From an uncultured Acidobacteriota bacterium (lineage in GTDB: Bacteria; Acidobacteriota; Thermoanaerobaculia; UBA5066), in the NCBI GenBank assembly GCA_903845115.1, contig CAIMWE010000076.1, positions 62,001-126,000 of the forward strand: a stretch of DNA of 64,000 bases. The letters run 5' to 3'. The position numbers and the translations under genes are program-made. The notes under the pieces were generated by a model. It worked only from the letters and a program-made list of their open reading frames with translations. It did not search any database and was not told where the DNA came from. Of this stretch, positions 1 through 64,000 are shown one piece after another (position 1 is the first letter of the stretch; each line of letters opens with the position of its first letter).

Positions 1-1095
1 ACGCAGCTCTCGAAGGACCTGGAGGGTGCGTCGGGGAAGCTCGAGGTGCTCCAGAAGGACGGCGGGTTCCTTCGCGAGAAAGTGGACGAGGAGGACATCG
101 CCCACATCGTCTCGAAGTGGACCGGCATCCCCGTGTCGAAGATGGTCGAGGGGGAGACGCAGAAGCTGCTCCGGATGGAGGAGCGGCTCCACGCACGGGT
201 GGTCGGCCAGGACGAGGCCGTCACCGCGGTCGCCAACGCCGTGCGGCGGGCCCGGGCCGGCATGAAGGACGCCGGGCGCCCGATCGGCTCGTTCCTCTTC
301 ATGGGGCCGACCGGCGTCGGGAAGACCGAGCTCGCCCGGGCCCTCGCCGAGTTCCTCTTCGACGACGAGCACGCCATGGTCCGGCTGGACATGTCGGAGT
401 ACCAGGAGAAACACACGGTTTCGAGGCTGATCGGGGCTCCCCCCGGCTACGTCGGCCACGACGAGGGAGGGCAGCTGACCGAGGCGGTCCGGCGGAGGCC
501 CTACTCGGTCGTCCTCTTCGACGAGGTCGAGAAGGCGCATCCCGACGTCTGGTCGACCCTGCTGCAGGTCCTCGACGACGGCCGGCTGACCGACGGCAAG
601 GGCCGGGTCGTCGACTTCAAGAACGTCGTGGTGATCATGACCTCGAACGTCGGGTCGCACCTTATCCAGGAGCTCCAGGGCCAGGGCGACGAGACGATGA
701 AGACTGCGGTGGAGGCCGAGCTACGCCGCCACTTCCGCCCGGAGTTCCTCAACCGGATCGACGACATCGTGATCTTCCGGAGGCTGGAGCTCGAGGACAT
801 CGAGCGCATCGTCGACCTGCAGCTCGCCCGCGTGGCCAGCATGCTCCGGGCCCGCGGCATCGCCCTCACGTGGACGGACGCCGCGCGCAGCTGGCTCGCG
901 AGGGTGGCGTTCGACCCTCTCTACGGGGCCCGGCCGCTGAAGCGGAACATCCAGAAGCTGATCCAGGACCCGCTCGCGCTTCGCCTTCTCGCCGGCGAGG
1001 TGGGGGACGGGTCCTCCGTCGGCCTCGTCGTCTCGTCCGACGGGGGACGGTTGGAGTTCGAGATCCGAGGCGAGGAGAAACCCCGCCGCACCTGA
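1..1095 (+). CDS. clpB: ATP-dependent chaperone ClpB, C-terminal part (5' end outside window)
   Basis: Protein disaggregase of the Hsp100 family, which works with DnaK to rescue aggregated proteins. The open frame runs in from the window edge, so only about 364 residues are present: the tail of the linker, the second AAA+ domain and the C-terminal domain. Visible landmarks are the ClpB signature KWTGIPV (nt 115-135), Walker [10 protein letters not shown] (nt 304-330), the pore-loop region GAPPGYVG and Walker [14 protein letters not shown]. The end, [10 protein letters not shown], is typical of the D2 small domain. It is followed 27 bp later by an hsp20 gene on the same strand, making a heat-shock pair. 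The identification is secure; the N-terminus cannot be judged. Confidence 0.97.
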
Positions 1096-1122
1096 GCGGC
1101 GAACATCGAGGAGGTACCGATC

Positions 1123-1617
1123 ATGGCTCTCATCAAGTGGACCGACCCCTTCCGGCTCGGCGACCCGTTTCGCGAGCTCGCGACTCTCCAGGACCGGATG
1201 AACCGCGTATTCGAGGACACGCTCGGACGCGGCCGGCACGACGAGGAGCTCTTCACCGGGACGTGGGCGCCCCCCGTGGACATCGTGGAGACGAAGGACA
1301 GGCTGACCTTGACCGCCGAGCTCCCCGGCTTCACCGAGGAGCAGATCCACATCAACTTCGAGGACGGCGTCCTCTCGATCGAGGGAGAGCGGAAGTTCGA
1401 GAAGGAGTCGAAGGAGGAGAACTACCACCGCGTCGAGCGAAGCTACGGCAGGTTCCTGCGCTCCTTCTCCCTCCCGGCCAACGTGGACAGCCAGAACATC
1501 GGCGCCCACTTCGCCAACGGGCTCCTCCGGATCGAGATGCCCAAGCGCGAGGAGACCAAGCCGAAGGCGATCAAGGTGCAGGTCGGCTCGCCGGTCCTCG
1601 AAGGCAAGAAGGTCTGA
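1123..1617 (+). CDS. Small heat shock protein, Hsp20/alpha-crystallin family
   Basis: 164-residue holdase chaperone that binds unfolding proteins and passes them to ClpB/DnaK. The alpha-crystallin domain spans roughly residues 45-140, including WAPPVDIVET at its start, the LTLTAELPGF strand and the family motif GVLSIEGER; a short tail carries an I-K-V form of the IxI/V oligomerisation motif. A strong Shine-Dalgarno GAGGAGG lies 8 nt before the ATG. It sits directly downstream of clpB and is probably cotranscribed with it; a strong hairpin terminator follows. Length and motifs fit bacterial IbpA-like proteins. Confidence 0.95.
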   Translation: MALIKWTDPFRLGDPFRELATLQDRMNRVFEDTLGRGRHDEELFTGTWAPPVDIVETKDRLTLTAELPGFTEEQIHINFEDGVLSIEGERKFEKESKEENYHRVERSYGRFLRSFSLPANVDSQNIGAHFANGLLRIEMPKREETKPKAIKVQVGSPVLEGKKV

Positions 1618-1633
1618 AGGGGTCCCACGGCGC

Positions 1634-1671
1634 ACGCTCCCGGCCGGCGGAGACCGCCGGGCCGGGAGCGT
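1634..1671. terminator. Bidirectional hairpin terminator between hsp20 and cysK
   Basis: A 12-bp inverted repeat (ACGCTCCCGGCC at 1634-1645 and its complement at 1660-1671) encloses a second 5-bp stem GGCGG/CCGCC with an AGA loop, giving about 17 bp of near-continuous pairing with one bulged G. It lies between the stops of two convergent genes (1617 and 1682), where a shared terminator is expected. There is no long U tract on the plus side. Confidence 0.8.
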
Positions 1672-1681
1672 CTTCCCCGCT

Positions 1682-2647
1682 TCAGGCCGTGGGCGTGGAG
1701 ACCGAGGCCTCCTCTTCCTTGAAGAGATCGGTCGAGATATAGCGCTCGGAGGTGGAGGGGACGACGAAGACGATCAGCTTCCCCGCCGCCTCCGGCCTCC
1801 TGGCGTAGTCGAGAGCCGCAAACGCCGCGGCGCCGGACGAGATCCCGCCCAGGATTCCCTCTTCCCTCGCGAGGCGCCGGGCTGTCTCGAAGGCCTGGTC
1901 GTTCGTGACCTGCAGGGTACCGTCGAGAAAGGCCGTGTCCAGGTTCTTCGGGATGAAGCCGGCTCCGATCCCCTGGATCTTGTGCGGTCCGGGGGCGCCT
2001 CCCGAGATGACCGGGGAGTGAACCGGCTCGACGGCGAAGATCTTCAGCGACGGTCTCTTCGGCTTCCAGAAACGCCCCACTCCGGTGACCGTCCCTCCCG
2101 TGCCGACGCCGGCGATGAAGACGTCCATCGTCCCGTCGGTGTCGTCCCAGAGCTCCTTGGCCGTCGTCGCCTCGTGGATCGCCGGGTTCGCCGGATTCTC
2201 GAACTGCTGCGGGATGACCCCGTTCGGGCCGAGCCCCGCCACGATCTCCGTGGCCCTGGCGATCGCCCCCTTCATGCCGAGGGGTCCGGGAGTCAGGACC
2301 AGCTCGGCCCCGAGAAGGCGAAGGACCTTCCGGCGCTCGAGGGACATCGTCTCGGGCATCGTCAGGATCAGGCGATACCCCTTGGCGGCGGCCACGAAGG
2401 CGAGGGCGATCCCCGTGTTTCCCGACGTCGGCTCGACCAGAACGCTCTTTCCGGGGGTGATCTTGCCGTCCCTCTCGAGCGCCTCGATCATGGCCACGCC
2501 GATCCGGTCCTTGACCGAGTGGGCAGGGTTGAAGAATTCGAGCTTCGCGGCGACGGTCGCGCCCGGAGCCGACCCCGCTGCGATCTTGTTGAGCCGGACG
2601 AGAGGGGTCCCTCCGACCAGTTTCGTCATGTCCGAGGCAATTTTCAC
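1682..2647 (-). CDS. cysK: Cysteine synthase (O-acetylserine sulfhydrylase)
   Basis: 321-residue PLP enzyme that makes L-cysteine from O-acetylserine and sulfide. The PLP lysine is K46 in NPAHSVKDR, the substrate loop TSGNTG is at 74-79, and GTGGT phosphate-binding and GISSGAA motifs follow. The open frame extends far upstream, but the true start is a GTG at 2645-2647 preceded by GGAAAGGAG. It lies 59 bp downstream of an Rrf2-family regulator gene on the same strand. In Bacillus the Rrf2-type repressor CymR is controlled by binding CysK, so the pairing hints at similar control; that is inference. Confidence 0.95.
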
Positions 2648-2706
2648 GATGGGTCTCCTTTCCGGGTTCCGAATTCCCGAGCGAAGGCCTCGCGGCCCTC
2701 GGTTTG

Positions 2707-3120
2707 CTAGATCTCCCAGGTGGGTGCCGAACGGGTCGCGCGAAGCTCCCCCGCGAGGTCCCCCACCGTCATCGAGTCGAAAACTTGAAGAACCGCATTC
2801 CCCGCCAGACGTTCGATCCGGCCGACCCATTCCGGGGAGTCCTCCAGGGGCTCTCCGCTCCGGGGAAACCCGAGGACGTCCGAAACGCGGGCGGATGCGG
2901 TTCCGGGGGCTCCCCGGTATCCTCCGTTGCGCCCCCGGTCCCCGATCAGGAGCCCTGAACGGACGAGAGGGAGGAGCAGCTGGTACACCGATTCCCGCGA
3001 CATCCCGAGCGACTTCGCCAGCTCCGCGGAGCCGCGTCCCCGCGCCGGTTCCATGACGATCTCGACGACCGCTTCGAGCGTCTTCCTCTGTCTTGCCGTA
3101 AGAAATCTGAATGAAATCAT
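2707..3120 (-). CDS. Rrf2-family transcriptional regulator (cysteine-free, CymR-like context)
   Basis: 137-residue winged-helix regulator. The N-terminal half reads as an Rrf2 [16 protein letters not shown], then [19 protein letters not shown] as the helix-turn-helix, then the wing [14 protein letters not shown]. It has no cysteine at all, so it cannot carry the Fe-S cluster of IscR or NsrR; in this it resembles CymR. It is the first gene of a two-gene unit with cysK. A sigma70-like promoter and a 17-bp palindrome lie immediately before the ATG, so autoregulation is likely. No Shine-Dalgarno precedes the start, and the transcript is probably nearly leaderless. Confidence 0.85.
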
Positions 3121-3122
3121 AG

Positions 3123-3139
3123 AGTATTTCAGGAATACT
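3123..3139. promoter_or_regulatory. Candidate Rrf2-family operator palindrome
   Basis: Perfect inverted repeat AGTATT-TCAGG-AATACT. It fills nearly the whole 19-bp gap between the divergent starts of the Rrf2 gene (ATG ends at 3120) and degP (ATG begins at 3140). It overlaps the -10 element of the Rrf2 promoter, which is ideal placement for autorepression. Being an operator is inferred from position and symmetry. Confidence 0.6.
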
Positions 3140-3164
3140 ATGCTGAACCGTCAAACCGTGTCAA
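3135..3164 (-). promoter_or_regulatory. Sigma70-type promoter for the rrf2-cysK operon
   Basis: On the minus strand a consensus -35 TTGACA (3159-3164) and a -10 TAGTAT (3135-3140) are separated by 18 bp. The predicted transcription start near 3128 leaves only about 7 nt before the regulator's ATG. The promoter lies inside the first codons of degP. Confidence 0.65.
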
Positions 3165-4465
3165 CCCAGCGCCTCGCGGCCGCCGCGTCTCTCCTGATCG
3201 TCTCCTCGTCCGCCCTGGCCAGGGGCGATTCCACTCCCGCCCTCGAGCGGAGGACCCCGATCGTCGCGGCCGTCGAGCGGGCCGGTCCGTCCGTCGTGAA
3301 CATCTCCGCCGAGCGGCTCGTCCAGCGCCGGTCCAGCGCCTTCGACGACTTCTTCTGGCCCGGTCCCAGGGAAGGGGCGCGGACGGAATCTCTCGGATCT
3401 GGCGTCGTCATCGACGCTTCCGGGGTCGTCGTGACGAACGACCATGTGGTCTCGGGGGCTTCGCGGATCTTCGTCACGACCCCCGACGGCCGGGAGCTGG
3501 AGGCGGACGTGCTGGGCGCCGACACCGAGAACGACCTGGCGGTCCTGAAGGTGGACGGGAAGGGCCTCAGGCCCATCCGCCTCGGGAGCGCGTCGGACCT
3601 GATGATCGGGGAGACCGTCGTGGCGATCGGCAACCCGTTCGGGCTCTCGAACAGCGTCACGAGCGGGATCCTCTCCGCCGTGCACCGCCCCGTCCGCGGC
3701 GAGGGCGGACGGACCTACTCCGACTTCCTCCAGACCGATGCGGCCATCAACCCCGGAAATTCCGGGGGCGCCCTCGTGAACGTGCTCGGGGAGCTGATCG
3801 GCATCAACACCGCGATCGTCGGAGGCGCCAACACAATCGGGTTCGCCATCCCGGTCGACCGGGTGAAACGGATCTCCGACGACCTGCTCCGGTTCGGGGA
3901 GGTCAAGCCGGTCTGGACCGGCCTCCGGGGGACGACCCTTTCCGCCGACAACCGGAGGGTTTCGTCGCGGAACCTGGGCTTCTCGGTCACCTCCGTCTAC
4001 CCCGCCTCGCCGGCCGAGAAGGCCGGCATCGCGGTCAGGGATCTCATCGTGTCGGCCGGCGGGGTTCCCGTCGACACCCGCGAAGCGTTCGACACGCTCC
4101 TCACCTCGACCGGCCCGGACCGGGACCTGAAGGTCGAGCTGAAGCGAGGAGGCCGGGCTCTCGCCGTCTCCCTCCGGACTTCCCGGGCCCCGGAGAATCT
4201 CGGCGTGGAGGTCCTCCGGCGGGAGATCGGGCTCGCGGTGACCCGCGGGAAGAAGGCCCTGGTCATCTCCTTGGTCGCGAGAAACTCGGCCGCCGAAAGG
4301 AAGGGAATCGAGCGAGGCGACGCCGTCGTCGGGGTGAACGGAATGCAGGTGGAATCGCTCGCGGACCTGAACCGGGCCATGGAGAAGGGCCTTTCCCGGT
4401 CGAGCGTGGCCCTGGTCGTCGTCCGCCGGGGCCATCCCTACACCCTCACCTTCGCCCTCGACTGA
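3140..4465 (+). CDS. degP: Periplasmic serine endoprotease DegP/HtrA family
   Basis: 441-residue envelope protease and chaperone. A signal peptide is visible (Arg at residue 4, hydrophobic [16 protein letters not shown]). The trypsin-like domain has catalytic H102 (TNDHVV), D132 (ENDLAVLK) and S208 (NPGNSGGA). Two PDZ domains follow, the first including [18 protein letters not shown] and the second beginning near [16 protein letters not shown]. The ATG at 3140 is chosen because it gives a complete signal peptide; the longer frame upstream runs through the divergent regulator. No Shine-Dalgarno is seen. Confidence 0.93.
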
Positions 4466-4533
4466 GGCGCAGCGGGGCTCGGCGCCGGCCGGAGACCTCT
4501 TCTCGGGCCCGGAGGGGTTGGCCGCGAAGCGGC

Positions 4534-4562
4534 AAGGGGAACCGCGGCAAGGGGTTCCCCTT
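4534..4562. terminator. Hairpin between convergent degP and EamA genes
   Basis: Perfect 10-bp inverted repeat AAGGGGAACC (4534-4543) / GGTTCCCCTT (4553-4562) with a 9-nt loop. It lies between the degP stop (4465) and the stop of the convergent transporter gene (4608). There is no pronounced T tract. Confidence 0.6.
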
Positions 4563-4607
4563 ATGAACGGCAGCCAGCTCCGGCAGGCGCGGAGCGCCTG
4601 AGGCCGC

Positions 4608-5513
4608 TCAGCGTTTGCTTCCGGGCCACTCCGACACCACGATGCCGGCCAGGATGAGGGCGGCCCCCCAGGTCTCGCGGCCCGACATCCGCTCACCCAG
4701 GACGATCCAGGAGAAGCACGCGGTCCAGACCGGCTCGAGAGCGAAGAGGATCGCGGCGTGGACCGCGGTCATCCGCGCCTGCGCCCACGTCTGGGCGATG
4801 AACGTGACCACGGTGGCCACGAGGGCCATCCACAGGATTGCCGCGGCGAAGCCGAGGGTCAGCGGGAGGGGCCTCGCCTCGGCGACGAGGATCGCGCCCG
4901 ACCCCGGGAGGAAAGGGGTCACGGCCAGCCTCACCGCCCCGACCGTCGCGGCCGCCCAGAAGATCTGTCCCGCCGCGTACCGGCGGGCGTCGTGCCTGGG
5001 CGCGCTCTCCCCGACGTAGAAGATGATCCAGGCGTAGGTCACGGCCGTCACGAGGACGAGGAAGTCGCCCGGCTCGACCTTCGTCGCCTCGACCGGCCAG
5101 GCGAAGACCCCGAATCCCAGCCCCGCCAGGAGCAGGCCCGCGAGATTGCCGGGCGAGGGGACCTTCCGGGCCACCAGGAACGCGACGACCGGAGTCAGAG
5201 GGACCGACAGGCCGGTGATGAAGGCCGTCTTCGAGGCGGACGTGAAGAGCTGGCCGACCAGCTGACAGCCGATGCTCAGGCCGAGGAGCACCCCGACCAA
5301 TGCCCCGTCCCGCCGGACGCCGGGGGTGACCGGCCGGCCCCTCGCCAGGAAAGCGAGGACCGCCGCCGCGACGGAGAACCGGAGCGTGAGGAAGAGGAGG
5401 GGCGGGGCGTTCTCGAGGACCAGCCGGTTGACGATGAACGTCGTCCCCCAGATGGCGGTGACGACCGCCAGGGTCAGGTCCGCGAGAACCGCCACCCGGC
5501 GGTCGTCGCGCAT
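4608..5513 (-). CDS. EamA/DMT-superfamily inner-membrane transporter
   Basis: 301-residue polytopic membrane protein with about ten predicted hydrophobic helices in two EamA repeats. The first begins LTLAVVTAIWGTTFIVNR, typical of the drug/metabolite transporter superfamily; the second covers roughly residues 150-295 and ends with GAALILAGIVVSEWPG. Members export amino acids or small metabolites, but substrate cannot be read from the sequence. It is a single gene, convergent with degP. Confidence 0.9.
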   Translation of the reverse strand: MRDDRRVAVLADLTLAVVTAIWGTTFIVNRLVLENAPPLLFLTLRFSVAAAVLAFLARGRPVTPGVRRDGALVGVLLGLSIGCQLVGQLFTSASKTAFITGLSVPLTPVVAFLVARKVPSPGNLAGLLLAGLGFGVFAWPVEATKVEPGDFLVLVTAVTYAWIIFYVGESAPRHDARRYAAGQIFWAAATVGAVRLAVTPFLPGSGAILVAEARPLPLTLGFAAAILWMALVATVVTFIAQTWAQARMTAVHAAILFALEPVWTACFSWIVLGERMSGRETWGAALILAGIVVSEWPGSKR

Positions 5514-5569
5514 CGGCGCGGATGATAGGCCCTCGAACCGGAGGGCCCCTCGTCCGGATCAGCGGCGCG

Positions 5570-5938
5570 TCAGACCGGCACCAGGCGGAGAGACTCGATC
5601 CGCTCCGCCATCGCCGGACCGGTGCAGCCCAGGACGACCAGCGACAGCTCGACCGCCCCCGGGGTCCCGCTCACTCGGGCCAGGATCTCGTCCGGAGTGG
5701 CGGGAAGCGTCTGGCCGTGGGCTTCGATGCCGGTCGATTCCCTGGGGGAGAGCTGGAGGCCGTTCACCCCCAGCCCGGCGAGGAGGTGACGCAGCTCTTC
5801 GCGGGTCGTGGCGAACCAGCTCTCGCAGTGGACGATCCCGTCGTCGGGGACGAAACCGGCCGTGAGGTCGACGGCCCACGGCCTCCCGGGGTCCTCGCGG
5901 TTCAAGGTGACGTGGCAGGTCGGAGTTTGCACGAGCAT
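5570..5938 (-). CDS. Hypothetical protein, 122 aa
   Basis: Unrecognised small soluble protein, with no signal peptide or transmembrane segment. Two in-frame ATGs exist; the second (5936-5938) is preferred because AGGAGG lies 8 nt before it, whereas the first has no ribosome site. Features include a central GIVHCESWFATTREELRHLL segment and a C-terminal hydrophobic strand VELSLVVLGCTGPA. The gene lies between the EamA gene and gltX and reads away from gltX. Confidence 0.7.
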   Translation of the reverse strand: MLVQTPTCHVTLNREDPGRPWAVDLTAGFVPDDGIVHCESWFATTREELRHLLAGLGVNGLQLSPRESTGIEAHGQTLPATPDEILARVSGTPGAVELSLVVLGCTGPAMAERIESLRLVPV

Positions 5939-6037
5939 CGCGTGGCCCTCCTGCACCCATTCTAGTCACTTCCAGCCCTGCGCGCGCCGTCCGTTCCGAC
6001 CACCCGGCGACCCCCGCCGGGTATCATCCGCCCCGCG

Positions 6038-7459
6038 ATGACCGCTCCCCGTGTCCGCTTCGCCCCGTCCCCGACCGGCTCCCTTCACGTGGGGGGAGCC
6101 AGGACCGCCCTCTACAACTGGCTCTTCGCCCGGCGGCACGGTGGCACCTTCGTCCTGAGGATCGAGGACACCGATGTCGAGCGGAGCCGCCGCGAGCTGA
6201 CGGACCAGATTCTGGACGCCATGACGTGGCTCGGCCTGACGTGGGACGAGGGGCCCTATTTCCAGAGCGAGCGTTCCGCGATCTACCTGGCGGCGGCGGG
6301 CCGGCTCCTGGCCGAAGGGAAGGCCTACCGCGCGTTCGAGACGGCGGAAGAGCTGGAAGCCGCGAGGAAGGCCGGGGAAGCCGGCGGCAAGGTCTACCGG
6401 TACTCCGGAGCGGGCCGGTCTCTCTCCCGGGAGGAGTCCGACACGCGGGCGGCGGCCGGCGAGAGATTCGTCCTCCGGCTCCGGATGCCCGACGAGCCGA
6501 TCGTCGTCCAGGATGCGGTGCAAGGGAGGGCCGAGTTTCTGCCCGAGGCCCTCGACGACTTCATCCTCGTCCGGTCGGACGGGAACCCGGTCTACCACTT
6601 CACCGTCTGCGTGGACGACGTCGAGATGGGGATCACCCACGTCATCCGGGGCGTGGACCACCTTCCGAACACCCCGAAGCACGTCGCCCTTTTCCGGGCC
6701 CTCGGCGCCGAGATCCCGGTCTTCGCCCACCTCGGCATGATCCTGGGACCGGACGGGAAGAAGCTCTCGAAGCGCCACGGCGCGGCCGGGGCCGAGGAGT
6801 TCCGGGCGGCCGGATTCCTGCCGGAAGCCCTGGCCAATTTCCTCGCGCTCCTCGGCTGGTCCCCCGGGGAGGACCGGGAGCGGATGTCGCTCGAGGAGAT
6901 GACGGCCCTCTTCTCGCTGGAGCGGATCGGTCCCTCTCCGTCCCGGTTCGACCACGAGAAGCTGACCTGGCTCAACGGGCAGCTCCTCCAGGCAGTGCCC
7001 CCCCGGCGGCTCCTGGCGCTCCTCGCGCCATTCGGGCTTCCGGCGAGAGACGAGGGGACGCTGGAGCGCGCCGCCCGGCTTCACCTCTCCCGCTGCCGCA
7101 CCCTGGTCGAGGTTTCCCAATCGCTTCGCATCTACGGGGATGACCCTTCCGAATTCGAGGCCGCGGGACTGAAGAAATTCGGCAAGCCCGAGCTGATGAA
7201 GAGCCTTCGCGCCCTCGCCTCCCGGCTCGCCTCGGTGGAGCCGTTCGCGCACGCGGAGATGGAGGAGGCGGCTCGCGCCCTCGCGACCGAGGCCGGGGTG
7301 AGCCTGGGCGCCCTCGCCCAGCCCGCTCGCCTTGCCCTCACGGGCTCGCTCGCTTCCCCCCCCCTGTTCGAGATGATCGAGGTGATGGGGAGGGAGACGG
7401 CCCTGCGGCGGATGCTCGCGTTCGCCGACCGGATCGAGGGCCGGACGGGCGCCAGCTAG
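6038..7459 (+). CDS. gltX: Glutamyl-tRNA synthetase
   Basis: 473-residue class I aminoacyl-tRNA synthetase that charges tRNA-Glu. The HIGH-type motif is HVGG at residues 17-20, after FAPSPTGSL. RIEDTD and DNFILVRSDGNPVYHF-like glutamate-pocket segments follow, and the KMSKS loop appears as KLSKR at 242-246. The C-terminal helical cage has normal length. Only 9 bp separate it from glnS downstream, so the two are cotranscribed. With a separate GlnRS present, this enzyme is likely of the discriminating kind, but sequence alone does not prove that. Confidence 0.97.
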   Translation: MTAPRVRFAPSPTGSLHVGGARTALYNWLFARRHGGTFVLRIEDTDVERSRRELTDQILDAMTWLGLTWDEGPYFQSERSAIYLAAAGRLLAEGKAYRAFETAEELEAARKAGEAGGKVYRYSGAGRSLSREESDTRAAAGERFVLRLRMPDEPIVVQDAVQGRAEFLPEALDDFILVRSDGNPVYHFTVCVDDVEMGITHVIRGVDHLPNTPKHVALFRALGAEIPVFAHLGMILGPDGKKLSKRHGAAGAEEFRAAGFLPEALANFLALLGWSPGEDRERMSLEEMTALFSLERIGPSPSRFDHEKLTWLNGQLLQAVPPRRLLALLAPFGLPARDEGTLERAARLHLSRCRTLVEVSQSLRIYGDDPSEFEAAGLKKFGKPELMKSLRALASRLASVEPFAHAEMEEAARALATEAGVSLGALAQPARLALTGSLASPPLFEMIEVMGRETALRRMLAFADRIEGRTGAS

Positions 7460-7468
7460 AGGAGAGAC

Positions 7469-9178
7469 ATGGAAGACCAGAAGACCCCCGCCGCCCCTGC
7501 ACAGGGGAAAGACTTCATCCGCACGATCATCGACGAGGACCAGAGCACCGGAAAGCACGCGGGCAAGGTCGCGACGCGGTTCCCCCCCGAGCCGAACGGA
7601 TACCTCCACATCGGCCACGCGAAGTCGATCTGCCTCAACTTCGGGGTCGCCCAGGAGTACGGCGGAACGTGCAACCTCCGGTTCGACGACACGAACCCGC
7701 TGAAGGAGGACGTCGAGTACGTCGACTCCATCCAGGCGGACGTCCACTGGCTCGGCTTCGAGTGGGCGGCGATGTACTACGCCTCCGACTACTTCGAGCG
7801 CCTCTACTCGTTCGGGGAGACGCTGATCCGGACGGGCAAGGCGTTCGTCTGCGACCTCTCCGCCGACGACGTCCGCGCTTTTCGCGGGACGCTCACCGAG
7901 CCGGGCCGGAACAGCCCCTTCCGGGACCGCTCCGTCGACGAGAGCCTCGAGCTGTTCCGGAAGATGCGGGCCGGCGGCTTCGAGGACGGCTCGAGGACGC
8001 TCCGCGCGAAGATCGACATGTCCTCGCCCAACATCAACCTCCGGGATCCCGCCCTCTTCAGGATCCGGAAAGCCACTCACCACCGGACGGGCGATGACTG
8101 GTGCATCTACCCGATGTACGACTACGCGCACGCGCTGTCCGACTGGATCGAGGGGATCACCCACTCGCTGTGCACCCTGGAATTCGAGGACCACCGCCCC
8201 CTGTACGACTGGTGCCTCGAGGCGCTGGGGCTCGAGAACCGGCCGCGGCAGATCGAGTTCGCCCGCCTGAACCTGACCTACACGATCCTCTCCAAGCGGA
8301 AGCTCCTGCACCTCGTGACGGGCGGGCACGTCCGCGGATGGGACGACCCCCGGATGCCGACGATCGCCGGACTCAGGCGACGCGGCTTCACGCCGGAGGC
8401 GATCCGGGACTTCTGCAACCGGATCGGCCTCGCGAAGCGGGACAGCCTGGTGGACGTGGCGCTCCTCGAGCATTGCCTCCGGGAGGACCTCAACCGGAGA
8501 GCCCCGCGATTCATGGGCGTCCTCGATCCGCTCCGCGTCGTCCTCACCAACCTCCCGGAGGGAGTGGTCGAGGAGCTGGACGCCGTGAACAACCCCGAGG
8601 ACCCCTCCCAGGGGACCCGGAAGGTCCCGTTCACCCGGGTCCTCCTCATCGAGCGGGACGACTTCCGGGAGGTCCCCCCGCCCAGGTACCACCGGCTCTC
8701 CCCCGGGCAGGAGGTCCGTCTACGCTGGGGATACCTGGTCCGGTGTCAGGAGGTCGTCAAGGACGCCTCCGGGACCGTCACCGAGATCCGCTGCACCTAC
8801 GATCCCGCCACCCGCGGGGGAGACGCCCCGGAGGGACGGAAGGTGAAGGGGACGATCCACTGGGTCTCGGCGGACCACGCCCGCGCCGCGGAGGTGCGTC
8901 TCTACGATCGCCTGTTCGTCGCACCGGAGCCGGACGTCGCCCCCGAGGGTTCGGACTTTCTCTCGAACCTGAACCCGGCGTCGCTCGTCGTCTCGAACGC
9001 CGCCCGCGTGGAGAGGGCCGCCGCGGACGCGCCGCCCGGCGCCTTCTTCCAGTTCGAGAGGCTCGGCTACTTCACGGTCGACCCCGACTCCGGGCCCGAA
9101 CGGCCCGTCTTCAACCGCTCCGTCTCGCTCCGGGACTCGTGGGCGAAGATCGAGAAGAAGACCAGCGCCAGGCGATGA
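7469..9178 (+). CDS. glnS: Glutaminyl-tRNA synthetase
   Basis: 569-residue class I synthetase that charges tRNA-Gln directly. The exact HIGH motif is at residues 47-50 within [17 protein letters not shown]; the KMSKS counterpart is LSKRK at 274-278; the C-terminal anticodon-binding beta barrels are complete. It lies between gltX and a VanZ-like gene whose ATG overlaps its stop. A tRNA-Gln gene lies about 550 bp further on, on the opposite strand. Bacterial GlnRS is patchily distributed and is usually explained by transfer from eukaryotes. Confidence 0.97.
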
Positions 9179-9585
9179 CCCTCTCACCGGGAAGCCGGGC
9201 GCGCCTGCTTCACTGGAGCCCGGTTGCGCTCCTCCTCGCATTCGACTTCTATCTCTCGTCGCAGTCGACGCTCCCCGAGATCCCTTTCTCCAGGGGAGTC
9301 CCCTCGTTCGACAAGATCGAGCACGCCGGGTTCTTCTTCCTCGTCGGCCTCTTCGCCGTCAGGGCCGCCAGATTCTTCGAAGGATGGGACGCCAGGCGCA
9401 CCGCCTTCACGCTCCTTCCGGGAGCCCTCGTCTGGGGAATCCTCGACGAGTTCCACCAGTCGTTCGTCCCGGGGCGCAGCGTCGAGGCCGGTGACGTGGC
9501 CGCCGACGTCGCTGGAGTCCTCCTGGCGGTTCTGTTCGGCAGGGCTCTCTGGCGTCTCCTCGGGATGGACCGGACCGTCCGGTAG
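9175..9585 (+). CDS. VanZ-like family membrane protein
   Basis: 136-residue integral membrane protein. Family hallmarks are [13 protein letters not shown] in the first third and [24 protein letters not shown] in the last third. About three to four hydrophobic segments are visible. The ATG overlaps the glnS stop by four bases (ATGA), indicating translational coupling. VanZ proteins are linked to low-level teicoplanin resistance in enterococci, but most relatives have no assigned role. Confidence 0.85.
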
Positions 9586-9727
9586 CCAGGGGCAAGGACG
9601 GGCAGTGGTCGGGAGACCGGCTCCGCGGCACCCCTGACGCTCCAAGGCCCCGGGCGGGGCATCCTCCCGCCTGGGGATGCGGAGGTGCCCGCGCGGGCCT
9701 CCCGGGCGGGAAGAGGAACCTAGTGAA

Positions 9728-9801
9728 TGGCTGGGGGGCAGGGATTCGAACCCCGATAGCCAGATCCAGAGTCTGGAGTCCTACCGTTGGACGACCCCCC
9801 A
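9728..9801 (-). tRNA. tRNA-Gln (anticodon CUG)
   Basis: On the minus strand the sequence folds into a standard cloverleaf: acceptor TGGGGGG/CCCCCCA, D-stem GTCC/GGAC, anticodon stem CCAGA/TCTGG with loop CTCTGGA (anticodon CTG), T-stem CGGGG/CCCTG with loop TTCGAAT, discriminator G and an encoded CCA at 9728-9730. The weak U1-A72 first pair is a known GlnRS identity feature. Total 74 nt. Confidence 0.93.
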
Positions 9802-9855
9802 ACCCGGGCAAGGCCGGGGATTATGGCGGGGAGACCCCGGCCCGTCAATTCGCCG

Positions 9856-10407
9856 TCAGGCTTCCTTGCCGAGGGAGAAGAAGAACTCCGCGAGATCGGC
9901 CGGGTGTCCCGTCCCCTCGAAGGAGAGGCTGATCGTCCCGCCGGACCGCCCCTTGGCCGCGCGGCGGACCGCCGGGCCCACCGCTTTCAGGGCGGCCGGC
10001 TTCCCGGGCTTCCGCCCGGCGCGGCGGGTCCGAGGCTCCGCCTTCGGGACGCTCTCCTTCTTCGCGCCGCGCCCCCGGGGCCGGGCAGCCTTGACGTTCT
10101 TCGGGCGGAGACGCGAGACGTCCGGCGGCCCGAGGCGAATCCCGAATTTCGAGGCGATGGCCTCCACGACCGCCTTCCCCTCGAGCAGCGGCTCTTTCTT
10201 CAGGAGCGACTTCGCAAATTCGAGGGCGGCAGGCCGGTCGATTCCCATCGCCTTGCGGACCTCCCGGATGAGGCCGGCCCCGACCTCTTCCGGAGAGACC
10301 TTGAAGCTCTTCGCGATCGCCGCTTTCACTTCCTTCTCCGTCAAGGACTTCGTCTCCTCGAGGAGGCTCTTCACGAATGCGCGGATCTTTTCGTCGTCGA
10401 GTGCCAT
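9856..10407 (-). CDS. Hypothetical protein with two helical repeats and a basic linker
   Basis: 183 residues, not recognised. The N-terminal half has two related units of about 45 residues: one from AFVKSLLEETKSLTEKEVKA and one from EFAKSLLKKEPLLEGKAVVE, each followed by an AIAxxF-like helix. Then comes a strongly basic, Ala/Pro/Lys/Arg-rich stretch (about residues 95-155) and a short C-terminal segment, GGTISLSFEGTGHPADLAEFFFSLG. The architecture suggests a nucleic-acid-binding or histone-H1-like linker protein; this is inference. A promoter with a palindrome in its spacer lies upstream. Confidence 0.75.
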   Translation of the reverse strand: MALDDEKIRAFVKSLLEETKSLTEKEVKAAIAKSFKVSPEEVGAGLIREVRKAMGIDRPAALEFAKSLLKKEPLLEGKAVVEAIASKFGIRLGPPDVSRLRPKNVKAARPRGRGAKKESVPKAEPRTRRAGRKPGKPAALKAVGPAVRRAAKGRSGGTISLSFEGTGHPADLAEFFFSLGKEA

Positions 10408-10458
10408 CGTTCTTCTCTTTTCTCGTCGCGGCGGCCTTCTGGCTCCGCGAAGACCCAA

Positions 10459-10487
10459 ATCATCACTCAAATGAGTCGCCAAATCAA
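10459..10487 (-). promoter_or_regulatory. Promoter with a 12-bp palindrome in the spacer (repeat-protein gene)
   Basis: Minus-strand -35 TTGATT (10482-10487) and -10 GATGAT (10459-10464) have an ideal 17-bp spacer. The spacer contains the inverted repeat ACTCA-AA-TGAGT (10465-10476), placed as an operator would be. The gene starts at 10407, leaving a leader of about 45 nt. Confidence 0.5.
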
Positions 10488-10635
10488 GACGCCCGGCCCC
10501 GGCGCCTGGCGGGCATTCCCTCCGGCCCGGGCGACCTGCCGACGCTCGCGGGAACCGGGGTGCCGCCCTGCCGAGCCCCTTTCCGCCCTCCCGGAGGGCT
10601 CTCCGCTCCTCGCCAGCGGTAGTACGATGAGCGGC

Positions 10636-12183
10636 ATGTTGAACGAATTTCGCAACGAGCCGTTCACCGATTTTGGCAAGCCCGAGAACCAGGCGGCATT
10701 CACGAAGGCTCTCTCCCTCGCCGGGAGCTCCCTCGGCGAGGAGATTCCCCTCGTCGTCGGCGGGCGGCGCGTCCGGACCGGAAAGCTCCTCTCGAACACC
10801 AACCCGGCGGATCGTTCCGTCGTCCTCTCTCGCCACCACCTCGCCGACAGGAGCGTGGTCGAGAAGGCCATCGCGTCGGCGCGCAAGGCTCAACCCTCCT
10901 GGGGCGCGCTCCCGGCGCGCGAGCGGGCCACGGTCCTCCTCCGGGCGGCCCGGCTCCTCCGGGAGCGCAGGCACGAGATCTCCGCCACGATGGTCCTGGA
11001 GATCGGCAAGTCGTGGCCGGAGGCGGACGTCGAGACCGCCGAGGCGATCGACTTCCTGGAGTTCTATGCGCGGGAGAGCCTGCGGTGGGGCGGGGAGATC
11101 CCCGTCACGCCGTACCCGTCAGAGTTCCCGGAGACCCTCTACGTTCCCCTCGGCGTCGGCACCGTCATTCCGCCGTGGAACTTCCCGGCCGCCATCTGCC
11201 TCGGCATGGCGGCGGCCGCCACCGTCACGGGAAACGCCGTCCTCCTCAAGCCGGCGTCGGACACGCCCCTGGTGGCCTGGCGGCTCTTCCAGATCCTCGA
11301 GGAGGCCGGCCTCCCCGACGGCGTCGTCCAGTACCTTCCCGGCCCGGGCGCGGACGTGGGCGACTACATCGTCGAGCACCCCCTGACGCGGTTCATCTCG
11401 TTCACGGGCTCGAAGGCGGTGGGCCTGGGAATCCAGCAGAAGGCGAGCCTCGCCGCCAAGGGCCAGCTCTTCGTCAAGCGAACGGTCCTGGAGATGGGGG
11501 GCAAGGACTTCATCGTCGTCGACGAGGACGCCGACTTCGACGAGGCCGTCCAGCAGGTCGTCGCCTCGGCGTTCGGGTTCCAGGGGCAGAAGTGCTCGGC
11601 CTGCTCCCGCGCGATCGTCCACAAACGGCTCTACAGGCGCTTCGTGGACGCCGTGGCCGCCAGGACCGAGAAGCTGACCGTCGGGCCCACCACGGACCGG
11701 GGCAATTTCGTGGGCCCCGTCGCTTCCGAGCGGCAGTTCAAGACCGTGACCGACTACATCGGGGTCGGAGGGCGAGAGGCCATGCTCGTGGCCGGCGGGA
11801 CCTCGGACGGAAAGAAGGGGAACTTCATCAGGCCCACCGTCTTCGCCAACGTGCAGGCCAGGCACCGGATCTTCAAGGAGGAGATTTTCGGCCCGGTGCT
11901 CGCGATCACCGAGGCCCGCGATTTCGACCATGCGATCGCCCTGGCGAACGACACGGAGTACGGTCTGACGGGCTCCTACTTCGGACGCGATCGCTACAGG
12001 ATCCAGAGGGCCAAGCGCGAGCTCTTCTGCGGGAACCTCTACATCAACCGCAAGTGCACCGGGGCGCTCGTCGGCGTCCACCCGTTCGGCGGCTTCAACA
12101 TGTCGGGGACCGACAGCAAGGCCGGCGGCCGCGACTACCTCGGCCTGTTCCTGCAGGCGAAGTCGATCTCGGAGAAGTTGTAG
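10636..12183 (+). CDS. rocA: L-glutamate gamma-semialdehyde (1-pyrroline-5-carboxylate) dehydrogenase
   Basis: 515-residue NAD-dependent aldehyde dehydrogenase that oxidises P5C/glutamate semialdehyde to glutamate in proline and arginine breakdown. The catalytic residues are E286 (LEMGGKD) and C320 (GQKCSACSR), the same numbers I recall for Bacillus RocA, which supports the ATG at 10636 over the in-frame ATG at 10627. The cofactor motifs IPPWNFPAA and FTGSKAVG are intact, and the family-specific N-terminus FRNEPFTDF is present. No proline dehydrogenase gene is adjacent. Confidence 0.93.
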   Translation: MLNEFRNEPFTDFGKPENQAAFTKALSLAGSSLGEEIPLVVGGRRVRTGKLLSNTNPADRSVVLSRHHLADRSVVEKAIASARKAQPSWGALPARERATVLLRAARLLRERRHEISATMVLEIGKSWPEADVETAEAIDFLEFYARESLRWGGEIPVTPYPSEFPETLYVPLGVGTVIPPWNFPAAICLGMAAAATVTGNAVLLKPASDTPLVAWRLFQILEEAGLPDGVVQYLPGPGADVGDYIVEHPLTRFISFTGSKAVGLGIQQKASLAAKGQLFVKRTVLEMGGKDFIVVDEDADFDEAVQQVVASAFGFQGQKCSACSRAIVHKRLYRRFVDAVAARTEKLTVGPTTDRGNFVGPVASERQFKTVTDYIGVGGREAMLVAGGTSDGKKGNFIRPTVFANVQARHRIFKEEIFGPVLAITEARDFDHAIALANDTEYGLTGSYFGRDRYRIQRAKRELFCGNLYINRKCTGALVGVHPFGGFNMSGTDSKAGGRDYLGLFLQAKSISEKL

Positions 12184-12184
12184 G

Positions 12185-13303
12185 TCAGGCCGCGTTCAGA
12201 CCGCGGCAGCACGGTTCGGAGCAGCGGTCGTAGACCGAGCCTCGCTGCCGCGGGGCGAATCCCGCCTCGTGGATCAGCGCGACCATGTCGTCCCTCGTCA
12301 TCCGGTTGTGGGCGCCCGCCGCCGCGACGACGTTCTCCTCGATCATGATCGAGCCCAGGTCGTCGGCTCCGAACAGGAGGGACACCTGCCCGACCTTCTT
12401 TCCCTGGGTGACCCAGGAGCCCTGGAGGTGCGGGACGTTGTCGAGATAGAGGCGGGAGACCGCCAGGGTCCGGAGGTAGTCCGCCCCGCCCGAGACCTCG
12501 ACCTGGCCGTCCAGGGCCGTGTTCTCCTCCTGGAACGTCCACGGGATGAAGGCGGTGAACGAGGCGGCCCCCAGTGCGAGCGACTCGTCCTGGAGGGCCC
12601 GGATGACCTCGAGGTGGTGAACGCGCTCCTCCAGGCTCTCTCCGACGCCGAACATCATCGTGGCCGTGGTCGTCATCCCGAGGCGGTGGGCCTCCCGGTG
12701 GACGAGGGACCACTCCCGGACCGGGGACTTGGTGAGCGCCCAGATCCGCTTGCGCACCTGGTCGTCGAGGATCTCGGCCCCGCCGCCCGGGATCGACATC
12801 AGGCCGGCTCTCTGGAGCCGCGTCAGGACGTCCCGGACGGTCGACCTCTCCTTCTTCACCAGGAACCAGATCTCCGGCGCCGAGAACGCGTGGCGGTGGA
12901 TGGAGGGGTAGCTCGACCTCAGGTAGGAGAGGACCTCCTCGTAGTACCCGAACGGGAGGTCTGCGTGGACCCCTCCCTGCAGCAGGACTCCCGTCCCCCC
13001 CAGCGCGAGCGTCTCGTCCACCTTTCTCCCGATCTCCTCCGCCGGAAGGACGTAGCTGTCGGGATCGCCCACCTTCCGGTAGAAGGCGCAGAACGCGCAG
13101 CGGTAGATGCAGACGTTCGTGTAGTTGATGTTCCGGTCGACCTGGTAGGTGGCCGTCGCCTCCTGCTGAAGGCGGCACCGGACCTCGTGCGCCGCCTGCC
13201 CGAGGTCGAGGAGAGAGGCCTCGCCCAGGAGGCGCACCGCGTCGTCGGGGGTCAGCCGCAAGCCCGACCGCGCCTCGCACAGGATCTCCCGGACGGGACG
13301 CAC
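12185..13303 (-). CDS. mqnC: Cyclic dehypoxanthinyl futalosine synthase (radical SAM)
   Basis: 372-residue radical SAM enzyme of the futalosine route to menaquinone, cyclising dehypoxanthine futalosine. The [4Fe-4S] motif CIYRCAFC supplies C65, C69 and C72. Family segments QGGVHADLPFGYYEE, SIPGGGAEIL and FIPWTFQEENTAL distinguish MqnC from MqnE. The GTG start at 13301-13303 shares one base with the mqnA stop and has GGGAGGG upstream, so the pair is translationally coupled. Confidence 0.93.
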   Translation of the reverse strand: MRPVREILCEARSGLRLTPDDAVRLLGEASLLDLGQAAHEVRCRLQQEATATYQVDRNINYTNVCIYRCAFCAFYRKVGDPDSYVLPAEEIGRKVDETLALGGTGVLLQGGVHADLPFGYYEEVLSYLRSSYPSIHRHAFSAPEIWFLVKKERSTVRDVLTRLQRAGLMSIPGGGAEILDDQVRKRIWALTKSPVREWSLVHREAHRLGMTTTATMMFGVGESLEERVHHLEVIRALQDESLALGAASFTAFIPWTFQEENTALDGQVEVSGGADYLRTLAVSRLYLDNVPHLQGSWVTQGKKVGQVSLLFGADDLGSIMIEENVVAAAGAHNRMTRDDMVALIHEAGFAPRQRGSVYDRCSEPCCRGLNAA

Positions 13304-14112
13304 TAGCCCTCCCTTCGCGGGACGAGAGGAATGCCGGCGAACGGCGGAAGGTCCGACGACGGGATGAGGCCGTGCGCGGCCGCCCTCCGGTAGAACTCGG
13401 AGAGACCCGCCTCGTCCTCCTCCTCGAGGTCGTGGTGGAGGTTCTCCACCAGGTACGTCGACAGGAAGGGTGCGCCGAGGCCCGTCCTGAACGCCGCCTC
13501 GCGGATGATGCGGTCGATCTTCCGCCTGCCGAAATCCCGCGACCAGAAGAACGGGTCGGGGGGGATCCCGGGGCGGACCGCCCAGACCGCGAAGACGAAC
13601 GGCAGACCGGTCAGCGCCCTCCATTCCTCCGCGAGGTCGAGGACCAGGAGGCCCGTCAGGTCGGCGCGAAGGGCCGGGTCGCCGATCAGGAGGGTGGCGT
13701 CGTGGTGGGCCAGCATCTCCGAGAGATCGGGCGCCGCGACGTGGAACTCCGGGACCCGCCCGTAGCGGTCGGCGAGCAGGATCCGGACCATCGCGGCGGA
13801 CGAGCGGGACGAGGAGTCGACGGCCACGGTGCGCACGCGGTCGAACGGGACCTTGGAGGCGAGCAGGACGCTCCGCACTTTCTCCCGGGAGGCGATCCCG
13901 AGGCCGCGGACGATCCGGAGGCCAGGGATTCGCGCCGCCTCGATCGAGGGGATGAGGCCGGCGTCCACCTCCCCCCGCTTCAGGCGGTCCGCACAGGCCG
14001 AAGGGATGTCGGTGATCGACTCGACCCCTTCGACCGTCCCCTTCAGGAAGCCCCAGGTGAGCGGCCAGGCATTGACGAAGTCGACGAGTGAGACGCGGAT
14101 CGGCGAGATCAT
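13303..14112 (-). CDS. mqnA: Chorismate dehydratase
   Basis: 269-residue enzyme with a periplasmic-binding-protein fold that makes 3-[(1-carboxyvinyl)oxy]benzoate from chorismate, the first step of the futalosine menaquinone pathway. Typical segments are VSLVDFVNAWPLTWGF at the N-terminus, IPSIEAAR, and TVAVDSSSRSSAAMVRIL. A GGAAGG ribosome site precedes the ATG. It forms a two-gene operon with mqnC. Later-pathway-type genes (ubiA- and ubiX-like) lie elsewhere in the window; mqnB, mqnD and mqnE are not here. Confidence 0.9.
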   Translation of the reverse strand: MISPIRVSLVDFVNAWPLTWGFLKGTVEGVESITDIPSACADRLKRGEVDAGLIPSIEAARIPGLRIVRGLGIASREKVRSVLLASKVPFDRVRTVAVDSSSRSSAAMVRILLADRYGRVPEFHVAAPDLSEMLAHHDATLLIGDPALRADLTGLLVLDLAEEWRALTGLPFVFAVWAVRPGIPPDPFFWSRDFGRRKIDRIIREAAFRTGLGAPFLSTYLVENLHHDLEEEDEAGLSEFYRRAAAHGLIPSSDLPPFAGIPLVPRREG

Positions 14113-14174
14113 GTCCTTCCCTTCCGGATGATACGTCCGCGCCGTCTCCGCGGACTCGGGCAGAATCGGGCCCG

Positions 14175-14801
14175 ATGCCTCCCCGCCGTGCCGCCCTCGA
14201 CCTGATCGCGCGATTCCACCGCGCCGCTGTCTTCTCGAGGCGGGTGGAGGTCCTGTCGCGCGAGATCGCCTCGGTGCTTCCCCCCGGCCGGATGCTGGAC
14301 ATCGGCTCCGGAAGCGGGCTCGTCGCCACCGCCGTCGCCCGCCTACGCTCCGACGTCACCGTCGAGGGGCTCGACGTGATGGTCCGCCCCGACGCCGCGA
14401 TCCCGACCTCGGCGTTCGACGGGACGACGATCCCCCTTCGCGACGACTGCGCCCAGAGCGCCATCCTGATCGACGTCCTCCACCACGCGGTCGATCCCCT
14501 CCGGCTCCTGTCCGAGTGCGCCCGCGTCGCCCGGACGGTCGTGGTGAAGGACCATTTCTCGGAGAGCTGGCTCGACCGGAGGACCCTCGAGCTGATGGAC
14601 TGGATCGGGAACAGGCCGCACGGGGTCGTCCTGCCGTTCACCTACCTCGACCTGCCCGCGTGGGAGCGAATCCACGGCGGGGCCGGGCTGATCGAGAAGT
14701 CCCGCGGGTCCGTTCCCGGGCTCTACCCGTTCCCTCTCTCCGCCCTTTTCGGCCGCGGACTGCACTTCCTCTCCCTGCTCGAGCGGCGAACTCCAGGCTA
14801 G
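14175..14801 (+). CDS. Class I SAM-dependent methyltransferase
   Basis: 208-residue Rossmann-fold methyltransferase. Motif I is MLDIGSGSGLVATAVA, an acidic VEGLDV follows, and motif IV is LIDVLHHAVDP. Substrate unknown. The ATG at 14175 avoids the upstream coding region of divergent mqnA. Its TAG stop overlaps the stop of the convergent kinase gene through a shared CTAG. Confidence 0.85.
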   Translation: MPPRRAALDLIARFHRAAVFSRRVEVLSREIASVLPPGRMLDIGSGSGLVATAVARLRSDVTVEGLDVMVRPDAAIPTSAFDGTTIPLRDDCAQSAILIDVLHHAVDPLRLLSECARVARTVVVKDHFSESWLDRRTLELMDWIGNRPHGVVLPFTYLDLPAWERIHGGAGLIEKSRGSVPGLYPFPLSALFGRGLHFLSLLERRTPG

Positions 14802-15316
14802 ATCCGGGCGTCCAGCGCCCGGACCGCCGAGAGCGCCCGCTCGACCCGGCCCGGCCCGGCCCCGACGATCTCGACGACCGTCGCCGCGTACTCGCGAAGG
14901 GTGGCGACGAAGAGGGCGTGCAGCTCGGCCCGGAGGTGCCCGCGGTCCCGGCTCGGGTCGGGCCGCCAGGGCAGGTCGGGCAGGTGGAGGAGATAGAGGT
15001 CGGCGAGACGCGCCCGGGCCTCCCTCTCCACCCACCGCGGGCACCTCCCGTAGTAGTGGCGGGAATAGAGGACCGTGGAGATCAGGTCGGTGTCGAGGAT
15101 CAACAGATCCGGCGCCGACCGTTCCGCCTCTTCCACGGCCCGGACGTGGGCCCGCGCGATCGGGGCGACGTCCGACAGGGTGAGCGGGGCGCCCTTCGCC
15201 TCGGCGTAGGTCCGCGAGGCCTCCGGGACCCACGGAACGCCCATCCGGGCCGCGACGGCCGCCGCGGCGGTGCTCTTACCGGTGCACTCCGATCCGGTCA
15301 GGACGACGCGGCGCAC
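14798..15316 (-). CDS. ATP-binding protein, NadR-type ribosylnicotinamide kinase domain
   Basis: 172-residue P-loop protein resembling the C-terminal kinase domain of NadR, which phosphorylates nicotinamide riboside to NMN. The Walker A motif is GSECTGKS near the N-terminus, then PEASRTYAE and LLILDTDLISTVLYS; Arg-rich lid residues follow. The GTG start at 15314-15316 lies 7 bp after the pnuC stop with GAGGG upstream. The neighbouring NR importer strongly supports the role. No NMN adenylyltransferase or HTH domain is fused here. Confidence 0.85.
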   Translation of the reverse strand: MRRVVLTGSECTGKSTAAAAVAARMGVPWVPEASRTYAEAKGAPLTLSDVAPIARAHVRAVEEAERSAPDLLILDTDLISTVLYSRHYYGRCPRWVEREARARLADLYLLHLPDLPWRPDPSRDRGHLRAELHALFVATLREYAATVVEIVGAGPGRVERALSAVRALDARI

Positions 15317-15323
15317 GGCGCCC

Positions 15324-15893
15324 TCAGGGCTCCGCGCCCGCAGCGAGGCTTCGCCGCCAGCTCCTCGCCCCCTGGATGGCGAGGCCCAGGAAGACCGCGT
15401 AGAGGCCCGCCGTGAGGAACAGGTGCTTGGCGACGTAGATGCCGACGTAGACGGCGTCCACCGCGATCCAGACCCACCAGTTCTCCAGCCACTTCCTCGT
15501 CTGCATCCACTGCGCCACCAGGCTGAAGCTGGTCGTCGTCGAGTCCCAGAACGGCATCGAGGCGTCGGTGTGCCCGCTGAGGGCGAGGCCGAGGGCCGCC
15601 GCACCGGCGGCGCCCCCCGCGCCGAGGAACAGCGGCGCCAGGCGAGGCGCCCGCGTCACGCGAAGGGAGCCGTCCTCCGTCTCCCCGTGCTCCCACGCCC
15701 ACCAGCCGTAGAGGCACAGGACCACGTACACCACCTGGAGGCCCATGTCGGCGTAGAGCCGCGCCTTCCAGAAGACGACGATGAAGAGGCCCACGTTCAC
15801 GAGGCCCGTCGGCCACCCCCAGACGTTTTCCTTCACGATCAGCCAGACGCTCGCGACGCCGAACAGGACCCCCGCGATCTCCCAGGGACTCAT
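15324..15893 (-). CDS. pnuC: Nicotinamide riboside transporter PnuC
   Basis: 189-residue polytopic membrane protein with about seven hydrophobic segments. The signature WPTGLVNVGLFIVVFWKARLY near residues 27-47 and the later W-rich segment ENWWVWIAVDAVYVG match PnuC transporters, which move nicotinamide riboside by facilitated diffusion driven by intracellular phosphorylation. The downstream gene encodes the matching kinase. Confidence 0.92.
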   Translation of the reverse strand: MSPWEIAGVLFGVASVWLIVKENVWGWPTGLVNVGLFIVVFWKARLYADMGLQVVYVVLCLYGWWAWEHGETEDGSLRVTRAPRLAPLFLGAGGAAGAAALGLALSGHTDASMPFWDSTTTSFSLVAQWMQTRKWLENWWVWIAVDAVYVGIYVAKHLFLTAGLYAVFLGLAIQGARSWRRSLAAGAEP

Positions 15894-16059
15894 CCGGCTC
15901 GTCCTCCCGCGGGGCCGGGGGCGATGGCCTCGCCCGGAGGCGGCTCCGCGCCCAGCTGGTCCCGTCGTTCCGGCACGGGGGAGACCTTACCTCGCCGGCG
16001 TTCGCCACGGGGATCGCCCGGTCCTCTTTCGCCCTCCGGGCAGCCCCGGCGCTCCAGGG

Positions 16060-17220
16060 TCAGGACGCCGGCCTTCCGCGGATCCGGTCGTCCGGCAGGG
16101 TCAGGGTCGCGGCCACGGCCAGGAGCGGCAGCACCGAGACGAGGAGGAGGGGAGCCGCCACGCCATGGTGATCGGCCAGCCGGCCGAGCAGCGGCGCGGC
16201 GACACCTCCCGCCGTCACGCCCAGACCGAGCGTCAGGCCCGACGCGGTGCCGACGCGGTTCGGAAGGTACTCCTGCCCCATGACGACGAGGACGCTGAAC
16301 GGCAGGTAGAGCGTGAAGCCGATCGGCACGAGCAGCGCCGTCGCCAGCCGGGCGTCGTGCGCACGCGAGAGGGCGAGCAGCATCGGCGCGAGGAGGCCGA
16401 GGGAGCAGAGGACGACGACTCGCCGTCCGTGCCGGTCGGCCAGCCGGCCGCCGACGATGGTCGCCAGGACGCCAGTCCCCAGGAGAAGGGCGAGAGCCGT
16501 CGCCCCGTCCGCCTTGGAGCGCCCCAGGGCCTTGGCGTAGAAGAGCGGGACGAAGGCCGAGAGCCCGGTGTAGATCACCGACCGGCTGACCACCACGACT
16601 CCGAGGCGGGCGAAGGGCCTCCACCGGTCCGGCACCCGCGCGCCCGTTCCGCGGTCTCCGGGCTCGGGCCTGAGGGCTCGGAGACGGGGGATCTGGGTGA
16701 AGAGGAAGGCGGCGACGGCCAGCATCGGGACCACCATCACCAGGGACGAACGGAGGCCGAAGGCGAGGACGAGCGGCGTGATGAGGAGCGGACCGGTGGC
16801 GACGCCGAGGTTGCCGCCGGTCGAGAAGATGCTCATCCCCGTCGCCCGCCTGTCCCCGGAGACGTAGTTCGCCGCACGCGACCCCTCCGGGTGGAAGGCC
16901 GCGATCCCCAGGCCGCTGAACGCCACCGCCGCCGCGATCAGGGGATAGGTCGGGGCGAGCCCCGAGAGGGCCATCCCGACTCCGGCGGCGGCGACGCCGG
17001 CCGGGATGAGCCACGGCGAGGGGCGGCGGTCCGCCAGGTAGCCGAAGACGGGCTGAACGACGGAGGAGGCCACGTTCGCGGCGAGGACGAGACCTCCGGC
17101 GGCCGCGTACGAGAGACCCCGTTCGGCGATGAAGAAGGGGAGGAGCGCCGGCAGGATCCCCTGGTTCAGGTCGGTCATGAGGTGTCCGAGCATCAGGGTT
17201 CCCAGGAGCCTTCTGTTCAC
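16060..17220 (-). CDS. MFS transporter, fosmidomycin-resistance (Fsr)-like
   Basis: 386-residue, 12-helix major facilitator. The N-terminus LGHLMTDLNQGILPALLPFF and the segment GIAAFHPEGSRAANYVSG match the Fsr subfamily. A cytoplasmic loop near residues 195-215 is rich in Arg/Pro. Drug efflux is the family expectation; the real substrate is unknown. It is not closely coupled to neighbours; the 166 bp before pnuC holds nothing I recognise. Confidence 0.88.
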   Translation of the reverse strand: MNRRLLGTLMLGHLMTDLNQGILPALLPFFIAERGLSYAAAGGLVLAANVASSVVQPVFGYLADRRPSPWLIPAGVAAAGVGMALSGLAPTYPLIAAAVAFSGLGIAAFHPEGSRAANYVSGDRRATGMSIFSTGGNLGVATGPLLITPLVLAFGLRSSLVMVVPMLAVAAFLFTQIPRLRALRPEPGDRGTGARVPDRWRPFARLGVVVVSRSVIYTGLSAFVPLFYAKALGRSKADGATALALLLGTGVLATIVGGRLADRHGRRVVVLCSLGLLAPMLLALSRAHDARLATALLVPIGFTLYLPFSVLVVMGQEYLPNRVGTASGLTLGLGVTAGGVAAPLLGRLADHHGVAAPLLLVSVLPLLAVAATLTLPDDRIRGRPAS

Positions 17221-17338
17221 GGCCCCGTTCTCGGCGAGAGGCGCGGGATTGTCAACCCCGAGGGAGATCGGGGGAGCCGCTTCACGTTCCCGCGGGTCGA
17301 TGGGCCGATGACGCTTGTCCCGACGGGACCCGGGGAGG

Positions 17339-18082
17339 TCAGGCGAAGGAGTAGTGCCGGATGCTCGCGAGGCCCTTGAGGAGGTCGGCCCGGAAGTCTG
17401 GGTGCGAGATGGAGATGAGAGCTTCCCCCCGTTCCCGGAGCGTCTTCCCGCGGAGGTTGACGGCGCCGTACTCCGTGACGATCCAGTGGACGTGGCCCCG
17501 CGTCGTGACGACCCCGGAGCCCGGGATCAGCTCCCGGACGATCCGGGAGACCTTTCTCCCCTGCGCCGTCGACGGCAGGGCCAGGATCGGCTTTCCCCCC
17601 TTCGAGAGGGCCGCGCCGCGCATGAAGTCCATCTGCCCGCCGATGCCCGAGTAGATCCGGTGGCCGATCGAGTCGGCGCAGACCTGTCCGGTCAGGTCGA
17701 TCTGGAGCGCCGAGTTGATGGCGACGACCTTGTCGTTCTTCCGGATCGCCGCCGTGTCGTTCGTCCGGTCGCACGGGTGGAACTCGACCAGTGGATTGTC
17801 GTTGACGAAGTCGTAGAGCCGCCGCGTTCCCGCGACGAAGCTCGTGATGAGCCGGTTCGTGACCGCCCCGGACTCCACGAGGTCCACGACCCGGTCCGAG
17901 AACATCTCGGTGTGGATCCCGAGATCGTGCTTCGACTTCAGCCGGGCGAGCGCGGCGTCCGGGATGGCGCCGATCCCCATCTGGAGCGTGGACCCGTCCT
18001 CCACGAGCCCAGCGATCAGGTTGCCGATGTGCGCCTCGGCGGCCGAGAGATTCGACCTATTCGCGCAAATCGATGCCGTTCT
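17339..18082 (-). pseudogene. 5'-truncated 4-hydroxybutyrate/acetyl-CoA transferase (C-terminal half)
   Basis: The frame encodes only the C-terminal domain of a CoA-transferase/hydrolase of the Cat2/AbfT type: EDGSTLQMGIGAIPDAAL, then LGIHTEMFSD with the catalytic-type Glu, then QVCADSIGHRIYSGIGGQMDFMRGA. Full proteins are about 430 residues; here the homology begins about 25 residues before a GTG at 18002-18004, directly after the stop of the thioesterase gene, and the first ~200 residues are missing. No ATG or ribosome site exists. The remaining half shows no frameshift, suggesting recent truncation. The boundary at 18082 is the last base before the thioesterase stop. Confidence 0.75.
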
Positions 18083-18832
18083 TCAGCGGTCGTCCCCCGG
18101 GAGCGTCGTCTCGGCCCGGGCCACCTCCCGGGCGTCGCTCTCCCGGACGAGAGAATGGAGCGTGGCCGCTCCGGCTCTCTCGACGTGAGCGTTCAGCACG
18201 TCCCCCTCGAAACACTCCCCCCGCAGCTCGATTCGCGTGCGAAGGGACGGCCGGGCCAGGCCGGGGCCGGACGGGAGCGACTCGAGGAGCCACCGGACGA
18301 TCGCGACGTTGTTGGCGTGGCCGTTCGCGTCGAGGTCGTAGCGGCCCACGCGGAAGACGGGACCGGCGGCCGAGGAAGAGGGAGCGGCGACCTCTTCGAA
18401 TCGATCGTCGATCAGACGGGGTGGGAGGGATGCCTCGAGCGCCGCGAGCTCCCGGGGCGGCCGGGAGGGCTTTCTGTCCGCGAGCCTGAAGAGGAGCCAC
18501 CCGGTGGTGGCGCGGGCCAAGCCGGCTCCTTGCGGGTCCGTCACCTCGAATTCCCGGAGGGACCAGAGGCGGTAAACCCCGGAAGGCCAGGTCCTCACGA
18601 GAGCTTCCTCGCCCTGCCTCGGGAGGGCCGTCACCTCGAGCGTGAGCCGGGAGAGGACCCAGGCGATCCCCCGCTCCCGGAGCGCGTCGGTCCCCCACTC
18701 GAGAGCGGCCGCGTGGTTTCCCGCCGTTTCCTGCAGCCAATCGCAGAGGGCCGGGAGGCGCAGGAGGCTGCCAGGGCCCGTTTCCCCCGCGCGAACGCGG
18801 AATCTCTCGTCCCAAGAACCGGGGGCCTTCAT
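18083..18832 (-). CDS. Acyl-ACP thioesterase
   Basis: 249-residue double-hotdog protein of the FatA/FatB-like bacterial family, which releases fatty acids from acyl carrier protein. Segments include FRVRAGETGPGSLLRLPALC, DWLQETAGNHAAALEWG and the second hotdog YDLDANGHANNVAIVRW, where the D-x-N-x-H catalytic set lies. The ATG at 18832 is chosen because GGAGG lies 8 nt before it; upstream ATGs lack this. The TGA stop is in frame with the truncated CoA-transferase that follows. Confidence 0.9.
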   Translation of the reverse strand: MKAPGSWDERFRVRAGETGPGSLLRLPALCDWLQETAGNHAAALEWGTDALRERGIAWVLSRLTLEVTALPRQGEEALVRTWPSGVYRLWSLREFEVTDPQGAGLARATTGWLLFRLADRKPSRPPRELAALEASLPPRLIDDRFEEVAAPSSSAAGPVFRVGRYDLDANGHANNVAIVRWLLESLPSGPGLARPSLRTRIELRGECFEGDVLNAHVERAGAATLHSLVRESDAREVARAETTLPGDDR

Positions 18833-19016
18833 CTCGGACACCTCCGCTTCCTTCCGCGCCATCCTACCCATGACTCCGCGGCGTCGCACCCGCGGGGTGG
18901 CTTTCGAGCTCGACGGCCGTTCCCTTCCAACTCGCGAGACAGGCGGCCCACGGGCGCAGCCGGCACCGGCAGGTGACGCCTCGAGGACGGGAGTGAAGGT
19001 GCAAGCCGCCCTGGGC

Positions 19017-19038
19017 GGGCCGGCCGGGTGGCCGGCCC
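19017..19038 (-). terminator. GC hairpin downstream of the lipoprotein gene
   Basis: Perfect 9-bp stem GGGCCGGCC / GGCCGGCCC with a GGGT loop, beginning 11 nt after the lipoprotein stop on the minus strand. No U tract follows, so it may act as a 3' stabiliser or Rho-assisted end. The rest of the gap to the thioesterase start (18833-19016) holds nothing recognised. Confidence 0.5.
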
Positions 19039-19048
19039 CGGGGGACCG

Positions 19049-19678
19049 CTACTGGACGAGCTTCGCCTTCTTCAGCTCTTCGGCCGCTCCGCGAACGACC
19101 GCCTCGATGACGTCCATCGTCGAATCGGGGTTGTTCAGCTTCCATTGCTGCGCGAGCACGAGCTTCCTGTCGGCCACCGCGTAGAGCGTCGACTCGATCT
19201 GGACGATCTGGGTCTTGACGGTGTAGGTCGACGAGTAGATGGGGGCGCCGTAATTTCCCCAGTAGGAGTCGAAGCCGCCGTAGTACATCCCGCCGTAGTA
19301 CGCCGCGCTGTAGTAGGCCGCCGTGAATTCGGCGCTCTTGTACTCCTCCTGGCGCTCGTCGATGGCGATGACGCGGAAGACCACGACGCCGTCGAACCCG
19401 GCCTCCTTGATCCTGGCATACAGCCGGTCCTTGTCCTTCAGCTCGTCGTCGGTGGCGAGCTTGTAGGACGGCGTCACGCGGGTCGAGCCCGTGAGGCTCA
19501 TGAGGAAGGCGTTCTCGGTCGTCCGGCGGACCGAGGGGTCCTTCGTGATCGCGAAGACCGCGAGGTTCTTGAAGGTCTGGCCCTTCGTCGCCGGGTCCTG
19601 CCACGTGGTCACCCGGTTGGAGGAGCAGGCGACCAGCGACACCGCGGCGGCGGCGATCACGAGCGTGCGAATCGTCAT
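19049..19678 (-). CDS. Lipoprotein with a Tyr/Gly-rich insert
   Basis: 209-residue predicted lipoprotein: signal peptide with lipobox LVAC (Cys at about residue 18). The fold-like pattern ([20 protein letters not shown], then a C-terminal strand-helix pair) resembles DUF4136-type envelope lipoproteins. Near residues 121-143 is an unusual Tyr/Gly/Ala-rich run containing [10 protein letters not shown] and [14 protein letters not shown], probably a flexible or surface loop. It is the gene after rho; function unknown. Confidence 0.8.
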
Positions 19679-19690
19679 GACGGGGTCTCC

Positions 19691-21046
19691 TTATCCGGCG
19701 TTCATCGAGGAGAGGAACTCGGCGTTGTTCTTGGTCTTGTCGAGCCGCTCGAGGAGGAGCTCCATCGCCTCCACCGTCGAGAGGGGGTTGAGGACCTTCC
19801 GGAGGATCCAGACACGGTTGAGCTCCTGCTTGTCGAGGAGGAGCTCTTCCTTCCGGGTGCCGGACTTGTTGAGGTCGATGGCCGGGAAGACGCGCCGGTC
19901 GACGAGCTTCCGGTCGAGGTGGACCTCCATGTTCCCGGTCCCCTTGAACTCCTCGAAGATCACGTCGTCCATCCGCGAGCCGGTGTCGATGAGGGCGGTC
20001 GCCATGATCGTGAGGGAGCCGCCTTCCTCGATGTTCCGGGCGGCGCCGAAGAACCGCTTCGGCTTCTGCAGGGCGTTCGCGTCGACGCCTCCCGAGAGGA
20101 CCTTCCCCGAGGGGGGGCAGGTGGTGTTGTAGGCGCGGGCCAGGCGGGTGATCGAGTCGAGGAGGATGACGACGTCCCGGCGGTGCTCGACGAGCCGCTT
20201 GGCCTTCTCGATGACCATCTCGGCCACCTGGACGTGCCGGGTGGCGGGCTCGTCGAAGGTCGAGCTGATGACCTCGCCCTTCACCGAGCGCTGCATGTCG
20301 GTCACTTCCTCGGGCCGTTCGTCGATCAGGAGGACGATCAGGGTGATCTCCGGATGGTTCGTCGTGATGGAGTTCGCCAGCGCCTGGAGCAGCATGGTCT
20401 TCCCGGTCCGGGGCGGGGCCACGATCAGGCCGCGCTGCCCCTTGCCGATCGGAGAGATCAGGTCCAGGACCCGGGAGGAGAGGTTCGGCGTCTCGAGCCG
20501 GATCCGCTCCTGCGGGTAGAGGGGGGTCAGGTTGTCGAAGAGGATCTTCTCGCGGGCCACGTCCGGGTGCTCGAAGTTGACCGCCTCGACCTTGATCAGG
20601 GCGAAGTAGCGCTCCCCTTCCTTCGGCGGGCGGATCTGGCCGGAGATCGTGTCGCCGGTCTTGAGGCCGAACTTCCGGATCTGGGAAGGGGAGACGTAGA
20701 TGTCGTCCGGCCCTGCGAGGTAGTTGTACTCGGGCGCCCGGAGGAACCCGAAACCGTCGGGGAGGACCTCGAGGACCCCCTCCGAGAAGATCAGACCCAG
20801 CCGCTCCGTCTGGGTCTGGAGGACCTTGAAGATCAGCTCCTGCTTCCGGAGCGAGGCGGCCCCGTCGACATCCAGCTCCTGAGCGATCTTCAGGAGCTGC
20901 GGCATCGACTGGTTGTGGAGCGTCCGGATGTCGAGCATCGGCTCGGACGCGTGCGCCGGGAAGCTCTCCTCCTGGTCGGCAGGCAGGTCTCGCGGGTCGA
21001 TGGCTGGGTGGGCGTAGTCGGCGCCGGGGACTTTGCGACGGGGCAT
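19691..21046 (-). CDS. rho: Transcription termination factor Rho
   Basis: 451-residue hexameric RNA helicase that ends transcription. After a 35-residue leader come the Rho_N domain ([19 protein letters not shown]), the RNA-binding cold-shock-like domain ([20 protein letters not shown]), Walker [22 protein letters not shown], the Q-loop, and the R-loop [21 protein letters not shown]. All key motifs are intact. It is 12 bp from engB and probably cotranscribed. Confidence 0.98.
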
Positions 21047-21058
21047 CGTGTCTCCTGG

Positions 21059-21730
21059 TTACGCCCGTGGGCGCGGGGCCTCGCGGGTCTGGGTGGTGAG
21101 CCGCTCCTCGAGGAGGAGGGCCAGCTGAGGGAGGTTCTCGCCGGTCTCGGACGACACCGGCTGGAGGGGACGGGTCGGGTCCTGGTACTCGGCCGCCAGC
21201 TGGCGGAGCTGCCGGACGCGCTGGGACGGCTTGACGGCGTCCCACTTCGTCGCGGCGATCACGGCCGGCACGCCGGCCTCCCGGAGGAAGAGGGCCATCG
21301 ATCGGTCTCCCTCCTGGGGCTCGAGGCGGCCATCCACCAGGAGCAGGACGACCGCTGGGCGGGGATCGGTCACGAGAAGGGCCTCGATCAGCCGGGCGAA
21401 CGAGTCCCTGGACTCGCGGCTCGCCTTCGCGAACCCGTACCCCGGGCAGTCCACGAGGTCGAAGGTGTTCCCCACGCGGTACCAGTAGAGCGCCTGGGTC
21501 CGCCCGGGAGTCTGGGAGACGCGCGCGACCTTCACGCCGAGGAGGGCGTTCAGGAGACTCGATTTCCCCACGTTCGACCGGCCGAGCACCGCCATCACCG
21601 GGAGCGGGGGATTGGGGCGCTCGCCCGGGGAGTGCGCCGCCATGACTAGCTGCACCTCTCCCCCGAACAGGGCACGGCCCTTTCCTCGAAGCGGTCGTCT
21701 CGCGGCGGTGGAGGCGTACTTGGTCGTCAT
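21059..21730 (-). CDS. engB: Ribosome biogenesis GTPase EngB/YsxC
   Basis: 223-residue TRAFAC GTPase that helps assemble the large ribosomal subunit. G1 is [10 protein letters not shown]3 DCPGYGFA, G4 TKWD and G5 in VSSETGEN. The N-terminus is slightly longer than usual (about 45 residues before G1), so a later start such as [10 protein letters not shown] is possible. It lies between lon and rho; a strong hairpin separates it from lon, so it may have its own promoter. Confidence 0.95.
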
Positions 21731-21743
21731 CTGGATGGAGAGG

Positions 21744-21771
21744 ACGCCCCGCCGGAGGCCCGGCGGGGCGT
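21744..21771 (-). terminator. Hairpin terminator after lon
   Basis: Perfect 12-bp stem ACGCCCCGCCGG (21744-21755) / CCGGCGGGGCGT (21760-21771) with an AGGC loop, starting 3 nt after the lon stop and ending 13 nt before the engB ATG on the minus strand. No clear U tract. It could end lon transcription or limit readthrough into engB. Confidence 0.6.
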
Positions 21772-21773
21772 GA

Positions 21774-24203
21774 TCAGTGCGCGATGTTCCCGGAAGGGGT
21801 GGTTCCCGCCACAGCCTCGATCGAGCCGGGCACCATCGGGGTGGGAGCGCCTTCCAGCGCGAGGCGAAGGACCTCGTCGACGTCGTCCACCAGGTGGAAC
21901 TCCATGACGTTCCGGATCTCCTCCGGAAGGTCGTCGAGGTCCTTCTCGTTCTCCCTGGGGAGAATGAGCGTCGTGATCCCGGCCCGGTACGCGGCCAGGA
22001 GCTTCTCCTTGATCCCTCCGACCGGGAACACTTTCCCCCGGAGAGTGATCTCCCCCGTCATCGCGAGGTCCTTCCGGATGGCGATGCGGGTGACGGCGGA
22101 GAGGATCGAGGTCGCCATCGTGATTCCCGCGGACGGGCCGTCCTTCGGGATCGCTCCTTCGGGGATGTGGACGTGGATGTCCTTCTTCTCGTAGAAGTCC
22201 GGGTCGGCGCCGTAGAGCTCCGCCCGGGTGCGGACGTAGGAGAGCGCCGCGCGGGCCGACTCTTGCATGACCTCCCCGAGCTGTCCCGTCAGGACGAGGT
22301 TCCCCTTGCCGCGCATGAGGGTCGTCTCGATGTGGAGGACGTCCCCGCCCGACTCGGTCCAGGCGAGGCCGGTCGCGAGCCCGATCTCGGCCTTCTCGCC
22401 CTTCTTGTTCAGCCTGAACCTCGGCTTGCCCAGAAACGAGGGGAGATTCTCGGCCGTGATCGTGACGGGCCCCTCCACGTCCTTGCCGACGACCTTCCGG
22501 ACCACCTTCCGGCAGACCGAGGCGATCTCGCGTTCCAGGTTGCGGACCCCGGCCTCCCGCGTGTACTTCTCGATCAGGCCGTAGACCGCGCCGTCCTCGA
22601 ACAGCGCCTGGTCTGGCTGCAGACCGTTCTCCTTCACCTGCTTCGGGACGAGGAACTGGCGGGCGATCGCCACCTTCTCGTTCGGCGTGTAGCCCGAGAG
22701 CTGGAGGATCTCCATCCGGTCCTTGAGCGCGGGCGGGATCGGGTGGACGACGTTGGCGGTCGCGATGAACATGACTTTCGACAGGTCGTACTCGGTGTCG
22801 AGGTAGTGGTCCACGAAGACGTGGTTCTGCTCAGGGTCGAGGACCTCGAGGAGCGCCGACGAGGGGTCGCCCCGGAAGTCCATCGACATCTTGTCGACCT
22901 CGTCGAGCAGGAAGACCGGATTCACGGTTCCCGCCTTCTTCATCAGCTGGATGATCTGACCCGGGAAGGCCCCGATGTAGGTCCGGCGGTGGCCCCTGAT
23001 CTCCGCCTCGTCGCGCACGCCGCCCAGCGAGAGGCGGACGAACTTGCGGTTGAGGGATTTCGCGATGCTCTTGGCGAGAGAGGTCTTCCCGACGCCGGGA
23101 GGGCCGGCGAAGCAGAGGATCGACCCCTTCGTCTCGGTGACGAGCTGCCGGACCGCGAGGAACTCGAGGATCCTCTCCTTCACCTTCTCGAGGCCGTAGT
23201 GGTCCTCGTTGAGGATCTTCTCGGCGTGCTTGATGTCCTTCATCTCGCGCGACGCCTTCTTCCACGGGACGCTCACCAGCCAGTCGATGTAGTTCCGCGA
23301 GACGGTCGCCTCCGCGGAGACGTTCGGCATCGCCTCGAGCCGCTTGAGCTCGGCGAGGGCCTTCTCCTTCGTCTCCTTGGGCATTCCGGCTTGCTCGATC
23401 TTCCCCTTCAGCTCCTCGATCTCGTCCGTCTTCTCGTCCTTCTTGCCGAGCTCCTGGTGGATCGCCTTGATCTTCTCGTTGAGGTAGTACTCCTTCTGGG
23501 CCCGCTCCATCTGCTTCTTGACCTTGTTGTTGATCCGGCGATCGATGTTGATCTTCTCGATCTCGATCTCCAGCAGGTCCTGGAGCTTCCGTAGCCGTTC
23601 CAGGGGGGAGATGGTCTCGAGCAGGGCCTGCTTCTCCCCCGTGACGATGGAGGTGGGAAGGTGCCCCGCGAGCATGTCCGCGAAGACGTCGGGGTCGTCG
23701 AGCTTGAGGGACGAGAGGAGGCCCTCGAACGCGAGCTGGTGCGAGAGCTTGGCGAACTGCTCGAAGACCCCCAGGAGCTTCTGCATGTAAGGGGTCAGCT
23801 CGGCAGCCTGCGCCGGGGAGATCGGGCGGCTCCCGACCCGCTCGACCGCCACCTCGCGGTGCTCCCCGTTGACCCGCCACTCCCGGATGCGCCCACGCCC
23901 GACCCCCTCCACCATGACCTTGATGTGACCGTTGGGGAGCTTGAGCGACTGGATCACGAGGGCCACGACGCCGATCTCGTGGACGTCGTCGGCTCCCGGC
24001 TCGTCGATCTTCGGGTCTTTCTGAGCGGCCAGGAAGATCTGCTTGTCCGGGGACATGAGAGCCGCTTCCAGGGCGGCGATCGACGAGGCCCTCCCCACGA
24101 CGAACGGAGCCATCATCCGCGGGAAGACCACCATGTCGCGCAGGGGGACCAGGGGGAGTGTTTCGAACGGCGCGGCCTCGGCCGGGGCTGTGAAATCGCT
24201 CAT
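21774..24203 (-). CDS. lon: ATP-dependent protease La (Lon)
   Basis: 809-residue soluble AAA+ protease. It has the N-terminal substrate domain ([15 protein letters not shown]), a coiled-coil region, Walker [10 protein letters not shown], Walker [10 protein letters not shown], and the protease domain with the catalytic dyad S691 (KDGPSAG) and K734 (GGIKEK), spaced 43 residues as in E. coli. Start context is GAGG 8 nt before the ATG, with a 9-bp hairpin immediately upstream. It is fourth in the tig-clpP-clpX-lon series. Confidence 0.98.
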
Positions 24204-24214
24204 GAAAGGTACCT

Positions 24215-24236
24215 CGGATCCCGGAGGCGGGATCCG
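24215..24236 (-). promoter_or_regulatory. Leader hairpin abutting the lon Shine-Dalgarno
   Basis: Inverted repeat CGGATCCCG (24215-24223) / CGGGATCCG (24228-24236) with a 4-nt loop. On the lon mRNA the hairpin ends exactly where the AGG of the ribosome site begins. It may tune lon translation or act as a clpX terminator; both are inference. Confidence 0.4.
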
Positions 24237-24299
24237 CCTCGTGGGACGCTGGGGAAATCGGGTGTCAGGAAGCCGGCAGAGGGGAAGGACAGGGGGGGG

Positions 24300-25544
24300 T
24301 CAACCAGCCTTCCGGAGAGAGAGGATGGGGGCCGCCCTTCGCAGGACCGCGTCCTTGGTGATCACGCATTCTTCGATCTCCTCTTCCGAGGGGACCCGGT
24401 ACATCACGTCGAGCATCAACTCCTCCAGGATGATCTTCAGCCCGCGCGCGCCGACGTTTCGGGCCATCGCCTCGGCCGCGACGGATTCGAGGGCGTCGTC
24501 GGTGAAGCGGAGGGTGACGTTCTCGAACTCGAGAAGCGTCTGGTACTGCTTGATGAGGGAGTTCTTGGGTTCCTTCAGGATCGCCACGAGCGACGGCAGG
24601 TCGAGGTCGTGCAGCGTCGCGACGACCGGGACCCGGCCGATGAACTCGGGGATCATCCCGAACTTGATCATGTCCTCGGGGTGGACCTTCTCCAGCAGCT
24701 CGCCGGACCGCTTGTCCTTCTTCGAGGCGAGCTTCGCCCCGAAGCCCATCGCCTTCTCGGAGAGGCGGCGGCCGATGATCTCGTCGAGGCCGACGAACGC
24801 CCCCCCGCAGATGAAGAGGATGTTCGTCGTGTCGATCTGGATGAACTCCTGGTGGGGGTGCTTGCGGCCTCCCTGCGGCGGGACGTTGGTGACCGTCCCT
24901 TCCAGGATCTTCAGGAGCGCCTGCTGGACCCCTTCGCCAGACACGTCCCGGGTGATCGAGGGGTTCTCCCCCTTCCGGGCGATCTTGTCGATCTCGTCGA
25001 TGTAGACGATCCCCCGCTCCGTCTTCTCCTTGTCCTGTCCCGCCGCCTGGTAGAGCTTCAGGATGATGTTCTCGACGTCCTCTCCGACGTAGCCGGCTTC
25101 CGTGAGGGTGGTGGCGTCGGCGATCGTGAAGGGGACCGAGAGCATCCGGGCCAGGGTCTGGGCCAGCAGGGTCTTGCCGGTGCCGGTCGGACCGATCAGG
25201 AGGATGTTCGACTTCTGGATCTCGACGTCGAGCTTCCGGTTCTTCTCGAAGTAGTCGATCCGCTTGTAGTGGTTGTAGACCGCGACGGCCAGCTTCCGCT
25301 TCGCCGTCTCCTGGCCGACCACGTACTCGTCGAGGAATTCCTTGATTTCACGTGGCTTCGGGAGCTTCGTCTCGGGCTTGGCCTGGTCCAGGACACGGTC
25401 CTCGGCGATGATGTCGAGGCAGATGTCGACACACTCGTCGCAGATGTAGACCGTCGGCCCCGCGATCAGTTTCTTGACGTCCCGCTGCGACTTGTTGCAG
25501 AAGCTGCAGCGAAGGACATCCCCGGAACCCGCTTTCTTCGTCAT
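24300..25544 (-). CDS. clpX: ATP-dependent Clp protease ATP-binding subunit ClpX
   Basis: 414-residue AAA+ unfoldase that feeds substrates to ClpP. The N-terminal C4 zinc domain is CSFC...CDEC, Walker A is GPTGTGKT, Walker [12 protein letters not shown], pore loop GYVGED, and the IGF-type ClpP loop appears as [14 protein letters not shown]-like sequence with the RVPV segment. Length and order are normal. It lies 34 bp downstream of clpP. Confidence 0.98.
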
Positions 25545-25578
25545 CGTTTCCTGCCGCTCCCGATTCTACGCTGTGGAA

Positions 25579-26163
25579 CTATTCCCGACGCCGGATCACG
25601 GAATCGATCAATCCGTATTCTTTCGCCGCGTCCGCCTCGAAGATGTTGTCCCGATCCGTGTCGCGCTCGACCTGCTCGAGAGGCTGGCCCGTGTGGGCCG
25701 CGAGGATCTCGTTGAGCCGCTTCTTCAGGCGGATCAGGTCCCGCGCGTGGATCTCGATGTCGGACGCCTGTCCTTCCATTCCGTACGCCAGGGGCTGGTG
25801 GATGAGGACCCGGGAGTTCGGGAGAGCGAATCGCTTCCCCTTCGCCCCGCCCGCCAGGAGGACGGCGCCCATCGACGCGGCCTGCCCGACGCAGTACGTC
25901 GCCACGTCGGGCTTGACGTACTGCATCGTGTCGTAGATCGCCATTCCCGCGGTGATCGAGCCGCCCGGAGAGTTCACGTAGAGCGTGATGTCCTTTTCCG
26001 GGTTCTCGGCCTCGAGGAAGAGCATCTGCGCGATCACGAGGTTCGCGACCTCGTCGTTGATCCCCGACCCCAGGAAGATGACGTTGTCCTTCAGGAGGCG
26101 CGAGTAGATGTCGTAGGCTCGCTCCCCACGGTTCGTCTGCTCGATGACCATCGGAATCAGCAC
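25579..26163 (-). CDS. clpP: ATP-dependent Clp protease proteolytic subunit ClpP
   Basis: 194-residue serine protease forming the barrel of ClpXP. S97 in GQAASMGA and H122 in RVLIHQP are the catalytic pair at the usual numbers; the Asp lies in ERDTDRDN. The N-terminus [19 protein letters not shown] includes the usual propeptide-like start. Located between tig and clpX. Confidence 0.98.
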
Positions 26164-26193
26164 GGCGGGCCTCCCTCTTCCTCTCGTTCTAAC

Positions 26194-27501
26194 TTACGCC
26201 GACGGGGCCGAAATGGCTTCTGCGAGGAGGAAGTCGACGACGCGGTCGATCCGCAGCTCTTCCCGCACCCCTTCGAGCCGGTCGGCCCCGGCGAGCGCCG
26301 ACCTCAGCTCGCTCGCCGACATCCCCATGGCCGCCGCGCGCCGCTTCAGCTCGGCGTCCAGCTCGGTGTCGGTCACCTCGATCTTCTCGGCCTCTCCGAT
26401 CGCGTCGAGCAGCAGGTATTCCTTCACCCGCTTGACCGCCGAGGGCCGGGCCTCCTCGCGGAGCTTGTTCCAGTCGAGCTTCGCCTCCTTGAGGTCGACG
26501 CCCTGCCGGGCCATGAACCGCGCGTACTCCTTCAGGGCCGAGTCCACCTCGGATTCCACCATCGAGGCCGGAGCTTCCACTTCGTTCAGCGCGAGGAGCC
26601 CGTCCAGGACCGCCCTCCGCTTCTTCTCCTTCAGCCCCTCGGCCTTGTCGTGCTCGACCGACTCGCGGATCCGCAACCTCAGCGACTCCAGGTTGGCCCC
26701 TTCCGGCGGCTCGCCGTCCCGCGGGGTGAGCGCCAGCCGGGCGAAGTCGTCGTCCACGTTCGGCAACCGCCGGCTCTTCAGGGCATGGAGGGCGACGGTG
26801 TAGAGGACCGTCTTCCCGGCGAACTCCGGATCGCCGGCATCGGCCGGGAAGTCCTTCTGGAAGGTCGCGCGGGCGCCGGCCTCGGCATTCCGGAGATTCG
26901 CGCTGATCTCCGGCATCGTCTTCTCGCCTCCGACCTCCACCAGGACCTTCTCGTGCTCGAAGTCCTTCCCGTCCCCCGCCGGGTAGCTCCCGGAGATGTC
27001 CACGAGGGCGAAGTCTCCGTCCGCGGCCGGCCGGTCTTCCACCGGCTCGTACGCCGCGTGGCTCTCCCGGAGCCGCGCGACCACGCCGTCGATCTCGGCG
27101 TCGGCGGGGACGGTGCTCTCGGAGGGGACCTTGAGCCCGCGGTAGTCCTTCACGTGAACGGGGGGACGGACCTCCAAGTCCACCCGGAACGAGAGCGGCG
27201 CCCCGACCAGGTACGAGACGTCCTCGATCTTCGGCTTTCCGAGCGGGATGAGGCTCTTCTCCTGCAAGGCTTCTCCCAACGACTCCTGGACGAGCCGCTC
27301 GAGCACCTCGCCCCGGATCTCCTCGGCGAACCGTTTCTTCACGATTTCAACCGGGACCTTGCCCGGCCGGAAACCGGGGAGCCGGACCTCTCGCGCCAAG
27401 GTGCGGGCGACGGATTCCGCCGCCGCCCCGACGTCTTCGGCCGGGATCTCGATCCGCATCGTCTTCTTCGTCGGGGACTCTTCTACGTAGCTCGTGATCA
27501 T
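26194..27501 (-). CDS. tig: Trigger factor
   Basis: 435-residue ribosome-associated chaperone and peptidyl-prolyl isomerase. The ribosome-binding signature LPGFRPGKVP is near residue 45; the FKBP-like PPIase domain lies around residues 160-245 and the C-terminal helical arms follow. It is the first gene of the tig-clpP-clpX-lon series, a common bacterial order linking folding of new chains to their degradation. Confidence 0.96.
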   Translation of the reverse strand: MITSYVEESPTKKTMRIEIPAEDVGAAAESVARTLAREVRLPGFRPGKVPVEIVKKRFAEEIRGEVLERLVQESLGEALQEKSLIPLGKPKIEDVSYLVGAPLSFRVDLEVRPPVHVKDYRGLKVPSESTVPADAEIDGVVARLRESHAAYEPVEDRPAADGDFALVDISGSYPAGDGKDFEHEKVLVEVGGEKTMPEISANLRNAEAGARATFQKDFPADAGDPEFAGKTVLYTVALHALKSRRLPNVDDDFARLALTPRDGEPPEGANLESLRLRIRESVEHDKAEGLKEKKRRAVLDGLLALNEVEAPASMVESEVDSALKEYARFMARQGVDLKEAKLDWNKLREEARPSAVKRVKEYLLLDAIGEAEKIEVTDTELDAELKRRAAAMGMSASELRSALAGADRLEGVREELRIDRVVDFLLAEAISAPSA

Positions 27502-27554
27502 CTTTATCTTGTCTTTCGAAGTGTTTCGCCAGTCCTTGGGGGGACAACCAGAAG

Positions 27555-27638
27555 TGGTGCGGGAGGAGGGAGTTGAACCCTCACGGGTCGCCCCACCGGA
27601 TCCTAAGTCCGGCGCGTCTGCCTTTCCGCCACTCCCGC
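27555..27638 (-). tRNA. tRNA-Leu (anticodon UAG)
   Basis: Minus-strand cloverleaf: acceptor GCGGGAG/CTCCCGC, anticodon stem CCGGA/TCCGG with loop CTTAGGA (anticodon TAG), a long class II variable arm (about TGGGGCGACCCGT), T-arm with GTTCAAC, discriminator A and encoded CCA at 27555-27557. Total 84 nt. Confidence 0.93.
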
Positions 27639-27710
27639 AGACCAGCGGAAACCTCGAAGGTTAGCACAGGAAGGGGCTCTCCCCCGTTCGGAGGGGTCGT
27701 ACCCAAAGAA

Positions 27711-27737
27711 TCGGCCGGCCCGGGCCGGGCCGGCCGA
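27711..27737 (-). terminator. Intrinsic terminator after tRNA-Lys
   Basis: Perfect 11-bp inverted repeat TCGGCCGGCCC / GGGCCGGCCGA around a 5-nt centre, 8 nt beyond the tRNA-Lys CCA on the minus strand, followed by TTCTTT. Placement and U-rich tail fit a Rho-independent terminator. Confidence 0.75.
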
Positions 27738-27745
27738 GAGAGGTC

Positions 27746-27821
27746 TGGTGAGCCGCGAGGGACTTGAACCCACAACCTAGAGATTAAGAGTCTCTTGCTC
27801 TGCCAATTGAGCTAGCGGCCC
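27746..27821 (-). tRNA. tRNA-Lys (anticodon CUU)
   Basis: Minus-strand 76-nt cloverleaf: acceptor GGGCCGC/GCGGCTC, D-arm TAGCTCAATTGGCAGAGCA, anticodon stem AGAGA/TCTCT with loop CTCTTAA (anticodon CTT), T-arm with GTTCAAG, discriminator A and encoded CCA at 27746-27748. Confidence 0.94.
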
Positions 27822-27908
27822 GGAACGGCGCCGGTCTCCCGGCGCGGCGGTGGAATATAGGCCAACGTCTTCATTTGCGCAAGCCGGGACGGGCGCCCTC
27901 GTGGTCCG

Positions 27909-28769
27909 TCACGCCTTCCGGATGAACTGCTTCGCCTCGTGGCTGCCGATCTTGGAGGTCCCCGCGACGATGACGGCGGCGTTCGCGTTGCCGAACTGCG
28001 GGAGGGTCACGGTGGCCCTCACGAGACCGTCGTCGCCGGTCGCGCCCCGGAAGAGGACGGCCGGCGGCCCCGCCGTCGAGACGACGACCCGGATGGTGAT
28101 GTTCGCGCCCGCCACGGGCCGGCCGGTGAGGGACGTCGCCGCCTTCACGGCGATCGTGCAGACCCCCCCGGCCACCAGCTCACCCCCGAGATGGCGGAAC
28201 GTGATCTCGAGACGCTCCGAGGCCGCCTCGGCCGCGAGATAGTCGATGATCACCTGATCGAGCGACCGGGCCGGAGGAGTCCCGCCGCCCTCGGGCCCCA
28301 TGGGGGCGGGGGACGGGACCCTCGGAGGCGCGGCGGGCGGCACGGCCTTCGGGGCGATCGGAAGGGTCGAAGGGCCGGACGCCGCCCGGGGCTCCGGCCG
28401 CCTGGCGGGCGCGGGAGACGAGAGGATCGCGGCGGTCGCTGCCGCTGCCGCCGGCGACATCCGCGGGGGGGCTTCGTCGACCACCTCGAGAAGCGGCGGG
28501 CCTGCGCCGGGCTTGCCCTTGTCGAACCGGCCCCGCTTGATCGCCTCGATGATGAGGCGGTGCTGGCCGTCCATCATCCGACGGACGGCCTTCTCGTCGA
28601 CCCGGCCTCTCTCGACCAGGTCCCGGTACGGGCTCTTCTTCGCCAGGAGAATCTCGCCTCCGACGTAGACGAGGGACTCCACGACGGGGTTGAGCTCCCC
28701 GCGGTCCTCGGTCTGGACGTGGAAGACCCTTTCCCCGTGCCTGATGTCTGTGTTGAAACCGGTGATCAC
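27909..28769 (-). CDS. Uncharacterised protein with an N-terminal VITGFNTDI domain and Pro/Ala linker
   Basis: 286 residues from a GTG start. Residues 1-95 form a conserved-looking domain (FNTDIRHGERVFHVQTEDRG, then VVESLVYVGGEILLAKKSPY) that I associate with Acidobacteria and deltaproteobacteria-type genomes. A Pro/Ala-rich disordered linker covers about residues 95-170, and the C-terminal ~100 residues look like an immunoglobulin-like or carboxypeptidase-regulatory beta domain (GRPVAGANITIRVVVST). No signal peptide. Function unknown; it lies between uvrA and tRNA genes. Confidence 0.8.
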   Translation of the reverse strand: MITGFNTDIRHGERVFHVQTEDRGELNPVVESLVYVGGEILLAKKSPYRDLVERGRVDEKAVRRMMDGQHRLIIEAIKRGRFDKGKPGAGPPLLEVVDEAPPRMSPAAAAATAAILSSPAPARRPEPRAASGPSTLPIAPKAVPPAAPPRVPSPAPMGPEGGGTPPARSLDQVIIDYLAAEAASERLEITFRHLGGELVAGGVCTIAVKAATSLTGRPVAGANITIRVVVSTAGPPAVLFRGATGDDGLVRATVTLPQFGNANAAVIVAGTSKIGSHEAKQFIRKA

Positions 28770-28821
28770 GTCGAAACCGAGATTCTAACGTCGAGGGGAA
28801 GCGGGGCGTCTCGGCGCCCCT

Positions 28822-31659
28822 TCAGCGCCCCAGGAAGGGCGCCAGGAACCGGCCGGTCACCGAGGTTCCGGCCGAGGTCAGCTCCTCGGGAGTCCCTTCC
28901 GCGAGGATCTCTCCTCCCCGCTCTCCTCCCTCCGGGCCCAGGTCGATCACCCAGTCAGCGGTCTTGACGACGTCCAGGTTGTGCTCGATCACGACCACGG
29001 TGTTTCCCTTGTCCACGAGGGCGTGAAGGACGACGAGCAGCTTCTTGACGTCGTCGAAATGGAGACCGGTCGTCGGCTCGTCGAGGATGTAGAGCGTCCT
29101 TCCGGTCGCCCGCCGCGCCAGCTCCTTCGCCAGCTTCACCCGCTGGGCCTCGCCTCCGGAGAGCGTCGTGGCCGGCTGTCCGAGCCGGATGTAGCCGAGG
29201 CCCACCTCGTTCAGCGTGTCGGCGATGGTCCGGACGGGGGGAATCGCCGCGAAGAGGTCCCTCGCCTGCTCGGCCGTCAGCTCGAGGATGCCGGCGATGC
29301 TCAGGCCCTTGAAGCGGACCTCGAGGGTCTCCCGGTTGTAGCGCTTCCCCCCGCAGACGTCGCAGACCACGTAGACGTCCGGCAGAAAGTGCATCTCGAT
29401 GGCGATCTGTCCGCCGCCGCCGCAGGCCTCGCAACGGCCTCCCTTGACGTTGAAGGAGAAACGGCCAGGGCCGTATCCCCTCATCCGCGCTTCCGGGACC
29501 TGGGCCATCAGCTCGCGGATCGGCCCGAAAACTCCCGTGTACGTCGCCGGGTTGGAGCGAGGGGTCCGTCCGATCGGGGACTGGTCGATGTCGATGACCT
29601 TGTCGAGGTGAGCCAGCCCGTCGATGGCGTCGTGTGCGCCGGGCCGGTCCGAGGCGCCGTGAAGGACCCGGGCGGCGGCCTTGTACAGGATCTCGTTGAC
29701 GAGGGTCGACTTTCCGGAGCCGGAGACGCCCGTGACGGCCGTGAACAGGCCGATCGGGAAGCGGGAGGTCACCTTCTTGAGGTTGTTCTCCCGGGCTCCG
29801 AAGACGGTGATCCACTTCCCGGAGGGCCGCCTCCGCTCCCCGGGGACGGCCACCGAGAGCGCCCCCGAGAGGTACTTTCCGGTCAGCGACCGTTCGAACG
29901 TGCTCAGCTCGTCCGCGGTCCCCTCTCCCACGATCTCGCCGCCGTGGACCCCCGCTCCCGGTCCGAGGTCGACGACGTGGTCGGCCGACCGGATCGTCTC
30001 CTCGTCGTGCTCCACCACGACGACGGTGTTCCCGAGGTCGCGCATCGACTGGAGGGTCTCGATCAGCTTCCGGTTGTCGCGCGGGTGGAGCCCGATCGAC
30101 GGCTCGTCCAGGACGTAGAGCACGCCCATCAGCTTCGACCCGATCTGGGTCGCGAGGCGGATCCGCTGGGCCTCTCCCCCGGAAAGGCTGGCGGCCGCCC
30201 GGCCCAGCGAGAGGTACCCGATCCCGACGTCGTTGAGGAACCCGAGCCGGTCGACGATCTCCTTCAAGATCTTCCCGGCGATCTCCCGTTCCCGGCGAGA
30301 GGGCCCGTAGGCGTCGAAGAACCGTTTCGATTCCTCGAGCGTCCAGCCGTTCAGCTCGTCGATGGAACGGCCCGAGATCAGGACCGAGAGGGCCTCCTTC
30401 TTGAGCCGCCGCCCGCCGCACTCGGCGCAGGGCGTGGCGGACATGAAGGCCTCGACCTCGGCCCTGGCGTCGTCGCTCTCCAGCTCCTGGTACTTCGCCT
30501 CCAGCATCGGGACGAGGCCCCGGTACGACGACGACCAGTTGTACTCGCCCTTCTGGGACTTCCACTTCCACTTGATCTCCCGCTCCCCCGAGCCGAAGAG
30601 GATCATGTCCCGGACCTCGCGCGGGAGCTTCTTCCACGGAACGTCGAGCGGGAACTTCAGGACCTTCGCCAGGTGCTCGATCTGCCGGAGCCTCCAGCTG
30701 GACGATCCCTTCCGGAAGAGGGCGATCGCGCCGCCCTCGATCGAGCGGGTCGGGTCCGGGACCAGCCGGTCGGGGTCGACCTTCTTCACCACCCCGAGTC
30801 CGGAGCAGCCTGGACACGCCCCGTACGGGGAGTTGAACGAGAAGAGGCGCGGGGTGATCTCGGAGAGCGAGGTCCCGCAGTCCGGACAGGACCACTTCGT
30901 GGAGAGGGTCTCCTCCGAGGCGACCGTGCGGCCGTCCGGGCCCAGGGCGGAGATCGTGACGAGCCCGTCGGCGACGCGCGTGGCGGTCTCGAGCGAGGCG
31001 GCCAGCCGCTGTCTCGCCTCGTCGTCCCGGCGGACCGAGAGCCGGTCCACGACCACCTCGATCGTGTGCTTCTTCTGCTTGTCCAGCTCCGGCGGCTCGG
31101 ACAGCTCCACGAGCGCGCCGTCGACCCGGGCCCGGAGGAAGCCCTGCTTGACCATCTCGGCCATCTGTTTCCGGTACTCGCCCTTCTTTCCCCTGACGTA
31201 CGGCGCCAGGACCAGGAACCGGGTCCCGTCCGGCATCGCGAGGATCCGGTCCGTCATCTGCTGGATCGTCTGCGCGCTGATCTCGCGGCGGCACTCCGGG
31301 CAGTGGGGGATGCCGATCGACGCGAAGAGGAGACGGAGGTAGTCGTGGATCTCGGTGACCGTCCCGACCGTCGAACGGGGGTTCTTCGACGTCGTCTTCT
31401 GCTCGATCGAGATGGCAGGGGAGAGGCCGTCGATCGAGTCGACGTCGGGCTTCTCCATCTGTTCCAGGAACTGCCGGGCGTAGGCCGACAGCGACTCGAC
31501 GTAGCGCCGCTGTCCCTCGGCGAAGAGGGTGTCGAAAGCGAGCGACGACTTTCCCGAGCCCGAGACCCCGGTCACGACGACCAGGGCGTTCCGGGGGATC
31601 GACAGGGAGATGTTCTTGAGGTTGTGCTCGCGGGCGCCGCGAATCAGTATCGAGTCCAT
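28822..31659 (-). CDS. uvrA: Excinuclease ABC subunit A
   Basis: 945-residue DNA-damage recognition ATPase of nucleotide excision repair. Two ABC modules are visible: Walker [15 protein letters not shown] near the N-terminus and [13 protein letters not shown] in the second half, with signature motifs [12 protein letters not shown] and [12 protein letters not shown]. Zinc modules include CPDCG...CPGCSG and CEACGGGG...CDVCGGK. Full length and intact. Confidence 0.98.
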
Positions 31660-31733
31660 GGGTGACAGACCCTCCGACGGGGAAGGGGAGGCGGATTATG
31701 ACCGAGACGTCGCCCGGCGGCGGACCATGAGGT

Positions 31734-32633
31734 TCAGCGGACCGACGCCCGGAGTCTCTTGAAGATCCCTCGCGGGCTCCCGCGAAGACCCCGGAGCCAG
31801 ACCTTCGCCCGGTTGCGCCGGATGTATTCGTACAGCGCCGGAAAGTAGGCTCGCCACGGAACGGGGTGCGGGTCGGTGACCTGGCTCCTCCCGTCGAGGA
31901 GATGGTCCCATTTCGCCACCAGCCACCAGAGCGAGACGTATCCTCGCCTCCGGCTGACCAGGGCGAAGATCTCCTCGAGCGCACGGTCCCAGCCGGCCAC
32001 GGTCTTGGCGCCGGCGTGCCAGCGCGCGGCGGCGAGGTCGCGTTCGAGGTAGCGGACCGCGGTGGCGGGATAGCGGTCCGCCAGCCGGAGCCAGAAGTCG
32101 TAGTCCATCGTGTGGTGGAGCGACTCGTCGAACGGGCCGAGCTCCGAGCTCACCCGGCGTCTCCAGAAGGCGGCCGGCTGGGTGACGAAGCAGAAATCTC
32201 CGAGACGGCCGGGTTCCCATTCCTTCGTCAGGCACCTCCCGAGAGGCCGCCCCTCGGCGTCGATGGAGAGGGCTCGGCCGTAGACCAGGACCAGCTCCGG
32301 GTCGGACGCGAAGGCCTCTCCCACGGCCCGGAGCGCCCCCGGGAGCAGGAGGTCGTCCGAGTTGAGATAGCCGAGGATCTCCCCGGTGGTCCGGGAGAGC
32401 CCCCGGTTGATCGCGTCGGCCTGCCCCCGGTCCTTTTCGGACACGAACGGGATGCGCCCCTCGTACTCGCGGAGGACGGCGAGGCTCTCGTCCGTCGATC
32501 CGCCGTCCTGCACGAAGTACTCGAGCGACGGGTACTGCTGCGACAGGACGCTCTCGATCGTCTCCCGGAGGAACTTCCCCTGGTCGAGGCTCGGCGTGAC
32601 CAGCGAGATGCGGGGCCGGGGGCTCGACGTCAC
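31734..32633 (-). CDS. Family 2 glycosyltransferase
   Basis: 299-residue GT-A enzyme. It begins [24 protein letters not shown]; the nucleotide-sugar DXD-type motif is NSDD in [13 protein letters not shown], and QDGGSTDES is typical of GT2. No transmembrane helix. The GTG start (32631-32633) overlaps the TGA of the upstream glycosyltransferase gene (GTGA), showing coupling. Substrate is unknown, probably a cell-surface glycan. Confidence 0.88.
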
Positions 32634-33514
32634 GACGGCGCCTCGCTCCGTTCCCGCGGGTAGAGGAGCCGCATCCGGACGTAGTTCGCGAGGAGGACGA
32701 CCACCCTCATCGCCAGCGAGACGGGCCAGAGCCCACGGGGCCCGTGGCGGCGCCAGATCTCGGTCTGGGCCGACAGCGAGACGTGGTGGCGAGGGTCCCG
32801 GAGCCATCGGAGATCGGTCCGCACCCTCTGGGCGCCTGCCACCCTCGGATCGTAGGTCCCCACCTCGTGGAAGAGGCGCGCCGCGGGATCCACGATCACG
32901 CGCACGCCTCGCTCCCGGGCACGCATCGAGAAGTCCGTGTCGGCCCAGGCCAGGGGAAACCGCTCCGCGTCGAGCGTCCCCGCCAGCCGCAGGACATCCG
33001 GCGAGACCAGCGTTCCCATCCCGGGGAGCCAGTCGGCCTCGAACGGCTCGGCGGGGAGGTCCTTCACCGGCGAGCCGTGGTGACGGGCCCGGATCCCCCG
33101 GCCGAACCACTCCGCCGCCCCCCCGGCGGACCAGACGCGGGACGGGTCGTTCGAGTAGAGGACCGTGCTCCCGATCAGGGTGCCGGGGTTGACGCGCTCG
33201 GTTTCCTCCAGCCTCCGGAGGTAGTCCGGGGCGGCCGTCACGTCCTGGTTGAAGAGGAGGAAGTGCCGGTCTCCCCGCTCGACGGCCTTCGCGAGCCCGA
33301 GCACGGCGGCGCCGGCCCACCAGACGGGCCGGGAGGTCGTGATGACGTCGAGATCGCCGGTCTCGGCGGCGAGTAGGTCACCGCCGGCCGTGCCGCAGTC
33401 GTCGATCAGGATCGGCCGCCTGGCCCCGGCGGCGCGAAGGGAAGCCAGGCAGCGCCGGGTCGACTCGAGCCGGCCGTACGCCGGGATGATGACCGCGGGC
33501 GCGAACGAGGTCAC
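32630..33514 (-). CDS. Family 2 glycosyltransferase, rhamnosyltransferase-like
   Basis: 294 residues. The start is VIIPAYGRLESTRRCLASL; LLFNQDVTA carries the DXD-like site and WLPGMGTLVSPDVL plus WADTDFSMRARERG match GT2 enzymes of the rhamnosyl/galactofuranosyl type. A short hydrophobic segment lies near the C-terminus (VSLAMRVVVLLANYV). The GTG start overlaps the rph stop (GTGA), so rph and both glycosyltransferases are cotranscribed. Confidence 0.87.
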   Translation of the reverse strand: MTSFAPAVIIPAYGRLESTRRCLASLRAAGARRPILIDDCGTAGGDLLAAETGDLDVITTSRPVWWAGAAVLGLAKAVERGDRHFLLFNQDVTAAPDYLRRLEETERVNPGTLIGSTVLYSNDPSRVWSAGGAAEWFGRGIRARHHGSPVKDLPAEPFEADWLPGMGTLVSPDVLRLAGTLDAERFPLAWADTDFSMRARERGVRVIVDPAARLFHEVGTYDPRVAGAQRVRTDLRWLRDPRHHVSLSAQTEIWRRHGPRGLWPVSLAMRVVVLLANYVRMRLLYPRERSEAPS

Positions 33515-34308
33515 GGGGGGGGCCGTCGATCGAGCCACTCGTCCGGAACCCGCCCCTCGAGGACCTCCCGCTGGAGCTGGAACAGCTTCTTCAGCCCCTT
33601 GCGGCCGGCCTCGATCATCGCGGCGAGATCCTCGTCGCTGAACGGCTTCCCCTCGGCGGTCCCCTGGACCTCGACGAAGCGCCCCGACGACGTGCCGACG
33701 AGGTTCAGGTCGACCTCGGCGGTGGAGTCCTCGGAGTAGTCGAGGTCGAGGGCCACGAGGGACCTGTCGGAAGGAGGGTGCGCGGAGAGGAGACCGACCG
33801 AGATGGCGGCGACCTGCTCGCGGATGGGACTCGTCCGGATCTTCTTCTCCTTCGACACGCGCTCCAGGGCCAGCACCAGGGCGACGAACGCTCCGGTCAC
33901 CGACGCGCAGCGCGTCCCCGCGTCGGCGGCGACGACGTCGCAGTCCAGGGTGATCGTCAGGTCCGGGAACGCCTTGCGGTCCGCGACCCCGCGGAGGGCC
34001 CGGCCGATGAGGCGCTGGATCTCGAGCGTCCGCCCCGACTGGCGTCCCCGGACCGCTTCCCGCGGGGAGCGCTCGTGGGTCGCCCTGGGCAGCATGCCGT
34101 ACTCGGCCGTCACCCAGCCCTCGCCCCTGTCCCGCAGGAACGGCGGCGTCTTCTCCTCGACCGTCGCCGCGATCAGGACCCGGGTGAGTCCCTGTCGAAT
34201 GAGACAGGAGCCTTCGGCGTAGGGGGTCGCGTCGACCTCGATCGAGACCGGCCGCAGGTCCAGGAGCTTCCGGCCGTCGGCCCGGTGCAGGGCTGGGTTG
34301 GCTTTCAT
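33511..34308 (-). CDS. rph: Ribonuclease PH
   Basis: 265-residue phosphorolytic 3' exoribonuclease that trims tRNA precursors. Segments include RKLLDLRPVSIEVD, GEGWVTAEYGMLPRATHERSPRE and the conserved RSGRTLEIQRLIGRALR form (here GRQSGRTLEIQ). DCDVVAADAGTRCASVTGAF is the phosphate-site region. The extra ~25 residues at the C-terminus are Arg/Pro-rich. It lies between murI and the two glycosyltransferase genes. Confidence 0.95.
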   Translation of the reverse strand: MKANPALHRADGRKLLDLRPVSIEVDATPYAEGSCLIRQGLTRVLIAATVEEKTPPFLRDRGEGWVTAEYGMLPRATHERSPREAVRGRQSGRTLEIQRLIGRALRGVADRKAFPDLTITLDCDVVAADAGTRCASVTGAFVALVLALERVSKEKKIRTSPIREQVAAISVGLLSAHPPSDRSLVALDLDYSEDSTAEVDLNLVGTSSGRFVEVQGTAEGKPFSDEDLAAMIEAGRKGLKKLFQLQREVLEGRVPDEWLDRRPPP

Positions 34309-34338
34309 TGGCAGATCCTCTCAGTCCCTTCTCGGAGT

Positions 34339-35163
34339 TTACGGAAGATCGACCAGCTCGAGGGCCGCGGCTTCCCTTCCGAGGAACCGCGCCGCCACGC
34401 GGCGGAGCCGCTCGGACGAGTCGGTCACGAGGAGATGGGTCTCCCCCCGCTTCGACACGTCCTTCCGGGACTCCGGGGCCAATAGAGCGGCCAGGGCCCT
34501 GGCGGTCGATTCCGCGGAGTCGACGAGGAGGGTCCCGGGGGGAAGGGCCGCCGCGATCGTCCCCTTCAGGAGGGGATAGTGAGTGCACCCGAGGACCACC
34601 ACCCTCGAGCCGGAGGCCGCCACCGGCGCGAGGTAGAGGGCCGCCGTGGCCCAGGCCACCTCGTTGTCGGTCCAGCCCTCCTCGGCCAGCGGGACGAAGA
34701 GGGGGCAGGCCACGTGAAGGACGCGCCGGCCCGGGTCGAGCCTTCGGATGGCCTGGCCGTAGGCGTCCGACGCGACCGTCGCCTCGGTCGCGAGGACCGC
34801 GACGGGAAGGCCGGGACCCTGCTCGGGGTCGGTCTCTCTCGCGGCCTCGACGGCCGCCTCCGCCCCCGGCTCGACCACCCCGAGGACGGGGACCGGCGAC
34901 CGGTCCCGGATGGCGTCCAGGGCCAGGGCCGTCGCCGTGTTGCAGGCCACCACGAGGGCCTTCACGTCGCGCTCGAGGAGGAGCGAGACGGCCCGCAGGG
35001 CGTACCGCCGGACCGTCTCCCTCGATTTCGTGCCGTAGGGCAGCCGGGCCGTGTCTCCCAGGTAGAGGAGGTCCTCGGAAGGGAGGCGGCGGGCCACCGC
35101 GTCGAGGACGGTCAGGCCGCCCACCCCGGAGTCGAAGAGCCCGATCGGACGAGGATCGGTCAT
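34339..35163 (-). CDS. murI: Glutamate racemase
   Basis: 274-residue cofactor-independent racemase supplying D-glutamate for peptidoglycan. The N-terminus IGLFDSGVGGLTVL, ALVVACNTATA (first catalytic Cys) and VVLGCTHYPLL (second catalytic Cys) are all present. The ATG overlaps the stop of the GerMN gene (ATGA). Its company, an amidase and a GerMN protein, is a cell-envelope unit. Confidence 0.97.
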   Translation of the reverse strand: MTDPRPIGLFDSGVGGLTVLDAVARRLPSEDLLYLGDTARLPYGTKSRETVRRYALRAVSLLLERDVKALVVACNTATALALDAIRDRSPVPVLGVVEPGAEAAVEAARETDPEQGPGLPVAVLATEATVASDAYGQAIRRLDPGRRVLHVACPLFVPLAEEGWTDNEVAWATAALYLAPVAASGSRVVVLGCTHYPLLKGTIAAALPPGTLLVDSAESTARALAALLAPESRKDVSKRGETHLLVTDSSERLRRVAARFLGREAAALELVDLP

Positions 35164-35897
35164 ACCGAGTCGCCTCGGCCCCGCGCCGGGACGCGGGTCG
35201 GCGGCGAGGACTCCGGCGGCCGGGGGGGCGCCGGGCTCGTGGGGATCACGACCGGGGAGGGGGCCGCGGCGGGCTGTTCGTCCGCCACGTACGAGAGGTC
35301 GGGTATCAGCGGGTGCGTGAGGTCGAGATGCCCGCCCAGCGTCTCGACCGGCTCGCCTCCGACCAGGAGGACGAAACGGCCCAGCCCCACCGTGTTCTTC
35401 GCGACCGAGACGAGGAGGGCCTGCGCCGCGAGAATCTCCTCCCGCGACCCGGTCTCCCAGCGGGCCGGGGACGCGCCGGGCGGCCGGTCGGCCTTCTTTT
35501 CCTGGGGGGGTTCCAGGTCGAGGACGGCGAGCCCTTCCGTCAGCCGGAAAGCCGCTCGCAGCCTCCAGCCTTCGGGGAAGGGGGCCAGGAGGTCCGGAGT
35601 TCTCGGGCCCTCGAGGACGGCGGCCCCCACGGCGCGCAGCAACGCGATGTCGTCCGTCATGACGGGAAGGTCCCTCGTCTCCGGGTGGAGGCGGCCATCG
35701 GCGGTCGATTCGAAGTAGAGGACCACGCGACGGGCCGGAATCGGCGTGGGCGGGATCACGGGCGTCGGCACGGGAGCGGGGGCCGACGTCCCGCTTTCCA
35801 GGCGCGGAGCCCTTCCGCGGAAATGTCTCGCCAGGAAGAGGGCGCCCACCAGCGCCACGAGGAGCGCGACCAGCAGGAGCGCGAAACGGCGCGGCAT
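35160..35897 (-). CDS. GerMN-domain envelope protein
   Basis: 245 residues with one N-terminal membrane anchor (LLLVALLVALVGALFLA), a Pro-rich spacer, a GerMN-like domain at about 60-205 (VVLYFESTADGRLHPETRDLP... LLVSVAKNTVGLGRFVLLVGG), and a Pro/Ser-rich tail. GerMN domains are found in spore-germination and cell-wall lipoproteins; no spore genes are seen here, so a peptidoglycan role next to the amidase is more likely. Confidence 0.82.
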   Translation of the reverse strand: MPRRFALLLVALLVALVGALFLARHFRGRAPRLESGTSAPAPVPTPVIPPTPIPARRVVLYFESTADGRLHPETRDLPVMTDDIALLRAVGAAVLEGPRTPDLLAPFPEGWRLRAAFRLTEGLAVLDLEPPQEKKADRPPGASPARWETGSREEILAAQALLVSVAKNTVGLGRFVLLVGGEPVETLGGHLDLTHPLIPDLSYVADEQPAAAPSPVVIPTSPAPPRPPESSPPTRVPARGRGDSV

Positions 35898-35906
35898 CGA
35901 GTCCGC

Positions 35907-37424
35907 CTACCGCGACTTCGCCGGGGGGACCGGAGCCGCGCCGTCGCCGTTTCGGAAGTAAGTGGCGAGGCTTCCCGCGAGGGTCTCGGCCACCTGCCGG
36001 CGGAAGTCCTCCGACGCGAGCTGCTTCTCCTCCTCGGCGTTCGAGATGAACGCCACCTCGACGAGAACGGCCGGGACGTTCACGCCGATCAGGACCCGGA
36101 ACGGCGCCTGCTTCACGCCGCGGGTGGCGACGCCGAGGAGACGGTTGAAATCGGCCTGGATGATCTCGGCGAGCCGGGACGAGGCCGAGAGGTGCTGGTT
36201 CTGGGCCAGGTCCCAGAGAATCAGGTCGAGGTCCCGGAGCGCCGCGTTCCGTTCCGAGGTCGCGGTCGCCGTCGGCTCGGCCCGGTTCTCCTTCTCGGCC
36301 AGCGCCGCCGCCGCGCGGTCCGAGGCGTCGAGCGAAAGGTAGTAGACCTCGGTGCCGTGCGCGGAGGGCGAGCGCGACGCGTTGCAGTGGATCGACAGGA
36401 AGAGGTCGGGCTTGGCCGCGTTCGCCAGCGCGGGCCGCTCGTCGAGGCCGACGGTGGTGTCGGTCTCGCGCGTGGCCACCACGCGGTACCCGGTTCTCAC
36501 CAGCGTCTCGCGGAGGGACTTCACGAGGGCGAGGGTGGCGTCCTTCTCCAGGAAGCCGCCGGGTCCCTTCGCGCCCTCCTCCGTCCCTCCGTGCCCCGGG
36601 TCGAGGACGATCGTCTTCGGCTCCGGCTTCGCGGGCGCGGCCGGGGCCAGCGCTCCCCCTCCGCTCCGCCCGGGCGCCGCGGCGAGCTTCGTGACGTCGA
36701 CGACGACCCGGGGAGGCGCCTGGAGAGAGTAGACGTTCGTCGACAGGTTCCGTTCCCGGAGCGAGAGGTGGACCTCGCTTCCCCGGACCGAGAGACGGGC
36801 GACTCTCGGGTCGTCGAAGACCTTCTCCGGCGGCGACGCCGTCAGCCGCGCGGCCGGAAACCGGATGACGACCGTCTCCTCGCCCTTTTCGACCCGGAAG
36901 GCGGGGACCTCCGTGAGGCGAAGGACGATCTTGGTCGTCGCCTCGAAAGCCGCCAGGGTCGCCTCGACGACGATCTCGGGGAGGTCGGCCTTCCTGGCGG
37001 AGAGAAGGCGCGACGAGCGCTCCCAGGCGAAGGAGGTGCCGGCCATCGGGCCCACGACCTTCTGGAAGAAATCCGGCTCCGCGAAGAGGGTCGACCCGGC
37101 GCCGTGGACAGGCGCGGAGAGGGAGACGAGCTTCGTGTCGACGACGGCGATCGGCGTTTCGATTCCCACGACCGCCGAATGGCCCTTCAGCTTCAACTCG
37201 TACGAGAACGTCGAGTCGTCGAACTGCACCGTCCCGCCCAGGGCGGCGAGGACGTCGTTGGCCGACAGGAACACCTTCCCCTGGACGTCGAGCGAGCGGA
37301 CCACCAGAGACGTCCCGCCCGGCGGGACGAAGGCGGCGGACGGCCCGGCGGCGGGCGATTGCGCGAAGGAGACCGCGGAAAGCCCCATGGCCAGGAGGCT
37401 CAGGAGGCGAAGCAGACGGCTCAC
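35907..37424 (-). CDS. N-acetylmuramoyl-L-alanine amidase (AMIN + Amidase_3)
   Basis: About 505 residues from a GTG at 37422-37424, chosen because it yields a signal peptide (RLLRLLSLLAMGLSAVSFA). The N-terminal half holds a copper-amine-oxidase-like and AMIN-like region; the C-terminal zinc amidase has DPGHGG, an Glu in GGFLEKD, SIHCNA and the catalytic Glu in LVEVAFISN. It cleaves peptide stems from glycan strands in the periplasm. No ribosome site is obvious, so the start is tentative. It heads the amidase-GerMN-murI-rph-GT-GT series. Confidence 0.92.
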   Translation of the reverse strand: MSRLLRLLSLLAMGLSAVSFAQSPAAGPSAAFVPPGGTSLVVRSLDVQGKVFLSANDVLAALGGTVQFDDSTFSYELKLKGHSAVVGIETPIAVVDTKLVSLSAPVHGAGSTLFAEPDFFQKVVGPMAGTSFAWERSSRLLSARKADLPEIVVEATLAAFEATTKIVLRLTEVPAFRVEKGEETVVIRFPAARLTASPPEKVFDDPRVARLSVRGSEVHLSLRERNLSTNVYSLQAPPRVVVDVTKLAAAPGRSGGGALAPAAPAKPEPKTIVLDPGHGGTEEGAKGPGGFLEKDATLALVKSLRETLVRTGYRVVATRETDTTVGLDERPALANAAKPDLFLSIHCNASRSPSAHGTEVYYLSLDASDRAAAALAEKENRAEPTATATSERNAALRDLDLILWDLAQNQHLSASSRLAEIIQADFNRLLGVATRGVKQAPFRVLIGVNVPAVLVEVAFISNAEEEKQLASEDFRRQVAETLAGSLATYFRNGDGAAPVPPAKSR

Positions 37425-37483
37425 GGCCGTGATTATCGACGCATTCCCTGCCGGGAGCCGCCGGGCGCCTCGGCCGCTCCCCC

Positions 37484-37977
37484 CTACATCTCTTCCCGCA
37501 GCCAGCGAACCGCGCCGGCCGAGGTGAAGCCTCCTGGAAGGGGCCGGGTGGGTGGGGTGGCGTCGAGCGTGACGAGGAATGGCCTCGAGCGGGGATGTAT
37601 CGGGGCGGCAGCCTGGAGCGCCCTCAGCTCCCGATCCCAGGTCTCGTCTCCTTCGCTCTCGAGGCAGACCTGCAGGAGAAGCGGATGCTCTCCGGCCCGC
37701 TGGGCGAAGAAGTCGACTTCCCGGCCCTCCGCCGTCCGGATGTAGGAGACCTCGAAGCCGCAGCGCTCCAGCTCGATCAGCACGACGAAAGGAACGATGT
37801 CTTCCCGCTTCGTCGCACGCCGATGACGGCCAAGGCCTTCCCACGGATCCCGGGAAGCCGGACGTCCCGGCGGGTCAGGGTTCGCGGCGAAGTGGTCAGC
37901 GATTCGTCGAGCTAGAGGCGGAGGAGGTCGCGGGAGAGTGTCATCGCGCGGAGGGCATTGGATTGCGGATTTGTCAT
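37484..37977 (-). pseudogene. Broken ATPase gene (P-loop plus DUF4143 remnants)
   Basis: Remnant of an AAA-type ATPase of the kind with a C-terminal DUF4143. The 5' part starts at an ATG (37975-37977), hits an in-frame TAG at 37912-37914, then continues as RRDVRLPGIRGKALAVIGV and the P-loop GVRRSGKTS. At about 37790 it joins, in another frame, the extreme C-terminal part (ELERCGFEVSYIRTAEGREVDFF ... LLLQVCLE), so roughly 200 or more middle residues are gone. It lies just downstream of ssrA. Confidence 0.75.
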
Positions 37978-37990
37978 TTCAAGGATGACA
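37972..37990. promoter_or_regulatory. Palindrome at the start of the ATPase remnant
   Basis: Perfect inverted repeat TGTCAT-N7-ATGACA (37972-37977 and 37985-37990). One arm contains the presumed ATG of the broken ATPase gene. It looks like an operator left over from the intact gene; no regulator gene is nearby. Confidence 0.35.
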
Positions 37991-38059
37991 GCAAGGGCAT
38001 CACCGCAAGCAGAATCGGCCCGCAACCGGTTTCCCGGCGGCGGGCCGTGACTCCCGAAA

Positions 38060-38421
38060 TGGTGGAGGCGGGGGGAGTCGAACCCCCGTCCGAAGCGCCC
38101 GAACGTCGAGATTCTCCACGCTCAGTCCGGACTTATTTGTTTAGCCGGCGCGTCGTCGGGTCCGGACGACCGGGCGCGTCAGCGAGCCTGGATATCTCGA
38201 ACTTCCCCTTCAGGTGGCGGGAGAAGCTCCAGCCCGGTTTTCGCGTCGAACGGCAGGATGCTCCGGGCTGGCCCCCTGTCATCCGTCACGGCTTTATTTA
38301 GGCCGCGAGAGCGAGTTCGCTGTTATTGGCAGCTAAATTTTGCCGTTGTTTTTACGAGTCAGACGGCATGCTCGGCGTGCTCCTCGATCGCTGAATGCCC
38401 CGTCGAAACCGGGACGCCCCC
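38060..38421 (-). ncRNA. ssrA: Transfer-messenger RNA (tmRNA, SsrA)
   Basis: One-piece tmRNA on the minus strand, 362 nt. The 5' end GGGGGCG pairs with CGCCTCC before ACCA at the 3' end; the T-arm reads GGGGGTTCGACTCCCCC. The characteristic 5' GTCCCGGTTTCGACGGG is present. The tag reading frame (38301-38330, stop TAA at 38298-38300) encodes ANNSELALAA, with TTTAGCT before the resume codon GCC, and is followed by pseudoknot-like GC repeats. It rescues stalled ribosomes and marks products for ClpXP, whose genes are in this window. Confidence 0.95.
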
Positions 38422-38494
38422 GATCCCTCGAAGAGTACCACGCGGCGGAAGCTCACCTTGACGCGCCGGATTCCGCTCCGCTACCGTCACGTCG

Positions 38495-38866
38495 ATGAGG
38501 GAAGACCGTGTTTCCGTTCCTCGAATCCTGATCGTCGTGACCACCGTCGGCACCCAGGAGCAGGCTCTCGACATCGCCAACGACCTCGTCGAGAAGAGGC
38601 TCGCCGCCTGCGTCAATATCGTCCCCGGCGTCCGGTCGATCTTCCGCTGGAAGGGAGAGGTGAACGACGACACCGAGTTCCTGCTTCTGGCCAAGACGGT
38701 CGAGGAGCGTTACGAGGAGGTCGCCGCCGCGATCAAGGCCCTTCACGCGTACGAGCTGCCGGAGATCCTCGCCTACCCCGCGCCCCTGGCCGACAGCCCC
38801 TTCGCCGCCTGGGTCCGGGGCGCGACGAGTCCGCTCGAGAACGGCCGGGGCCGAGCCCGCAAGTAG
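38495..38866 (+). CDS. cutA: Divalent-cation tolerance protein CutA
   Basis: 123-residue trimeric PII-like protein. It has ILIVVTTVGTQEQALDIAN, the signature KRLAACVNIVPGVRSIFRWKGEV and YELPEILAYP at the C-terminal side. Its exact function is unclear; copper tolerance is the historical label. A weak promoter-like pair, TTGACG (38458) and TACCGT (38482), lies upstream. Confidence 0.93.
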   Translation: MREDRVSVPRILIVVTTVGTQEQALDIANDLVEKRLAACVNIVPGVRSIFRWKGEVNDDTEFLLLAKTVEERYEEVAAAIKALHAYELPEILAYPAPLADSPFAAWVRGATSPLENGRGRARK

Positions 38867-39008
38867 CCGGGGTCCTGGCTGCTTCAGAGGAAGGGGGCCA
38901 GACGACAAGAGACCACGGGAAGGACGTGCCGATGCCTCCCCGTGGTCTTCAAAAGCGGGGCCGAGCTCTCGCCCGGCCCCGCCGGTACGTCAGTGGATCC
39001 CGTCGGTC

Positions 39009-39302
39009 TTACCGGCCGCCCGAGGCGCGACGGTCGCGATAGCAGTCGCGACAGTAGACGGGCTTGCCGTTCGTCGGGTTGAACGGGACCTGGGTCGCCT
39101 TGCCGCACGCGTCGCAAGTCACGCTATAGAGCTGGCGCGAGCCGCCGTCGCCATAGCCGCCGGTCTTGCGCTTGTCGCGGCACACCTTGCAGCGCTTGGG
39201 CTCGTTGGAGAAACCCTTCTGCGCGTAGAACTCCTGCTCGTTCGCCGTGAAGGTGAAGGGGCCGCCGCAGTCGATGCAGCTGATGGTCTTGTCCGTGTAC
39301 AT
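39009..39302 (-). CDS. Small CxxC zinc-ribbon protein
   Basis: 97 residues. Four CxxC pairs are visible: CIDC near residue 9, CKVC near 38, CDAC near 64 and CRDC near 84, giving two zinc-ribbon units. The first unit, ISCIDCGGPFTFTANEQEFYAQKGF, matches the probable zinc-ribbon domain common in many bacteria; the second resembles CxxC-x20-CxxC proteins. Function is unknown. A 6-bp hairpin, GGTCGT/ACGACC (39316-39332), lies in its leader. Confidence 0.88.
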   Translation of the reverse strand: MYTDKTISCIDCGGPFTFTANEQEFYAQKGFSNEPKRCKVCRDKRKTGGYGDGGSRQLYSVTCDACGKATQVPFNPTNGKPVYCRDCYRDRRASGGR

Positions 39303-39612
39303 GGAATGACTCCGTGGTCGTCTCTTACGACCGGGGTGGATTTGCGGGCATTTCCCTCACGCCGTGCGCAAGGGCATGGTGCCCGTTCATGACCGGGAAA
39401 CGTTTACCGGCTCCGGGACTTCGGGAGGCTACGGTGGGGTTGTTTCCCTGATGGGACCCCGCGGGACTGGAAATGAAGAAGATCCTCCTCGAGCAAGCTA
39501 GATTCCGTGAGCCGAACGAGGGTTCCGGGGGGTTGGACCACGGAATGCCACGGGCCGTGACGTAATCAGAACCAAGTTTCGGGGAAAGCGCAAGAAAAAA
39601 GAGATCGACCGC
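39303..39612. other. 310-bp intergenic region
   Basis: Holds the leader of the zinc-ribbon gene, including the small hairpin at 39316-39332, and the 3' flank of the kinase gene, where the minus strand has a T-rich run (TCTTTTTTCTT) about 15 nt past the stop. I see no convincing gene here. Confidence 0.6.
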
Positions 39613-40275
39613 TCAGCGTTTTGCCGAACGGGGGACGTAGACCCGGGTGCCCCGGAAGGGCCTCACGAGCTGCTGGACGAGATCCTCCAGGTCGTCCTTC
39701 CGCTGGACGAAGTCGATTTCGTTCGTGTCGATGACGAGGAGCGGGGTCGCGGTGTAGTGGTAGAAAAAGTAGTTGTAGGCCTCGATCAGGCTCTTCAGGT
39801 AGGTCGACGTGATTCCTTTCTCGTAGGCCCGTCCCCGCTTCCGGATCCTGGAAAGGCAGGTGTCCACCGACGCCGTCAGGTGAACGACGAGGTCCGGACG
39901 GGCGACGCTCTCCGACAGCGGCCCGTACAGGCGGTCGTAGAGCGACATCTCGGCGTCCGTCAGCGTCAGGGAGGCGAAGATCTTGTCCTTCGCAAACGTG
40001 TAGTCCGCGACGACGAGGTGCCGGAAGAGGTCGATCTGCGCGATCTCGAGCTGCTGCTGGTAGCGGGAGAGGAGGAAGTAGATCTGCGCCTGGAACGCGG
40101 AACCTTTCTTCCCGGCGTAGAAATCGCTCAGGAAAGGGTTCTGAACGTCCTCGAGGACCTCGGTACCGGAGAACTTCTTGGCCAGGAGGCCGACGAGCGA
40201 CGTCTTCCCGACGCCAATCGGGCCCTCCACGGCGACGTGTCGCTGGGGAAACTCCTCGGGAGAGGGAGCGGCCAA
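39613..40275 (-). CDS. Deoxynucleoside kinase (dAK/dGK family)
   Basis: 220-residue P-loop kinase that phosphorylates deoxynucleosides for salvage. Walker A is EGPIGVGKTSL at residues 17-27; then NPFLSDFYAGKKGSAFQAQIYFL, the DRS-type region here as VADYTFAKD, and the LID segment SRIRKRGRAYE with Arg-rich ATP contacts. It precedes ubiA's 3' neighbour and lies 12 bp after the ubiA stop, so they may be cotranscribed. Confidence 0.9.
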   Translation of the reverse strand: MAAPSPEEFPQRHVAVEGPIGVGKTSLVGLLAKKFSGTEVLEDVQNPFLSDFYAGKKGSAFQAQIYFLLSRYQQQLEIAQIDLFRHLVVADYTFAKDKIFASLTLTDAEMSLYDRLYGPLSESVARPDLVVHLTASVDTCLSRIRKRGRAYEKGITSTYLKSLIEAYNYFFYHYTATPLLVIDTNEIDFVQRKDDLEDLVQQLVRPFRGTRVYVPRSAKR

Positions 40276-40287
40276 GGTGCCGGGAGA

Positions 40288-41184
40288 TTACCGCGCCGGC
40301 GTTCCCGAAACGAGAACATCCACGATCCCCATCGCCGAAAAGACGACGGACAGCCAGCCGTTCGCGGTGAAGAAGGCCGCGTTCACCGTCGAGAGGTCGT
40401 CCGGGGAGACGAGCTGGTGCTGCCGGACGAGGAATGCGCCGGCGACGATCACGCCGGCCCCCAGGACGAGACCGCCCGACGCCAGGACGAACACCGCGTA
40501 GAACAGGCCCAGCGCCTGCGCGTGGAGGACGGCGGCCGCCAGAAGCGCCCTTCGGACGCCGAACCTGGCGGGAATCGACCGTAGCCCCTGGCCGCGGTCG
40601 AACGCCTCGTCCTGGAGGCTGTAGATGACGTCGAACCCGGCCACCCAGAAGAGGACCGCCAGGCCGAGGACGACCGGGAGGAGGCCGAACTCCCCGCGGA
40701 CGGCGACCCACGCTCCGACCGGCGCGATCGCCAGCGAGAGCCCGAGGACGGCGTGGGCTCCCCAGGTGAACCGTTTCGTGAAGGAGTAGCCGAGGATCGC
40801 GGCGAGGGCCGCCGGCGAGAGCGCCAGGCAGAGCGGGTTCAACCGCCAGGCCGCCAGGACGAAGACCGCCGACGACGACGCGCAGAACGCGGTGGCCTGA
40901 GCCACGGAGATCGTCCCCGCCGGGATCTCCCGGCTCGCCGTTCGCGGGTTTGCCGCGTCGATCCGGCGGTCGACGATCCGGTTGAACGCCATCGCGGCGG
41001 AGCGGGCGCCGACCATCGCCACCAGGATCCAGACGAGCTTCTCTCCGGCGGGGAAGCCGCCTGCGGCGAAGAAAGCCGAGAGGAGCGCGAAGGGAAGGGC
41101 GAACAGCGTGTGCTCGAACTTGACGAGGGAGAAGTAGTCCTCGACCTTCGGGCGCGTCTGGAGGAGATCGGGAGCCTGCGTCAC
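40288..41184 (-). CDS. ubiA: UbiA-family prenyltransferase (4-hydroxybenzoate/futalosine-pathway type)
   Basis: 298-residue membrane enzyme that attaches a polyprenyl chain to an aromatic acid. The first Asp motif is NRIVDRRIDAANPRT; the second is FDVIYSLQDEAFDRGQGLRSIP. About eight hydrophobic segments. Because mqnA and mqnC are in the window, it likely acts in futalosine-route menaquinone synthesis (MqnP role), with the nearby ubiX-like gene supplying the decarboxylase cofactor; this pathway assignment is inference. Confidence 0.9.
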   Translation of the reverse strand: MTQAPDLLQTRPKVEDYFSLVKFEHTLFALPFALLSAFFAAGGFPAGEKLVWILVAMVGARSAAMAFNRIVDRRIDAANPRTASREIPAGTISVAQATAFCASSSAVFVLAAWRLNPLCLALSPAALAAILGYSFTKRFTWGAHAVLGLSLAIAPVGAWVAVRGEFGLLPVVLGLAVLFWVAGFDVIYSLQDEAFDRGQGLRSIPARFGVRRALLAAAVLHAQALGLFYAVFVLASGGLVLGAGVIVAGAFLVRQHQLVSPDDLSTVNAAFFTANGWLSVVFSAMGIVDVLVSGTPAR

Positions 41185-41217
41185 TTGCAGGCAGGATTCT
41201 AGAGTCTAAAGAAAGTT

Positions 41218-41249
41218 GGGGCGGTAACGCCGGCCCGCGTTACCGCCCC
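41218..41249 (-). terminator. Intrinsic terminator between luxR-type gene and ubiA
   Basis: Perfect 13-bp stem GGGGCGGTAACGC (41218-41230) / GCGTTACCGCCCC (41237-41249), 6-nt loop; on the minus strand it is followed by AACTTTCTTT. It ends transcription of the ubiX-luxR pair before ubiA. Confidence 0.8.
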
Positions 41250-41283
41250 GTGCGGAGGAGTGAGAGTCCCTGGTAGAAAAAGC

Positions 41284-41324
41284 GATTGTGTCGCAATCTC
41301 TGGGACCGGCACTAATATCGGTCC
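41284..41324. repeat. Two consecutive inverted repeats in the luxR-ubiA gap
   Basis: GATTG-N5-CAATC (41284-41298) and GGACCG-N10-CGGTCC (41303-41324) lie in the AT-richer 160 bp between the regulator stop and the terminator. They may be a transcript structure or binding sites; nothing else is recognised in the gap. Confidence 0.4.
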
Positions 41325-41409
41325 AGAACCAGAAAACGTCCACTATCCTTTGGTTCAGATCAATGAAGAAAGAAGAATAGGCCAGACCAGGACCCACGGA
41401 TAGCACAAC

Positions 41410-42090
41410 TTATCCGTCGGTGTGGTCCAGGGGGGGATTTCCACCCGGCCAGAGGGTGGGAACGCTCTCGGCCACGAAGCGCGCCAGCTCCCGCCGGTCC
41501 TTTGTCCCGGTCTTCTTCAGGAGCCTTCCGACGTGGAATTTCACCGTCGCCTCGGCAATCCCGAGACGGCGAGCGATCTCCTTGTTCGAGAGCTCCTCCT
41601 TCAGACCATCCAGGACCCGCTGCTCGGCCCGGGAGAACGCCTTTCCCGCCACGCCGTCGAATCCCAGCGACGCGATCCGGTCGATCCACTGCGACAGGAC
41701 GGCGCGCGGCGTCCAGACCGAGCCCTCCTTCACGGCGGCCAGGGCCAGGAGCACCTCGTCTCCGCTGGCGACCGCCGGCAGGACCCCCTTGATGCCCAGG
41801 AGGAAGCAGGGGAACACGGTTCCGGCGTTCACTTCCGAGACGAACGCGACTGTCTTCATCTCCGGGTACTTCTCCTTCAGGCTCTCGTAGACCTGCCGGG
41901 TCTCTCCGATCCCGACCCGGAGGTCGATGAGGGCGAGCTGAGGCGGGCTCTCGCCGGCGTCGGAGAGGCGGACGTCGTACCCTTCGGCCCGGAGGAACGC
42001 CGCCAGGCTGCTCTCCCTCCACGGGTCGAACTCGAGGAGAAGGAGGGAGGTGCCCTTCTGGAGGAACGGGCGGTGGCGGGGGACGGTCAC
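41410..42090 (-). CDS. LuxR-family (NarL/FixJ-type) response regulator
   Basis: 226 residues. The receiver domain keeps the phospho-acceptor Asp (LALIDLRVG), a Ser in VAFVSE and Lys in LGIKGV, though the first acidic pocket is reduced to LEFD. The C-terminal LuxR HTH is at about 155-215: FSRAEQRVLDGLKEELSNKEIARRLGIAEATVKFHV. The GTG at 42088-42090 is preferred: it overlaps the ubiX stop (GTGA) and has AAAGGGG before it. No partner kinase is adjacent; coupling to ubiX is unusual. Confidence 0.87.
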   Translation of the reverse strand: MTVPRHRPFLQKGTSLLLLEFDPWRESSLAAFLRAEGYDVRLSDAGESPPQLALIDLRVGIGETRQVYESLKEKYPEMKTVAFVSEVNAGTVFPCFLLGIKGVLPAVASGDEVLLALAAVKEGSVWTPRAVLSQWIDRIASLGFDGVAGKAFSRAEQRVLDGLKEELSNKEIARRLGIAEATVKFHVGRLLKKTGTKDRRELARFVAESVPTLWPGGNPPLDHTDG

Positions 42091-42704
42091 GGAGCCCCTT
42101 TCCATCGATAGTCCGCGGCCGGGACCGAGACCGAGAGCAGGTCCGCGACCCTTGCCAGGTACGCGTCGATCGCTTCGTCGAGGGTGACGACGGCGTAGAA
42201 CGCGGGAACCGGCGGGGCCACCACGGCCCCCGCCCGCGTCGCCCGGAGGATGTTCTCGGCGTGAACCGCCGAGAGAGGGGTCTCGCGCAGCCCGAGGACC
42301 AGCCTCCTCCGTTCCTTCAGGCAGACGTCCGCCGCCCGCTGAAGGAGGCCCCGCGAGAGGCCGTTCGCGATCGAGGCGAGCGTCCCCGCCGAACAGGGGA
42401 GGACGGCCATGCCCAGCGTCCGGTACGAGCCCGAGGCGATGGGCGCGCCGACCGCCTCCGGGGGGTGGATCCGGACCCGGCCCACGGTTTCCGGAGCGAG
42501 CCCGGCCGCCGCGACGAGGTCGGCCGCGGTCTGGATACCGTGGGAGACCTCGTCACGCGCGACGAGGAGCGCCCGGCGCGAGACGACGAGGTGGACGAGG
42601 TCGATCTCCGGTGATTCCGTGAACAGCGCGAGGGCGCGAAGCGCGAGCCGCGTGCCGCTCGCCCCCGAAACGCCCAGGATCAACTCTCTCGCCGTTTCCA
42701 ACAT
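42087..42704 (-). CDS. ubiX: UbiX-like flavin prenyltransferase
   Basis: 205-residue flavoprotein that makes prenylated FMN for UbiD-type decarboxylases. The fingerprints are ILGVSGASGTRLALRAL at the N-terminus, GSYRTLGMAVLPCSAGTLASIANGL in the middle and LGLRETPLSAVHAENILR. No UbiD is in the window. The start at 42704 is tentative because GGAGG lies only one base before that ATG. Confidence 0.9.
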   Translation of the reverse strand: MLETARELILGVSGASGTRLALRALALFTESPEIDLVHLVVSRRALLVARDEVSHGIQTAADLVAAAGLAPETVGRVRIHPPEAVGAPIASGSYRTLGMAVLPCSAGTLASIANGLSRGLLQRAADVCLKERRRLVLGLRETPLSAVHAENILRATRAGAVVAPPVPAFYAVVTLDEAIDAYLARVADLLSVSVPAADYRWKGAP

Positions 42705-43133
42705 GCCTCCGGTCGCGAGAGGATGGTAACGCAGCGATCGCGGGCCTCCCACGCGAGAGGCGCCGACAGGTTTTCCTTACACCTCCACTCCTTTTGGGTC
42801 ACCGGGACCCGGACCGGGAGGAAGCAGCGGGAACGGGCGGCCCCGCTCCGCGACCTGACAGGAGATCCTGTCGATCGGCGCTCGACCGACCTTCCGGAGA
42901 ACTCTGCAACCTTCTACAGGGACACCACTTGATGACCCGGCGGCCGCCTGGGCACGCCGCGTGCTCTCCCCCTGGCATCGGCCCACGAGGCCGCCAGCGA
43001 AAGAAAGGGGGTGACGCGATGCCCTAGAGAACGAAACAGGCGAGCCAGTCACGGAAAGGAACAGCCCTCCCGTCGGAATCACGTCGACCCACGCCGGACC
43101 GATTCGAAAACATTCAACGAAAAGGAGAAAGAA
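42705..43133. other. 429-bp gap before comEA-like gene
   Basis: Divergent promoter region of ubiX and the ComEA-like gene. It contains a 16-bp palindrome (42857-42872) and a two-codon ATG-CCC-TAG frame (43019-43027) preceded by GGGGGTG. No longer frame here has convincing coding character. Confidence 0.55.
42857..42872. promoter_or_regulatory. Operator-like palindrome
   Basis: Perfect inverted repeat GACAGGA-GA-TCCTGTC lying 153 bp upstream of ubiX and 262 bp upstream of the ComEA-like gene. Symmetry and length suit a dimeric regulator; the regulator is unknown. Confidence 0.4.
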
Positions 43134-43550
43134 ATGTCTCTCAGGTCATTCGCCCGCTCTCTCGCCCTTCTCTCGGTCCTCTCGGTCACGAGCGGACTCC
43201 TCGCCGCCCCGGCCCCGTCCGAGAACGAGCCCGGGAAGAAGACCGTCAACATCAACCAGGCGTCGGCCGACGAGCTGGCGCGGCTCCCCAAGGTCGGCTC
43301 GAAGCTGGCCGGCCGGATCGTCACGCATCGCTCGCAGCACGGCTCCTTCAAGCGCGTCGAGGATCTGATGGCCGTCAAGGGAGTCGGGGAGAAGATGTTC
43401 ACCTCCCTCAAGCCGTACCTCACCGTGTCCGGTTCGACGACGCTGACCGAGAAGGTCTCGTCGACGAAGGGAAGCCGCCCCGCCTCCCAGCCGCGCGCCC
43501 CGGGCAAGGCCACGAAGAAGGCCTCCGACCCCGCCTCTCCCGCGAAGTGA
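43134..43550 (+). CDS. ComEA-like helix-hairpin-helix exported protein
   Basis: 138 residues: a signal peptide (SLALLSVLSVTSGLLAA), then a tandem HhH DNA-binding domain: VNINQASADELARLPKVGSKLAGRIV and FKRVEDLMAVKGVGEKMFTSLKPYL. A Ser/Lys/Pro-rich tail follows. ComEA binds incoming DNA in natural transformation; small HhH proteins of this type also have other envelope roles. A clear AAGGAG lies 9 nt before the ATG. A pseudopilin gene is next. Confidence 0.88.
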   Translation: MSLRSFARSLALLSVLSVTSGLLAAPAPSENEPGKKTVNINQASADELARLPKVGSKLAGRIVTHRSQHGSFKRVEDLMAVKGVGEKMFTSLKPYLTVSGSTTLTEKVSSTKGSRPASQPRAPGKATKKASDPASPAK

Positions 43551-43556
43551 AGCCGC

Positions 43557-43592
43557 CCGCCGCGGCGCGGCCCCCCGGCCTCGCCGCGGCGG
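43557..43592 (+). terminator. GC-rich terminator after the ComEA-like gene
   Basis: Perfect 11-bp stem CCGCCGCGGCG (43557-43567) / CGCCGCGGCGG (43582-43592), loop 14 nt, followed by TCCTTTCC; 7 nt after the stop codon. Confidence 0.65.
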
Positions 43593-43644
43593 TCCTTTCC
43601 CCGGGCCGCCACCCGGCCCGCCGGGTGGAGAGAGGAACACCGCG

Positions 43645-44247
43645 TTGAGACAGAGAAGAACCGGAGGGGATGGGTACTCCCTGGCCGAGCTGACCGTCGC
43701 GCTCGCCCTCCTCGCGATCATGGCGATGCTCACGATTCCCGCCGCCGCCGAGATCTCCCGCCAGCTGACGATGCGGGCCGCGTGCAACGAGGTGGCCGCG
43801 ATCTTCACCCGCGCCCGGGCGATGGCGGCCTTCGAGCGGCGGGACGTCGGTATCCGGTGGACCTCCGTGGGCGGAGACGTGACCTTCGCCGTCTACCAGG
43901 ACATGAACGGGAACGGCGTCCTGACCGAGGAGATCCGCAAGGGAATCGACGTTCTCGTGGAGGGTCCCGTGTCCATGAAGCGGCGCTACCCGGGGATCAG
44001 CTTCTCGTTCCTGCCCGGGTTCGGGGCCCGCGACCCGAACGGCGACCCGATCGGCGACCTCGCCGACCCGATCAAGTTCGGCCGCTCCGACATCTGCACG
44101 TTCACGCCGCTCGGGAACGCGTCGCCCGGATCGATCTACCTCTCGAACGGCCGCAACCGCCAGGCCCTCGTCCGGATCAGCCCGTCGTCGGCCCGGATCC
44201 AGATCTTCGAGTGGGAGACGGGGCGGAAGGCGTGGAACCGGCTGTGA
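43645..44247 (+). CDS. GspH/FimT-family pseudopilin
   Basis: 200 residues from a TTG start at 43645 with GAGAGG upstream. The type IV prepilin leader ends in GGDG and processing before YSLAELT puts Glu at position +5, followed by the hydrophobic helix VALALLAIMAMLTIPAAA. The C-terminal globular part resembles GspH/FimT minor pilins (RARAMAAFERRDVGIRW... GSIYLSNGRNRQALVRIS). Suggests type II secretion or type IV pili; with the ComEA-like gene nearby, DNA uptake is possible. Confidence 0.87.
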   Translation: MRQRRTGGDGYSLAELTVALALLAIMAMLTIPAAAEISRQLTMRAACNEVAAIFTRARAMAAFERRDVGIRWTSVGGDVTFAVYQDMNGNGVLTEEIRKGIDVLVEGPVSMKRRYPGISFSFLPGFGARDPNGDPIGDLADPIKFGRSDICTFTPLGNASPGSIYLSNGRNRQALVRISPSSARIQIFEWETGRKAWNRL

Positions 44248-44956
44248 CTCCGCCCCGGACGCGATCCTCCGCCAGGGCCAGCCGCTCGGGAGTCCCCAGG
44301 TCGAACCAGCGGCTCTCCGCGCCGCACGGGACCAGCCGGAAGGCGCGCTCCCCGCGGACGATCGAGGGGACCAGGACGTCGCGCGCGAGCTCGGAGCGGC
44401 CCTTAGGAATCAGGTCGAGAAGCCCGCGGGTCGCACACTGGATTCCGGTGAAGAGCCACGGCCCCGTCGAGAGCGGCCGCGGCCTCTCGCCGACGCCCGC
44501 GAGACGGCCCTGCTCCTCCCACAGCGGGGTGTCCCGCTCCGGGGCCGGATTCGAGAGGACCGCCATCGCCGAGAGCACGCCGGACCCGGAGGCGGCCTCG
44601 ACCAGCGGCAGCAGCGGGATGTCCGTGAAGAGATCGCCGTTGACCACGAGGAACCTCTCTTCCGGCAGGAGGCCCGCGTCCGCGGCGCGCCGGATCGCGC
44701 CGGACGTCCCCAGGATCTCGGGCTCCCTCGAGAACGAGACCGGGACGTCCCGGTACGACCGGCCGACTCCGGCCTCGAGGACCCCGGCGAGGTGGTGGCT
44801 GTTGACCACGAGGGCGTCGACCCCCTGGTCGATCAGGTGGTCGAAGAGGTGAAAGAGGATCGGCCGGCCGAGGAAGGGGATCAGCGGCTTCGGCGTCGTC
44901 AACGTGGCCGGCCGGAAGCGGGTCCCGTAGCCGGCCGCGAGGACGAGGGCGATCAA
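44177..44956 (-). CDS. Sugar nucleotidyltransferase (NDP-sugar pyrophosphorylase type)
   Basis: 259 residues. The N-terminal nucleotide loop is LVLAAGYGTRFRPATLTTPKPLIPFLGRP, the canonical G-x-G-T-R-x(4)-T-x-x-x-P-K-P signature, and NGDLF supplies the Mg-binding Asp. The TTG start at 44954-44956 overlaps the CYTH gene's stop (TTGA). The 3' end overlaps the convergent pseudopilin gene by 71 bp; the last ~25 residues are Ser/Pro/Arg-rich and may be non-essential. MurNAc-1-P or mannose-1-P type specificity is possible. Confidence 0.85.
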   Translation of the reverse strand: MIALVLAAGYGTRFRPATLTTPKPLIPFLGRPILFHLFDHLIDQGVDALVVNSHHLAGVLEAGVGRSYRDVPVSFSREPEILGTSGAIRRAADAGLLPEERFLVVNGDLFTDIPLLPLVEAASGSGVLSAMAVLSNPAPERDTPLWEEQGRLAGVGERPRPLSTGPWLFTGIQCATRGLLDLIPKGRSELARDVLVPSIVRGERAFRLVPCGAESRWFDLGTPERLALAEDRVRGGVTAGSTPSAPSPTRRSGSGPTTG

Positions 44957-45528
44957 GGAAACACCATGTCGGCCGGGAGCGAGGGATCCTCGCCGCGCGC
45001 GGCGAAGTAGAGCGCCGCATACGACTCCGGAAGGAACTCGCTCTCCTCGACCCCCAGCTCGGAGGCCAGGCCCCTGATCTCCGATTCGCTCCCTTCGATC
45101 TCCGCGAAGAGGCCGATCGGCGTTTCGTCGATGACGACCAGCGGACGGGCCGGGTCGCCGAACCGCCACGGGGTCCTTCGTTTCTCGTACCGGAAGACGG
45201 GCTGGAGCCCGAGCTCGGCCAGGAATGCCCCGAGCATCCGGGCGTCGCCCACCTTGGTCTCGAGCTCGACGCGGGACCTGACGCCCCGCCGGATCTCCTT
45301 GGGCCCCTTGAAGGTGAGGAAGGCGGTCCCGGCCGTCTCGCGGATCCGGACCGCGGCGCCCCGCAGCCGGAGCGACCCGTTCCGATCGTCGAGGAGGAGA
45401 TCGCGTTCGAGCGCGGTCGGCCCGGGCAAGGCCGTCAGGCTCCGGAGGCGCTGCTCGAGGGCGTCGCGGTCCGCGACGCGGAACTTCACCTCCGTTTCCC
45501 GTGGAAGGCCGGCGCCCCGAGTCTCCAT
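44953..45528 (-). CDS. CYTH-domain protein (class IV adenylate cyclase/thiTPase-like)
   Basis: 191 residues. ETEVKFRV near residue 12 is the E-x-E-x-K hallmark; LTFKGP, ELETKVGD and RYEKRRTPWRFG are the basic and acidic strands of the triphosphate tunnel fold; AEIEGSESEI closes the domain. Members hydrolyse or cyclise triphosphates; here the product is unknown. It is translationally coupled to the nucleotidyltransferase. Confidence 0.88.
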   Translation of the reverse strand: METRGAGLPRETEVKFRVADRDALEQRLRSLTALPGPTALERDLLLDDRNGSLRLRGAAVRIRETAGTAFLTFKGPKEIRRGVRSRVELETKVGDARMLGAFLAELGLQPVFRYEKRRTPWRFGDPARPLVVIDETPIGLFAEIEGSESEIRGLASELGVEESEFLPESYAALYFAARGEDPSLPADMVFP

Positions 45529-45548
45529 TGGTCCCTAGAATACCGGCC

Positions 45549-47177
45549 GTGCCCCGCTACCGGCTCTCCGGCCTCCGGACCGACGTCTCCGTCCCCCTGG
45601 ACGCCGCGCTCGTGGCCCGTCTCCTCGGGGTCCCCGTCGACGCCATCGGCTCGTTCCGGCTCGCCCGGCGGTCGCTCGACGCCCGCCAGCGGCCGAACCT
45701 GGTGTACGAGGCCGCCGTCGAGTTCGACCTGGAGGCGCTTGCCGCCCCCGCCCTGCTCCCTCCCCTCTCGCTGGAGGAGGTCGATCCCCCGCGCCCGGCC
45801 GAGCTCCTGCTCCCTCCAGCCGGGCGAGCGGCCCGAATCGCCGTCGTCGGGACCGGGCCGGCCGGACTCTTCGCGGCCCTCGCGCTCGCCGACGCGGGCT
45901 ACCGGCCGCTCGTCCTGGAGCGGGGGGACAGGGCGGAGGAGCGGTACCGCACGGTGATGCGGTTCTGGAAAGGAGGCGCGTTCGACCCCGAGTCCAACGT
46001 CCAGTTCGGCGAGGGGGGGGCCGGCACCTTCAGCGACGGCAAGCTGACGTGCGGGAAGCGCCAGGACAAGATCGCGGTCGTCCTCCGGACCCTCCACCGC
46101 TTCGGCGCTCCCGACGAAGTTCTCTACGAGGCCAAGCCCCACATCGGCACCGACCGCCTCGTCGTCGTCCTCCGGAACATCCGGGCGCACCTCCAGGGCC
46201 GAGGGGCCGAGATCCGGTACCGCTCGAAGGTCGTCGACATCGTGAGGGAGCGCCCGGACGGCCCGCTCAGCGCCCTGGTCCTCGCGGACGGGGACGAGGT
46301 GCCCGTCGACCTCGCGATCCTCGCCCTCGGGCACTCGGCGCGGGACACCGTGGCGATGCTCCTCGCGCGGGGCGTCGCGGCGACCCCGAAGGCCTTCGCC
46401 ATGGGGGTCCGGATCGAGCACCCGCAGGAGGCGATCGACCGCATCCAGTACGGCCGCCCGTCCGGCTCCTGCGGCGTCGCCCCGGCCGACTACAAGCAGA
46501 CCCACCTCGCCTCGAACGGCCGGGGGGTCTACACGTTCTGCATGTGCCCGGGCGGGGAGGTGATCGCCTGCTCGTCGGAGGCGGGAGGCGTCGTCACGAA
46601 CGGGATGTCCCGGTTCCGGCGCGGCTCGGGCTTCGCCAACTCCGGTCTCGTCGTCCAGACGGACCCCGGGGACTTCGCGTCGATGCCGGGGCGGGCCGAG
46701 CTGCGCGGCGTGGAGTTCCAGAGGACCGTAGAGCGCCGCGCCTTCGACCTCGGAGGGGGGACCTACGCCGCGCCGGCGATCCGCGTGACCGACTTCCTCT
46801 CGGCGTCCCGGCGGAGCTCGCCCCGGCCTCTTCCCCGTTCCACTTACGAGCCGGCGGTCGTCCCGTCCGGCTTCGACGGGCTCTACCCGGCCCCGTACCT
46901 CGACGCCCTGGCCGAGGGCCTCGCCGCCTTCGACCGCAAGATGCGGGGCTTCATCTCGGACGAGGCCGTCCTGATCGCCCCGGAATCCCGGACCTCCTCT
47001 CCCGTCCGGCTGGAGCGCGGCGACGCGTGCGAGTCGACGACCTGCCCCGGCCTCTTTCCCGCGGGGGAAGGGGCCGGCTTCGCGGGCGGTATCGTCTCGG
47101 CAGCGCTCGACGGCCTCCGCGTCGCTCGCGCCGTCACCGCCCGTCTTTCGGGAGACGGAGGCGGCGAGGCCGTCTGA
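45549..47177 (+). CDS. FAD-dependent dehydrogenase (COG2509-like)
   Basis: 542 residues from a GTG at 45549. The N-terminal ~95 residues form an ACT-like/ferredoxin-like cap (YRLSGLRTDVSVPLD). The FAD Rossmann motif is IAVVGTGPAGLFAALALADAG, then FGEGGAGTFSDGKL and a second dinucleotide site. The C-terminal ends in FPAGEGAGFAGGIVSAALDGLRVA. Substrate and partner are unknown. It is 10 bp upstream of selB and probably cotranscribed. Confidence 0.88.
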   Translation: MPRYRLSGLRTDVSVPLDAALVARLLGVPVDAIGSFRLARRSLDARQRPNLVYEAAVEFDLEALAAPALLPPLSLEEVDPPRPAELLLPPAGRAARIAVVGTGPAGLFAALALADAGYRPLVLERGDRAEERYRTVMRFWKGGAFDPESNVQFGEGGAGTFSDGKLTCGKRQDKIAVVLRTLHRFGAPDEVLYEAKPHIGTDRLVVVLRNIRAHLQGRGAEIRYRSKVVDIVRERPDGPLSALVLADGDEVPVDLAILALGHSARDTVAMLLARGVAATPKAFAMGVRIEHPQEAIDRIQYGRPSGSCGVAPADYKQTHLASNGRGVYTFCMCPGGEVIACSSEAGGVVTNGMSRFRRGSGFANSGLVVQTDPGDFASMPGRAELRGVEFQRTVERRAFDLGGGTYAAPAIRVTDFLSASRRSSPRPLPRSTYEPAVVPSGFDGLYPAPYLDALAEGLAAFDRKMRGFISDEAVLIAPESRTSSPVRLERGDACESTTCPGLFPAGEGAGFAGGIVSAALDGLRVARAVTARLSGDGGGEAV

Positions 47178-47187
47178 AGGAAAGACC

Positions 47188-49104
47188 ATGAATCGACTGA
47201 TCGTCGGGACCTCGGGACACATCGACCACGGCAAGAGCGCTCTCGTGAAGGCGCTGACGGGGACCGATCCCGACCGCCTCCCGGAGGAGAAGGCCCGGGG
47301 GATCACGATCGACCTCGGCTTCGCCCACTCCGAGTGGGACGGGATCGTCTTCTCGTTCGTCGACGTCCCGGGCCACGAACGGTTCGTCCGGACGATGGTG
47401 GCCGGCGCCGTGGGACTCGACGTGGCCCTCCTCGTCGTCGCCTCGGACGACGCGGTCATGCCCCAGACGCGCGAGCACCTCGCGATCCTCTCCCTCCTGG
47501 GAGTCCGGGCGGGCGTCATCGCCAGGACGAAGAGCGACCTCGTCGACGGGGAGACCGGGGCCCTCGTGGACGACGAGGTGAGGGAGCTGGTCAAGGGAAC
47601 CTTCCTCGAGGCGGCCCCGATCGTGCCCGTCTCGTCGGTGACGGGAGCCGGGATCCCGGCGCTCCGGACCGCCCTGGCGGAGACCGCGCGGGGGCTACCG
47701 GCTCGCGACCCCGGGGCCCGCGTCGTCCGCCTCTTCGTCGACCGCGTCTTCACGATCCGGGGATTCGGCCCCGTCGTCACCGGGACCCTCGACGGCGGCC
47801 GGATCGCGACCGACGACCGGCTCGTGCTCTGGCCCCCCGGGAAGACGGTCCGCGTGAGGCGTGTCGAGGTCCACGGGGCCGAGCGGGAGGAGGCCTCCGC
47901 CGGAGAGAGGACGAGCCTGAACCTGGCCGGGGTCGAACGCGAGGAGCTCGTCCGGGGGCAAGCGCTCGCGGGCGAGGAGGTTCTCGTCCCCTCGTCGATC
48001 CTCACCGCCGAGATCCGGCTCCTCCCGTCGGTCGGCGCCCCGATTCCCCACGGAACCCGCGTCCGGGTCCACCACGGGACGCGGGAGGTCGGCGCCCGCC
48101 TCTCGGTCGTCACGCCGGCCGGCCGGCAGGAGGCCCTCCGCGGCGTCGCCCCGGGCGAGACGGCCCGTGTCCAGCTCCTCTGCGAGGAGCCGCTCGCCGC
48201 TCTCCGCGGCGACCGCTTCATCCTCCGGCGCCCCTCCCCGGTGGAGACGCTCGGGGGAGGACGGATCCTGGATACCGGCCGGCGGCGGGCCACCCGGAAG
48301 ACCGCCCCCCGGGAGGAAGTCCTGGCGCTCCTGGCTCGGGGATCCGACGAGGAGATCGCCGCGCTCTTCCTCGAGGAGGAGGGAGCCCGCGGTCTGGACC
48401 CCGGCCCCTTCGCCAGGCGGCTCGGCGTTCCGGGGCCGCGAGGCCGCTCCCTGGCCGACCACCTCGTCGCCGAAGGAAAGGCGCTCCGGCTCGCGACCGG
48501 GACTCTGGTGTCGGCCGGCGCCTCGTCGCGGATGGCGGAGCACGCGGCCGGTATCCTCGCCGGGCATCGCCGCTCGGGCGCTCCGTCGCCCTTCCTGTCG
48601 CGGAGCGAATTCCTCGAGCGGTTCGGCCGCGGGCTCTCCTCGCCGCTCCAGGACGGCTGGCTGGCGCTGCTCGCGGCGGGCGGGAAGCTGACGCTCGCCG
48701 CCGACCAGGTCGGCCCTCCCGGCGCCAGGGGAGGGGAGGTGGCCGAGGGGTCCAGCCCGTTCGCCGCGAAGATCGAGGAGGCGTATCGGAAGGCCCTCTT
48801 CGAGGCGCCCAGGAGCCTCGACCTGGCGAAGGCGCTGGGGACGAAGCCACAGGTCGTGGAGGGGCTGGTCGGCCACCTCCTGAAGACCGGCGCCCTCCTC
48901 CGTCTCTCCCCCGACGTGATCGTCCACCGGGACACCGTTGCTGCCGCGGCGGCGAAGCTGGCGGCCGTCCGGGGTCAGACACTCGGCGTGGCGGCCTTCC
49001 GCGACCTTCTCGGCCTCACGAGGAAGAATCTGATCCCGCTCCTCGAGCACCTCGACCGCGCGAAACGGACGCGGCGGAGCGGGGACGTCCGCGTCGTTCT
49101 CTGA
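47188..49104 (+). CDS. selB: Selenocysteine-specific elongation factor SelB
   Basis: 638-residue translation GTPase that brings Sec-tRNA to UGA codons with a SECIS hairpin. G1 is GHIDHGKS (residues 10-17), G2/G3 include GITIDLGFA and DVPGHERF, G4 reads TKSD. Domains II-III follow, and the C-terminal winged-helix region (about residues 400-638) binds SECIS RNA. Presence implies the organism makes selenoproteins; selA, selD, tRNA-Sec and any clear selenoprotein are not in this window. Confidence 0.95.
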   Translation: MNRLIVGTSGHIDHGKSALVKALTGTDPDRLPEEKARGITIDLGFAHSEWDGIVFSFVDVPGHERFVRTMVAGAVGLDVALLVVASDDAVMPQTREHLAILSLLGVRAGVIARTKSDLVDGETGALVDDEVRELVKGTFLEAAPIVPVSSVTGAGIPALRTALAETARGLPARDPGARVVRLFVDRVFTIRGFGPVVTGTLDGGRIATDDRLVLWPPGKTVRVRRVEVHGAEREEASAGERTSLNLAGVEREELVRGQALAGEEVLVPSSILTAEIRLLPSVGAPIPHGTRVRVHHGTREVGARLSVVTPAGRQEALRGVAPGETARVQLLCEEPLAALRGDRFILRRPSPVETLGGGRILDTGRRRATRKTAPREEVLALLARGSDEEIAALFLEEEGARGLDPGPFARRLGVPGPRGRSLADHLVAEGKALRLATGTLVSAGASSRMAEHAAGILAGHRRSGAPSPFLSRSEFLERFGRGLSSPLQDGWLALLAAGGKLTLAADQVGPPGARGGEVAEGSSPFAAKIEEAYRKALFEAPRSLDLAKALGTKPQVVEGLVGHLLKTGALLRLSPDVIVHRDTVAAAAAKLAAVRGQTLGVAAFRDLLGLTRKNLIPLLEHLDRAKRTRRSGDVRVVL

Positions 49105-49106
49105 AT

Positions 49107-49877
49107 CTAGGGGCGGCCGGCCTCGATCCGGCCCAGGAGACGGAGCATCCCGTCCAGGATCGTCAACGGGTGCGGCGGGCAGCCCGGGACGAAGAGGTCG
49201 ACCGGCACGATCCCGATCGCTCCGTCGTGCTGGTCCGCCATCCCGGCGTACGGCCCGCCCGAGATGGCGCACGCCCCGACGGCGATGACGATCCTCGGGT
49301 CGGGGACCGCGGCCCAGGTCTTCTCGAGGGCGAGGCGCATGTTCTCCGTCACCGGCCCGGTCACGAGGATCCCGTCGGCATGCCGCGGCGAAGCGACGAT
49401 CTGGATCCCGAATCGCCCGAGGTCCCAGCCGATCGTGGAGAGGACGTTCACGTCCGCCTCGCAGCCGTTGCAGCCGCCCGCGCTCACCTGCCTCAGCTTC
49501 AACGACCTCCCGAAGAGCCGGAGCAGCTTCTCGTCGAGGGCCTTCGCCAGGACGAGCTCCCGCCCCGCGGTGACGAGTCCCTCGCGAGTCCGTGTCGCCA
49601 GCCGGTAGTCCCGCGAGTAGCCGATCGCCCCCTCGGGGCAGCTCCGCTCGCACTCCGGACAGAAGAGGCACCGGCCGAGGTCGATCGTGACGGAGGGGCC
49701 GACCTGGATGGCGTCGGTGGGGCAGGCGTCGGCGCACTCGCGGCATTTTTCCGGGCACTTCGAGGCGTCGACCGCCGGGGCTCCCCGGAAGGCGGCCGGC
49801 AGCTCCGGGGCCGGGCCGTCCGGCCAGGCCATCGTCCGGTGCCCCTGGTGGAGGCGGGCTTTCAGGGATCGGATCAT
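49107..49877 (-). CDS. Ehr complex small subunit: 2[4Fe-4S] ferredoxin fused to NuoB/HyfI-like domain
   Basis: 256 residues. The N-terminal ~100 residues carry two cubane motifs, C-x3-C-x2-C-x3-C (CPEKCRECADAC) and C-x2-C-x2-C-x3-C (CLFCPECERSC), as in HycF/HyfH. The rest is the NuoB/HyfI electron-transfer subunit with GGCNGCEADV, GACAISGG and VPGCPPHP supplying the proximal cluster. In other group 4 hydrogenases these are separate proteins. Last gene of the operon, convergent with selB. Confidence 0.9.
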   Translation of the reverse strand: MIRSLKARLHQGHRTMAWPDGPAPELPAAFRGAPAVDASKCPEKCRECADACPTDAIQVGPSVTIDLGRCLFCPECERSCPEGAIGYSRDYRLATRTREGLVTAGRELVLAKALDEKLLRLFGRSLKLRQVSAGGCNGCEADVNVLSTIGWDLGRFGIQIVASPRHADGILVTGPVTENMRLALEKTWAAVPDPRIVIAVGACAISGGPYAGMADQHDGAIGIVPVDLFVPGCPPHPLTILDGMLRLLGRIEAGRP

Positions 49878-49887
49878 CGGCCGCTCC

Positions 49888-51414
49888 TCACAGGTCGTGC
49901 CCGCAGTACGAGAGGTTGAAGCTCTTGTTGCAGAGCGGAAAGTCCGAGATCTGGCCTTCCCGGAGCGCGAGCGCCAGTCCGAACCAGTTGTGGAACGACG
50001 GGTCGGTCACCTTGTACCGCGCAAACCGCCCGTCCGGACCCGTGATGCCGACGTGGCAGATCTCGCCGCGCCACCCCTCCGTCATCGACACGGCCAGGCT
50101 CCCGGGCGCCAGTGCCCCGACGGCGGCGCGGACCGGGCCGGCCGGCAGCGTCGCCAGCCTCTCCAGGATGAACGCGATCGACTGCTGGATCTCCGTCCAC
50201 CGGACCATCGCCCGGCCCTGCACGTCGCCCGTCTCGGCGGTGGCGAGCTGCCACGCGACGTCGCGGTAGATGCCCGCCGGATGGTCCCGCCGGACGTCCC
50301 GGTCGACCCCCGAGGCGCGGGCTGCCGGCCCCACCAGGCCGATCTCCCGGGCGTCCTTCTCTGTGACGATCCCCGCCCCCTCGAAGCGGGCGACGACCGT
50401 GGAAGTCGCGAAGAGGAGCTCGACCGCCCCGCGCACGTCGTCGCGTGCCGTCTGCAGCCGGTTCCGGAGCTGGTTCACCCCCTCCGCGTCGAGGTCGAAC
50501 CCCGTCCCCCCTGGCCGGACGAGCCCCCGTCCGAACCGGTTCCCGCAGAGGAACGCGGTCATGTTCAGGAAGTCGCCCCGGATCCGGCCACAGAACGACA
50601 TCGTCGGGAGATACCCGACGTCCCCCGCGAGCGCCCCCAGGTCGCCCGTGTGGTTGGCGAGCCTCTCCAGCTCGAGGGCGACGCCCCGGAGCGCCTCGGC
50701 CCTCGGTGAAGGCCGGGCCCCGGCGAGGCTCTCCAGCGCCTGGCAATAGGCGGCCGTGTGTCCGATCGTCGTGTCGCCCGCCAGTGTCTCCATCCAGGGG
50801 ATCGTCCGCTTCCCGGGCCCTCCGACGAGGGCCGCCTCGATTCCCCGGTGCTGGTAGCCGAGGGAGATCTCCAGGTGGAAGACCTCCTCGCCGTGGCACT
50901 GGAACCGGAAGTGCCCCGGCTCGATCACTCCGGCGTGGACCGGACCGACCGCGACTTCGTGCACCTCCTCGCCCTCGACGCGAAAGAAGTTCGTCACGCC
51001 GGGAACGATCGGCTCCGTATCGGCCCGCCCCCACGCGTCGCGGCCCTTCCGCCAGGAGCGGTGGAACCGGACCGGCTTCAGCCAGGGATGGCCCTTCGGC
51101 CGGATGCCGAGCTGCTCCGCCATCTCCCGCTCGAACAGGTGCGCTTCGGGACAGAGAGGCGTCAGCGAGGGGTAGTCGTCCTCCGCGAGCCGGCACCGGC
51201 CGACGAGCAGCCTTCCGTCCGCGTCGTCCGCGAGGACCACGACCAGGACGACATCCCCGCGCCGTTCGTCCGGAAGGCCGAACAGCGAGGCGATCCGCCG
51301 CCCGTTTCCGACCTCCTCGAGGATCTCGCCCCGGAAGAGCTCGAAGCTCAACTCGCCCACGGACGAGAGCGGGACCGCTTCCGGGTTCCGGACCCTCTTG
51401 AACCTGGCTCTCAC
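49888..51414 (-). CDS. Ehr complex large subunit, HycE/HyfG-like (NuoC-NuoD fusion), no [NiFe] ligands
   Basis: 508 residues from a GTG that overlaps the upstream stop (GTGA). Residues ~1-135 are a NuoC-like 30-kDa domain (CPEAHLFEREMAEQLGI); the rest is the NuoD/large-subunit fold (LGYQHRGIEAAL, HTGDLGALAGDVGY). Where hydrogenases have the first CxxC ligand pair it reads ETLAGDTTIGH (209-219), with no cysteine. The C-terminal end is CNKSFNLSYCGHDL, with C495 and C504 but no DPCxxC. It therefore cannot hold a normal [NiFe] site; H2 chemistry is unlikely. Confidence 0.88.
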   Translation of the reverse strand: MRARFKRVRNPEAVPLSSVGELSFELFRGEILEEVGNGRRIASLFGLPDERRGDVVLVVVLADDADGRLLVGRCRLAEDDYPSLTPLCPEAHLFEREMAEQLGIRPKGHPWLKPVRFHRSWRKGRDAWGRADTEPIVPGVTNFFRVEGEEVHEVAVGPVHAGVIEPGHFRFQCHGEEVFHLEISLGYQHRGIEAALVGGPGKRTIPWMETLAGDTTIGHTAAYCQALESLAGARPSPRAEALRGVALELERLANHTGDLGALAGDVGYLPTMSFCGRIRGDFLNMTAFLCGNRFGRGLVRPGGTGFDLDAEGVNQLRNRLQTARDDVRGAVELLFATSTVVARFEGAGIVTEKDAREIGLVGPAARASGVDRDVRRDHPAGIYRDVAWQLATAETGDVQGRAMVRWTEIQQSIAFILERLATLPAGPVRAAVGALAPGSLAVSMTEGWRGEICHVGITGPDGRFARYKVTDPSFHNWFGLALALREGQISDFPLCNKSFNLSYCGHDL

Positions 51415-52844
51415 GGGTGGCCTCCGAAGCTGGCCGCGGCCCGTTCCAGCAGGCTCCGGAGCGGAGCCGGAATCCAGAGCCCGAGCAGGAGGACGAGGGC
51501 CATGGACAGGACGATGGGGCCGGTCGTCCGGAGCGTGTCGCGGAACGGAGTCGCCTTGGCCTCGTCGGACGGAGTTCCCTGGACGGCCGCGAGGACGGTC
51601 CCGCCCATGCCGATGAAGATGATGCCGAGGAGGACGAGGAAGGCGGTCGCCACCTTCCAGTGCCCGAGCGAGAAGGCGGCGTTCAGGATGGTGAACTCGC
51701 TGACGAAGGGACCGAACGGGGGCGAGCCCGTGACGGCGAAGAATCCGGCCAGGAAGAGGCTCCCCGAGATCGGGAGCCGGGCGATCGCGCCCGAGACCTC
51801 GTCGAGGTGCTTGCTCTTGTACGCGCGGTGGATGTTCGCGGCCGCCAGGAAGAGGACCCCTTTCGTCAGGCCGTTGTTGAGGGAATGGAGGATCGCGCCG
51901 TAGAGGCCGGCCCCCCCGATCCCCGTTCCGATGACCAGGATCCCCATGTGCTCCACGCTCGAGTAGGCGAGCATTCGCTTCAGGTCCCGCTGGCGGATCA
52001 CGAAGACGGCGGCGACCGCCATCGACGTCAAGCCGAAGAGGATCAGGAGCTCCCGCGCGAAGACCCCCTCGCCGCCGGCGTCCACGATCCGGTAGACGCG
52101 CAGGAGGGCGAGGAAGGCGCAGTTCGTGAGGCCTCCGGCCAGGAGAGCGCCGACGAGGCCGGGCGCCTCGCCGTACGCGTCCGGCTTCCAGGTGTGCATC
52201 GGCGCCAGCCCCATCTTCGTCCCGTATCCGACGAGCAGGAGGACGAACCCCGCCCGGAGCCAGGGCCGGGAAAAGTTGGCCGCGTTCTCGAGCAACGTGG
52301 GGAAGAGGAGCGACGACTCTCCGACGCCCAGGTAGGCCGAGTACGCGAGGAAGAGCGACCCGAGCAGGGCCACCGCGATCCCGACCGACCCGATCATCAG
52401 GTACTTCCAGGTCGCCTCGAGCGAGTGGGCGGTCCGGTTGAAGTAGATGAGCGGTGCGGTCGCGAGCGTCGTCGCTTCCATCGCGACCCACATCAGCCCG
52501 AGGTGCTGCGAGAGGATGAGGAGCGACGTCATCGAGAGGAAGACCAGCATCCCGGCGCAGACGATCCGGTTCGGCCGGTCGATCCGGACCTCCAGGTAGC
52601 CCGGCGCGTAGAGGGCGCAGATCAGGAAGAGCGTGCTGACGATGCCGAGGGTCACCCCTCCTAGGGGGTCGAGCTGCAGCCAGACTCCGTAGGCGACCTT
52701 CTCCATGCCGGCCAGGGCGAACAGGGTGAGGGCGAGGTGGACCACGGCCACCGCCGGGAGGAGAAGCGGGCGGTGGCGATCCGACGGGATCACCCACGCG
52801 ACGGCCGCCGCCAGGAGGGGGACGAAGATCAGCGCCAGCGGCAT
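51411..52844 (-). CDS. Ehr/hydrogenase-4 component F-like (HyfF, NuoN/MrpD antiporter type) subunit
   Basis: 477 residues, about 14 transmembrane helices. The antiporter core includes WVAMEATTLATAPL, the Lys/His-bearing TKMGLAPMHTWKPDAYGEAP and RDLKRMLAYSSVEHMGILV, then SPPFGPFVSEF. This family pumps protons or sodium in complex I and Mrp. Next to HyfE- and HyfG-like genes, as in hyf operons. Confidence 0.9.
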   Translation of the reverse strand: MPLALIFVPLLAAAVAWVIPSDRHRPLLLPAVAVVHLALTLFALAGMEKVAYGVWLQLDPLGGVTLGIVSTLFLICALYAPGYLEVRIDRPNRIVCAGMLVFLSMTSLLILSQHLGLMWVAMEATTLATAPLIYFNRTAHSLEATWKYLMIGSVGIAVALLGSLFLAYSAYLGVGESSLLFPTLLENAANFSRPWLRAGFVLLLVGYGTKMGLAPMHTWKPDAYGEAPGLVGALLAGGLTNCAFLALLRVYRIVDAGGEGVFARELLILFGLTSMAVAAVFVIRQRDLKRMLAYSSVEHMGILVIGTGIGGAGLYGAILHSLNNGLTKGVLFLAAANIHRAYKSKHLDEVSGAIARLPISGSLFLAGFFAVTGSPPFGPFVSEFTILNAAFSLGHWKVATAFLVLLGIIFIGMGGTVLAAVQGTPSDEAKATPFRDTLRTTGPIVLSMALVLLLGLWIPAPLRSLLERAAASFGGHP

Positions 52845-52848
52845 CGCG

Positions 52849-53490
52849 TCAGTCCTTCAGGTCCGACAGGTAGTGGGTGTCGAGCGAGGAGAACTCGCTC
52901 TGGATGTGATTCAGGACGATCCCCATGATGAAGATGCCGGCGAAGAGGTCCAGCAGGACTCCGGCCTCGACGAGGAACGGCATCGCCTCGATCAGGAGGA
53001 GGCCGAAGATGAAGATCCCGTTCTCCAGCATCAGGTAGCCGACGACCTGGGTGATGGCCTTACGCCGGGTCGTCAGGACGAGAAAGCCCGAGAGCATCGT
53101 CGCGAGGGACGCCGGGACCAGGAGGCTGCCCGCGTGCTCGGGGGCGAGAGGCAGGCTCCCGGCGAACAGGAGCGCGAGGCCGCTTCCGACCGCACAGAGG
53201 AAGAGGGAGGGGACGAAGCCGACGTACGGCTCGACCTCGTGGCGGATCTTGACGTGGCGGATCGCCTGGAAGAGGAAGCCGGGGACGACGAGTCCCTTGA
53301 CGACCGCGGCGCCCAACGCCATCAGGATCGCGCGCGACCCCGGCTCCCGGTGGACGAGGAGCGGGAGGACGGAGAGGAGCGCCCCCTGGACCGCGGCCGT
53401 CCGGATGCACACCCGCAGCTCGCGGGACCCGAGGATCACGAAGTTCGAGAGGATGATCAGGACGAGGATCAGGTCGGCAGACTGCGTCAT
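52849..53490 (-). CDS. Ehr/hydrogenase-4 component E-like (HyfE) subunit
   Basis: 213 residues, about six transmembrane segments, beginning LILVLIILSNFVILGSREL. The C-terminal stretch ENGIFIFGLLLIEAMPFLVEAGVLLDLFAGIFIMG resembles NuoK, with buried Glu residues that complex I uses in proton transfer. Small gaps on both sides (4 and 7 bp) place it firmly in the operon. Confidence 0.87.
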   Translation of the reverse strand: MTQSADLILVLIILSNFVILGSRELRVCIRTAAVQGALLSVLPLLVHREPGSRAILMALGAAVVKGLVVPGFLFQAIRHVKIRHEVEPYVGFVPSLFLCAVGSGLALLFAGSLPLAPEHAGSLLVPASLATMLSGFLVLTTRRKAITQVVGYLMLENGIFIFGLLLIEAMPFLVEAGVLLDLFAGIFIMGIVLNHIQSEFSSLDTHYLSDLKD

Positions 53491-53497
53491 CGTCGGT

Positions 53498-54406
53498 TCA
53501 CCGGATCAGCAGGATCATGCCGAAGGCGGACAGGAGGCAGGCCGTCACGAGGAGCTGCGGGATCCGGATCATGCGGAGCCGGGCGATCACCGACTCGACG
53601 ACCCCTACGACGACGGCCAGGAGGAACATCCCGGAGAGGAACGCGACCCAGTTGACCAGGGGCGAGGAGGCTCCGCACGGGACGACGGTCCGGATGAGGA
53701 GCGTCCCCAGGACGAACAGCTTCAGCGAGGAGCCGTAGAGGATCAGGCCGAGGGCGGGCCCGCTGTGGTCCAGCACCATCACCTCGTGGATCATCGTCAG
53801 CTCGAGGTGGGTGTTCGGGTCGTCGAACGGGATCCGGCTGTTCTCGGCCAGCAGGACGACGAACCAGCCCGCCACCACGAGGACCAGCGACGCGCCGGCG
53901 GTGATCCAGCCGGTCGTCCAGGGCGCCGAGAGCATCGACGAGAGGGAGAGGGTCCCCGAGATCCGGCCGAGGACGAGGAGGCCGAAGAAGAGCGCCGGCT
54001 CCGCGAGGCAGGCGAAGCTGACCTCGCGCGCCGCCCCCATTCCCTCGAACGCCGATCCGGTGTCCAGGGCCGCGGCCGCCGTGAAGAAACGGGACAGCGC
54101 GAACAGGTAGGCGAAGAGGACCAGGTCGCCCGAGAACGAGACGGGGGCGCGGCTCCCGCCGAACGGGACGAGCAGCGAGGCGGCCAGCGGGGCGACGACC
54201 GCCAGGACCGGGCCGACGAGGAAGACCCAGGTCGTGGTCGTGCTGAGGACCATCTCCTTCCGGAAGAGGCGGAGCAGGTCGTACCAGGGCTGCAGGACCG
54301 GCGCCCCGGTCCGCCCCGCGAAGGCGGCCTTGGTCCGGCCGATCACGCCGAGGAGGAGCGGCGGCACGGTCAGGACGACGACGAGGTGGAGGACTGTTTC
54401 GAGCAT
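53498..54406 (-). CDS. Ehr/hydrogenase-4 component C-like (HyfC, NuoH-type) subunit
   Basis: 302 residues, about eight transmembrane helices. Typical NuoH/HyfC sequence: GRTGAPVLQPWYDLLRLFRKE early, and the conserved ENSRIPFDDPNTHLELTMIHEVMVLDHSGP near the middle, with the acidic residues of the quinone/proton channel. This is the subunit that joins the soluble arm to the membrane arm. Confidence 0.92.
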   Translation of the reverse strand: MLETVLHLVVVLTVPPLLLGVIGRTKAAFAGRTGAPVLQPWYDLLRLFRKEMVLSTTTTWVFLVGPVLAVVAPLAASLLVPFGGSRAPVSFSGDLVLFAYLFALSRFFTAAAALDTGSAFEGMGAAREVSFACLAEPALFFGLLVLGRISGTLSLSSMLSAPWTTGWITAGASLVLVVAGWFVVLLAENSRIPFDDPNTHLELTMIHEVMVLDHSGPALGLILYGSSLKLFVLGTLLIRTVVPCGASSPLVNWVAFLSGMFLLAVVVGVVESVIARLRMIRIPQLLVTACLLSAFGMILLIR

Positions 54407-54418
54407 TCCGTCCCTTTC

Positions 54419-56389
54419 CTAGACCTGGAACAGGAGGACGACGATCGTGAGGGCGACGTAGAAGAGGTACAGCTGGATCTGACCGTGCTGGACGCGGCGG
54501 CCCAGGGCCGCGAGCTCCGCGCCGGCCCGGAAGACCGGGATGAGGAGGCGGTGGAGGACGGCGTCGTCGACGTGGCTGGCGAACCGGAAGGGTTTCGCGA
54601 ACGGCCGCTCGAGCCGGTTCGCGGGAGTCACCGGCAGGAGGGCCCACCGGAAGAGCCCGACCGTCCAGTCCGCGAAGGACGACGAGGTGTACTGCATCGT
54701 CGGGCCCGGCGCCGCGTAGCCGCAGCTCCAGGTTCCGTCCCGCTTCGCCCCGCGCGCGAGGCGTCGGACGGCCAGCAGGCTGGAGGCGAGGACGACCGCC
54801 AGCCCGACGAGGAAGATCGAAAGGGGGCGGAGCGAGGCGACCGCGGCCAGCCGGGGAAGCGCCGGGCGCGCCGCCGGAGCGGCGGCGGCCACCGCGATCG
54901 CCGGGTCGAGGAACGGCGTCACGAGCATCGGCGCCAGGCCGATGGCGAAGCAGAGGGCCGCCAGCGCGGCCATCGGCGCCCACATCCAGGCCGGCTCGTC
55001 GGTGACGCGGGGGCCCGCGCCCCGCGGCTCGCCGAGGAAGACGATGCCGAAGGCCTTGACGAAGCAGGCGAGCGCGAGCGAGCCGATCAACGCGAGGGCA
55101 GGCACGGCGAGCGCGCCCCACGGCCAGGCGGAGGCCGCCCGCTTTCCGACCCCGTCGAGGAGGCCGAGGTAGAGGAACCACTCGCTCACGAAGCCGTTCA
55201 GGGGCGGAAGGCCGCTGATCGCGACGGCGCCCACCGCGAAGCAGGCGCCGGAGACCGGGAGGACCCGGAGCAGCCCTCCCATCCGGTCCATCTCGCGGGT
55301 CCCCGAGGCCCGGACGACCGCCCCGGAACCGAGGAAGAGAAGGGACTTGAACAGCCCGTGATTGACCACGTGGAGCAGTCCGCCTCCGAATCCGAGGACC
55401 ATCCAGGCCGGGTTTCCCGTGGACCGGCCGACGAGTCCGAGGCCCAGGCCGATCGCGATGATGCCGATGTTCTCGACGCTGTGGTACGCGAGCAGCCGCT
55501 TCAGGTCGTGCTGCCCCAGGGCAAACGCCACCCCGAGGACGCCCGAGACGACGCCCAGAACGAGGATCCCTTCCCCCCAGGCGACCGGGGGGTCCGGGAA
55601 GAGGGACTGGATCCGGACGAGTCCGTAGATCCCCGTCTTGATCAGGACCCCGGACATGAGGGCCGACACGTGGCTCGGCGCCGCCGCGTGGGCGCCGGGG
55701 AGCCAGAAGTGGAGCGGCATCAAGCCGGCCTTGAGACCGAAGGCCGCGACGGCGAGCCAGAAGATCGCCTTCCCGGTCCCGGACGCCGCGAGGCCCGCGG
55801 GCAGCGGGCCGAGGACGAAGGAGCCGGTCGCCCCGTAGATCAGGGCGAGCAGACCGAACAGGCAGAGCGTCCCGACGTGGGTCGTCACGAGATAGAGGAG
55901 GCCGGCGCGACGGGCTTTTCCGTCGTTCCACTCCGTCGAGATCAGGAAGAACGCCGCCAGCGCCATCACCTCCCACGCCCCGAGGAAGAGGAGGAGGTTG
56001 CGGGCCGCGAAGACGAGGACGAGGGAGGCCGTCAGGATGCCGTAGAAGACGCGGAGCCTCCGCCAGGAAGGGTGCAGGCTCTCCGCCCAGTAGACGTCGC
56101 CGAAGAAGGCGCCCGCCGCCGAGACGACGAAGAGGGGGCCGAGGAACAGGGCCGAGAGCGGGTCGACGCTCGCCAGGAACGGCCCTCCGGCGATCCCCCA
56201 CGGGACCTCCACCGCGCCCCGCTGCCCGGGAAGGAAGGCCAGGGCCGCACCCGTCAGTCCCACGAGGGCGGCGGCCGCCATCAGCCACGACTCGGGCGAG
56301 GGCCCAGCCGGCCGCGGACGCCTCGCCAGCGACGGGAGACCGCTGAGCGCCGCGAGGACCGCGGCGGCGAGGACCAGGGAGGTGCTCAT
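54419..56389 (-). CDS. Ehr/hydrogenase-4 component B-like subunit, second copy (NuoL/MrpA type)
   Basis: 656 residues, about 16 transmembrane helices. Antiporter core: GAWEVMALAAFFLISTEW, FGLKAGLMPLHFWLPGAHAAAPSHVSALMSG, and QHDLKRLLAYHSVENIGIIAIG with the conserved Lys and His. A C-terminal part resembles the HyfB tail (WSCGYAAPGPTMQYTSSSF). The ATG at 56387-56389 overlaps the upstream subunit's stop. It is clearly a paralogue of the next gene. Confidence 0.92.
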   Translation of the reverse strand: MSTSLVLAAAVLAALSGLPSLARRPRPAGPSPESWLMAAAALVGLTGAALAFLPGQRGAVEVPWGIAGGPFLASVDPLSALFLGPLFVVSAAGAFFGDVYWAESLHPSWRRLRVFYGILTASLVLVFAARNLLLFLGAWEVMALAAFFLISTEWNDGKARRAGLLYLVTTHVGTLCLFGLLALIYGATGSFVLGPLPAGLAASGTGKAIFWLAVAAFGLKAGLMPLHFWLPGAHAAAPSHVSALMSGVLIKTGIYGLVRIQSLFPDPPVAWGEGILVLGVVSGVLGVAFALGQHDLKRLLAYHSVENIGIIAIGLGLGLVGRSTGNPAWMVLGFGGGLLHVVNHGLFKSLLFLGSGAVVRASGTREMDRMGGLLRVLPVSGACFAVGAVAISGLPPLNGFVSEWFLYLGLLDGVGKRAASAWPWGALAVPALALIGSLALACFVKAFGIVFLGEPRGAGPRVTDEPAWMWAPMAALAALCFAIGLAPMLVTPFLDPAIAVAAAAPAARPALPRLAAVASLRPLSIFLVGLAVVLASSLLAVRRLARGAKRDGTWSCGYAAPGPTMQYTSSSFADWTVGLFRWALLPVTPANRLERPFAKPFRFASHVDDAVLHRLLIPVFRAGAELAALGRRVQHGQIQLYLFYVALTIVVLLFQV

Positions 56390-58392
56390 CCTCCCCACCT
56401 CTGACGCACGGCCGACCAGGCGAGCAGTCCGACGAGGACGATCAGGATGTAGAGGAGGTAGATGCCGATGCGGCCCTGCTGGAGCCAGCGGAGGCGGTTC
56501 AGGCGGTCGGCCCACGACGAGAACACGGGCGCGAAGAGGCGGGCGTGAAACGGGTCCGGTGTCGAGGCGGAGAACCGTGCGATCACCGGGAAGAAGCCGC
56601 GGGGCTCCTGCCGCCGGACGCTCGGCCCCAGCCTCCTGGGGAGGAGCTGCTCTCCGAGCCACTGGCCCAAGGAGCGGCCGGTGTACTGCATCCGGGAGGT
56701 CGGCGCGGCGTATCCGCAGTCCCAGGTCGGTCCGGTCCGGAAGCCCTCCGCGGACCGGACCAGGCGGAGCGCCACGAGGCCGACCGCCAGCGACCCGGTC
56801 AGGAAGAGGCCGAACACGCTGATCCAGCCGAGCGGCGCCACCTCGAGGATCCGGATCCCCGTCTTCGCGAGGGCCGGGCGCCAGGCGAAGGCCGCCCGCT
56901 CCAGGAACGGGGCGAGCCAGGGCGCCCCCAGGCCCAGGACGAGACAGGCGGCCGCGAGCGCCAGGACCGGACGCGCCATTCCCGGGCGTTCGTGAGGAAC
57001 CGCTCCCGGCGCGCTCCGCGGCGACCCGAGGAAGACCGTCCCGAAGACCTTCACGAAGCTGGCCGTGGCGAGCGCCCCGGTCGTCGCCAGGACCGGGATG
57101 GCGAGCCCGACCAGCGCGAACGCCGGCTGGCCGTGCGTCCAGATGGAGAAGAGCGCGACGTAAATCAGCCACTCCGAGACGAAGCCGTTCAGCGGAGGGA
57201 GCCCCGAGACCGCGGCGGCTCCCACCCCGAACGCGAGTCCGGTCCGCGGAAGGGCCGGGAGCAGCCCGCCCATCCGGTCCATCTCCCGCGTCCCGGACGC
57301 GTGGACGACCGACCCGGCCGAGAGGAAGAGGAGAGCCTTGAAGATCGAGTGGTTCCAGACGTGGAAGATCGCTCCCGCGAGGCCGAGGAGGGCCCACGCG
57401 GGCTGACCTTCGGCCACGCCGAGGAGCGCCGTCCCCACGCCGACGTAGACGATGCCGATGTTCTCGATGCTCGAGTAGGCCAGCAGCCGCTTCAGGTCTC
57501 CCTGCCCGACCGCGAGGGCGACCCCGGTCAACGCGGTCACGGCCCCGGCGACGATCGTGACGGCGCCCCACCACGAGGGAATGGCCGGCATCAGGGAGGT
57601 GATCCGGAGGAACCCGTACACGCCCATCTTCAGCATCACGGCGGACAGGACGGCGGAGACGTGGCTGGGGGCGCTGGAATGCGCCCCGGGAAGCCAGAAG
57701 TGCAGCGGCACCAGCCCGGCCTTGAAGCCGAACCCGACGAGGGCGAGGACGAAGACGATCGCACTGGTGCCGGCGGGAAGCCGGCTCTCTTCCCACGGGA
57801 CCCAGGAGAAGCTGCCGGTCGACCGGCCCAGGAGCAGGACCATCGCCGTGAGGACGAGGGTCCCCGTGTGCGTGGCGATCAGGTAGGTCCACCCCGCCGA
57901 CCGGACCGGCTCCTTGCGGTCCTCGGTGGTCACGAGGAAGTAGGCGGAGAGAGCCATCGTCTCCCACGCCACCAGGAAGAGGACCCCGTCGCGGGCCATC
58001 GTGACGATCGCCATCGACCCGGTCAGGAGGCCGAAGAAGAACCGCAGCTTCTGCCCGTCGTCGGGGTGCTCGGCCTGGGGCCAGTACGAGAGGCCGTAGA
58101 CCGGCGCGACGACCGAGAGAAGGAAGAGCGGCAGCAGGAAGGCGGCCGTCAGGGGATCGGCCGCCAGGACGGCCCCCGACCGCGGGACGATGGACCAGCC
58201 CAGCGACAGACCTGGCGCCGGAAGTCCGGCCAGGACGGCGAGCGAGCCCCCCAGGCCGAGCACGCCCCCCGCGGCGGAGAGAAGCGCGGCGATTCGCTCG
58301 CCGAGCGCACGGCTCCGGGGATAGAACAGTCCCGGGATTCCGCTCGACGCGAGGAGGAGGGACGCCCCGACGAGGAGAGCTGAAACGGTCAA
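56386..58392 (-). CDS. Ehr/hydrogenase-4 component B-like subunit, first copy (NuoL/MrpA type)
   Basis: 668 residues, about 16 transmembrane helices; first gene of the complex operon. It shares with the following gene the segments FGFKAGLVPLHFWLPGAHSSAPSHVSAVLSAV, GDLKRLLAYSSIENIGIVYVG and WDCGYAAPTSRMQYTGRSL. Two such subunits plus a HyfF-like one give three potential ion channels. Four bp separate it from the TonB-C-like gene upstream. Confidence 0.92.
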   Translation of the reverse strand: MTVSALLVGASLLLASSGIPGLFYPRSRALGERIAALLSAAGGVLGLGGSLAVLAGLPAPGLSLGWSIVPRSGAVLAADPLTAAFLLPLFLLSVVAPVYGLSYWPQAEHPDDGQKLRFFFGLLTGSMAIVTMARDGVLFLVAWETMALSAYFLVTTEDRKEPVRSAGWTYLIATHTGTLVLTAMVLLLGRSTGSFSWVPWEESRLPAGTSAIVFVLALVGFGFKAGLVPLHFWLPGAHSSAPSHVSAVLSAVMLKMGVYGFLRITSLMPAIPSWWGAVTIVAGAVTALTGVALAVGQGDLKRLLAYSSIENIGIVYVGVGTALLGVAEGQPAWALLGLAGAIFHVWNHSIFKALLFLSAGSVVHASGTREMDRMGGLLPALPRTGLAFGVGAAAVSGLPPLNGFVSEWLIYVALFSIWTHGQPAFALVGLAIPVLATTGALATASFVKVFGTVFLGSPRSAPGAVPHERPGMARPVLALAAACLVLGLGAPWLAPFLERAAFAWRPALAKTGIRILEVAPLGWISVFGLFLTGSLAVGLVALRLVRSAEGFRTGPTWDCGYAAPTSRMQYTGRSLGQWLGEQLLPRRLGPSVRRQEPRGFFPVIARFSASTPDPFHARLFAPVFSSWADRLNRLRWLQQGRIGIYLLYILIVLVGLLAWSAVRQRWGG

Positions 58393-58396
58393 CGTC

Positions 58397-59326
58397 TCAA
58401 CCGGCTGGTGAACCTTTCAGGTTCTTCTTCAGAAGGCGCCTCGCCGACTCCTTGGCCCGGACGATCTCGTACTCCGCGACGAGGTCGAGGTTCACGTACG
58501 CGCGCTGGGGAGTCTCTCCGTCGAGCGCCGGGGTGAATTTCCACCGCGCCGCCAGCGTCCGGACCCACGCCAGGATGAACGGCTCCAGAGAGGGGCCGGT
58601 CGGGATGATCCGCTCGACGGCGCCGGCCGGCGAGACCTGCAGGATCGCCGAGAACCGGGATTTCAGGCGGATCGGCTCGAGCTTCCACGGGGTCTTCTTG
58701 AGGCCCGGGAGGAAGTCGACCTCCTCGATCGAGACGACCCCGGGCTCCGGGTCGTCCGGCTCGCGCGGGAACCGGAGGAGGCCTTCCTCGCCGACGGGCT
58801 CTCGCAGGACGACCGGGATCGCGTCGTTCCGGCCGACGGGGGCGACCGAGAAGGAGGTGAAGACGGGCCGCTCCAGGTCGATGACGAGATCCAGGCCGTA
58901 CGCGGCCCACGTCCGGACCGCCTTTCCGTCCTTCCGGGCCGGGTCGAACACCCAGCGCACGGCGATTTCCGCGGCCGCGGCGGCGATCCCGCGAAGGGGA
59001 GGGTCCACGACCTCGGCCTGGACGACCTTCCCGGTCTCGTCGATCTTCAGCGCGAAGAAGAGCGTCGCCTTCCCCCGGTAGTCCTGGGCGGCCGGGACCT
59101 CCGTCAGCTTCGGCGGCCTCTCGAACGATCGGGACAGGGGGTGGAAGGGAGCCACTTCCGCCGGCTCCAGCCCGGGCGGACCCAGGATCACCTCGACGAC
59201 GACCTCCTGGGCGCCGTCGCCCTTCTTCCTCTCGGCCTGCTGCGCCAGCCCCGGGTTCGAGGCGGTGCCGAGCAGGGTCCCCGCGAGGAGCGTCGCGAGT
59301 CGGGCGGTGAGAAAGGGCCGGAACAT
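58397..59326 (-). CDS. Exported TonB C-terminal-domain protein
   Basis: 309 residues with a signal peptide (TLLAGTLLGTASNPGLA). Residues ~85-160 (YRGKATLFFALKIDETGKVVQAEVVDPP... RWVFDPARKDGKAVRTW) match the TonB C-terminal fold, which contacts outer-membrane partners; a second similar unit seems to follow (ILQVSPAGAVERIIPTGPSL... KFTPALDGETPQRAYVNLDL). There is no obvious inner-membrane anchor of the TonB type. It is 4 bp upstream of the Ehr-like operon on the same strand; a link is possible but unproven. Confidence 0.8.
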   Translation of the reverse strand: MFRPFLTARLATLLAGTLLGTASNPGLAQQAERKKGDGAQEVVVEVILGPPGLEPAEVAPFHPLSRSFERPPKLTEVPAAQDYRGKATLFFALKIDETGKVVQAEVVDPPLRGIAAAAAEIAVRWVFDPARKDGKAVRTWAAYGLDLVIDLERPVFTSFSVAPVGRNDAIPVVLREPVGEEGLLRFPREPDDPEPGVVSIEEVDFLPGLKKTPWKLEPIRLKSRFSAILQVSPAGAVERIIPTGPSLEPFILAWVRTLAARWKFTPALDGETPQRAYVNLDLVAEYEIVRAKESARRLLKKNLKGSPAG

Positions 59327-59353
59327 CCTCCTGATTCTAGCGGCTTGGCTCCC

Positions 59354-62077
59354 TCATTTCGCTTCGGCCCAGTTGCGCCCCGTCCCGACGTCCACCGTGA
59401 GGGGCACCGCGAGCCTGGCCGCCCCGGCCATCGTGCCGCTCGCGAGGGCGCCCACGGCGGGCGCGTCGGCCTCGTCGCACTCCAGGACCAGCTCGTCGTG
59501 GACCTGGAGGAGGAGTCTGGCCGAGGGGATCGCTTCCGCGAGCCGCCCCTCGAGGTCGACCATCGCCTTCTTGATCAGGTCTGCCGCCGATCCCTGGAAC
59601 GGGGCGTTCATCGCCATCCTCTCGGCGTTGGAGCGGACCGCGTGGTTGCGGTCCGCGAGGCCGGGGATCGGTCGCTCGCGGCCGAAGATCGTCCGGGTCC
59701 GGCCGGTGGCACGCGCCTCTTCCAGGATTCCGTCGAGACACCCCTTGATCTTCGGGAAGCGCCTGAAGTAGGCCGCGATGAACTCTTTCGCCTCCCCCTG
59801 GGAAACACCGAGCTGTCCCGCGAGCGCGAACGGTCCCATCCCGTAGAGGATCCCGAAGTTGATCGTCTTGGCGCCGCGCCGCTGGTCCGGCGAGACGAGG
59901 CCGGGGTGGATCCCGAAGATCTTCGCGGCCGTGGCCTGGTGGATGTCCTCGCCGCGGCGGAAGACGTCGATCAGCGCCTCGTCCCCGGAGAGGTGAGCCA
60001 GGATCCGGAGCTCGATCTGCGAGTAGTCGGCCGCGACGAGCCGCCGCCCCGGGGGCGCCACGAACGCCCGCCGGATCGAGCGCCCCGCCTCCGTCCGGAC
60101 CGGGATGTTCTGGAGGTTCGGGTCGTTCGACGACAGCCGGCCCGTCGCCGCCACGGCCTGGTCGAACCGGGTGTGGACCCTTCCGTCGGCCGCGATGTGC
60201 TCCGGGAGGGCATCCACGTACGTCCCCTTGAGCTTCGAGAGCTCCCGCCACTGGAGGACGAGCCCGGGAAGGGGGCCACTGCGCCGGGAGACCAGCTCTT
60301 CGAGGACGTCGGACCCCGTGGAATAGGCCTTCGTCTTCGCCGTCTTCCGGAGGGCCGGGTAGCCGAGCTTCTCGAAGAGGACCCGCCCGAGCTGCTGGGC
60401 CGACGCGACGTTGAAGGTCTCCCCCGCCCCGGCGTAGATCTCGGCCTCCAGGGCCCGGATCCGTCCGTCGAACTCGGTGGACATCGTCGAGAGGAGGCTC
60501 CCGTCGACCGCGATGCCGGTCCGCTCCATCCGGGCGAGGACCGCGATCAAGGGGAACTCGATCTCCTCGAGGATCCGGTCCGCTCCCGACTTCTTCTCCC
60601 TCCACGCAGCCCGGAGCCGGTCGGCGAGGAGGAGGGGAGTCCGGACCCGGCTCCCCAGGTAGGTGAGGCCGGCGTCGGACTCGAGGAGGTCGAGGCTCTC
60701 GAATGCTGCCGACCCCGCGACGTCCCTGGGCGAGGGGACCGCCTCGGGCGGAGCGCCGAGGATCTCCCGCGCGTCACCGGCGAGATCGTGGGCGTGAAGC
60801 CCCGGCGCGTCGACGTACGCGCCCAGCATCGCGTCGAAGATCCTGCCCGGGAGACTCAGCCCCAGCCCGAGGGCCGCCAGGTAGACCTTCTTCAGCTCGT
60901 GCCCTTCCACGCAGACCCCCGGGAGAGCGAGGAGCCGGCCCAGGGTCTCGCGGCCGGCCGGGTCCTCCGCGGCCAGGGAGAATGCCCAGGCGGGCCCGTC
61001 GGGAACGGCGATGGCCGCGGCGAGCGGCACCGGAGGAAACGGCCGGCCGGGGGCCGACTCGACGTGGACGGCGAATCGCCCGTGCCGGAGCACCCGCCCC
61101 GCCAGCGGCTCCAGCTCGTCCGGGGAGGAGAGCCACTCCGCGGCCTCGAGGAAAGGACGGGAGGAGGTAGTCGAAACGGAACCGGGCTCCGCTTCCCCGA
61201 GGGTTTCCTTGCGCAGCCGGTTGAATCCGAGCTCCTCGTAGAGGGAGGCGAGGCGCTGCCTCCGCGCGTCGTCGGGCGGCTGGAGGCCGAACGCCGCCAT
61301 CAGCGAGGCGGCCGTCTCCCCTCCGGGGGCCGGGCAGTCGCGGCGGACGATCGCGAGCTCCCGGGAGCGGAGCGCCTCGGAGCGTCCCTTCTCGAGGTGC
61401 TCCCGGCGCTTCCCCTTCACCTCGGAGAGGCGGCCGTACAGCTCGTCGAGGGAGCCGAACTGGGCGATCAGCTCCTTCGCCCCCTTCTCGCCGATCCCCG
61501 CGACGCCCGGGATGTTGTCGGAGGCGTCCCCCATGAGCGCGAGAACGTCGACCACCCTGTCGGGGGGGGCCCCGAACAGCTCGGCGACCCCCTTCGCGTC
61601 GAGGACGACCTCCTTCGTCGGATGCCAGACGACGAGCCGGTCGCCGCGAACGAGCTGGAAGAGGTCCTTGTCCGCCGAGACGATCTCCACCCTGAGCCCG
61701 GCCCGGAACGCCCTCTCCGCGAGCGTGCCGATCAGGTCGTCCGCCTCGAAACCCGGCTCCTCGACGACGGCGAGCCCCATCGCCTCGCAGAGCAGCCGGG
61801 CATCGCCGACCTGCGGGACGAGGTCGTCGGGCATCGGGGCGCGCTGAGCCTTGTAGTTCTCGTCCATCTCGTGGCGGAACGTCTTTTCCTTCCGGTCGAA
61901 CGCGACCGCCACGGCGTCGGGCCGGCGCTCCGCGAGGAGCTTCCGGAGCATGTTCGCGAACCCGAACGTCGCGTTCGTCGGACGGCCCCCCGGCCCGGTG
62001 AGGCCCCGGATGGCGAAGAACGCTCGATAGAGCAGACCGGAGGCGTCGATGAGCGCGAGGGTCGGAGGAGCCAGCAT
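59354..62077 (-). CDS. polA: DNA polymerase I
   Basis: 907-residue repair and Okazaki-fragment polymerase. The N-terminal 5'-nuclease has LIDASGLLYRAFFAI, ADDLIGTLAERA and GIGEKGAKELI. The middle 3'-5' exonuclease fold is present but lacks the Asp-Glu (DxE) motif, so proofreading is probably lost, as in Taq. The polymerase motifs are intact: A DYSQIELRILAH, B RRGAKTINFGILYGMGPF, C QVHDELVLECDE. Confidence 0.97.
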   Translation of the reverse strand: MLAPPTLALIDASGLLYRAFFAIRGLTGPGGRPTNATFGFANMLRKLLAERRPDAVAVAFDRKEKTFRHEMDENYKAQRAPMPDDLVPQVGDARLLCEAMGLAVVEEPGFEADDLIGTLAERAFRAGLRVEIVSADKDLFQLVRGDRLVVWHPTKEVVLDAKGVAELFGAPPDRVVDVLALMGDASDNIPGVAGIGEKGAKELIAQFGSLDELYGRLSEVKGKRREHLEKGRSEALRSRELAIVRRDCPAPGGETAASLMAAFGLQPPDDARRQRLASLYEELGFNRLRKETLGEAEPGSVSTTSSRPFLEAAEWLSSPDELEPLAGRVLRHGRFAVHVESAPGRPFPPVPLAAAIAVPDGPAWAFSLAAEDPAGRETLGRLLALPGVCVEGHELKKVYLAALGLGLSLPGRIFDAMLGAYVDAPGLHAHDLAGDAREILGAPPEAVPSPRDVAGSAAFESLDLLESDAGLTYLGSRVRTPLLLADRLRAAWREKKSGADRILEEIEFPLIAVLARMERTGIAVDGSLLSTMSTEFDGRIRALEAEIYAGAGETFNVASAQQLGRVLFEKLGYPALRKTAKTKAYSTGSDVLEELVSRRSGPLPGLVLQWRELSKLKGTYVDALPEHIAADGRVHTRFDQAVAATGRLSSNDPNLQNIPVRTEAGRSIRRAFVAPPGRRLVAADYSQIELRILAHLSGDEALIDVFRRGEDIHQATAAKIFGIHPGLVSPDQRRGAKTINFGILYGMGPFALAGQLGVSQGEAKEFIAAYFRRFPKIKGCLDGILEEARATGRTRTIFGRERPIPGLADRNHAVRSNAERMAMNAPFQGSAADLIKKAMVDLEGRLAEAIPSARLLLQVHDELVLECDEADAPAVGALASGTMAGAARLAVPLTVDVGTGRNWAEAK

Positions 62078-62124
62078 TGGTGGAGTCTAATTCGCGTTAC
62101 GTAGAATCGGTCTCAGGCTCCCCC

Positions 62125-63240
62125 ATGTCCACGCTCTTCACCATCCCCGACGCCCCGCCGGTGACGAACGGTCAGCTCGCTTCCGCTTTGCTCGCCCTCT
62201 CGGCGGCCGAGAAAGGGGAGCGGCCCCGGACGGAGCTCCGGGCTGCCGCGTGGACGCTCCGGCAGCTCCCCGAGGAGCTCTTCGGCCGGCGGGTCCGGCT
62301 CACCGGCCTTCCGCACGTCTCCGCCAGGGCCGCCGATGCCATCGGCGCCTTCCTCGCGTGCGGGTCGGACGAATCGGTGGAGGACCGGGTCACGGCGATC
62401 CTCGACCGGGCCGACCCCGCCCGCCACCGCAAGAGCCACTTCCTCACGTGCGCCGACGTGGACCGTGTCCTGAAGCCGGCGCCGGGCCAAGCCGACGGTT
62501 CCCCTCTCTCGCCCACCGACGTCCGCGGCGACCTGCACCTCCACACGAACCGGTCGGACGGGAAGGTCCCGCTCGAGAGCCTCCACCGGAGCCTGGCGTC
62601 CCGCGGCGACCGCTTCGCCCTGCTGACCGATCACGCCCGCGACTGCGCCGTCGCCGGGGGGCTCTTCCCGGGCGACTTCGCCGCGCAGCGGGTGGAGGTC
62701 GACCGGCTGAACGACCGCTCCGACGGCGAGTTCCGGATGTTCCTCGGGGCCGAGGCGAACATCGACGCGGACGGCGGCATCGACGTGACGCCGCGCTCCG
62801 TCCCGGTCCTCGACGCCGTGATCGCGTCGATCCACACCGAGCTCCGGAGCCGAAGCGACCAGACGGAGCGGCTCGTCCGCGCGATCCGGACGCCGGGCGT
62901 CGCGATCCTCGGACACCCGCGCGGCCGCCTCTACGACCTGCGGAGCGGGATCCGGGCCAGCTGGGAGCGCGTGTTCGCCGTGGCGGCGGAGGAAGGCGTC
63001 GCGATCGAGCTGAACGGCTGCCCGGAGCGGTGCGACCTCGACCCGAAGCTCGCGGCGCTGGCCCTGGCCGCGGGCTGCCGCTTCTCGATCGCCAGCGACG
63101 CCCACGCCCGGCACCACCTCGACTTCCTCCGGTTCTCCATCGCGATCGCCCGGCTCGCGCGGATCCCGCCCGACAGGGTGGTGAACACCTACTCCGCCGA
63201 ACGGCTGGGCGAGTGGCTGGCGCGGCAGCGCGAACGGTGA
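62125..63240 (+). CDS. PHP-domain phosphoesterase with PolX-type N-terminus, no polymerase domain
   Basis: 371 residues. The first ~115 look like the 8-kDa/HhH part of family X polymerases (LLALSAAEKGERPRTELRAAAWTLRQLPEEL, GLPHVSARAADAIGAFLACG). Where PolX carries its nucleotidyltransferase palm, this protein goes straight into the PHP domain: GDLHLHTNRSDGKVPLE, LLTDHARD, ILGHPRGR, and SIASDAHARHHLDF. The metal-binding His/Asp set is intact, so a 3'-5' exonuclease/phosphoesterase is likely. Divergent from polA. Confidence 0.85.
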   Translation: MSTLFTIPDAPPVTNGQLASALLALSAAEKGERPRTELRAAAWTLRQLPEELFGRRVRLTGLPHVSARAADAIGAFLACGSDESVEDRVTAILDRADPARHRKSHFLTCADVDRVLKPAPGQADGSPLSPTDVRGDLHLHTNRSDGKVPLESLHRSLASRGDRFALLTDHARDCAVAGGLFPGDFAAQRVEVDRLNDRSDGEFRMFLGAEANIDADGGIDVTPRSVPVLDAVIASIHTELRSRSDQTERLVRAIRTPGVAILGHPRGRLYDLRSGIRASWERVFAVAAEEGVAIELNGCPERCDLDPKLAALALAAGCRFSIASDAHARHHLDFLRFSIAIARLARIPPDRVVNTYSAERLGEWLARQRER

Positions 63241-63274
63241 CGGCCCAGGCGGCGTTCGCGCCGTGGAGTTTCCG

Positions 63275-64000
63275 TCAGTCGTAGATCACGCGACCCGGGT
63301 CGAACTGGTCTCCCGTGTCGGGTCCGTGCCACCGGCGCCGGTTGAAGTCGTAGCGCCAGCCGTACGCCGTGTACGGGATCCGGATGTACGTGAAGAGCGC
63401 GAGGAGCGGTTTCCCCCACCAGCTGTCGTCCCGGACCCCGACGGCCCGCAGGATCTCGGGGAGGTTCAGGCCCAGGTCGATGCCCAGGTTCCGCTCACGG
63501 ACCTCCTCGGGCGAGAAGCGGTAGCCCTTCGTGCCGTACGTCATCGAGACGAGGAAAAAGCGGGCGGGGCCTGGCTTCACGCCGAGCCGCGGCAGGAACC
63601 CGGCCAGCTTGAGGTCGGCAGAGTGGACCCACTTCGAGTAGTCCGATCCGTATCCGTCCGACCGGCAGCACGGAGGGGGAATGTCGTAGCGCACCGTGCC
63701 CATCCGCAGTCCCACCGTGTCGTCGAGGCCCTGCGCGGTGATGAACAGCGCCAGCCCGGCCCCGAGGACGTTGGAGACCGCGTCTTCCCACGAGGCGCCG
63801 TAGACCGTGATCCCGTCCCCCGCCTCGATGACGAGCCCGGTCAGCGCGACCGTGCCGAGCGCCCACCAGCGCGCCTTCTCCGGGGGCTGCCCCGCGAGAC
63901 GATAGGCCCAGTCCAGGGCGTGCTGGCCGATGTAGCCGCCGACCATGTGGTTCGCCTTGTCGGCTCCTCCCGTGTAGGTGTCCGAATCGAACCACCCCTC
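63275..64000 (-). CDS. DUF2279-like membrane-associated protein, partial (N-terminus outside window)
   Basis: The frame continues beyond the window edge (upstream codons read GWFDSDTYTGGADKANH), so the ATG at 63946 is not the true start. The sequence matches YfiM/DUF2279-type proteins: a D-K-x-x-H core, then YIGQHALDWAYRLAG, ALTGLVIEAGDGITVYGASWEDAVSNVLGAG, and a C-terminal part rich in Trp/Tyr. Probably outer-membrane or periplasmic; function unknown. Confidence 0.75.
   Translation of the reverse strand, partial: EGWFDSDTYTGGADKANHMVGGYIGQHALDWAYRLAGQPPEKARWWALGTVALTGLVIEAGDGITVYGASWEDAVSNVLGAGLALFITAQGLDDTVGLRMGTVRYDIPPPCCRSDGYGSDYSKWVHSADLKLAGFLPRLGVKPGPARFFLVSMTYGTKGYRFSPEEVRERNLGIDLGLNLPEILRAVGVRDDSWWGKPLLALFTYIRIPYTAYGWRYDFNRRRWHGPDTGDQFDPGRVIYD

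Follow-up and report, generated by a model that had tools for sequence, protein, structure and literature searches.

The seven contiguous genes on the minus strand of the window (a 64,000-nucleotide stretch of DNA from an uncultured Acidobacteriota bacterium) at positions 49107-58392 encode a complete Ehr complex, an acidobacterial member of an already described kind, with a large subunit that carries none of the ligands of the [NiFe] site. On the evidence of its conserved residues, the complex appears to be an active enzyme rather than a dead hydrogenase. We favor, at a probability of about 50%, a functional Ehr that acts as a reversible, ion-translocating ferredoxin oxidoreductase, whose acceptor would most likely be menaquinone. 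Ehr complexes without [NiFe] ligands are already in the literature, as the earlier note on this DNA stated: they have been described in Geobacter, where Ehr is encoded by GSU0739-0745 (PMC7894505), in Nitrospira (PMC12342949; PMC10284858) and in Margulisbacteria (PMC6349859). The same note held their electron donors, acceptors and ion specificity to be unsettled, in agreement with published statements that Ehr function is unknown. Apparently new here are the signature of residues that replaces the metal site, the selection test, the count of formate dehydrogenase neighbors and the mutual exclusion of Ehr and Rnf; Coppi 2005 and Marreiros 2013 may hold part of this.

The open reading frames lie where they had been placed, and their Pfam and NCBIfam families bear out the proposed subunit set of two HyfB-like, one HyfF-like, one HyfE-like and one HyfC-like membrane protein, a NuoC-NuoD large subunit and a ferredoxin-NuoB small subunit. 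The genes run B1-B2-C-E-F-L-S, all on the minus strand, at spacings of -4 to +12 bp (gaps of 4-12 bp or overlaps of 4 bp). B1 (56386..58392; 668 aa, TTG start) is a HyfB-like antiporter subunit of the EhrA type (NCBIfam hydrogenase 4 subunit B, 2.1e-163), and B2 (54419..56389; 656 aa; same family, 3.3e-156) is a second HyfB-like subunit, 46% identical to the first. C (53498..54406; Pfam NADHdh, 1.5e-33) is a HyfC/HycD/NuoH-like membrane anchor with an E-channel, E (52849..53490; NCBIfam hydrogenase 4 membrane subunit, 1e-22) is HyfE-like, and F (51411..52844; NCBIfam hydrogenase 4 subunit F, 1.5e-96) is a HyfF-like antiporter subunit. The large subunit L (49888..51414; 508 aa) is NuoC-NuoD/HyfG-like and of the EhrL type (Pfam Complex1_49kDa, 7.5e-38; Complex1_30kDa, 2.7e-8); its GTG start at 51414 gives a 4 bp overlap with the HyfF stop. 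In the small subunit S (49107..49877; EhrS type), a 2x[4Fe-4S] ferredoxin domain is fused to a NuoB/HycG-like domain (Pfam Oxidored_q6, 1.8e-26, and 4Fe-4S domains). This union of a Hyf-type membrane arm and a ferredoxin/NuoB small subunit in one operon is that of the Geobacteraceae Ehr (EhrA-1, EhrA-2, EhrB, EhrC, EhrL, EhrS), which is also without [NiFe] ligands; the gene order B(B)-C-E-F-L-S is equal in Geomonas limicola (locus L107), and the large subunits are 58-61% identical. The same strand also encodes, 4 bp upstream of B1 and behind polA, a protein with a TonB_C domain and a leader-like N-terminus (58397-59326), which has no counterpart beside Ehr in the relatives examined.

Both CxxC pairs are missing from the large subunit, exactly as claimed: the former first motif (50758..50790, minus strand) reads ETLAGDTTIGH at residues 209-219, and the former second motif (49891..49923, minus strand) reads SFNLSYCGHDL at residues 498-508. 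When a profile of 21 relatives was aligned to E. coli HycE (7z0s, E 1.3e-102), Thermus Nqo4, MbhL and others, a comparison of the kind that the earlier note had proposed, none of the four [NiFe] cysteines was present. HycE C241, C244, C531 and C534 correspond to A212, T215, S502 and G505, and Cys504 does not fall at a ligand position; three alignments rule out overlooked ligands or a misplaced alignment. The large subunit therefore lacks the two ligand pairs of a group 4 [NiFe] hydrogenase, and PF00374 matches in the host genome occur only at other loci.

What stands in place of the metal site is highly conserved. Across 77 aligned Ehr large subunits (60 from clade 1, 17 from clade 2), the four ligand positions hold A/S, T/S (rarely A, H or N), S and G, the single exception being a clade-1 row that retains Cys at the first. 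Asp214, inside the former first CxxC, is invariant (77/77), where the hydrogenases compared have I, V or A; Asn500 occupies the position of the canopy Asp529 in 76/77, and Trp448 replaces the Pro preceding the canopy Arg in 74/77. None of the three is found in HycE, HyfG or ligand-bearing relatives. As judged from this alignment, the pocket signature is a near-fixed set of new residues replacing the metal site. The residues of the HycE proton relay are retained (H160, E165, which is equivalent to MbhL Glu21, H219, H255, R366, E408 and R449), as is Y503, with Tyr or Phe at position 219 in three clade-2 rows. D214, N500 and W448, together with the kept relay residues E165, H219 and R449, are specific targets for point mutation, for which Geobacter and Geothrix are tractable hosts. 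An AlphaFold2 model of the large subunit (pLDDT 86.6, pTM 0.89) found HycE as its top PDB match in Foldseek (TM 0.86, 26% identity), followed by complex I NuoCD; since no entry was closer than HycE, the PDB copy searched holds no Ehr structure.

The earlier note's statement that all electron-transfer cysteines of the small subunit remain holds for 12/12 (C41, C45, C48, C52; C70, C73, C76, C80; C136, C139, C203, C233), which fit three [4Fe-4S] clusters and recur in most of 76 relatives. Their first motif has the form Cx3Cx2Cx3C; the pair at the proximal cluster shows the CxxC spacing of hydrogenases instead of the CC of complex I, in a loop equal in length to that of HycG. In the membrane arm, the HyfC-like subunit retains the E-channel residues Y100, R106, E128, E136, E188, E202 and E208, and HycD E199 and E201 are replaced by N198 and H200. 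B1 (E144, K224, K255, E407) and B2 (E140, K220, K251, E403) each keep the TM5 Glu, TM7 Lys, TM8 Lys and TM12 Glu, with an ND3-type loop Cys at C559 and C556, respectively. F (E123, K210, N241, E383) keeps Glu, Lys and Glu; its TM8 residue is Asn, at a position where relatives show Ser, Asn or Thr. The TM7 Lys, and with it the TM5-TM7 Glu-Lys pair, is gone from E. coli HycC (PMC9474812), whereas B1, B2 and F all retain the pair. The retention of these residues predicts three complete or near-complete ion channels.

Like E. coli Hyf/Hyc, the complex has subunits of the B, C, E, F, G, H and I types, with the Hyc proton relay and the greater part of the E-channel retained; among solved structures, HycE comes closest to its large subunit. 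It differs from Hyf/Hyc in lacking the [NiFe] cysteines, HyfA, HyfD and HyfJ, in its extra HyfB, and in the fusion of HyfH to HyfI. With complex I (NuoD/Nqo4) it has the fold and the antiporter channels in common, and neither has [NiFe] ligands. However, the operon encodes no NADH module (NuoEFG), the tandem CC at cluster N2 is a CxxC, I164 and G213 stand where Nqo4 has its quinone residues H38 and Y87, and the canopy Asp, strictly kept in complex I (PMC9474812), is Asn. Complex-I-type quinone chemistry is thus unsupported by conserved residues.

We infer ferredoxin as the donor, menaquinone as the acceptor, ion pumping and reversibility. Reduced ferredoxin would pass electrons through the ferredoxin domain, by way of its two [4Fe-4S] clusters, to the proximal [4Fe-4S] cluster of the NuoB-like domain, and from there to a small carrier in the former [NiFe] cavity, beside Asp214, His219, Arg449 and Asn500. 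The redox step would be relayed via the β1-β2 loop (H160, E165) and the HyfC E-channel into the B1, B2 and F channels; run in reverse at the expense of the ion gradient, the complex would oxidize the carrier and make reduced ferredoxin from quinol. The model is supported by the conserved cluster cysteines and HycG-like proximal loop, by the retained proton relay, E-channel and antiporter residues, and by the operon's want of HyfA/HycB together with the absence of relatives of the MopB queries beside 108 Ehr loci. It draws further support from the distribution of Rnf, a ferredoxin-oxidizing ion pump. Of 297 sampled genomes of the host phylum, 62 contain Ehr and 33 contain RnfC (over cut-off), and none contains both, against 6.9 expected (P 0.0003). 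The exclusion persists at genus level (P 0.009) but fades at family level (P 0.17), which weakens this support; it may reflect two alternative ferredoxin-linked pumps, and lifestyle is also a possible cause. The host genome has six 2-oxoacid:ferredoxin oxidoreductase loci, which would supply the donor side of the model; as a marker of Ehr such enzymes proved uninformative, being nearly universal in the phylum (276/297 genomes). On the acceptor side, the window contains genes for MqnC (12185-13303, over the curated cut-off) and a UbiA/MqnP-like prenyltransferase (40288-41184), by which menaquinone synthesis through the futalosine route is indicated. The greater abundance of Geobacter Ehr on formate than with hydrogen (PMC7894505) and the presence of Ehr in Nitrospira (PMC12342949) would fit a reverse supply of ferredoxin. 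Against the model, neither a donor nor an acceptor is encoded next to the window's complex, and the quinone residues and canopy Asp of complex I are missing from it. Should Ehr link ferredoxin to quinones reversibly, this would explain ferredoxin balance in organisms without Rnf and, in the reverse direction, provide them with ferredoxin from quinol for CO2 fixation.

The near-fixed pocket residues also suit another reading, which we consider possible and rather less probable: that Ehr reduces a small, non-quinone substrate in a remodeled cavity in which Asp214, Asn500 and Trp448 form the new site. In its favor, all three are near-invariant in Ehr, neither HycE, HyfG nor any of the ligand-bearing relatives has them, and the quinone residues and canopy Asp of complex I are missing. 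A pocket rebuilt around Asp214 might then, equally tentatively, take a substrate other than H+, sulfane sulfur or a complex-I-type quinone, and such an Ehr would add a fourth type of chemistry to the complex I superfamily, one that drives three ion channels. The neighborhoods, however, link no candidate substrate enzyme to Ehr, and the fold and membrane anchor would also suit a quinone pocket.

A third proposal has the soluble arm bind a formate dehydrogenase, so that electrons from formate enter the complex. It was put forward for Margulisbacteria from genome content (PMC6349859), and is favored by the abundance of Geobacter Ehr on formate, by the selB gene that adjoins the operon (47188-49104, convergent with it) and by a selenocysteine formate dehydrogenase in the host genome. 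We nonetheless regard it as improbable. The partner search, by BLAST with a limited query set over neighborhood stretches of differing length, found a MopB/formate dehydrogenase relative beside 0/108 Ehr loci, compared with 4/6 hydrogenase loci; one weak match (L051) sits within a complex I cluster. Pfam and NCBIfam searches likewise found no HyfA/HycB-type subunit, the ferredoxin subunit on the formate dehydrogenase side, in the operon, so that neither hallmark of a formate hydrogenlyase is present there or in the 108 neighborhoods. The host enzyme itself is FdnG-type (genome G000, contig C25; locus L192, about 5900-8999), and its gene has an in-frame TGA at the U of RVUHGPTVASLA. Its Tat-type leader (MTLSRRGFLKAG) and FdnH-type neighbor suggest that it probably faces the periplasm, where it would feed the quinone pool, in keeping with the ferredoxin-menaquinone model. 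These data argue against formate dehydrogenase as a general Ehr partner. A functional link between Ehr and SelB is similarly unsupported, since selB is convergent and is accounted for by the selenocysteine FdnG-type enzyme elsewhere in the genome.

It is very improbable that Ehr reduces sulfane sulfur in the manner of MBS from Pyrococcus furiosus (6u8y), which belongs to the same superfamily and has likewise lost its [NiFe] site: the proximal cluster of MBS has three Cys in a motif three residues shorter (PMC7684303) and MBS has no equivalent of MbhL E21, unlike Ehr, with its four cysteines (C136, C139, C203, C233), full-length HycG-like CxxC loop and E165.

Relatives, with genes called by an in-house script, come from the phylum sample and from a scan of GTDB species genomes. 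In the phylum sample, 44 of the 62 Ehr genomes carry clade 1 and 18 clade 2. The GTDB scan confirmed at least 583 stretches, from which 80 loci were kept. They derive from Verrucomicrobiota, Planctomycetota, Myxococcota, Thermodesulfobacteriota (Geobacter, Geomonas, Desulfovibrio), Spirochaetota, Elusimicrobiota, Omnitrophota, Chloroflexota, Nitrospinota, Fibrobacterota, Gemmatimonadota and others, so that a complex first described in Geobacter spans more than 10 phyla, iron reducers and nitrifiers included; conservation over this range excludes chance resemblance. B(B)-C-E-F-L-S is the usual gene order in clade 1, and of the 108 loci 67 have one B copy and 29 have two, as counted within stretches that differ in length. 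In a large-subunit tree built without either motif region and rooted with NuoD as outgroup on a long branch, clades 1 and 2 group together (support 95/91) inside the group-4 hydrogenases, and clade 1, with Geobacteraceae L089 and L107, is supported at 100/100; a quick tree with the motifs included recovered the same Ehr group. This nesting suggests that the [NiFe] site was probably lost from an ancestral hydrogenase. The nearest ligand-bearing relatives, L063, L064 and L172, join Ehr next (86/81; larger group 100/100). These Ehr-like hydrogenases are about 40% identical, share with Ehr the order S-L-F-E-C-B and an NKSF motif before the second ligand pair, and retain CGxC, CYxC and a Glu at the canopy position, none of which the window's Ehr has. 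All three carry the four ligands, and L063 and L064 have no C-terminal extension after CTDR; a comparable ligand-bearing case is EhrL of Desulfotomaculum ruminis (PMC3569383). Outside the Ehr clade but within the same phylum, three further large subunits (L069, L183, L186) are without ligands, reading AGST and ATFGLS at the former motifs and having no Asp214; at L069 the large-subunit gene is accompanied by B, S, F, E and C genes. They may record a second, independent loss of the [NiFe] site.

Ehr is under purifying selection in its relatives: dN/dS is 0.11-0.22 for close pairs of Geothrix-group large subunits (pairwise Nei-Gojobori, dS 0.2-0.4; one genus group). Missense mutations found in ehr genes of Geobacter after prolonged growth on an anode were taken to mean that Ehr is non-functional (PMC13194489), a verdict contradicted by the low dN/dS and the near-fixed residues; to be without hydrogenase activity is not to be without function. 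We accordingly reject as scarcely credible the notion of a decayed hydrogenase under relaxed selection, for which the missing ligands and those mutations could be cited, given the low dN/dS, residues near-invariant across more than 10 phyla, intact genes in fixed order and the detection of Ehr proteins in Geobacter (PMC7894505).

In about half of the 108 loci, the Ehr operon begins with, or has close to its beginning, a gene for a regulator with HTH_17 and PTS_EIIA_2 domains (L054:3941-4630, L144:2391-3092 and about 50 further loci); it adjoins ehr in Geomonas, unlike in the window, and has no match in the host genome. DabA adjoins a single Ehr locus (L106) and has no match in the host genome, which speaks against inorganic carbon as a general Ehr function; at L106 an antiporter gene and a gene for a SulP-PII fusion also adjoin Ehr L-S. 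SulP anion transporters are found near Ehr in at least six loci (L133:2414-4252, L131:3-1775, L106:10383-12371, L053:7068-8720, L099:19063-21303, L078:1-933), although SulP genes are sparse in the phylum, with any present in 37/99 genomes. In L133 the SulP gene is directly upstream of Ehr on the same strand, and a link to inorganic carbon or anion transport is possible.
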